Origin: Fragilaria crotonensis
Lineage: Eukaryota > Bacillariophyta > Fragilariophyceae > Fragilariales > Fragilariaceae
Direction: 5' to 3'
Assembly (NCBI GenBank): GCA_022925895.1
Contig: JAKSYS010000611.1
Coordinates: 1 to 37,863 of the forward strand
Length of the DNA: 37,863 nucleotides
Shown: positions 1 to 37,863 of the stretch, one piece after another
Layout of the letters: each line of letters begins with the position of its first letter
Position numbering within the stretch: the stretch's first letter is position 1
Translations under genes and position numbers: made by a program
The notes under the pieces: model-generated
Database searches by the model: none
What the model was told of the DNA's origin: nothing
What the model saw: only the letters and a program-made list of their open reading frames with translations

Positions 1-77
1 CATAGGAGAAAATTGTAAGTCCACTAGGTTTTCTACGTGAATCTTGTGTAGGTCCTGGTACCTGCGCTTCAACGACG

Positions 78-989
78 ATGATGGACCCTTCCGTTCATCA
101 TGCCACCGGCCGCCTTCAACCAACAAGCGATCTTCCATGCGATGACGACGACACCGTAGTTACACCCAACCGTGGTGAAAGCTCAAAGTCAATTGTCAAG
201 TCTAGCGTCGAAATAACGCTTAGATTTCATTTTGTCCCATCTCAAAACAACGACAACATTCATCCAGCAATCCTTCACGCAAATTGGATGCAAGAAGCTA
301 TTACGGCCTTCGGTAGCGATAAGATTCAGTTCTTTGATAATCGAAATCGCCAAGTCAGTAAGATCGAGCCACTTCGCATTGACCACGAGATGCATGTCCA
401 GCAGTTTCATCTCCATTTTGATCGTCACACTCGTCAGCACAGGAATACAATGTCTACCAACAACAATCAGGACCATAAAAGCGTTTTGACTTATATTGTT
501 TATCGAATCCGTTCGGTGGTTTCCTTGAGCGAACTAAAGGCAACCAATACAATCTCCAAGTTTATGAAAGAACATAATTTCTACGTGAATGAACATCGTT
601 GGAGCGAAACGGACTGGGAAACGACACAACTCGGTTTTCTCTATGGTCTAGATCCACAGTTCTATGACATTGACCAAGCGACAACCAAGTTCACCAATAC
701 CTTACGTCAGGTGTTATCACGGATGAAGATCCCCAAATTTAGATTGGTTTATTGCTCCCCAAAGATCAAAACAGCGAAACGACGCATCGTCGGTACCAAA
801 GCGTACGCAGTCGAAACTTTGAGAGCAGATCGAGATGAGCTTAGCAAACAACTGAAAGAAGCATACAACGAAAGCGGAACCTTTGTACCGATTCAAATGA
901 GAGCTCGTCACCCAGATGCATTTGAGCGGTTCATCAAAGCACAGACTCGAAATCACATTGGACAAGATGCAATGCACTATCTTTCCTAA
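78..989 (+). CDS. Diatom-type retroelement ORF1-like protein
   Basis: This is an uninterrupted 303-residue frame starting at a double ATG and ending in TAA. The N-terminal 35 residues are polar and acidic. A folded region follows, opening with a strand-like segment (EITLRFHFVP), and the C-terminal third is basic with a helical stretch near residues 245-265 and the motif FVPIQMRARHPDAF near residues 267-280. The layout resembles ORF1-type proteins that I associate with diatom retroelements, including the ORF1 of the LINE at 3.3 kb, which also begins its folded part with a TFKWSVP-like strand. The likeness is one of style, not a proven alignment. No RT or endonuclease follows, so this may be a truncated or stand-alone copy. 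GTAAGT at 15-20 and TAG at 49-51 could bound a 37-bp intron just upstream; this is weak. Function unknown; binding of element RNA is a guess. Confidence 0.5.
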   Translation: MMDPSVHHATGRLQPTSDLPCDDDDTVVTPNRGESSKSIVKSSVEITLRFHFVPSQNNDNIHPAILHANWMQEAITAFGSDKIQFFDNRNRQVSKIEPLRIDHEMHVQQFHLHFDRHTRQHRNTMSTNNNQDHKSVLTYIVYRIRSVVSLSELKATNTISKFMKEHNFYVNEHRWSETDWETTQLGFLYGLDPQFYDIDQATTKFTNTLRQVLSRMKIPKFRLVYCSPKIKTAKRRIVGTKAYAVETLRADRDELSKQLKEAYNESGTFVPIQMRARHPDAFERFIKAQTRNHIGQDAMHYLS

Positions 990-1044
990 GGGGGCGGGCC
1001 TAAAAATAGATAAAATATCTTCAGATATAGATAATATTACTTGA

Positions 1045-1140
1045 TATGGCGGGTGTCATTTTGAACTGAGGATTTGTACGCTGGTGTCAATTTTTGTACG
1101 TCGTGTGTCACTTTTTATTTAGAGACGTGTACGTCGGGTG
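1045..1140. repeat. Cluster of imperfect GTGTCA-T-tract repeats
   Basis: Between the first two genes the motif G(G/T)GTGTCA followed by a T-rich run and GTACG recurs: near 1054, near 1083 and near 1105, with a partial copy GTACGTCGGGTG near 1128-1139. Spacing is about 20-30 bases. Nothing else is evident between 990 and 1205. Such clusters can be subterminal transposase-binding repeats or promoter elements, but no function can be assigned here. Confidence 0.35.
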
Positions 1141-1205
1141 CTACGCCGCGTTCCCGTAGATCCTGTACCATCTCAATTGGCGCGCCCAGGTGTTGCAGAA
1201 GTACG

Positions 1206-2742
1206 ATGCATTCTCATGCAACAACATCGTCAATCATACAACAACAAAGCATCACACTTGTAACCCAAAAGAGAAAGCTGGATTTTGGTCCAATTCAAGA
1301 ACTGTTCACCTTTTCTCCATTCGGACTTGGCTGTCAAGAATGCAAAATCAATACTCCAATTCGAATGGATGAAAGGTGCATCCGTGATCATTTGAAAAAG
1401 CACACTATGGAAAGCGGTATTGCTTTAGTTTGTTCACTCCATGACATGTTTAAAGCACAACTTGATGTTGCAAAGGCATCAGGAACCATTGAACCATACC
1501 GTATTGACAATAAAACATACGCAGGGTATTCATGTACTTGTGGTCAACACTTTCATTCCAAGAAAGGAAGTGCAATTCGACATTGCAACAAGCCTGGTTG
1601 TGATGCTTCCAAACTAGAGAACGTTGAGCTCATCAAGCTTTGTTGCGGTCGATACGTTTTCCCATGCCCAAGTCTCAGCCCTCTTCAACGAAGCACCTTG
1701 CATCACGGAACAATTTGATTATGGCAAGGCGAGAGCTGCTTTGTTTCCGCTACTTCCACAAAGGGAAAAACAGGACAATACATACACTCATATGTTCACC
1801 CCGCTTAATTCAGGCTGTGGCGGTGGCAGGCAATTTGTTGAAAAAATCAAGACCGACTTCATCTTGATCTATTCACCACCAAATCCATTAACTGAGGTAT
1901 TCCTGGTTAAACTTCACCGGCTTGCTGAAGTCTGGCTTCTGAACTATGCTCAGAAGAATATCAAAATGGTACCTGGTGATCTTCGTGCAGCATTGCAAAC
2001 ATTTGAAGGTGGCGAAATTGAAGATGTGTCACAACGATGCACATACACCATGCAACATGATCCATCTACATTACTAATTGAACTCAAAAAGCTTTTATCG
2101 TATTCGTTCCGACGAGGTCTGTTTGTCAACAAGAAATTCAACAACAGAGATCATCCCTTGGCTGTTGAGTTCTGTTTAACGTCCGGATTCCGTGTTGAAA
2201 AAGAGGATTCCAAAATCAAAATGATCTCTTGCGACACTGTTTCCTCACTCATTGCAAAGGTAACATCGGTTTTGAAAGCTGGTATTTGTTCCGTTATATG
2301 TTCATTTTCCGAAGACGCTTTTACGTCACATGGTCCCGCGCTCATCACTACAGTAAGAAAATCGCATGTCCTCCATTCTCTGTCACCAATGCTCCGTCAA
2401 ATTTGTGAAATGCACCGCAGACTCCCCAAAAGGAGGAAGACGACACTCAATGAAAAGGGAAACATTGTCGTTGATCAGTTTTCTTTTCTGTTCAATGACT
2501 GGTCAAAAATTGTTCCACGGACAGTCCAGTTGATGAGGGTGGCAATTTCAAACTTAGCGGAGGGCATTTCTTGGTGGGAGCCAGTACATCTAAGAGTGCA
2601 GATCCGATGTCATGATGTTTATAATAACTCATTACTTCGTAATTCCGTACGAATGTTCGTATTTTTGGAAAAAATCCTCCGACATGCGTGCATCACGTAT
2701 ATTTTCCTACGCTCCTCAGGAACTGAAAATATCCTGCTTTAG
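1206..2742 (+). pseudogene. Zinc-binding protein of unknown function, one frameshift
   Basis: Two overlapping frames form one protein. The first runs from the ATG at 1206 to about 1665 and holds a zinc-binding module: GLGCQEC (C-x2-C), then DHLKKH about 28 residues later, a second pair in YSCTCGQHF, then IRHCNKPGC. The order C-x2-C, H-x3-H, C-x-C, H/C is loosely like the double zinc-finger layout of fungal OrsD/DUF3505-type proteins, but I cannot prove kinship. The frame then switches by one base near the T4C3 run around 1658-1667 and continues to 2742 (about 355 residues) with conserved-looking blocks such as RAALQTFEGGE and SQRCTYTMQHD. The last 40 residues (from about 2620) lose protein-like character, so the true C-terminus is probably replaced by unrelated DNA. 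Not recognised functionally. A single sequencing indel or genuine decay would both explain the break. Confidence 0.5.
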
Positions 2743-3051
2743 CATTTTACGAGAACAGTAGGCAATTCCTGTTCCTTTTCAAAGATCAGGGTCTAAACCC
2801 TTTGTAATTACGAAACTGTAGCAAGTTCGTTTTTACTTTGCGTTTTACGCACTGTTTCACCAATCAAAGCATTTGTTTCGTCTCGAATTATGATCCTCAG
2901 TAAGTATACACTGTTTCGTCTGACGTATAGCGTGCTGGTATTATGTTTAGTGATCAGTACGATGTATGATATGATACGTGTAACATGTAGTACCAAATGT
3001 CTTCCTTGTCCTACAGGCATCACCGCCGTCTCTATTTTTTATGAATGTAAC
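2743..3051. other. Leader region with candidate 5' intron
   Basis: There is no convincing gene in this stretch. GTAAGT at 2900-2905 and a pyrimidine-rich CCTACAG ending at 3016 would bound a 117-bp GT-AG intron just before the ATG at 3052. It is therefore a plausible 5'-UTR intron of the transposase gene. The region is AT-rich. No terminal inverted repeat could be confirmed here. Confidence 0.3.
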
Positions 3052-3265
3052 ATGTCGAAACGACGCCGGAAGCAACAAGGATGTGCTCCAATTTATTGCG
3101 AGAATCCATTTTGTCCTCAGGATGGAAAGGCGTACACCAGCATGTCGGCATTTACTCAACATATTGGCAGATCAGCGTCATGCGAACAATATGTTCACGG
3201 TCATTTGAATTTACGTTCCATTACTCGCGAAAATGCCACCTCCTCTACTGTTGCAACAAACACCA
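3052..3265 (+). pseudogene. 5' part of Plavaka/KDZ-like transposase (zinc finger)
   Basis: The ATG at 3052 opens a basic N-terminus (MSKRRRKQQG) followed by a C2H2-like finger: IYCENPFC then QHIGRSASCEQYVHGH, i.e. Cys-x4-Cys, His, Cys/His. A finger at the front of a transposase usually binds DNA at the element ends. The frame runs into the 16-bp target-site duplication at 3250-3265, where the codons read V-A-T-N-T. Past that point it is LINE sequence with a stop at 3313. At 12594 the same codons (V-V-T-N-T) resume the same frame and continue into the transposase body. I therefore treat 3052-3265 and 12594-15277 as the two halves of one gene. The family assignment rests on the second half. Confidence 0.6.
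3250..3265 (+). repeat. Left target-site duplication of LINE-1
   Basis: Reads GTTGCAACAAACACCA and matches 12594-12609 (GTTGTAACAAACACCA) at 15 of 16 positions. It marks the 5' boundary of the LINE insertion, and its codons are in the transposase frame at both copies. Confidence 0.85.
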
Positions 3266-3363
3266 CACAATTTTCTAGAAAATTTTCGCAAATACGTTCT
3301 GTCCGTCGTTCGTAATTGCGTACGTTAATTAGGAAGTTGTCGCGTACCCTACCTCCGTCGACC

Positions 3364-6300
3364 ATGACCATCGGATCGGTTCTATCCCCTCCCATGGCGT
3401 ACCCTGCTCATCAGGATCCCAACCAGACGTTGTATGGTTTCCATTGCGACGTTTGGGAAGAAAGCCCCAGCCCAGCGTTTGGCCAAGATTGGTTTCCCCA
3501 CGAAGAACGATTCCGTCGGGATGCCAATGCAAACGCTTACCGTCAATATGGCAATCCAATTGCATGGAATCGGTACATTACTCTTGGTTACTTTGCCCTG
3601 GAGGATTGTGTTGAGTTCGATCAACTCTGGAAGAATTTCGACAAAGACCCACTCGCAGTCCACAGAGTCATTTGGTATCAATTCATGTATCACGTTGATC
3701 GCGACATGCCAATCCCAGAACGTTTGAGTGCCTGGGCAATGAACGTTTCTCATGCATATCTCGAATACCACGACGCAACATCTCTTGCAATGGACACACT
3801 TGTCAAGTGGAAATCTCAGGAGTTTAACACTTCGATGGATACCGAACCCACAGATGATCCCTGGATCCCTGTAGTGGCAACCCGTCGCAGTCGAAACAAA
3901 AGCCCACCGGCACCCCCCATCGCATCCAACAATACTACTCAGTCGAGGAAGCCACCAGGAACAATGCACGAGTTACCGAATCGAAAAGTCAACCAGAATC
4001 CACAGACTGCGATGCTTAAAGATTGGTCGCGCTATCAGAAACTTGTCAGGCCTGCTTCCAGACCACCGAACGTCTCTACAGTCCCTGAAGATGAAGATGA
4101 AGATGTTAATCCAATTGATCCCGATGCTCACGTAGATAATGGAAGCGGCTCTCTCCAGGGATCTTTGGCAACACCAGCTCCTCATCGTCCCTCATCCTTT
4201 CCCACGATCGCTGTCAACGATGGGTCTCATCGGCTCACATTTAAGTGGAGTGTACCAAATCGGATCCAAGCTTACGAACGTGACAAAAAACACTCTTATG
4301 GAAAGTGTCCGAAATGCCCTACAAACTCTCTTCACAGACGAGGATGGCATGATCGTCCGCTGGAACGACGAAGACCTCGGTTCCTCAGCCCTGTTATCCA
4401 GTTTGAATGTTTCCGAGCTTCGCGAATTTCTCTCGCCGACATTCAAGTTCTGGAAATCCACCTCCCAGCTCGGTTTTAGTATGAGATTTCGTTTTGCAGA
4501 TAATCCGGTTTCATGGCAATTGAAGGAGCACACGAAGTCATTCTTGAGAGCGTCCTCGATCGACGTATTGATTTCTAATACGAAAAGCACTAGTGGGAAT
4601 ATCGTAACGGCTGGGTACATTTTGTTGAAAGCTCCGAACACCACTTCCCTACATAGGTATACTCAATTCCTGCGAAGCCAGTTGCCAGAGACAACTCCTT
4701 TCTTCGATATAGTTCGGTTCAAGAAAACCCCTTTGGATCAACTTATTCCACATCTTGTGGTTCAATGTGGGAGAAAGCCATGTGACGATGATCAGCCAGA
4801 CATTTCTTCCTTTGCTTACAGGCAAATCCAGCGCCCTTTTCCTTCCAAGATACGCATTCGGAGCTATGACAGAAGAGCAAGTTAGCAACCAATTTCTTGT
4901 CCACGAGAAGTGGGCAAGATCTCTCACTGCACTACCACTCGCTCCCTTAGTGTTCCATCTCGATCAAAAACGTATTGAACACTGCAACGACGGCACCTCT
5001 ATCGAACGCTCTACACGCGAATGGGCAGCTACGTTGACATTCCCAGACGGCACACCCGGGTTATGTGATGTGGTGAATGGCACAGCAGAAAAGAAAGCGT
5101 ATTTGCTCTCTCCGACAAATTTCTCAGAATATGCTAAGGAACAATTGCGACAGTACCGATTGCGACTTTCACCTCCGAGTCGCCGAGAGGCTCGGTTCCG
5201 TGACAACGTTCCAGATCTACCGGACATCATTCATATTAAGACAGCCATTCACTCGAATGTATCCTTTATGGAAGATCTTCTGAAGTCGGACGCCTGGAAT
5301 CCTCCCCATGGCTCTAAGTCACATGCCGTAAACTCTGGTATACGCACAAATGCCACATCGAAACCAAACGCACCAACTTATCCGCAAGCTCGCAATGCGT
5401 GGGCTATGCCGCCTAAGTTAAGTGCACAACAATCACAGAAGACAAGTGGAACGCTCCCTAGCGGCGGTGATGACTCGGTAACACTCGGCAGTGGTGGCGA
5501 AAACTCAATTGGGACGGCCGAGCGTAGCACAGCTTCAACTCAGTCGACTACTTTAGCATCAGAATCCCCTTATCATGCACGGCTCAGGGAATTGGAAAAC
5601 GTCACAAAAACAAAACTGAAAGTGTTGGAAGAAACAAGTAGAGATTCAGCAAACAAACTTCAGTCGTTGGAAAAACAGCTCGGACGTCTAGACAACATGG
5701 ACAAACAAATGGAGACGGTGCAAGAAGATCTCAAATCTGTGGCTCGTAAACTGGAAGAATCCATGGAATCTCAACATGGCATCTCCGACGGATTGCTCTC
5801 ATTCCAGAAACATTCGCAGAAACAATTTGAAGACATGGGATCCCATTTGGTGACTGCTGTGGAAAACGTGAATACCTTAACAGGCGCCATGTCAGATATC
5901 AAAATCGAATTTGCAAAAATGTCCCAGTTCATGCAAGACCTGGCTTCCCGACAACAGGTTTCGCCACCAGCTCTCGAATCTTGCCACCGTAACAATCACC
6001 GGAAGGTTCAGCTCCACGTCAACGATGCAGCGGCACAATCACAGCCAAGTTCATCGTGTGATACATCACTCGGATCTGCACACTCCAAGCAATCTCACGA
6101 CTCCGACACAAACTCATCAGCAGTCTCTGATAATTCAAAAGCTTCCTCAACGCTTCGATCCCCTCCTCCAAAACGAACAAGGGAGGGCCGAGTCTTGGAA
6201 CAAAACGATTCGATGATAATTGAGCACCACGAGGCTAACTGTTCTCTCGCACACGACGCAGATGGGCAATCGAACGAAGTCGATGATGGCTCAGCAAGCG

Positions 6301-6506
6301 GCTCCGGGTCTAAAGTGGTAGTCAATTTAGAGAATCGGTTCAGCGGTGTTCCATTGATGCAAGTACCAGTTGATTCTGGCCGTACACCACGACTCTCTAG
6401 CGACACGTATCAACAATCTCCCGACATTCCATCACCTTCTACAGCAGCTCCACTGGACTCTCAATACACTCCCTCCCATGGTCCAGATGGAGCGGGAGGC
6501 GAATGA
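3364..6506 (+). pseudogene. LINE-1 ORF1 (coiled-coil ORF1 protein), two frameshifts
   Basis: The first ATG in frame is at 3364 (a second at 3394). The N-terminal 270 residues include a W/Y/F-rich segment and a proline/acidic linker (EDEDEDVNPIDPD). The frame slips by one at an A6 run (4283-4288), continues to about 4785 in the next frame, then slips again near 4773-4790 into the frame that ends at 6506. The third segment contains PLLTGKSSALFLPRYAF, a linker rich in S/T, a long coiled coil (about 5578-5960, heptads of L/V/M such as LENVTKTKLKVLEE) and a disordered, acidic serine-rich tail. ORF1 proteins of LINEs bind element RNA and multimerise; the coiled coil fits that role. No CCHC knuckle is seen in ORF1. 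Its stop overlaps the ORF2 start as ATGA at 6503-6506. Confidence 0.7.
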
Positions 6507-9500
6507 GTTATAACACGGTCTCGCGAGAAACCAACGGTAGTACGAACAATTCAGATGAACTAAATCCCCTCGTTAACAACCCCGATCATGCCCTACAACG
6601 AGCGAAGTCCCAATGGAAGGCCTTCTTCGCCCACTCCAATATGTGCGAGCGGCAACAGTCTCCAGCGGTCCAAGCTAGGAGATCAGAAACGGTATTAACG
6701 TCGGCAAATCGCAGAAGCAATGCCCCGTGGGGCGACGTATTGCAAGAAAAGCCATCTCACGTCACGCGGATATACTCGCAAAACGTCAACGGATTGACAT
6801 TCGATCGGCGCGGAGGGCAGTTTGAGGAGGTTTGCCGTGTTCATAAAGAAGTCCAGGCAGACATATTTGTGGGACAGGAGCATAACCTTGACACCACTCA
6901 ATATCATGTTAGAAGCTCCTTGTATGACGCAGCCAAGCAACATTGCGAACGCGCAAGATTAATTTTTGGCACTACTCCCATCCCATTCCACTCCACGTAT
7001 AAACCAGGGGGCACATTCATTCTGTCGTCCGGTAATTTTTCGGGTAGAATGGCAAAACAAGTTCAAGATCCATGGGGACGATGGGTCCTTCAGGAATTTG
7101 CAGGCCGGCAAGGCAGACTTTTGGTAGTAGTGTCAGCATACCAACCAGTCGACAAGCGTGGAGATCAAGGTGTCTTGACGGTCGCTTCTCAACAAGCAAG
7201 CTTGCTGCGGTTATCGAAAGATTCAGTCACGAACCCTCGCAGTGCCTTTCGACGAGACCTCTTGAAGGCGATGCGCCCATACAAGAGCGCTGGAGCAGAG
7301 ATATTGTTGATTGGCGACTTTAATGAACCTTTTGGATCGGATCCAGCCGGTATGAGCGGGATTGCAAGTCATCTAAGCTTGACAAATTTGATGGCTGTTC
7401 GCCACTCAGCATCGCCACCAGCGACGTACGCTAGAGGATCAAAATGCCTTGACTATGCCTTAGCAAGTAAAACCGTGTGCGATGCCCTTCTCCGCGCGGG
7501 ATACGAACCGTTCGATGCAAGACTATCATCCGATCACCGCGGCTACTTCTTCGACTTCCATACCGATACCTTGCTGGGTAATCTCACGCAAGATCTGGCA
7601 ACTCCTCAACAACGAATGCTGAGTGCGTCCAATGTCAATCAAGTAACCAAATACATCAATGAGAAATACGACCTCTTGCTTGCACACAACGCGTTTGTGA
7701 GAGCGGAGCGGCTTTCCTATCTTGGCAACAGACATCAGTTTGCAGAGCGGTTGGACCGAGTGGTGCTGGAATCAAGTTTGGTCGCCGAGTCTCGCATTCC
7801 ACAATTCGGAGCACCAGCGTGGTCTGTCAAATTAGCACAAGCTCGGCAACTGGTCCAGTGGCTTCGCAAGGTCTTATCGACTCTCCGGACTCGTATTGAC
7901 CACACCAACATATTGGCCAATGATCGCCCTGCGGAATTTGATGGTCCAGTCCCATCTACGGTTAAAGAATGCTCACGACAACTACGAGTCGCCAAGCAAA
8001 CAGTCTGCAACATAGTGCAACAAAGTTACACCCATCGCGATCAAGAACGAGCGGAACGTATTCGGGACTTGGAGATTTCCGCCTCTTCAGGAGACCGGCA
8101 CTTGGCGCGTATTCTGAGGAGGCTAAAGAAGGCAGAAGACATCAAACTCCTCTTCAATAAACTACAATGCGCGCGTCAGGGTAATCAGAAGAAAGGGGTG
8201 GTGCGTATTGAAATACCTCTCCATCCAGAGGATGACCCAAAGTCTTGCACTCAGTGGACACAAGTCGACATTCCGACTGAAGTAGTTCGTCATCTGCAGG
8301 ATCGTAATCGAGCGCACTTCGGACAAGCCCATGGTACACCGTTCACGGTCCCGCCATTATCTGACCACCTCGGGTTCACTGGCTCAGGTCCAGCACAGGA
8401 TCAAATGCTCAAGGGGGAATTCGATGTATCGCCCTATGCACCTAACGTCCGACTTCTGTTGTCACATCTACGTCACACCCAAGAGATGGCAGAAGATAAC
8501 GCTCGACCAACAATATCCGAACGTGAATTTGTGGGAAAGTTGCGCGTTTGGTCGGAATCCACTACTACCTCTCCGTCCCGAATGCACCTAGGTCACTACA
8601 AAGCCCTAATCGCTCGACACGCCTATACAACAACCGCGCCTGACGAAGAGCTCACACAAGAATTTCGAGATAAACGGGATGAATTGAATAGACGGCAACA
8701 AGCATTATTGCAGCTTCATCTGTCGTTGTTAAATTACGCCCTTGAACGTGGTTACTCGTACACCCGATGGCAAACAATCGCAAACACAATCCTTTTCAAA
8801 GACAAAGATAATTTCAGATTACATCGCACTCGTGTGATTCATATATACGAAGCGGACTTTAATCTGGCGCTGGGAGTTAAATGGAGAGCGGCGATGCGAC
8901 AAGCTGAAGATTTGCGGTTACTAAATGAGGGTCAATATGGATCACGGTCATATCGGAACGCCATCGATCCAGTCTTTATTGAGGAATTACAACTAGAAGT
9001 GTCCCAGGGCAACGAGGAAACCGGTAACATTTACAAATTATGACGCAACTGCATGTTATGACAGGATCATTCCCAACTTGGGAATGACGGTTAGTCGCAA
9101 GTTTGGTGTTCCCGCCTCGGTTACACAAATGAATGCGGAAACTCTACAACAGGCAGAGTATCGAGTACGTACGGACATGGGGCTGGCTCCCACTGGCTAT
9201 CGACACACCATGGACCATCCTATTTATGGCACAGGCCAGGGGAGCGCGAATTCACCGGCAATCTGGTGTTTTCTCTCCAGCACCCTGTTTGATTGCTACG
9301 ACACACTAGCATCCAAAGCATCTTACTGCGATCCGACAGGCAGCGTCATAGCGGACGTCGGTATGGTGGGTTTTTGTCGACGATTGTAACGGCCAGACAA
9401 ATTCCTTCCAAGAGGAAGTCACGCCGCAGTCGGTCCAACAGTTAGTTCAACAAACTCAACAGAACGCCCAAGTGTGGACAGATATGTTGACCGCCAGTGG

Positions 9501-12479
9501 AGGCGCCCTCGAACTCGCAAAATGCTCATGTCATATTGTTCAATGGCAGTTCTCTGCTCAAGGCGCGCCAGTGCTCGTTCCAAAGGGCGCATCATATATG
9601 GCTCACGAAATAACGGTATGGGACAATCATAGTGAACGTCAGGAGAACTTTCAAATCCTCGGGGCTTACCAGGCACACAAAACGCTCGGGCACTACAAAG
9701 ATCCTGCAGGAACTCAAGGCGAACAATTCCGTCAATTATTACACAAGAGCAACGACATAACATCATTCCTATGGAAATGCCCTCTGACGCGATTGGAGGC
9801 GTGGACATACTACTATGCTTGTTACTTACCAGCTGTCGGCTACCCATTATCATGCTCCTTTTTCACACAGAAGCAACTCGACAAAATTCAGAGGAAAGCG
9901 ATGTCGATAATTGTTCCTCGGTGTGGATTTAACCGACACACCAAACGCGAAATTCTTTACGGCCCGTTGCATCTCGGAGGTGCAAGCTTCAGGCATTTAT
10001 ATGTCCAGCAAGGAATTCAACAAACCCTACTGTTTCTGAAACATTGGCGTCGCTCAACGGTCACTGGAAAGTTGCTACGCATCGCAGTGTCGTGGTTTCA
10101 GGTCCAGGTTGGTACTTCATACTCGATCTTAGACCGTGTCGATCCCGTCTTACCGCAATTGGAATCAAAATGGCTTGCATCGCTCCGATCCTTCTTGTCT
10201 ACAATTGGGGCACGTCTGATGGTCGATTCGTTTAGTCCTCCTCAACTACAGAGACTTCATGATTTTAATTTAATGGATGTCATTCAGGAGTCAGGGCAGT
10301 TTACTCTTTCAGAGCTTCGTCGATTAAATTACTGCAGGCTGTATTTAAAAGCGACGACAGCGTCGGATATTGCACAACCAAACGGCCGGTTCCTCGATAT
10401 GTGCAAGTTACAGGGCGAGTCCAGTCTATTCAGCAGCAAGACCCACGGTAATTTTATACACCAAGAAAGACCGTCCGAAACGGAATGGAAACTGTGGCGG
10501 AAAGCGAATAGTCTCTGGAGTTCTCCCACCGGCGAATTCCGCCAACCGCTCGGGGAATGGGTGCTAGACATTCGCAAACAAAGACAACGCCACCACGCTT
10601 ATTGGGCTGACTCCGCAGCGTGGATCCTGATTGATGGGCTCTACACAAAGTGCGCGGCGGTGGGCATTCGAGTGGTCCGTGAAACAATCGTGAAAGTGGC
10701 ATGGGACAACCTTCCCGACGACGCGATAGTCTCCCAGGTGAACGGTATGAAAGATCCAGGTTTTTGGTGGGTATCCTACGATGGAGCCTTTCAGTACGAC
10801 GTTCCGTCGGTTCCACCAGCAACGTTTGCCCAATATGTTGCGAGATTACCCGAGTGGGAAGAAGCACTATTGCATCACACGGACTTGCTTTTCGATCCAT
10901 ATACGGTAGCGACTATGCTGTCGTCAGGTGTGCGCTCCGTGAGTGATGGCTCTGAATGGGACCAAACTCAGGGCTCGTTCGGGTGGTCCCTCAGCGATAA
11001 GAATGGTATCCGTTGCGCGACAGGGATGGGTCCCGCGTATGGAAGCTCACCAACGTCCTACCGGTCCGAGAGTTATGGAATGCTATCCATTTTATGTTTT
11101 CTTCGCCGGTTAGCAGAATTTACCGGACACCTATCCCCGTGGGAGGGCATCGTGGCAACAGATAGCGATAGTCTGTTGAAAACCTTGCGTAAGAAAACCG
11201 TCGTAGCCCCCCCTCCTACAGAAGACAATCTTCCACAACATCCGATCGCGGCATTTCCTCTGGACCCACTCTTGCCGGAGTGGGATGTAGTGAGGTATTC
11301 AGGTGATGGCGCAATCAATGCCGGGCCTCGCGTTACAATATGTGGCGGGACACCAAGATAAGAAAAAGGCAATTGGACAGCTCTTTACTTGCGAGGTTGA
11401 ATGTCGAAGCGGATGCATTGGCAACTAAGTATCAACGTGAATATGGCCATCACCAACCAATCGTACCTCTAACGACATGGGCGGGTGTTCATTTGATATT
11501 GCCAGCGGGGACTATCACTTCTCATTATGAAACCGCCTTGCGGTATCAGGCAACGTCAGCTCCTCTCCAACATCATATGATGAAGAGATATTCTTGGACC
11601 CTCGAAGTCTTTCATTACATAAATTGGAAAGCACATGGGAAGAGTTTAAAACGACACTTATCCAAACGGACGCACTTGATCAAATTCGTTCATGGGATCC
11701 TACCGACGAACGCTACCCTGCATCGGAAGGATCCGCTGCGAAATCGGTGTCCCGCATGCGGAACCTGCGCGGAGACATGGTCGCACATCCCCCGCTGTAA
11801 GACCAATGCCAGAGAGGAATGGAGGACGGCATTGTTAGCAGCAACGATCAACACGTGCAACAAATGGAATACAGACCCACAACTTCGTTTGATCCTATGC
11901 AATGCGATATCAGGATGGCTAGCCCACAGCGAGACCTCACCTGAGGCATTTGTTATGGGTTCTAGTTCTTATCCACATGAGTACGGACGGCTCATCCGCC
12001 AACAGAACGCAATCGGATGGGACCAGATTTTCCTGGGTAGATTCAGCCTGGAATGGGATCGGCTTCAAGACGCCTTTTACTCAAGGCAGCTAAACGCCTC
12101 ACAAAATAAGGCAAGGACAAGTCACAGATGGCAAATGGCAATCATTCGTACAGGATGGGCACGATGGTTTCTGCTTTGGTCAATGCGGAATCACGATCTA
12201 CATGGCGCCGATGCATCAAGCCGAGCTCAGGCCATTCGGAAAGAAGTTGATCGGTCGTTGCGTGAGATTTACGATATGAGATCACAAATGGAACCTAGTA
12301 TGCAACAGGTGATATGTAAAGACGTGACGGAGCATGTCACAAAAACAACGAGTTACAACCAAAATTGGCTGGCGGTGTATGGTCCCTTGGTGCGTGAAAG
12401 CATTAAACGAGCAAAATCTTTGGCAGTACAAAATGTGAGACCAATCACGGAGTGGTTAGTTCGAAAATCGACGTCCTGA
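6503..12479 (+). pseudogene. LINE-1 ORF2: endonuclease, reverse transcriptase, RNase H
   Basis: The polyprotein makes and integrates the cDNA. From the ATG at 6503: APE-like endonuclease with SQNVNG (residues 92-97), GQEHN (E126), LIGDFNE (D272, N274) and SDHRG (D344, H345). RT follows, with HLGHYKALIA, then motif A YDATACYDRI (after a frameshift near 9015), motif B GTGQGSANSP and motif C FVDD near 9375. Motif C is itself broken by one extra T in a T5 run, so the raw frame ends at 9389. The thumb and connection continue in a new frame (9400-11361), with RNase H motifs VSDGS, YRSESYG, VATDSD and GHQDK. Two further slips near 11300-11390 lead to LNVEADALA and the C-terminal knuckle CPACGTCAETWSHIPRC (C-x2-C-x8-H-x3-C). 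The last frame stops at 12479. LINE-2 carries most motifs in longer open frames, which supports the reconstruction. Confidence 0.85.
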
Positions 12480-12561
12480 CGATTATCACCTTCTGGATGC
12501 TACCTGCACAAGGTACTGTTCAGGCGTATAGGTCGAATGTCCCTGGTACGGACATAGCGAT

Positions 12562-12593
12562 AGTACGTTAAATAGATGTTGGGTTTTTTTTTT
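12562..12593 (+). repeat. LINE-1 3' terminus with poly(T) tail
   Basis: AGTACGTTAAATAGATGTTGG is followed by ten Ts and then the right duplication. The 3' end of LINE-2, read on its own strand, is AGCACGTTAATTAGATTTCTAG followed by Ts. The shared motif and the T tract define the 3' end of both elements. A poly(T) tail on the coding strand is unusual, because many LINEs end in poly(A) or a simple repeat. Confidence 0.7.
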
Positions 12594-12609
12594 GTTGTAA
12601 CAAACACCA
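12594..12609 (+). repeat. Right target-site duplication of LINE-1
   Basis: GTTGTAACAAACACCA, 15 of 16 positions identical to 3250-3265. It carries the transposase codons V-V-T-N-T in frame with the downstream gene half. Confidence 0.85.
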
Positions 12610-15277
12610 AAAAGCCCTCTGTGTTACGCCGCGACATGGTAAACAACATACCGCCTCTTCCTGACGATGAAGAGGATTTGGGATTTGCAGTTACCGATGC
12701 ACACAGTTTGCCATGCGATGACGAAGACGCCATTTTCGACAACGAAAGCAATTGTCTTGACGTGCCTACCTTTGCTTTCCGGCCACCGCAAGAAGGTGCT
12801 GTTTTGTCCAGTAGTGGATTTATGTACACTACTCAACAAAAGTGGACCGTCGCATTGTTGAAATTACTGGACGACATAAATGCTCCTGATTACGCATTTC
12901 GTTTGATTATTGAATGGGCTTTATCCGCCAAAGATGATGGATACAGTTTTCAACCACCTGGCGGTGTTACACGGAATGCAAATGTTGATATTTTATTCAA
13001 GTCTGTACCTAATGCTCCCCTTCTTCGCCCCTCTATTCAACCCGTGCGGCGTGTTGACGGTTCCTCAAGCAACGTGATTGTTTTTGATTTTGTTCCTCAA
13101 CTTCTACGCCTGCTCCAAAACCCCAGTGTCATGAAGCCAGAAAATCTTGCTATCAACTTTAATGCTCCCCTTTTGCGTTATGAAAGTCCTGGCAATGTTC
13201 TTGGTGAAGCATTGTCTGGTAGTGTATACCGTACTGCTTATCAGCGCTTCATCAGCGACCCTTCTCGTCAGCTGTTTGTTCCTATTATTCAATGGATTGA
13301 TCGCACTTCCGTGACAGGAAATGATAGGTTTTCTTTAAAACCTTACATGTTTACGCCCGCAATTTTTACCGAATCATTTCGTCGAACATTCAAAGCTTGG
13401 GGGTATCATGGATTTCTTCCAAAATCAAAAAATTCTCAGCGCAAAACCAAACCAAAAACAAGGTGTCAACATTGGCAACTATCACGCCGAGCTTCGTGTT
13501 GTCTTAAATACATTCCGTTCTGCTGCAACAATCGTCTTGAAATATAACTCTTCCTATTGGACCTAATGGAAGCATTACGGTGGATATTGTTACGTGCATT
13601 TTGTTTGTCATCCAAGACATGCAAGAAGGCGATATGTTGTGTGGTCGATATGGACCACACACCCTTTAATTAAAGGCATTGTCGCTCCTGTGATGTCAGT
13701 TACGACGACCTTGACAATCCAGAGGTTAATTGTACCTTTCTGCTTTCTCGCAATATGGATTTTATCGCTCAAAGTGAAGACAAAGAACTCCGGTCACGTT
13801 GGTCTCAGCACAAGTTGGATAATGCATTCAATCACATGCCACTGGCTGATCCTGTACGTGGAATATTCGGCGCAACTCCTGTGGAAACCATGCACGCGTA
13901 TCGTAAGGGTATGATTGAAATGGTAACCTTTCTTGTTTTGGATAATGTTCCGGCAAGCAAAAGGCATTGCTTGACGATCTTGCATTAAAGTTTCACAAAT
14001 CTCACCGTCAAACTTGGCGAGGTGAATACCCTGCTACTGACTTCACAAATGGCATTACAAATCTGACCAAGATTAGTGCTTCAGAGCGACTCGGTTTGGT
14101 TTTGTTTGTAATCTTGGCGCAATACCATGAAGGGTGGCAAATTTTGGAATCTGCGCTGAAACAACGTACAGATACATCTCTGACTGATGTAGTGGAATTA
14201 CTCGAGGCCATGCTATGTTTTGATGCATGGCTCAACCGAGACACGTTTTGGAATTTAGAAGACGCTGAAACTGCCAAAGAATCAGCACAATTTTCTATCA
14301 AAGTACTGATGGAAATGTGCAGCAACTACCTACCCACAACAAAATCCAACCGCTGGAATTTTCCGAAATTCCACGAGTTACTGCATATTGTTGATGATAT
14401 GTCAAGGTTTGGTGCACCCACCAATTATTGTGCACAACGTCCTGAATCTCTTTTGATTGCCGCCGCAAAGCAACCAGGAAGGCGTGCCCAGAAACGTCAT
14501 CAAGGAATTGATTACGAGCTCCAAGCTGCACAACGTTTGGCTGCTTCAGGTATTATTGAAACAGTTTATGAGAGAATCTTTGACACTCCGTCGCTGTTGT
14601 CACACGAAAACATCACCCCACCAAGCACAAATTCAAACACTACGCAAGACAATAAGAAAACTGCGCAAAGCCCAATTTCGAGCATTTCACAAAGTACGGA
14701 CCTAGCTACCACTTGCACGATCCACCTCGAGCCATCGACCACTGAGCCTGGTAATGTTACTTATCGACAGTGCTGGTCAAGTACCACTAAAGTTGAGCAC
14801 TTGACTTTGCCAACCCCTTTGCTGATTTTCTTATGCGAAAAGTTTGGTCCCCGAGTTCATATTTGCACACAGTACAAACGTGATGCATTCACCTTTCGAT
14901 GTCATCCTGCTTTCCAATCTGGAAATGCAATCTATGATTGGATGTTAGTCAAATTTGAAACCAAAGCAGATGGCAATCAAGAAGCTGGTGTTGATTACTT
15001 CCCATGCAAACTTGTGGCTGTCGTATTCAATAAGGATGCTGTTGTTCCAAACGATGACGACAAATACCGACTTGTTGTTCAATGCACACTCAACCGAACT
15101 GGTGTTAAGTCTGTGTTGCTGACGGAATGGTGGTGGTCGCCTGAATATGTGATTATATCACCAGCCGCCATTTTCAATCCGTGTTTTGTTATCACCATAA
15201 AGGAAGACCAATCTATTGTGATGGAGACATTAGCATACGAGAAGTGGCCAGGAGAATTTACAAACACTAAGTATTAG
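12594..15277 (+). pseudogene. Main body of Plavaka/KDZ-like transposase
   Basis: Catalytic part of a large DDE-type transposase, the cut-and-paste enzyme of CACTA-related Plavaka/KDZ-like elements; family by motif recall. The frame from 12594 shows FDFVPQLLRLLQNP, then VPIIQWIDRT (candidate first catalytic Asp, codon 13299-13301) and YHGFLPK. After frame slips near 13460 and 13545 comes CILFVIQDMQEGDMLCGRYG (about 13590-13650; candidate second Asp), then another slip and RHCRSCDVSYDDLDNPEVNC (from 13674; a C-x2-C zinc site typical of these proteins). Next is GIFGATPVETMHAYRKGM (about 13858-13914), a slip near 13965, and an open frame to 15277 holding WNFPKFHELLHIVDDMSRFGA and a polar C-terminal domain. 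At least four slips mean no active enzyme as read. The gene is convergent with the long - strand gene; their stops lie 31 bases apart. Confidence 0.6.
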
Positions 15278-15308
15278 GCACTTAAACAGAAACCGCAGCT
15301 TTTTATGT

Positions 15309-16392
15309 TCACTTAGCCCTCTTGGACGGGAGCGTCATAGCCTGAATTCGATTCTTCTTTCCTCCCACGTATCGGAACATAAATCCTCTTCGAAAATCAA
15401 TGAAAGTGCTCTTTTCTGTTTCCGTACAAGTGCAATAGTCCAGAGCTTTTTGACATAATGGAATTGCAACAACTTCGTTAGCATCGTAAATGAATCCTCC
15501 ATGAATGGTAACCGCATGATTACTGTTGCCATCAGAAGCAAGAAGCACACCCACGAATACCACAGTCTCGTTCAATTCATTTTTCCAATCGAAATGTCGT
15601 GGCTTCCAGGCTGGCTGTAACCACTTTGGAAGTACCTCCGAGGCGTAGGTCATAACCTTCTTCAATGCATTAACTGTTCCATGGGCCAACTTTTCTTTTC
15701 CATACTCAGCGATCTTCGTAGCTTCATTGACAAATCCCAGCTCGAATAATGCACTAGCAAAGGAATTTGATACGCATAGATCTTCCCCCTCGTTTTGGAC
15801 AAAATGCACTTTTGGAGCGCCTGTTACCGTCAAATCAGGATGTTGGTCCAGTGATGACTTCTTCCAATCTCCAACAGGTATGTCAACGAATCCTGTTCGA
15901 GTCTCTTTAAGTTCGTTCAGAAATTTTGTTGGAAGTACATTATCAAGAAAATCCAAGTCTTTCTTGACTCGTTTTCCGTCGGCGTTTACCACGCTCCAAT
16001 GAGGAGGAACAGTTATATCTTTTCGTGGAACTTCTTTCTTTTTCGGTTTTTGTTTCTGTGGGAGCGTTTGACGGGTAGGTCCTCTTTCTGTGTCTCTCTC
16101 ATCTCTATGACTTTGTCATAATCAAGAATGTTTCGAGTCTGTTCTGGAACAAATTTTACTCGCGTGATTTTCTTGTTCTCCAGAAACACTTCCATATCAG
16201 CTGGAATCGGAAAATACCTCCCATCGGACTCGAGGTTTAGCACATGGTTGATGACATCGTTAGCAAATCCTGCTTCCTTCCTGAACCACTCTTCTGTGAC
16301 TGGGATATGTTTTCCACGTTATCACCCTCGTCGTCCGTGTACTGCACGCGCCACGAATTTGTTTTCGGAACGCACATACTTAACGCCAGTTA
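15309..16392 (-). pseudogene. C-terminal papain-like cysteine peptidase domain of the giant gene
   Basis: The frame 15992-15309 (227 residues) has the signature of a papain-fold thiol enzyme: EDLCVSNSFASAL (candidate nucleophile C73), SDGNSNHAVTIHGGFIYDAN (H159, D170, N172). The Cys, His, Asp/Asn order and spacing fit a peptidase or a transglutaminase-like fold; substrate unknown. I recall similar domains in many diatom repeat-derived proteins. Upstream, frames in 16392-16000 continue the protein through two or three slips: VTGVKYVRSENKFVARAVHG, IPVTEEWFRKEAGFANDVI (about 16300-16245), DGRYFPIPADMEVFLENK and a very basic stretch KRSHRNKNRKRKK. The first of these looks faintly like an AP2-type strand pair, which I do not rely on. 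This is the last domain of the long gene coming from 32.3 kb. TAG at 15317-15315 ends it. Confidence 0.6.
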
Positions 16393-17583
16393 CTAACATA
16401 GCCTCGTCAAAAGGTAATCATTTTCGAATTGTCTACGGAAATGTCGTCTTTCTTTCTTCATTGCCTTGAGCAGTTCTGTGTAGTACAACTTGATGATTTC
16501 CTTCTGACTTGTAGATTTCGCTTCTTCCACACTCGAGGTCATGATCTGGCGATACCACTGCAGGTCCATTTGGTGTTGCTCATTCGAACTCCAGTTCCAT
16601 TCAAGGAACCGCTTTTCAACGTACACATCCATTGCATTTGTGTCAATTGGTCTAACTTCATTGCATTTTTCCCACTTTTCGTAATATGCAACAAGCAATT
16701 CCTGAGCAAACGGAGGCGACTCTTGTTCCAATAAGTTTGCTTGACTTTTCGGTTCCATTTCGAGTACTTCTTGAATTCCGAAAAAATGATTAGGATCACC
16801 ACGTCCGACATCTTTCCAGTTTGCTTCCCACGTATTGAATTCCAGCATATCATCTGTTGGTATTTCTAACCAAGGAAGATCTTCTCGTTTCAGCTTCGTT
16901 TGCTGGAACGATTCATGTGCATTTTGTTGAATGGAATTTGTCAACTCACGTCCACTCAACTTTCTCTTCTTGCTTTTTTTACGATAGCTTTTTTCTTGCT
17001 CGTGCACACTGTCTGATTCGGTAGGAAGTTTAGTTAGCTCCATTTGCCCGTCTTCGTGCATGGGATCATCTGCGTCCTTCGGAAATTGAGATAGCTCCAT
17101 TTGCCTGTGTTCTTGATCGTGCACACTGGCTGTGTCGGGAGCAAAGTGAGATAGCTCGGCATCTGTTGGAAATTGATATAGCTCCATTTGCCCGTCTTCC
17201 TGCACGGGATCATCGGTGTTTGTCGGAAATTGAGAATGTTCTATTTGATCCACAACAGTTTCACCTTGTTGTGGACCGTTGTCCTTGGTTTCTGTACTTT
17301 CTTTTTCATCCGCAAGCTTCACTTCAAGGTCAATGAGGAAATCCATTTCGGATCCATTTCCAACTTCAGGAACTTCATTTTCTCAATTCCTTTTTGGTCC
17401 ACATATTCTTTGTTCGACGATTCTTCATCCTCCGAATCCGACGAATCAGTTGATGGGTCCTCATTTGTTTCTTCACTATGTGTCCCTAGCAGTTCTAAAA
17501 GGGTTGAAGCTGCCCTGTCCTTTTCCCCTTCTTCGTGATGCTGAAAATCATTGTGAGGCCATCTGAGCAAGGCTTTGTTTTTT
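16393..17583 (-). pseudogene. Acidic and tandem-repeat linker of the giant gene
   Basis: Two frames (17570-17319 and 17346-16393) join by a slip near 17380; another slip at a T6 run near 17577-17582 links to the Ulp1-like part. The first contains an acidic run (STDSSDSEDEESSNKEY). The second carries imperfect repeats of QMELxxFPxDA units (QMELYQFPTDA, QMELSQFPKDA, QMELTKLPTES) alternating with acidic VHDQE/MHEDG spacers, mirrored by repeats in the DNA at about 17030-17230. A basic stretch (KKSKKRKLSGRE) could be a nuclear localisation signal. After it come about 150 residues of W-rich, mostly helical sequence (WEANWKDVGRGDPNHFFG, FLEWNWSSNEQHQMDLQWY). No catalytic motif is seen. It probably serves as a flexible linker plus an unidentified helical domain. 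Confidence 0.5.
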
Positions 17584-18072
17584 CGTAGCCAGTTTGATTG
17601 CTGTGCATCTCTTCAGTGGGACGAACTGAAACCCTTCTTGGTATAGTAATCCAATACAATTCTGCAAGTCGATCAAAAAGTACAAAGAATTCCTCCCGCA
17701 GATTTGCCAGGTAACAATCTTTTCTGAATTACCGGTCAATTTATTGTTGTGTAATGTTCTTGGAAAATCGATGAAAAACTCAGGCTTATCGTCTGCTGCC
17801 ACACCCTCAATCTCCTCAATAAATATATTGTAACGAGCAAAGGTTTTGCAGTACCTTTCATCATGCTCATTATTTTTCCCAACAACGTCACGGAGAATTG
17901 TGGCAACTGCAGCAAGAACACCGAACGCACAATTGTGTGTATCTATCTGCTTTGGTAACCAGCGCCGCCCAGTAATCCTCATGGCCGGGAAGTACCGAGT
18001 ACCCCTCAAATAATGTTTTGAAGACGAATGAAAAACTTCGAGCATTTTCATTGGAACATCTTTAAATGAGGG
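17548..18072 (-). pseudogene. Ulp1-like cysteine protease, catalytic Gln/Cys half
   Basis: The frame holds SFKDVPMKMLEVFHSSSKHY, a RYFPAMRITG segment and LPKQIDTHNCAFGVLAA, with Gln and Cys spaced Q-x5-C as in the oxyanion-hole Gln and nucleophile of Ulp1/SENP (C48) proteases. The missing His and Asp lie in 24563-24970; the DIRS-like element sits between them. With 18073-24562 removed, the codons read L-N-L-A-P-S-F-K-D in one frame. Ulp1-type proteases remove SUMO or related modifiers, and transposon-encoded Ulp1 domains are known from CACTA and Mutator elements of plants. The frame continues about 130 residues past Cys (FFIDFPRTLHNNKLTG), then slips into the linker. Confidence 0.65.
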
Positions 18073-18073
18073 G

Positions 18074-18230
18074 GATTAACTAGAGTAGTGTCTTTGTCGA
18101 TTCGAGTTCGTTCGGATTGTGAGCAATTCGTATCTTGTGTTGTGTTGTGTCGTGGTGTTCGTCTGTCTGTGTCTCGTGTTCGTCTGTCTGATGGCGACTG
18201 CCCGTCCTTTCCCGATCTTCGGACATGCCA
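18074..18230 (-). repeat. 3' terminal direct repeat of the DIRS-like element
   Basis: 157 bases, apparently identical to 24406-24562, same orientation. It includes TGTGTTGTGTTGTGTCGTGG and CGTCTGTCTG simple repeats. The identity implies recent insertion or homogenisation. Confidence 0.9.
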
Positions 18231-18594
18231 CGAAATAAATTCCGAGTCTTGTCCAAATTTCTCTAAGTCCGTTTAGTCGGATGAGTCGTCTGCTTCGTGG
18301 TTTCGTCGTACCGTTGTCTCGCACTGTCGCGTCGATTCGTGTGTTGTCTGTGGTCATTCTCGTTTCTCTTTGTGCTCGTGAGACTAGTAGAAATAAATAG
18401 ATGGCATCGGAATCTGGTCCTAATAGTTTTGTCTCTCTCTGGTTCGTCTCGCGGTGTCGGTCCCGTGATAGTTATCTAGCGGGGTCCGTCGCGCGATTGT
18501 GAGTCGACCTGGTTTCCGCCATTTTCCGGTTGTCGTTCGTCCGCAGAATCTGGGGCGATCGTGTAGAAAGATTGTCGACTCGTCATGCGTGCGG
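18231..18594 (-). other. 3' non-coding region of the DIRS-like element
   Basis: Between the recombinase stop and the 3' terminal repeat there is no convincing coding frame on either strand. Canonical split direct repeats would place a B1 copy here, next to the A2 repeat, with B2 at the outer end. I could not find a repeated B segment by eye. Confidence 0.4.
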
Positions 18595-19618
18595 CTACTC
18601 GAGTGTCGAGTCCGGCACTTGAATTCGGAGGTATCTCATGAACGTCTGGCTTCGCCACCCCACCATCTGAATCGTCTCACTTGGAACTCCGGCGAGGTGC
18701 ATGGCCATCGCGGCGCCTGATCTGATCGAGTGAGTGCCGATGCCACTCGCCTGGAGGCCAAGCCTCTCCTCCCTGCGAGTCGTCGCCATCCTGAGCTGCC
18801 TCAGTATGGACTTGGAAGAGATGTGTTGGGGTTCGTCTGAGTCCTGCGTCCTGACGGCGTTAATCTTCGGGTTCGTCCGTGAATGGCAATCGTAACTCCG
18901 TACCCTCGTCGTCAGGTCCGCTAGCACGCGGACGGGGCAGATGTCCGTTTGTCCCTGCCTGTCGTTTCGATGCTGAGTCACTGTCGCGCCTTTGTCCCCG
19001 TTCTTTGTCGCCGGAAGGTGATCGACACGGTGTCGGCATTCTCCAGTTGTCCTCGGTCGGTTGTCTGCAGGTCCTGTCCCTTCTGTCGGAAACGAACGTC
19101 GTCCACTCTGATCACTGATGTCGTCCGTCGGCTTCCGACATCGGAATATTCGCACGACCTCATGGCGAAAAAGAACGCGACCACCACAAGTTGTCCAATA
19201 GCGATGTCCGTCTCGTTTCTTGCCCAGGATCGAACCTTTCGAATCACCTCTAACGGCAGCGCCTGCTGTGGGGTAGGTCCTGGGTCCGTCGGCGTAACGT
19301 TTCAGTTGTAAAGCCAGAAGGGGTCGAGTCGTCCGGCGGCGTCGTGGATTGGGCTCTCAAATTTGTTAAGCCTGAAGGCCTGAGCCACACCGTCGAGGGT
19401 GGCACGAATGGAACCGGACAAGGGTCCATTGCCAGCTTCCTGAGGTTGTCGGGAGCGAAGCCGTCCGTCCCGAAGGGCGGCGGCGAAGCAGGCGAACGTT
19501 CTGCTTTCGCTTCGTCCGAGTCCTTGAGAAAAGGCTCCTCCGACTCCGTCGATTCGTCCGAGGAATCTTTCGTAACAGCGCCAGCTGCTATCGCGCTTGG
19601 CACGGGTTGAGTCGGCAA
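18595..19618 (-). pseudogene. Tyrosine recombinase of the DIRS-like element
   Basis: It integrates the circular cDNA by site-specific recombination. Three overlapping frames form the protein. The N-terminal core-binding part is in frames around 19618-19302 (SGSIRATLDGVAQAFRLNKF). The first catalytic Arg is in FFFAMRSCEYSDV (about 19160). After a slip near 19010-19030 the frame ending at 18595 carries GTHSIRSGAAMAMHLAG (H142 and R145 of that frame), MVGWRSQ (W167) and FMRYLRI (nucleophile Y175, codon 18633-18631). The Arg, His-x2-Arg, Trp, Tyr set is complete. The C-terminus lies shortly after Tyr, as usual. Together with the upstream RT this identifies the DIRS order. The slips probably make it non-functional unless they are sequencing errors. 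Confidence 0.85.
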
Positions 19619-21692
19619 GAGCTGCGTTTGGGCAGCAGCTGCAGCCAGCCTCCAATCTGCGAAATAAGGGCTGGCCGCAAAGGGATGATCCTGAAGTTCT
19701 GTGGAACAAACGGTGAGCAGTTTTTCGTGATCAAGTCTGTCAGTGCCGCGTCGTCTAGAGCGAAATCTCGGGAGAGCATGTCCGCCACCTTGTTCTCTTT
19801 CCTGGGAACCACTGCGTGTAGTGGTCTATCTCGTGCGTGAGGCAGAAATCAGCGAACGCTCGGGCTATCGTCAGGTGAAGCGGACAATCGTCGTTGAAGT
19901 TCGACTTAGCAAGCCATCCCGCTGCTGAGGTGCTGTCTCCTGACTGAGCAGAACGTCTTCGTCCGTCCACGCGGCCCCTTCGTGGAATTCCACGATCATC
20001 CCCACAAAGGCAGCAAGGAACTCGAGAGTGTTTAGGGTCGCTCGCCCCAGCAGGTGCTCTGGTAGCTGATATCGCCACGCCAGGCCGCTCTTGAGGCAGT
20101 AGCCTCCGATGCCTTGTGGGCATGCGTCCACCCTCACTATGCGCGTCGGCCACCGGCAAACCAGCCTGTTGATCGAGATACCTCGCGACGCCTTCTGAAG
20201 GAAAGCCTTCCACAGAATCAGGTCGTCCAGTTGGGGTTTGGTCAGTCTCGCCTTCCCGGCCTGCTTCGAACGCTCGCAGGCCTTGTATAGCCTTCCCATA
20301 AAGTGTCTTGCGTAAGGGATGACGTAGGCGGCGTGGCTAAAACGTCCGAGGGTCGTCTCTAGGTCTCTCGTCGTCACGAAGGCATGTCTGTGCGTCAGCA
20401 TCCTGTCAACGGCTTGCGTCCAGCTCATGTGCTTATCGTGAGGCAGTGCGACGACGAAGCGGCGTGTCCACGATCCATCCGAGGATCATCTTCCTCTCGG
20501 ATGGTTTGGCCTCGGCCAGGAACTTTGGGATCGCAAGGATATCGTCTCTGGGAAAAGTCTCCTTAACCTCGGGGTCGCAAGGCCTCCCGACCAGGTGGAG
20601 CGCCAGCGGATCGCGGCAGCGCTCTTTCTGCGTCGCGGGGTTGAAGGCCCCAAAATGTCGTCCAGGTAGCAGTCGAAGCGAGGGAGGTCGTCGTAGGGTG
20701 GATAGTTCACTGCGAAGTAGTCCGCCTTGCCGAAAACACTCATTTTGTCGACCGACCCTTTGTCATTGTCCACTGCCCCTTCGGTGTCCAGGAGGTGCTG
20801 GTGCGGCGAGTGGTAGACGCTCGGATCCCAGTCGTCCCTGCGGACAAGGTCGTTTGCCAAGTCCGTGATCATCTCCGACACGTCGCTCCATTGCGATGGG
20901 TTTGGCGCTCCACCGAACGTCATCCTCAGCGCCACTAACAGCAGGTCGTCGATACTCGTGCAGGACTTCATGGCTGTGGCTGCTTTGAGATGGATTCGTC
21001 TGTAGGCGGATTTGCAGTCGACCTTCGTCATCCAGATAGGCTCGTCTGGCCATAGTTGGCGCAGGAACGAGATGTGGTACATGAGTCTGCTGAATGCTTT
21101 TCCGAAACGTGCTTCTGTCAGTTGGGATGTGTCCACGCGTTCATTTACGCTTCGTCCTGCCACTCCGCTCGGGCTGAATGACTGGTCATGTGTCAGTCGG
21201 AGTTTCTCTATTGAATTTCCTTTCTCGTCGATCGACGTCTGCGCGACCATCCCCAGAGGCGCGACCTCGCATCCCTTGATCTCTAAGGCGGCTTCGCGGC
21301 AGTGGTAGCTGCCAACCCTTGAGGCTTCGTCCTTCAGCATGGATATCAACTTTGCCTCGTGGCCTCGGGCCGATTTGTGATTGCCGCGAGCTAAGTTGGC
21401 GCGCACGTCCGCGAGGCGGTCAGAATCCGAGATCTCGCGAAGCGGAACTCGGCCCCTTCGGAGATGCGCTCCTGAAAACGCGGCCAGAGGGGTGGGCGGA
21501 CAGGAGCGGGGCGAGAAGTTCGGTGGGGCGAAACTCGGATCCCGGCGTCAGGGCGCTGAACGGCTGGGCCCGAAGGGCGGCGTCGAGGTCGAGGGCGTAC
21601 CGTTTGAGCACCGCGAGGTTGTGGCGGGCGGCGTCGTGCGTCCAGTCGAAGCGAAACTCCGTCGCGTGGGTGCGCGGTTGGCCGGAGTGCAA
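19588..21692 (-). pseudogene. Reverse transcriptase and RNase H of the DIRS-like element
   Basis: The N-terminal part is in the frame 21692-21420 (HDAARHNLAVLKRYALDLDAAL), then a slip enters the frame 21406-20486. There RT motif A is WMTKVDCKSAYRRIHL (D130), motif B RMTFGGAPNPSQWSDV and motif C FDCYLDDILG (D249, D250). The connection after YLDD slips near 20630, and the frame 20428-19871 gives RNase H: RVDACPQGIGGYCL (D101) and NTLEFLAAF (E136). A further frame gives SQGDSTSAAGWLAKSNF (third Asp, about 19940), and another VPRKENKVADMLSRD (fourth Asp, about 19780). The TFGGAPNPSQWS form of motif B is characteristic of DIRS/Ngaro-type RTs and separates it from the two LINE RTs in this window. 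Confidence 0.85.
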
Positions 21693-22049
21693 AATAGTGG
21701 CAAGGGCATCGGCCAGGCGTGGTTCGGGAGTCGGGAACGGCGAGTCGACGTTCGGGAGCGGATCGTCGGCAATGGCACCAACGATGGGAACTTACCGGGA
21801 AGCGGGCGTGGCGTGTCTGCGAGGGCTGATGTCGGCGCGTCGTGGGCGTCTCCGGGCGACAATGCGCGCGCCACGGAGTGGTCGGTCGGTGGCGAGTCGA
21901 GGGCGGGAGCGTAGCGCTCCAGGCCCGACTTCGTTTCGTGACGGGTCGTCGCGGGCTGGCGAGATGCGGGCGTCGGCGACGTGGCGGGGCGAGAAGGTTC
22001 GTGCGCGTGGGTTCCCGCGGGACTGTCTCGGGCGGCAGATTCCGATAAA

Positions 22050-24368
22050 GTCCGGGGCGTCCTACGTGGCGTCTGTTGTGGAACTCGGCCGTCGACCGTT
22101 CCTGGTCGAACGCCCATTGCGACGGCTGTGCGACGAAGGCGGGCTGGAAGTAAGCAGATGCAGAGGGTCCTAATTTTGTTTTCTTGCTGGGCGGCGTCGC
22201 GTCGGACGAGGGGCGGCGCATGCGCGCCCGGCACTGCTCTATCCACGCTCGTACGGCGGTCGTCTGTTCGGTCGTGAGGGCGACGTGCGAGGCGCTCAAG
22301 AAACAGCTCTTGACGCACTTCCCGTTTAGGTGCCACCTGCAGCACATGTTCGGGATCGGTCCACTTCGGACGTGATCGAGGAACACCTGCCAAGTGTCGT
22401 TCGCGTCTCTCGGGAAAGGTCCTGCTGTGGGTTTGTGACTGCGTCCGCGGGTTGCCCGCGACGTCCGGCTCGAGCGCTCCGGCGGCGGCTACAGGCTGCG
22501 AGTCGCCCTTTGGTCGACTCCACGTCCCAGCCGCTCCTTGAGGAAGTCGCAGGCCGGGAAGACAAAGGCGCCGTCCTCCAACTGCTGCCGGGTGGACCTG
22601 ATTTCTAGGAGTGCTGGGTTGATCTCGTCCTCGTGTTCGACTCCAGCGCAGAGAACTAGGTATTGTTGCATGCGTTTTCGATGAACCAACCTAACCTGCA
22701 CGCGGCTGAGGGGTCAGCGTGCGCTAGCTGGCGGAGCGTCGCCAGTGTGGAGCCGACCGCCCTGGTCAGGAAACGGCTCCACTCGTCCAACATGTGTGTG
22801 AGCGGGAATTGGCTCCGAAGGAGCTCCAGCACTCCGCTCATGTTCTCGATAAGCCGCGCGAGTTCGTGAAAATCTTTCGGCACCGTGAAGTTGAGTTTTG
22901 TCATGCTCTTGATGTCCTTCTCCGAGAAGCCCGTGGTCGTGTCGGTCGTCTTGAGTTGCATTTGCACAAGGGTGCTGGCGTGATCAGAGGCTTCTCGCCC
23001 GATCGCTGCTGCTCGGGCGAACGTCTGGGGACCGCAACAGAAGAGGCTGAAGGCCCCTGGCCGGTCAGGTGTGTCGGCCGTGAAAGAAGCGGTGCGGATT
23101 GCGGCGCAGAAGCCCATGGGAATGAACGCGTCTCGACCTTTGGTGTTCCTCAAGAAGTGGTGGATGTGGTTTTGTACGTAGGCCACGTTGCTAAGCGTCA
23201 GGATGTCCGAGAAAGACTGGACCGGGCGGCTGCGAATCATCCTGTCGGCGTCCCTTTCGGACACGAAAAGGACCATTCGTTTCGTCGACGGCGGGAAAGA
23301 GTCAAAGCCTGTCTTCGACGTTTGGGGGGACGAGGTCGCTGCGTTTGCTGCCTGTCGCTCCAGTAACGTTGACAGGTTTCGAATGGCGTCCTCTGTGCGT
23401 CCTGGCGTGCTGGCATGGTCGTCCGTCCGAATGAGGCTCCTAGCTCTGACCGCCAGATGCTTGAGGTGTAGCGATTTCGCCCATTCGTCCGATCGTTTGG
23501 AGTATGCGTTTGATGCCGCCACCCCTCGCTTTGTCGGTCCCGGGGTCCTCCTCGAGTTTACCGCTACGCTGAGGACCCACCGCGGGATGTAAGAGGCTGC
23601 CTCCGCGCGGATGGTTGCTCTGGACGGGTCTGGGTCCTCGCTCGCTCTCTGTTTAATGGCGTTGACGATCAGTAGGGCGAGCTCCTCTGGCGCGGTGACG
23701 TAAGTGTCCATGATGGCGGCTGCGATGAAGGCCGGCACCGGGACGGTGGGCTTCATCGTGAACCCGACGACCGTGACGTCGTCTGTGTCGTCCTCGCTCG
23801 CTTCGACTGGCTTGCTTGGCTTCGCCCGGTGCTTCGTTCCGCTTCCTTTCTTCGGTCGTCCTCTGGTTGCAGTCGGCAGGGTGCCGGCTGGCTCGGCTTC
23901 GCGCGTGGCTCCGGTGCTGACGCCTGACACCTGGGCACGTGTCGTCAGAGATTCATTGATCGCCGCCAGTACGTCCGACGTAGAATTCCACGAGAGCATC
24001 CTCGACCAATCAAAAGGCGTTCCGATGTGTCGCTCTACGACCTGTTTCGTGTCGACCGCCATGGCGGCGGCGAAGCCGCCAGCCCCCATCAGTGCCCAAA
24101 GGGCGTTCGTCCCGTCGTTGAGTCCATCGTCAGCGTCGTGGTGGAAGTGGTGAAAGAGTCGGATGACTCCGTGCGTGTTTACCATAAGGTGGGCGACTTC
24201 CGGAGAGCACAAGTGTACGAATCCTGTAGAATTTGTACTGACCGAGTTCGTCTTCGAATTCAAAGCGCTGAGCTTTTCGACGACCTCCCACTGGTCGAGC
24301 TTCCTGAAAACGTCCAACCACGTCAAGGTCATCGTCATCGGTGAGCGAGCGTCGTCTGACCCCTCCAT
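22050..24368 (-). pseudogene. Gag-like protein of the DIRS-like element
   Basis: An open frame of 570 residues starts at the ATG at 24368, 38 bases inside the 5' terminal repeat, and stops at 22656. It has an acidic linker (VEASEDDTDDVTVVG), basic patches (GRPKKGSGTKHRAKP) and a helical C-terminal half. The reading then continues in other frames through DGAFVFPACDFLKERLG (about 22575-22520) to a zinc motif at about 22350-22290, CCRWHLNGKCVKSCFLSASH, with the C-x3-H-x4-C-x3-C-x5-H pattern I associate with DIRS-type gag proteins. The segment from 22170 to 21700 is arginine/proline-rich in every frame, and I cannot assign its true frame. The role is presumably packaging element RNA. Confidence 0.65.
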
Positions 24369-24405
24369 TGCGTCTGTGGTTCAAGTCGGGTCGGGGGAGA
24401 GGCCA

Positions 24406-24562
24406 GATTAACTAGAGTAGTGTCTTTGTCGATTCGAGTTCGTTCGGATTGTGAGCAATTCGTATCTTGTGTTGTGTTGTGTCGTGGTGTTCGTCTGTCT
24501 GTGTCTCGTGTTCGTCTGTCTGATGGCGACTGCCCGTCCTTTCCCGATCTTCGGACATGCCA
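24406..24562 (-). repeat. 5' terminal direct repeat of the DIRS-like element
   Basis: 157 bases, apparently identical to 18074-18230. It is followed outside by GGCGAG of the interrupted Ulp1-like gene. Confidence 0.9.
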
Positions 24563-24970
24563 GGCGAGATTCAACAGAAACAAAATGCCATGTTTCATTG
24601 GCATATCCCCAGATCCGCTTGGTTCATAAGGACAATAACGCAAAAATGTCGGAACTAAGTTTCGAGATTCAACAGGGGTTTCCGGGCCAAACGTATCAAT
24701 ACAACTCGCATTGAAGATGAAGGTTGCCGTCCAGTGATTTTCTGCGCAGAAGGGAAATACGATCAATTTCTTGGTGAGTATGCATGGGTTTGACCGAAGT
24801 ACTTTTTCGACCACAAAATTCATAGTCTTGTAATGCAATTCTTCCTTTTCGTGAAGCTTCAATGATATTGCAAGCTCTGAACATAGTTTCTGAGTGAGTG
24901 CATCGTGTTCCTTAAGTCGTTCCTTCACGTTACAATATTCTTCCCACTTGGGGTGATCCTCATTTATAGA
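24563..24970 (-). pseudogene. Ulp1-like cysteine protease, His/Asp half
   Basis: The frame that includes the ATG at 24928 extends upstream as INEDHPKWEEYCNVKERLK to about 24970. It carries KKLIVFPFCAENHWTATFIF (catalytic His in HWT, residue 65 from that ATG) and NASCIDTFG (candidate Asp78), followed by RYCPYEPSGSGDMPMKHGI and LLNLA, where the DIRS-like element interrupts it. The HW(T/S) then D order and hydrophobic strands are those of C48/Ulp1 proteases. The rest of the domain, with Gln and Cys, resumes at 18072. Between 25060 and 24970 the frame is lost by stops, so an intron or small indels separate it from the upstream segment. Confidence 0.65.
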
Positions 24971-25059
24971 AAAGTGAAGTCATTCACATTTCCTTTGATG
25001 TGCGAAGGGTAGCACGTTGTGTCTTCAAAAATTGTAATTGCAATCTTGCATTCACATAA

Positions 25060-25404
25060 TCAGTACGCTTCAGAAGCCAATGACACATTCTTTGTATAAC
25101 TGCATGGAATGATGGTAACATGATCATTGTATCGTCCATCAGCCATGATGACAGCAAGCATCATGTCCAATTCACCGAGGCTGATGTAACCAGTTCCATT
25201 CTTCTCGCTATGCTGGATGCGCCGAATGGACAACATCTCGCCACCGACACAAAATGCGTCAGGTGGGCATAAAGGATCCTGGAGGGGGTGTGGTAGCAAG
25301 ACACGGATGTGACTAAGCCCGGATGTCGCCGCAACAAAATCATTGTACAGTAACCTCGTGGTTACATCTCTTTGCTGCTGTGCTGTCGGCGGGTAACGGC
25401 ACCA
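25060..25404 (-). pseudogene. Segment of the giant gene upstream of the Ulp1-like domain
   Basis: The frame leaves the LINE-2 target duplication as ALPVM-WCRYPPTAQQQRD and continues with GTGYISLGELDMMLAVIMADGRYNDH before ending at 25060. The block resembles the N-terminal lobe that precedes the catalytic His in Ulp1-like proteins, but this is a weak assignment. Across the duplication it is in frame with the repeat linker at 30842-31218, which shows that LINE-2 split a continuous coding region. Confidence 0.55.
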
Positions 25405-25420
25405 CATGACAGGCAGAGCA
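25404..25420 (-). repeat. Target-site duplication of LINE-2 (3' side)
   Basis: ACATGACAGGCAGAGCA, identical at 17 of 17 positions to 30825-30841. It directly abuts the A tract (T on the element strand) of LINE-2. Confidence 0.9.
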
Positions 25421-28400
25421 AAAAAAAAAAAACTAGAAATCTAATTAACGTGCTGCCGCTTTGCCCAAGACGAAAAGCAGTCGACTCACACGGATAGGCA
25501 CTGCACTGGGATGTGCAGTAGCTATCGTCGCTGTGATTCCGGGTATTGGATCTACTGTGCGTTGAAATACTCACGGATGGACCTCATACCATTCGTTGCG
25601 CGCTGTTTGACTCGTCTGTAACTTTCCTTAAAGATGGGAGCGTTGATCGATAACCAATTCTTAACAACTCCCAGAGAATGCTGTTCATGGTCTCCCACCT
25701 CCCGGTGCAGTAGTTTTATGCGTTCGCCTCATACATGGAGCGATGACGATAAATCTCGGTTAATTGGGAGCGCACTTCGCGTTTGGATGCTTCTGCTTTG
25801 GTACGTTCATCATGTCCATGAACTTCCAGATTTCGTTGCTTCAGAGGGTGTACCATCTTTCCCAAACGTATAAGATTAAATTTGCCTGCCATGCCGCACT
25901 GCATCCGTCCTTGTCGTCGGCGCCCTGTTGACTCTCGCAATACCGACGCTGATGTTGGCTCCAGGCGGTACTAAATCTCCCAAGAATAATTGACTCCAAC
26001 CAATGTTGTTTTGTTGACATATAATACTACGCAGAGTGGGATGGTATTGTTCCGGTGACAAGGTAATCTCCTTGGTCGTCGAATTTAACCATTGTCGAAG
26101 ACCGTCCATCATCAAGCCGCACAACAGAGGGTGAGTATCGGACCGGATACAGAAATCTCGAATGCCTGTCAGAAATTTATTGCGCCACTCCACTCGGGTT
26201 GTATGTGCACATCGGAGAATGTGAAGATAATCCTCGTTATTCGATCCACAAAGGATGCATTGACGTGTACCTCCATCGAATTTATTTGCTCGCGCATGGG
26301 TGGGCAAAATGCCGTGCAAAGCTTGACGACATGAGTATGAGGAACTGAAGTCCTGTTTATCGCTGTCGCGTGCGCATCCCAATTGATTGATTGAAGAGTT
26401 GATTCAGTCCATGCGTTCTTTTCGCGGATGTAATTGAGTAGGGGTTTAGCGGATGCCTCGTGAAGTAAGACGGATGAATATTTGCCAGTTACTGTTCCAT
26501 CTGGGAGGAGTAAGTGCGCTCGGGCTAAGGGAGACATGAGTACGAACGGGCGTCGAGCTCCATATTCCAGGTTGTACATTCCTGCCTGTGCGTCGGCATC
26601 GACGTTCAGCTGACCGAGAAGATCAAGGTTTTGATAAGACCTTTGCTTGTCCTGGTGCCCTTTGACGTGTCGGAGTTTGACGTGGTAGTCCTTGTAGTGC
26701 GGATTGGATCTCGATTAGAACGTCCCAGTCGGGGCGTAAACAATCGAGCACAACGGTCCCTTCATCGAGGTCCACCGGTTCCTCCTCTTCTTGAGGATCA
26801 ATATCCCCGATCTGCAGGGTATCCAGGACGCTTTGACTATCGGTCGCCAAAATTCCTTTCCACTGTTCCTGCATCCCTGTAAATTCTTTGACCCGAATTA
26901 AGAATCGAAGGAAAGACAGGAGCCCATATGCTTCAGCTCTATATGAGTGCGGTCGTCGTCCTCGTGCCGGGCCCATCCCAAATGCGACTCGTTCATTCGT
27001 GCGCGAGCTTAAAACCCACCCGTAGGATCCATATTGCTCCTTTGTAACAGACCCGTCGCTGACGGCTCTAAAACCGTGAGTTAAGTCGAGACAAAGCGAA
27101 AAGGGTCCACTGTGAGGGAGACTTGACGCAATAGGTCCGTTTCCCATGGTTCAAGTGTGGAAATAAACAAATCGAAGGTAGCTGTCGCTGAAGGAGGTAC
27201 GTGGGGAATCTGGATGATGGTTGCTGGAGTGCCTTTTATGCACCATACTCCGTTTGGTCCCATTTCCACTTCGATTGGTCGCGATCGTTCAGGCAGCTGT
27301 TCGTATCTCCGAAGACCTGACGTGGCTGATGGGCGATACCGGTTGGATCCATTTTGTCTGAAGACTGCGTACGATCCTGTCTCTGTGCGAATGAACATAG
27401 AACGGCGATACTTGTACGCGAAAAATTCGAAACGATGATCTGAAAGGATGAAGCCAGGCTCCGAGAGGTTGCAAAGATGTCCTCGGAGTCGCTCCAGATT
27501 CGATTTGCGGATTGCCATAACTTCCACTCTTTCTCGGACGGGCGATCTTGATTTATGGTGTGCCATCGTGTGCGGCTGCTATACAGCGAGGATGTACCGC
27601 GCAGAAAACATGGGTCGAGCTCCAGTCCGTTTGGTTTCGCTATGTCGGACAATGTGACTGCCTGGAGGTAAAGTCGGCAGTAGTTCAATCTTCTTATTTC
27701 CGAAGGGGAGAATCGATTCGCCTGAAGAATCATATCCATCAAATGCCTGTCCTGTTCGCGCTGCGGCTGTGGGACGCGTGGGTTGTCAAGGTGAAGTGAT
27801 GCTGAGATGGACGCAAGAAAAGTACGAAGACTTCTGATCCATTTCGATTCGAGGTGGGGAAGTGGGACTTCTACTCGTTCGAGAACCGAGAAAGACATTC
27901 CTACAGAGAGATGTAGCCATGCCATCGTGCATTGGAGAAGTTTACCCACTGATGTTTGTGTCCTCCAATGGCGAAGGAAATAGGTGGTTTGTGAGATACC
28001 TTGTTGGACAGTGAGGTGACGAAACTCCGCTCCTCCCAGATCTCTCGGTCCATACAGCACTTCGGATTTTGTGTTGCGATTGAACCCGCATTTTGCAGTG
28101 ATGATTGCCATTGCCCTAGTTTGGATAGCTCTCAATTGGGAATTGGAAAGGAAGGAGGATGTCAACGGGTATGCCACGGCGGGTATGTAACAAGAGCGGT
28201 AATATGTCCACGCTTCCTCGCGAGTAAAGTGAGTCGACCAGAGGAATTCAGTAATTGTATCGCTTTTGTGTTTGAGTTGTCTGAATTGCGTTTTCTGTAA
28301 TCCGCAAGGCTCTTTGTAATGACCGAGAGTCTTATGTGCAACCGATGGTGGAAGATAATCCAAGGTTTGGACCGTGCCCGTGAGAGGGTCGATGATTTGC

Positions 28401-30824
28401 AGTGGTGGTATCTCGGTTTGAATGTTCGAGAGAACCGGTGCTCCTTGAGCCGAAAATTTCCAATACATCACATGGTATGAACATTTGGACAACTCCAGCG
28501 CTCCGCCTGTTGCTTGTAAAAGTGTTGACCATTCGATAGCATTTTGCTTCGCTTTATAAACCATGGCGCGAAGAGTATTGGTGTTTTCTGGTTCAAAGAA
28601 CGAGTTCACTTGGCCGTTACTGTCGTCGACAAAGCCGATCATCGAGACCTTGTTTGGATTTGACCAATCTGGGTTGCAGTATTGAGCTGTCGCTGCCTTC
28701 GATTCATAGCAATCATACAATATACTCGACATGAAACACCATATCATTGGCGAGTTACCGCTCCCTTGGCCTGTGCCATAAATCGGCATTTCGGGAGAAT
28801 GCGAATACGAAGAATCCGACAATCCAAGCTCCGTCCGAACGTGATATTTGGCATTGAGGAGAGTGTTTCCGTTGGATTGAGTTGCGGATTTTGCCACACC
28901 GAATCTGCGACTCGCGATCATTGCCAAATTGGGTATGATACGGTCATAACACGCGCTAGCATCATAGTTGGTTTGAAGAAACATTCGTCTGCTCAGCCGA
29001 GAGATTTCAAACTGCAATTCTTCTATCATGACCGGATCCACGGCGTTTCGTCGTGGTCGCGAACCATATTGGCCGTCATTTAATTGGTTCAATGCCTCGG
29101 ATTGGTACAACGCCACCCTCCACTTGATTCCTAACATGAGATTGAAATCTGCCTCGTATATATGGATGACTCTGGTTCGATGAATCTTGACGCTACCGGG
29201 GTCTTTGAACAGAATTGTATTAGCAATATTTTGCCAGCGACGAAACGAGTATCCTCTTTCCAGTGCATAATTAAGCAACGATAAATGCAAATTTGCTAAG
29301 AATTGTTGCATATAGTCGTATTCTGCTTTGAGAGCAAGTTGTCGTTTGTGTTCCTCTGTTTTCTCGTCGTCTAGCCTTGCAGACGGGTCTAAAGGGGGGA
29401 CATTGGAGTACTTGTGTTTTGCAAACAAGGCTTTGTAATGCCCTAAGTGCATACCCGATGGTGAAGTGGTAGTGGATTCTCTCCATGCTCGGAGTTTTCC
29501 TTGGAATTCTTCAAGGGAAACGGTAGGGTATGTTTGCAGTGAAGCGATCTCGTGCGTTTGCTTTAGGTGTTGAAGCAGCATTCGTACCGACTCCTGATGC
29601 CCGTCCAGTTGGTAGTTCCCGTCGAGTATTAGTTCTGCATTTGGTGAATCCCACAAAACCCAAGTCTTCTGCTAGCGGATCCACGGTAAACGGGGTGCCA
29701 TGTGCTTGTCCGAAATGTTGCCGGTTTCGACGTTGAAGATTTTCCACAATCTCGGAAGGAATATCGATAGTCTGCCAATCAGTGCATGTTTTTGGATCGG
29801 TTGCCGGTGGTCGAGGAATCTCGAGTCTGGTTACACCCTGTCGTTGCCCTTTCTCTTTTGCTGCTTTTATTTTCTCGGTTACTCGCTTCACTTTTTCGTT
29901 CCTTTTTAATCGACGTAACAATGTGGCGTGTTTTTTGTCAGCTTTAAGCATAGATCGATCGAGTTCCTGGATACGTTCATCTCTTTCTTGATCCCGTTGG
30001 CGATAACTGTCCACAACCAGTTTGTCAATCTCGGCCTGCGTTTCCCGGAGTTTCTGTTTGCATTGTTGCATGGAAGTCGGGAGCTGTATATCTAGGTTCC
30101 CGGATGTTATATGTTTCGTTATGATTCGGGAGTGGTCTAATCCGGTACGATGCATAGTCATCCATTTCTTCAATATGACTTTTCGTAAACGAGCTTGACT
30201 TAACGCGACTGACCACGCCGGTTCTCTGAACTGCTTAGTGTTCTTTTCCGCATCCAGGCTAGCTTTCAAAACATCTGAATCGAGACGTTCAGCGAAAGCA
30301 TGTCTGTCGCCTGGCAACGACAATTGATCCGATCGACGTTGAGCGTTCCTCTGCATCAAATAGTCATATTTCAACTTGATATACTGCGTCACTTGCTCAA
30401 TGTTGTTGGATTTTAACGTCCTTTGCGAGTGGGGTGCTAGTTTTTGGGTCATATTTCCAAATAGCTTGTCATTATCCAGATCGAAGTAATAGGCTCGGTG
30501 ATCTGTTGCAAACCGTTCGTTAAACGCTTCGTAACCGCAAGAGAGAAGCGCATTTGCAACTCTTTGGGTAGCAAGTCCATAATCTAAGCACTTTCTCCCC
30601 TGGAATAAGTTGCAGGTGGCTTGTGTTGGTGCCGAGTCTGCATCATGTTAAGAAGGTGAAGTTCAGCAGCTATCTGACTCATACCGTCAATATCCGAACC
30701 AAATACTTCGTTGAAATCGCCCACGAGGATCAGCTCTTCCCCTTGGGAAATTCGTTCCTGCAGAAACTGTCGAAGATCGCGTTTAAATGCTTTGCGAGGA
30801 CTCAACGAATCGTTTGATTGAGTT
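25421..30824 (-). mobile_element. LINE-2: 5'-truncated non-LTR retrotransposon
   Basis: 5.4 kb, - strand. It starts inside the endonuclease domain at 30824, so ORF1 and the first half of the endonuclease are missing, a typical 5' truncation from incomplete reverse transcription. RT, RNase H and the C-terminal knuckle are present. The element ends in a T tract on its own strand (A12 at 25421-25432 on +) preceded by AGCACGTTAATTAGATTTCTAG. Perfect 17-bp duplications flank it. It is related to LINE-1 along the whole of ORF2 (shared HLGHYKAL, GTGQGS-NSP, GFVDD, VSDGS and knuckle), but many substitutions show a different family. The region 25421-25715 holds no gene on either strand and appears to be its 3' UTR plus the decayed end of ORF2. 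Confidence 0.85.
25716..30824 (-). pseudogene. LINE-2 ORF2 remnant: endonuclease, RT, RNase H, zinc knuckle
   Basis: Frames in order: endonuclease tail from 30824 (ELILVGDFNEVFGSD; after a slip near 30600, CLDYG and TDHRAYYFD); a linker frame 30452-29600 with a basic coiled helix (MLKADKKHATLLRRLKRNEK) and FGQAHGTPF; and a long RT frame to about 27300 with HLGHYKALFAKH, motif A NYDASACYDRI (about 28960), motif B GTGQGSGNSPMIW and motif C MIGFVDDSNG (about 28630), then thumb. After slips near 27400 and 27130, RNase H shows VSDGSV, YRAEAYG and ATDSQSVL, then KGHQDK and LNVDADA in other frames. The knuckle CILCGSNNEDYLHILRC (about 26270-26220) has the same C-x2-C-x8-H-x3-C spacing as LINE-1. The RT core from motif A to C is intact in one frame, unlike LINE-1. 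Confidence 0.85.
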
Positions 30825-30841
30825 ACATGACAGGCAGAGCA
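30825..30841 (-). repeat. Target-site duplication of LINE-2 (5' side)
   Basis: ACATGACAGGCAGAGCA, identical to 25404-25420. It contains the Met codon (CAT on +) through which the host reading frame passes. Confidence 0.9.
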
Positions 30842-31218
30842 GTGGCATCACCATCAATACAAACAGCAGCATCAACATCAATAACTGATGTTGAACCTTT
30901 CACTGGCGTCAGAATGGCATCAGGGGCATCAACATCAATAACTGATGTAGAACCTTTCACTGTCGTCACAATGGCATCAGGGGCATCAACATCAATAACA
31001 TCAGCAGGTGGAGCTTCAGTTCCTTTTGATGTTGAAACTTCAAATGTTGCTATAGGAGTCTCGACGTCAATGGAATCTGCATGTTCAGTTTGCACTTTCC
31101 TTGCAGCTTCCAGAGCATCACCGTCTTCTGTCGCTGGTGTGTTTGTGTTCCCTTGGAGACGAGACGATACAGGACATTGTCGAAGGTGGCACAGGTACGG
31201 TAACCATTCTTTTTCCAA
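30842..31218 (-). pseudogene. Giant gene: linker with 19-residue tandem repeats
   Basis: The frame follows the GNAT-like part after a one-base slip near 31200-31235. It opens with KEWLPYLCHLRQCPVSS, goes through a polar region (TPATEDGDALEAARK), and ends in repeats of VIDVDAPDAIxTxVKGSTS, two full units and partial units. The repeat period is 57 bases, visible in the DNA at 30871, 30928 and 30985 (ATCAACATCAATA starts). The repeats run directly into the LINE-2 duplication (ALPVM) and from there, across the insertion, into 25404-25060. Repeat sequences of this kind are usually flexible linkers. No catalytic residues are seen. Confidence 0.55.
30871..31010 (-). repeat. 57-bp in-frame minisatellite
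   Basis: Copies start at about 30871, 30928 and 30985; the third is partial. The first two are nearly identical (GATGTTGAACC versus GATGTAGAACC, GGCGTC versus GTCGTC). The period is divisible by three, so the coding frame is preserved. Confidence 0.8.
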
Positions 31219-32328
31219 GTTAGAGATACCTTGAAAAAAATTTTGGGTGGAGAGTGGACCAAGTTGTTGCGCAGTCCCACTTCGTTGATATCAAGGAAAC
31301 CAATCGATTTGATAAATGCAAATGAGATGGAATCAATTGCATTTACCTGCATGAAAATGTCAATCGTAATTTCACTGTTTTTTGTTGCTGTTTGCGTTTG
31401 CACAGTACGCAGTTCCGTATCCAGCGTTGCTCTCCGATTATCAAAAGCGCACCTTTTGATAATTAACTTCATCAGGAAAGAACCAATTCCTTTTCGACGC
31501 CACGATGAGAATAGGTGTGCGGGGAAGGGTCCCATGTCACGGACACCTAACCATCGAACGAATGCTGTCCCTGGTTTCTCATCATAACAAACACGGAAAG
31601 TCGTTGCTGCCACAACAATTGTATTTTTGTTACGCACAAAAGAATTAGGCAACAGTGATTTTGCCTTTTGCCTGAAAGCAATCAAAGCAATTGTCTGATC
31701 GACTTTCAATCCGTCGGATACGATGACCTGTTGTTCCTCGTTTAGTGAAAATGTCGTACTGTAGAAATTGAATAACATGCGATGCGCCCATTCTTGTAAA
31801 CTCTCGTGCTGCTTTGACGGTGGCAGTTTTTTCTCGCTCGATTGATTAGGTTTGTCCGGTACAGAGCTTGGGTTTAAAAAAATAACATCGTAGCCCCACC
31901 GGAATTGCTTGTTTTCTGGCTGTTTGTGAATAACCTCCAACCAGTTGAGGTCAGTCGTCAATTTTGAAAATACGGAAAGGCGCATTGCTGTCAATGGGGT
32001 TTTGTGGATGTTTGCGTATACATCGTGGCTTTTTTGAGGCGTGGGACTGGTCCCATTTCGCACTTTACATGTATGCTCCCTAAATTCGTCAGCCTCCAAA
32101 TACTGGTACAAATTCTCAAGGTGATCATTTGTACTAAAAATGTCCAAGGGCAATCCTTGATTCGAAATCATAGCTTTGTGCTGCTTCGTCAGCGTTGATT
32201 GAGGAACGGTACCAGCACACAGTTTGTGTGTAGATTCAGCTGAATCTAGTTTCGGTTGCCTATGAACTCCGTGGAGACAATACGATCTTGGTGATCCACT
32301 GGTGAGGCACGACTGGTTCGGAAAGCGC
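31200..32328 (-). pseudogene. Giant gene: GNAT-type acetyltransferase domain
   Basis: The frame contains the ATG at 32171 but is open upstream to about 32328 (YCLHGVHRQPKLDSAEST, in frame). TAATAG ending there may be a splice acceptor, with a candidate 5' splice GTAACA at 32394, so the true start is upstream. GNAT enzymes transfer acetyl from acetyl-CoA to amines. Seen here: a central strand block (IVVAATTFRVCYDE), motif A WRRKGIGSFLMKLIIKRC with R-x2-G-x-G (R225, G228, G230 counted from the 32171 ATG), then a strand TIDIFMQVNAIDSISFAFIKSIGF, which has the expected end of motif B (A/F..x..x..GF). The substrate is unknown; histones or the element's own proteins are guesses. The frame slips at the T7 or A5 run near 31210-31235 into the repeat linker. 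It heads the long - strand gene. Confidence 0.6.
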
Positions 32329-32985
32329 TATTACTGCGCAACCTCGCAGGTGACCAGGTGGAAGCACTTCAGAAAGCGGCAAGGACCCTGTTACCGCTTC
32401 ACAACTAACGATACGAAGCACACAGCTTGAACGGAAGGCGTGATTGTACTATTGATCTGGGGGATCAAGCGGAGGCTTCGGAATTGACGAACAAAAGAGA
32501 TGAACACGCGTTCGTGTGATCGATGAAACGAAGTGTGAAGTGACAAAAACCATTTCGTACTACGGAGCGGTGTATGCATAGCTCGAATTCATGAAACGTA
32601 GAAACCTGGTATATTCGCCAATTAAAAAAATCTGAACTGTCGACTTGCTAAACCGGCGTATGTACTGTTGCAGGACATATGTACATCGTACATCAATGAT
32701 GTCGTATCGTACCATTATCCTAGAAAACATACGGCGACCTATGCTGTTCACAAATATCACGCGCGGCGGCCGGCGGCGGCTGCCTTGGATCTCGCAACTA
32801 GTACAGAATGGTACTGGACCTACTGCTGATTTACGTCGACTCCATGATCACCCTCACTCGTAAAAAAAAGCTCATTTCGGTGTGCTATCGAAGTTCAAGT
32901 TTTTGAAGATATCACGTGTGCATTCTTCAACAAAGGAGAAGGTATCAAACTGCCTTTGCGGTGATCGTTGTCGTTTAAATTTGAT
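32329..32985. other. Non-coding region between the divergent giant gene and SANT-like gene
   Basis: No gene-like frame is seen except a possible short upstream exon of the giant gene near 32395-32440 on the - strand (SSCVLRIVSCEA). The stretch includes a GC-rich patch (GCGCGGCGGCCGGCGGCGG at 32761-32779) and short palindromes around 32678-32715 (ACATATGTACATCGTACATCAATGATG). It should contain the promoters of both divergent genes. I see no TATA box that I would defend. Confidence 0.3.
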
Positions 32986-34633
32986 AATGCCACCAAAGGA
33001 GAAGCTTGCTAGAGGGAGAGGTTCTGCCTTCAACACAGACGAGTTGACTTTTTTATTGACGAATGTCGAAAAGGTAATTCCTGCAGGCATAACTGGGTGG
33101 GACACCATTGAGAGATTGCACAAGGAGCAGTACCCGGCTAGGAACAGCGAAGCGTTGAAGAGAAAGTTCGAAGCATTGCACAAGAGCGATGTTCCAGCAG
33201 ATGAAAACAATGTGATGTACACACACATCATAAGGGCAAAAGCAGCGCGAAACCTCATTGTTGATGCGTTGAGGGCGGAGGAGGTCAATGGAAGCATCAA
33301 AATAAAAGAAGCTGGAGATGGTACAGAACGGAAGTTGGTAAAAAAGGACGTCTCCTCTGACGTGAATGCCGACAGCAAGGCGGAGTTTAAAAAACAAAAT
33401 AAATCACTGGCAGATGACGGGAAAAAAACAGAGGCAAATGAAAATCATTCTTCAAACAATGTCAAGAAAAAGGAGGGAGCGCGTCCATTCCAAAACGACG
33501 AAATTAAATGCCTCTTGCAGCTCGTGGCAGGCGCTTTACCAGTGAGGTTAAACGATTGGGATGCCATTCACAATGCATATAGACAGAGCTATGGTTACAG
33601 GACGAGGGGAAGCTCTGAAGAGGAAGTTCACATCTTTGCTACGAACACCCGTTCCAGAAGGCGCAAGTAATCCAAACTGCGTGGTGGCAAGACAATTAAA
33701 CGACAAAATCAAAGAAAAAAGAATGAAGAACACCATCGAAAAGGCTGCCTCAGAAAAAGCTAGAAAACACAATGCAGTGGCTGCCAAAACCAACGCAGGT
33801 TCCAAACTTCATAAGGGTGCGAGGAAGAAGGATAACAAGAAAGACCAAGACAAAGAAAATGACGGAGATGATGACATGGTGGACAATGGGAAGGAAAACC
33901 AGGAAGAAAACGAAGAAGAAGAGGGGGAAGACGACAAGGACGACGACGAGGATGACAAGGAGCATGACGACGAGGAAGAAGTGGGGACGACGACGACGAG
34001 GACGACGACGAGGACGCGAGGATGACGACGAGGATGACGCACGAGGACGCAGCGAGACGAGGATGACGGCGACGAGGACGACGAGGACGAGCGAGGGCAA
34101 GGGGACGAGGCGAGGACGAGGATGCGGCGACGAGGACAAGGACGAGGATGACGCGACGAGGACGAGGACGAGGTTGACGACGACGAGGAAAGAAGTGGAA
34201 AAGGGTTGCGAAGACTTCACAAAAAGTGAGAAGAGCGCAGGACTATGAGGTACGAAGGACGGGACGGAAGTTTGGTTTGGTTCGCAAGAAGAAGACGGCA
34301 GAGGTGCAACAAATGAAAAATGAACATGTATTGTTGTTGAAAGAACAGACACACAAGCTGCTTCAACATAAAAGAAAATTGGAAAAGGAAATCGGCAGCG
34401 TAAAGGCAAAAAAAATGAAAGTAGGTAAGGTGATCGGAATCAAAAAGCAAAAGGAAGATAAGCTTGCTATGGTGCTTGGCGAGTTAGTAGACATCCACAA
34501 ATTATTGCTGAAAGAGCGGAAGATTGAGAAACGGGTGAGAAAAATGGAATTGAAAATACAGTCCGAGTGCATGCTGTCGTTTATGAATTGGATGCAAGCA
34601 ATGCTAGAGAGAAATGAAACAAAAAGAAAATAA
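32986..34633 (+). pseudogene. SANT/Myb-like two-repeat protein with acidic tract, frameshifted
   Basis: The likely start is the ATG at 32986 (MPPKEKLARGRG). The first repeat, residues about 12-95, reads FNTDELTFLLTNVEKVIP, GWDTIERLHKEQYP and NSEALKRKFEALHK. The second, about 33480-33700, repeats the pattern: FQNDEIKCLLQLVAGALP, DWDAIHNAYRQSYG, then after a one-base slip in GGGG near 33605, EALKRKFTSLLRTPVPEG. Spaced W/L/F residues and the basic K-R-K-F third helix resemble SANT/Myb-like (DUF6818-like) domains, which bind DNA or chromatin. An acidic, repeat-encoded tract follows (from 33880), in which the frame changes at least twice. The last 135 residues (to 34633) form a lysine-rich coiled coil (LLLKEQTHKLLQHKRKLEKE). 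A chromatin role is inferred. Single base indels may be real decay or sequencing error. Confidence 0.6.
33912..34194 (+). repeat. GAC/GAGGAC acidic-codon minisatellite
   Basis: About 280 bases made almost only of GAC, GAG, GAT and ACGAGG units. In one frame it encodes Asp/Glu; in the others Arg/Thr or Thr/Arg. Indels in the tract move the D/E frame to another phase (33912-33990 versus about 34020-34170). Repeat slippage is the obvious cause. Confidence 0.8.
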
Positions 34634-35520
34634 TTTAGGGCCGTATAAGGTAGTAACTAGATGTATTTTTTTTACCAACGCATCAGCTAAATGTTATTTG
34701 TTGCTTATAAACGAGACACGAACATGCACAATTTTCTTAGTCATCTTTGGAATGAGAGATTTACTTCGGTGAAAAAACCCAAGATGTGACATTAGGATCG
34801 TATGGAACAGAATAATCGTACGAGACAATGCACTCGCGTTCCTCTGTACCAGGAATAGTCTGCCATGTAAAAATAGGAGGAGGCCAAAGGCGTCGCGAAC
34901 GTCGAAGTTTGCGTATTCCGACAAGTTGTCGTCGAGGCGGTGATTCTCGAGTACGTCGGATCCCACATTTGCAGGCAACGACGCTACGCATGGGTTGCCA
35001 TGTGTTGTACAATTGGAATCGTTGGATGGAGCAGTCTTGTCATGAGCCTTGTAAAATTGCAATCGATCTCGTTTGTTGTAGTTGAATCGATCTCGTTTGT
35101 TGTAGTTGATTTGTCAATTGCAGAGATTGTTTGAGATGGTACGGAGCTTTTGGAGGAATAGAGGAAGATGCCGGAGGACGGGACATGATGATTGGGGTAT
35201 GGTTGGGTTAGTAAGTGGAATTGTGATTTATTTCGCGCACAACACAAGGGAAAACACAAATGCTGATTCAAATGCACAAATGCTGTACTTGGCTGTACTT
35301 GTATGCTTTGGTACGATGTACAACGAATGCAAAATATGCTCATGCAGAATTTACCGCCTTGATTTGAAAATTAAATACTGTTAACAGTCGACGAAAGTAA
35401 ATAGTACCGCGGGAAGCGGCGGCATTTAAATTTTGAAATCATAGCACTTTATACAAACCGTAATGTCATATAATTACAAAAACCTCCAAGTAGAAAGTTT
35501 CTCTACTCTGTTTTTTTGCC
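34634..35520. other. Intergenic region with weak - strand ORF
   Basis: No strong gene. The best candidate is an 83-residue - strand frame at 35012-34761, with ACKCG near its start and the compositionally protein-like end PPPIFTWQTIPGTEERE and YDPNVTSWVFSPK. It could be the tail of a larger decayed gene. Otherwise the stretch is AT-rich, with the 24-bp duplication at 35061-35108 and T- and A-rich runs. Confidence 0.25.
35061..35108. repeat. Perfect 24-bp tandem duplication
   Basis: AATCGATCTCGTTTGTTGTAGTTG occurs twice head to tail at 35061-35084 and 35085-35108. It is non-coding as far as I can tell and looks like a recent local duplication. Confidence 0.85.
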
Positions 35521-36978
35521 ATGCCAAGAACGAGCACAAAATCAGTCACCATGAGCGAAGCAAAACAAGAAAGACAAAGCGTATGCCACCATTAAACGTA
35601 CTGATTCTAATGCTATTGTTGAACAAGGTAAAGTTTCAGACAATGCATGTTTTGTGTATGATGTTCAGAATACAACAAAGCAAATTCATTTGCCAGATGA
35701 ACAAAAATCAATTGCTGTGGAGCGGGTCGTTCACATTCCAAAAACAAAGGAGGTAAGCCTTTGTTCACGGACAACAAAAAAACCTTGAACATGAGTATGA
35801 CGGCAATTTCCGTGACAAACATGACGAGCATTGTGAAAACATGTGTCAAAACAATTATTTTTCGTAAATGCAAGTTTTATTACAGAGATGTGCATGGACG
35901 TTACAGTACGAAAGAAAACACAATGTGTGGTCAGATTGTCAAACACTGCAATATCACCGATCCAAACGAGGACTGGTGGTACCAGATTCGCCCGATTGTT
36001 GTCAACACCATTACGGATCATCGCAACAATTGTATTAAAGCTATACAAAACGATTTAGCGGTACGTTTTCTTGGACATAATGCTGATTGGGCTTTTCAAA
36101 AGAAAATACTAAACAAAACTTGAAACAGGACCTTACAATTACCGTGGAGGGCGACCTATGTATGTTTATATGAACGGGACGCAGATTGATATTGATAAGC
36201 TGTTGATGATGCGTAAGAATTGTGGATTTTACTGTGAAATTATTGATATGTACGCACCAGCAATCGTATCCTCCAAAGAATGGAACAACAAAAGCAAGAT
36301 GAAGGCGTATTGTGGAACTGACAATCCAAAGGAATTCGGAAAACATATTTTGACTGTTAGTGACGAGGCATTCCTGTTAATTGTGCTGATCAATTACTCT
36401 GCGCACTGGTATAGCGAGATTCAGAAGAAGGCAAAGTGGTACGTTTGCCAATGTGAACCTTTATACGATGTATTATTTCAGGAAACTAATGCCAACGTAC
36501 AAACACTGGACAGGCACACAACGCATGGACTGCTCAAGATGAACAGGAACATGTGGTGAGTAACTTCAGAAGGTAACAAGATAATTTCAAACTTGACTAA
36601 CGATTGGTATTTCTACAGATCGCAGCAAAATATACATATTCACGAAAGAAGGGGGCAGAAGAACAGTTTACGCCCAGATAACGGAGGCGGAAGTGGCTGG
36701 TCTGAAGAAGGCAAACAGTACTTTGACTTTTTATACCGAGCTGTACAGGCAGACAGAAACCAACAGGCAGGAGTAGGTGGATCCAGAAAGGACGGCATTT
36801 CATTTAACAAAGAACTGTTGAATTTCTTTTTGGGCAGACAATTTGCTGAAGAAAACACATCGCATTCAGGGATGGAAAAGCCCGTGAAAAAGAAAAAGGT
36901 AACACGTGCGATGATTTCACAGACTCCGAAGATGAAAACGACAACAGTGCAGACCCAAGTCGCATTAACAACATAATT
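35521..36978 (+). pseudogene. Intron-containing protein of unknown function, several slips
   Basis: A coherent protein can be traced across frames. It starts at the ATG at 35521 (MPRTSTKSVTMSEAKQE), slips near 35580 to ATIKRTDSNAIVEQGKVSDN and VYDVQNTTKQIHLPDEQK, and slips near 35750 to KPLFTDNKKTLNMS and FYYRDVHGRYSTKENTMCG. Next is DPNEDWWYQIRPIVVNTITD, a candidate intron 36061-36128 (GTACGT to ACAG), then MNGTQIDIDKLLMMRKNCGF and SDEAFLLIVLINYSAHWY. A 43-bp candidate intron (36439-36481, GTACGT to TTTCAG) gives KWKLMPTYKHWTGTQRMD. A third candidate (36556-36618) leads to KYTYSRKK and then, after another slip, GGGSGWSEEGKQYFDFLY. I recall similar proteins as a dispersed diatom family linked to repeats but know no function. 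No catalytic motif is recognised. Confidence 0.45.
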
Positions 36979-37370
36979 GCAATGTAAAGCCTTTCAGTTC
37001 CATGTGCAACCACAAGGAATACGAGACGAGCGAAGCAGAAACACCGTCATAAAAATAAGAGAATACTTAAATCAACATTCAGGTAAATGCAAACGACGAT
37101 ATATTTTTAGGAAGACTTCGCAATGCTTATTTACCAGACACGAGCAAAGTAAAAACAAACACTGGCCACTCGTGTTGACTGGGACGCTGCTCGGTTAAAC
37201 CAGCATCAGTTAAACATACTTCATGTCAGAGGTTACGTAAACACTTACTTGCTTGTGCTAGTAGGGTCCGAAACAAATACGTCGGAGAAAGAAAAAAAAG
37301 AACCGACAAATACGTATTGTACACATGGTAGTAATGAGCCTAAGACCATGTTTTCTGACCTTGTTTGTTA
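36979..37370. other. Non-coding spacer
   Basis: AT-rich with A-tracts (GAAAGAAAAAAAAGAACC near 37289). No coherent frame is seen on either strand. TTTGTTACAG ending at 37371 looks like a splice acceptor for the next gene, so part of this spacer may be an intron. Confidence 0.3.
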
Positions 37371-37378
37371 CAGAAACA

Positions 37379-37863
37379 ATGAAAATATTACACGAATTTA
37401 CTGAGGGACATTTTCAGAAATACGAACAAAAAGCTCGTAGGTGGAGAAGATCGCTGAGCTGTATATCTCGTGAGTACCCGAAAAAACAATCCAAGAACCT
37501 GAACTAATTTTTTTCGAATTTACGTCTTGTAGACGGATTTGCACCCTTAGATGTAGTTGATGTTCTGACAAACGTAAAAGTCGTTGCTGATGAAGACACC
37601 GGTGACCTTTTTCTTGCCGACATTCATCCCGTCTGGAAAGCTGATTTCATGCTCCCACTGTATCATTTTGACCATTTGACGGCGCAGTTGGAGATGACAT
37701 TTCATGGCTTTGGTGGTGGTTCCGCTAGGTTAAACGAGTTGCGTGATCCAACCATGTTTCACTGCTTGTTTACCAACAACACAATTAACTATACTCTTTC
37801 TTCCACGAAAGGCTTCAATGCCATGTCGAGACGAACATGCAAGGAAATTGAGCGCAAGTTACC
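37379..37863 (+). CDS. 5' part of an unknown gene, cut by window end
   Basis: An ATG at 37379 opens MKILHEFTEGHFQKYEQKARR. GTGAGT at 37470-37475 and CTTGTAG ending at 37532 bound a 63-bp intron whose removal avoids an in-frame stop and joins S-C-I-S to H-G-F-A-P-L-D. The second exon is open to the window end and protein-like: VVDVLTNVKVVADEDTGDLF, HPVWKADFMLPLYHFDHLT, FHGFGGGSARLNELRD and MSRRTCKEIERKL. The acceptor-like TTACAG ending at 37371 means an earlier exon may exist. Not recognised; no catalytic residues can be assigned. It is one of the few frames here free of slips. Confidence 0.5.

Follow-up and report, generated by a model that had tools for sequence, protein, structure and literature searches.

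Some PlavakaB families of fungi carry an accessory TET/JBP dioxygenase gene, and PlavakaB termini are given as CATCA..TGATG with 2- or 3-bp duplications (PMC12730594). In plants, the KI-MULE (KAONASHI) and CACTA-ULP elements bear a Ulp1-type domain (PMC2528002). The window analyzed here, the whole stretch of 37,863 nucleotides from the diatom Fragilaria crotonensis, holds a Plavaka-like DNA transposon in which a minus-strand gene converges on the transposase gene and, at family level, encodes a fusion of GNAT, Ulp1-like and papain-like domains (Table 1; C- and L-numbered names denote other copies or sequences of the same genome). Compared with fungal Plavaka and PlavakaB elements (PMC12730594), the element shares the Plavaka transposase domain (above the Pfam cut-off in relative C140) and an accessory enzyme gene, and its 2-bp duplications fit the 2 or 3 bp reported, whereas its termini, CATCT..AGATG, differ at the fifth base, its host is a diatom, and the accessory gene is the three-domain fusion instead of TET/JBP. 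Like the Ulp domain of KI-MULE, the Ulp1-like domain is opposite in orientation to the transposase; however, KI-MULE and CACTA-ULP belong to other transposase families, the available portion of PMC2528002 mentions no GNAT or papain-like part, and the present Ulp1-like domain has diverged, carrying Cys at the Asp position. A GNAT, Ulp1-like and papain-like fusion was not found in the literature searched (open-licence PMC only).

Table 1. Features of the Plavaka-like transposon copy and its nested retroelements (window coordinates)
Feature	Position	Strand	Basis
Whole copy of the Plavaka-like DNA transposon, containing three nested retroelements	2587-37553	.	ends, TIR, 2-bp duplications
Left terminal inverted repeat CATCTAAGAGTGCAGATCCG	2587-2606	+	TIR pattern, element boundary
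Transposase ORF, N-terminal part, zinc-finger-like start (by eye), truncated by LINE-A	2797-3265	+	position matches N-terminal ORF of L069
LINE-A, inside transposase gene	3266-12609	+	11-bp duplication 3255-3265 = 12599-12609
Remainder of Plavaka-like transposase gene	12576-15277	+	ORFs 12576-13547 (bases to 12609 belong to LINE-A and its duplication) and 13946-15277
Papain-like domain, C-terminal part of fusion gene	15309-16115	-	Q107, C114, H200, D211, N213 of ORF invariant
Linker with QMEL repeats and KKRK stretch, plus conserved module before papain-like domain	16016-17382	-	internal frame changes
Ulp1-like domain, C-terminal half (Gln, Cys of LPKQIDTHNC)	17548-18072 (ORF piece to 18075)	-	ORF, copy alignment
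DIRS-like retroelement, inside Ulp1-like part	about 18073-24561	-	class by eye from ORFs
Ulp1-like domain, N-terminal half (His of HW; FLRYCP at Ulp1 Asp site)	24562-24979 (ORF piece 24335-24979)	-	ORF, copy alignment
Region between GNAT and Ulp1-like core	25060-25420 (ORF piece to 25440)	-	ORF, copy alignment
LINE-B, between GNAT and Ulp1-like parts	25421-30841	-	class by eye from ORFs
19-residue repeat linker (three VIDVDA units)	30825-31290	-	57-bp repeat, 2.3 copies, 30869-30999
GNAT acetyltransferase domain, RRxGxG motif, N-terminal part of fusion gene	31050-32327	-	ORF, Pfam, profile
Divergent gene, weak DUF6818 match and acidic stretch, right arm of element	32864-34633	+	Pfam, ORF
Right terminal inverted repeat CATCTAAGGGTGCAAATCCG	37534-37553	-	TIR pattern, element boundary

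The boundaries of the element lie where alignments of the window to copies of 96-98% identity end. Its inverted ends are 20 bp long, and their pattern, with at most two mismatches, has 29 matches in the genome against none for the reversed control. A 2-bp TA duplication flanks the window element (2585-2586 and 37554-37555), C220 and C839 being flanked by TA and GA, respectively, and a different repeat family runs unbroken across the insertion site. Uninterrupted copies in the same genome measure approximately 13.7 kb (13,761, 13,701 and 13,712 bp from their TIR positions). Judged from its sequence, the window copy is dead, disrupted by frame changes as well as by its three retroelements.

The Plavaka domain (PF18759) is matched by the C140 ORF at 1.8e-13 (50.8 bits, above the cut-off of 26.3) and by the window transposase piece at 3.3e-4, below the cut-off; two transposase ORFs of C449 gave no Plavaka match at E ≤ 1. 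Plavaka transposases are described as carrying, in the stretch from the second catalytic D to the last E, C(2)C followed by H(3-4)H (PMC12730594). The C140 ORF contains HCRAC with HELLH downstream, as located by a motif scan that gives their order only; the two occur in that order in one of the five ORFs scanned (C140), the other four being partial ORFs. Pfam matches such as those to Alpha-2-MRAP_N, Pox_A6, NIF and 7TM_GPCR_Srx fell below the cut-off and were regarded as chance.

The two retroelements that, according to the earlier note, split the minus-strand gene are real inserts. The DIRS-like element carries identical direct repeats of 157 bp (18074-18230 and 24406-24562), and LINE-B is bounded by identical 17-bp duplications (25404-25420 and 30825-30841). 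Since the flanks of both run uninterrupted through five near-identical copies (C220, C733, C839, C408 and C264, with long aligned pieces 97-100% identical, mostly >99%), we regard both as genuine insertions. A third insert beyond those two, LINE-A, splits the transposase gene; its endonuclease matches Pfam Exo_endo_phos at 7.8e-10, and its RT and RNase H were assigned by eye.

From N- to C-terminus, the minus-strand gene encodes the GNAT domain, the Ulp1-like domain, an acidic linker, a conserved module and the papain-like domain. The order proposed earlier from the window (GNAT, 19-residue repeat, Ulp1-like domain, acidic/QMEL linker with its ORF at 16393-17382 on the minus strand, and an ORF with Cys, His and Asp) was found as claimed, as was convergence on the transposase, with 31 bp between the papain-like ORF (start coordinate 15309) and the transposase ORF end at 15277. 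Within the window the pieces are split by inserts and, inserts aside, the GNAT and repeat linker lie in different frames, as do the linker and papain ORFs, which would suit several separate minus-strand genes that are neighbours by chance. We reject this reading as scarcely credible, because the overlapping open frames of two sister copies, C449 and C686, which are 99% identical, span the whole length unbroken and cover all three parts: the 1,414-aa ORF of C449 overlaps the 567-aa ORF of C686 with 99.6% identity over 223 aa, and the latter extends across the linker module and on into the papain-like domain. In addition, GNAT and Ulp1-like domains share a single ORF in each of C872 (1,145 aa), C449 (the same 1,414-aa ORF) and C2 (1,077 aa), and a common 494-aa ORF in C220 holds the linker module and the papain-like domain. 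At family level the gene is one reading frame of approximately 1,640-1,680 aa (C449/C686 subfamily); no frame is open from end to end among the copies read. The claim of one fusion after removal of the inserts thus stands for the family and not for the window copy, which is itself not one open frame.

The GNAT identity is well supported. Pfam Acetyltransf_10 matches 8 of the 11 GNAT members at E ≤ 1 (best 1.6e-5), the window and C872 domains scoring under the cut-off, and Naa50 structures match the GNAT profile at 2.9e-5. The acetyl-CoA motif of GNAT enzymes is R/QxxGxG/A; RRxGxG is present in 10/11 GNAT rows, among which two are near-identical copies; C314 is the exception. We take RRxGxG to be motif A, followed by an FYxxxGF block, both of which are common to the domain and to GNAT acetyltransferases, Naa50 being the closest solved one. 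The match to Naa50 is limited to a 55-position core, on both sides of which the sequence here is element-specific.

The Ulp1-like identity is weaker than that of the GNAT domain. A Ulp1-like protease with His, Asp, Gln and Cys in place had been proposed; the His, Gln and Cys are conserved in the order His-Gln-Cys in 10/10 rows of the Ulp1-like alignment covering each, with a Gln-to-Cys spacing two longer in C449, but the Asp is not, its position being occupied by Cys (RYC) in 10/10 rows that cover it. By eye, this Cys was equated with the Asp in PCILFLDSL of L003, a C48 match from the same genome, the profile alignment having a gap there; the Asp present in the window (IDTFG) is not conserved in the alignment. 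Relative to Peptidase C48 (Ulp1/SENP), the domain keeps the His and then the Gln and Cys, in the context HW ... LPxQxDxxNC, whereas the Asp is replaced by Cys and the Pfam score is under the cut-off: Peptidase_C48 matches 3 of 13 Ulp1-like members at E ≤ 1 (E 0.0073; best 16.6 bits versus a cut-off of 20.7), and hhalign of the alignment against C48 gives P 0.0024 and a probability of 12%. Of the genome's 44 Peptidase_C48 matches, none falls on a copy of the fusion gene, and a PDB profile search with the Ulp1-like alignment gave no sensible match. The substituted Asp, together with a GNAT match that is the strongest of the domains, is consistent with a protein in which the Ulp1-like domain, and perhaps the papain-like one, is inactive and merely binds ubiquitin-like proteins while the GNAT is the working enzyme. 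We consider this very unlikely, as the remaining Ulp1-like residues and those of the papain-like site (below) are all conserved, and dN/dS is about 0.1 between the two subfamilies.

Papain-like peptidases have Gln, Cys, His and Asp/Asn in that order. The name papain-like, as used here for a putative peptidase, rests on the same residues in the same order: Q, C, H, D and N are invariant in 8/8 rows, relatives of 30 and 34% identity included. The domain gave no sensible match to Pfam families or PDB sequences, nor did a PDB profile search with the linker-module alignment. Viral contigs scanned with the papain-like alignment gave 69 pattern matches and no relative, and a viral relative was rejected on this basis. 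One polypeptide with two peptidase-like domains of opposite catalytic-residue order and long low-complexity linkers between them is also what a self-processing polyprotein might look like, its thiol-peptidase domains cutting the linkers to free the GNAT and other mature pieces, as in viral polyproteins; the Ulp1-like domain is without the usual Asp, and we find this explanation rather improbable.

The papain-like ORF has 99 matches in the genome, and since the other gene parts keep a fixed order, strand and spacing around them, the arrangement is beyond chance. Among 72 papain-like copies, a convergent transposase lies beside 58 (match absent in 14), the Ulp1-like part lies upstream in 58 and the GNAT in 44 (match absent in 28); all three partners are in the expected place in 37/72 and at least one in 66/72. 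Linkage of homologues to the transposase had been set in advance as a refutation test and, as run within this genome, the 58 convergent copies bear out a transposon accessory gene; chance adjacency is rejected on the fixed layout and this count. In listed pairs whose dS lies in the range 1.1 to 2.4, dN/dS is 0.143-0.201 (GNAT), 0.100-0.132 (Ulp1-like) and 0.080-0.103 (papain-like), in a test that rests in effect on a single split between two subfamilies; between the window and C839 it is 0.67. By these ratios, all three named domains are under purifying selection where measured. The convergent pairing also suggests that both proteins work together, and the fusion protein could remove ubiquitin-like tags from its own transposase or acetylate it, so that the transposase escapes degradation or is activated, with no role on host chromatin. 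Such adjacency is expected of any accessory gene, however, and no observation here distinguishes a guard of this kind from action on host proteins; we hold it to be unlikely.

Based on these observations, we give about even weight to the proposal that the fusion gene of this Plavaka-like family specifies an accessory enzyme that would act on ubiquitin-like and acetyl marks and aid the element. The fusion protein would enter the nucleus, where ubiquitin-like modifiers, with SUMO as the best candidate, would be taken off proteins at the element (candidate targets: silencing factors, chromatin or the transposase itself), and the GNAT domain would acetylate those same targets, an arrangement that would parallel the TET/JBP-bearing Plavaka elements of fungi. 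The choice of SUMO over other ubiquitin-like proteins is a guess. That such editing may allow escape from silencing is plausible, because transposon-borne TET/JBP and Ulp1 genes offer an analogy.

A strict SIM-like motif, with a definition fixed after looking at the sequences, occurs 12 times in the linkers (2,097 residues), where shuffles average 0.72. It is absent from the folded parts (4,157 residues) and also from 15 other ORFs, although in these ORFs the shuffle expectation is only about 1. With a loose definition the linkers contain 15 against 9.2 expected (71 of 2,000 shuffles reach 15), and one transposase ORF out of four has an equal excess (5 versus 1.8, p 0.035). As the loose definition gave no convincing excess, possible SUMO binding by the linkers is kept as a lead only. 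A more specific version of the proposal, in which SIM-like linkers would dock on SUMO-marked chromatin, the Ulp1-type (Cys at the acid position) and papain-type peptidases would strip the marks, and the GNAT would acetylate SUMO or the freed lysines and thereby block their return, seems to us quite doubtful; if true, it would constitute an erase-and-block activity, for which no mobile-element precedent was found in the literature searched.

Element-borne enzymes that modify marks, TET/JBP in fungi and Ulp1 in plants, are clear signs of the conflict between transposons and silencing. The fusion protein described here is a defined protein to test, and the replacement of the Ulp1 Asp by Cys raises a catalytic question of its own. 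A three-domain fusion kept in dozens of copies would implicate protein acetylation and ubiquitin-like marks in that conflict in stramenopiles.

In the C449 copy (copies are named by contig), one ORF of 1,414 aa encodes GNAT, Ulp1-like domain and linker module together, and GNAT and the Ulp1-like domain also share single ORFs in C2 (1,077 aa) and C872 (1,145 aa). In C686 (567 aa), C220 (494 aa) and C140 (496 aa), one ORF joins the linker module to the papain-like domain. C449 and C686 are sister copies with 99.2% DNA identity across 3,742 bp; the 1,414-aa and 567-aa ORFs overlap by 223 aa at 99.6% identity, and the remainder of the C686 ORF is matched over 338 aa by the papain-like ORF of C449. 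Since these ORFs overlap, the frame of this subfamily is unbroken throughout, with 1,682 residues from the preceding stop and about 1,640 from the first methionine (residue 44). Together, the overlapping ORFs span GNAT, Ulp1-like domain, linker module and papain-like domain, and uphold the single fusion gene proposed in the earlier note. No copy among those read has the frame open over its full length, and some of the frame breaks could be assembly errors.

Protein searches of the genome (62.1 Mb in 881 contigs, window included) identify the window's gene as one copy among a dispersed family: the papain-like ORF has 99 matches, the GNAT ORF 62, the C-terminal Ulp1-like piece 58 and the C-terminal transposase ORF at least 131, a lower bound with 95 of 331 candidates scored. 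The 99 papain-like matches cluster into 72 copies, including the window and C264, which enters twice owing to its own insert. The expectation that all homologues lie beside the transposase holds in part: a convergent transposase is present at the 3′ side of 58 of the 72 copies, and 14 have no such match. The Ulp1-like part lies upstream on the same strand in 58 copies and GNAT in 44; all three partners are present in 37, at least one in 66, and none in six, including the distant relatives C312, C317 and C687. One copy has a nearby GNAT match on the wrong strand. Conversely, 58 of 77 transposase clusters have a papain-like gene on the opposite strand no more than 8 kb away; of the 19 that lack one, 15 share 42% identity or less with the window transposase. 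A transposase ORF of C140 matches Plavaka (1.8e-13, above the cut-off).

The ends of the element were located by DNA searches with the window ends. Right-arm copies at 96–98% identity occur in C839, C733, C408, C220 and C264 (in C264 over the first 1.5 kb alone), and left-arm copies at 97–98% in the same five and C570. Left-arm matches start at 2583–2587; on the right arm, four of five matches stop at 37554–37555. The insertion point is crossed without interruption by another repeat family, for example at C754:8383-9124, forming an empty site. The terminal inverted repeat is 20 bp long (18/20 identical), begins CATCTAAG, and is flanked by TA at both ends; allowing two mismatches, its pattern occurs 29 times in the genome versus 0 for a reversed control, and brackets three uninterrupted elements (Table). 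Judged by the flanking letters, 2-bp duplications lie in differing surroundings: TA at C220 and GA at C839. Window positions 1–2586 and 37554–37863, the host sequence of the transposon, are another dispersed repeat family, whose ORFs have no clear match in Pfam. The same terminal repeats, with 1–2 mismatches, bound C95:21650-26610, C446:34869-40288 and C181:29493-41397, which match the GNAT ORF at its start and contain no papain-like match; they are perhaps non-autonomous derivatives. A right-arm gene (32864–34633), divergent from the fusion gene, matches DUF6818 weakly, contains a long acidic repeat, and falls in the stretch common to the 96–98% identical copies.

The window copy is interrupted by three nested insertions. 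The flanks of LINE-B and the DIRS-like element join up in C220, C733, C839, C408 and C264, except for about 26–27 bp at the DIRS-like site, which that element seems to have replaced; long aligned flank pieces are 97–100% identical to these five copies, mostly above 99%. LINE-A and LINE-B are on opposite strands, and the 3′ side of each is closed by a T run on the coding strand, not poly-A (12584–12593; 25420–25432). A relative of the DIRS-like element, about 73% identical, lies in C264, within the papain-like portion of the fusion gene (L017, C264:19566-22922).

Table. Nested insertions in the window copy and uninterrupted elements elsewhere in the genome; the classes of LINE-B and the DIRS-like element were assigned by eye from ORFs.
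Feature	Position	Site or boundary	Repeats
LINE-A	3266-12609	splits transposase	11-bp duplication
LINE-B	25421-30841	splits fusion gene	17-bp duplication
DIRS-like element	about 18073-24561	within Ulp1-like part	157-bp identical direct repeats
Uninterrupted element	C220:6833-20593	bracketed by terminal-repeat pattern	
Uninterrupted element	C408:4-13704	bracketed by terminal-repeat pattern	
Uninterrupted element	C839:3780-17491	bracketed by terminal-repeat pattern	

Elsewhere in the genome, the silicon transporter family gives 19 matches, 18 above the cut-off (best 4e-193), with one of 14 control genomes matching, below the cut-off; by these matches the genome very likely belongs to a diatom. 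C97:29749-33762 holds three tandem transporter units within one 1,456-aa open frame. At L074:5666-8843, adjoining the C80 copy, plus-strand ORFs carry NDIDCGLF and CSC..CRHG motifs, which we take to be C48-like and SWIM-like, and by these motifs the stretch resembles a MULE-type element that encodes an Ulp1 domain of its own.

At E ≤ 1, Acetyltransf_10 is matched by eight of 11 GNAT members (best 1.6e-5); for the window member the only matches are weak ones to other GNAT families. The GNAT profile matches Naa50 structures (2.9e-5 over 55 positions), and RRxGxG is present in 10 of 11 rows. In the Ulp1-like domain, three residues are kept in 10/10 rows covering each: His within HW, and Gln and Cys within LPxQ...NC, with the Gln/Cys spacing two longer in C449. 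The catalytic set read from the window stands for His, Gln and Cys and fails for Asp, whose position is Cys in 10/10 rows. Three of 13 members match Peptidase_C48 at E ≤ 1 (best 0.0073), and none of the genome's 44 Peptidase_C48 matches falls on a fusion gene; profile comparison with the genome's own C48 matches gave P 0.0024 and a probability of 12%, whereas two control alignments gave P 0.35 and 0.49. Family and structure searches gave no match for the papain-like domain. Its Gln, Cys, His and Asp/Asn, the residue order of papain, are invariant in 8/8 rows, two of which come from relatives with 30 and 34% identity.

Selection was estimated from the 16 most similar pairs of each alignment. 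Pairs with dS 1.1–2.4, in effect one split (C872/C140 versus C106/C131, plus near copies), give dN/dS of 0.143–0.201 for GNAT, 0.100–0.132 for the Ulp1-like domain and 0.080–0.103 for the papain-like domain. Recent pairs are higher: 0.22–0.34 for GNAT and the Ulp1-like domain, and 0.11–0.86 for the papain-like domain, where C701 versus C258 gives 0.86 at dS 0.009 and window versus C839 gives 0.67, a value raised in part by a frame difference at the start of the C839 row. From these ratios and the interrupted frames we infer that the fusion protein stayed functional between copying bursts, and that the window copy is dead.

The linkers offer a lead on mechanism. A strict motif resembling SUMO-interacting motifs (SIMs), hydrophobic-[VI]-D-[VLI]-[STDE], defined after inspection and with some sites common to related copies, occurs 12 times in 2,097 linker residues of six copies versus a shuffle mean of 0.72, a count reached by none of 3,000 shuffles (10 versus 0.61 when the window repeat is taken only once). 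It is absent from the folded parts (4,157 residues, 0.59 expected) and from 15 other ORFs (about one expected). The 19-residue repeat of the window comprises three SIM-like units, and at least one such unit is present in nine of 17 ORFs scanned, two of the nine being from near-identical copies. Against this lead, a looser definition following PMC12751080, with a flank rule of our own, leaves only a small excess in seven copies, 15 versus 9.2 (reached by 71 of 2,000 shuffles), and one of four transposase ORFs shows 5 versus 1.8. The second linker carries KKRK in C872, C106 and the window, KRK in C449, and neither in C258. Judged against what we take to be the nuclear-entry consensus, these stretches suggest that the fusion protein may enter the nucleus.

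As described in PMC12730594, fungal PlavakaB elements have CATCA..TGATG termini and 2- or 3-bp duplications, which the window element resembles in termini and duplication length, and some PlavakaB families bear a TET/JBP gene. Plant KI-MULE and CACTA elements carry an Ulp1 domain, reversed relative to the transposase in KI-MULE (PMC2528002). Searches of the open-licence PMC literature turned up no transposon-borne GNAT, Ulp1-like and papain-like fusion; we rate accessory modifier genes on transposons as a known theme and the fusion itself as unusual. The fusion protein would most likely act on ubiquitin-like and acetyl marks carried by host silencing proteins or by the transposase.
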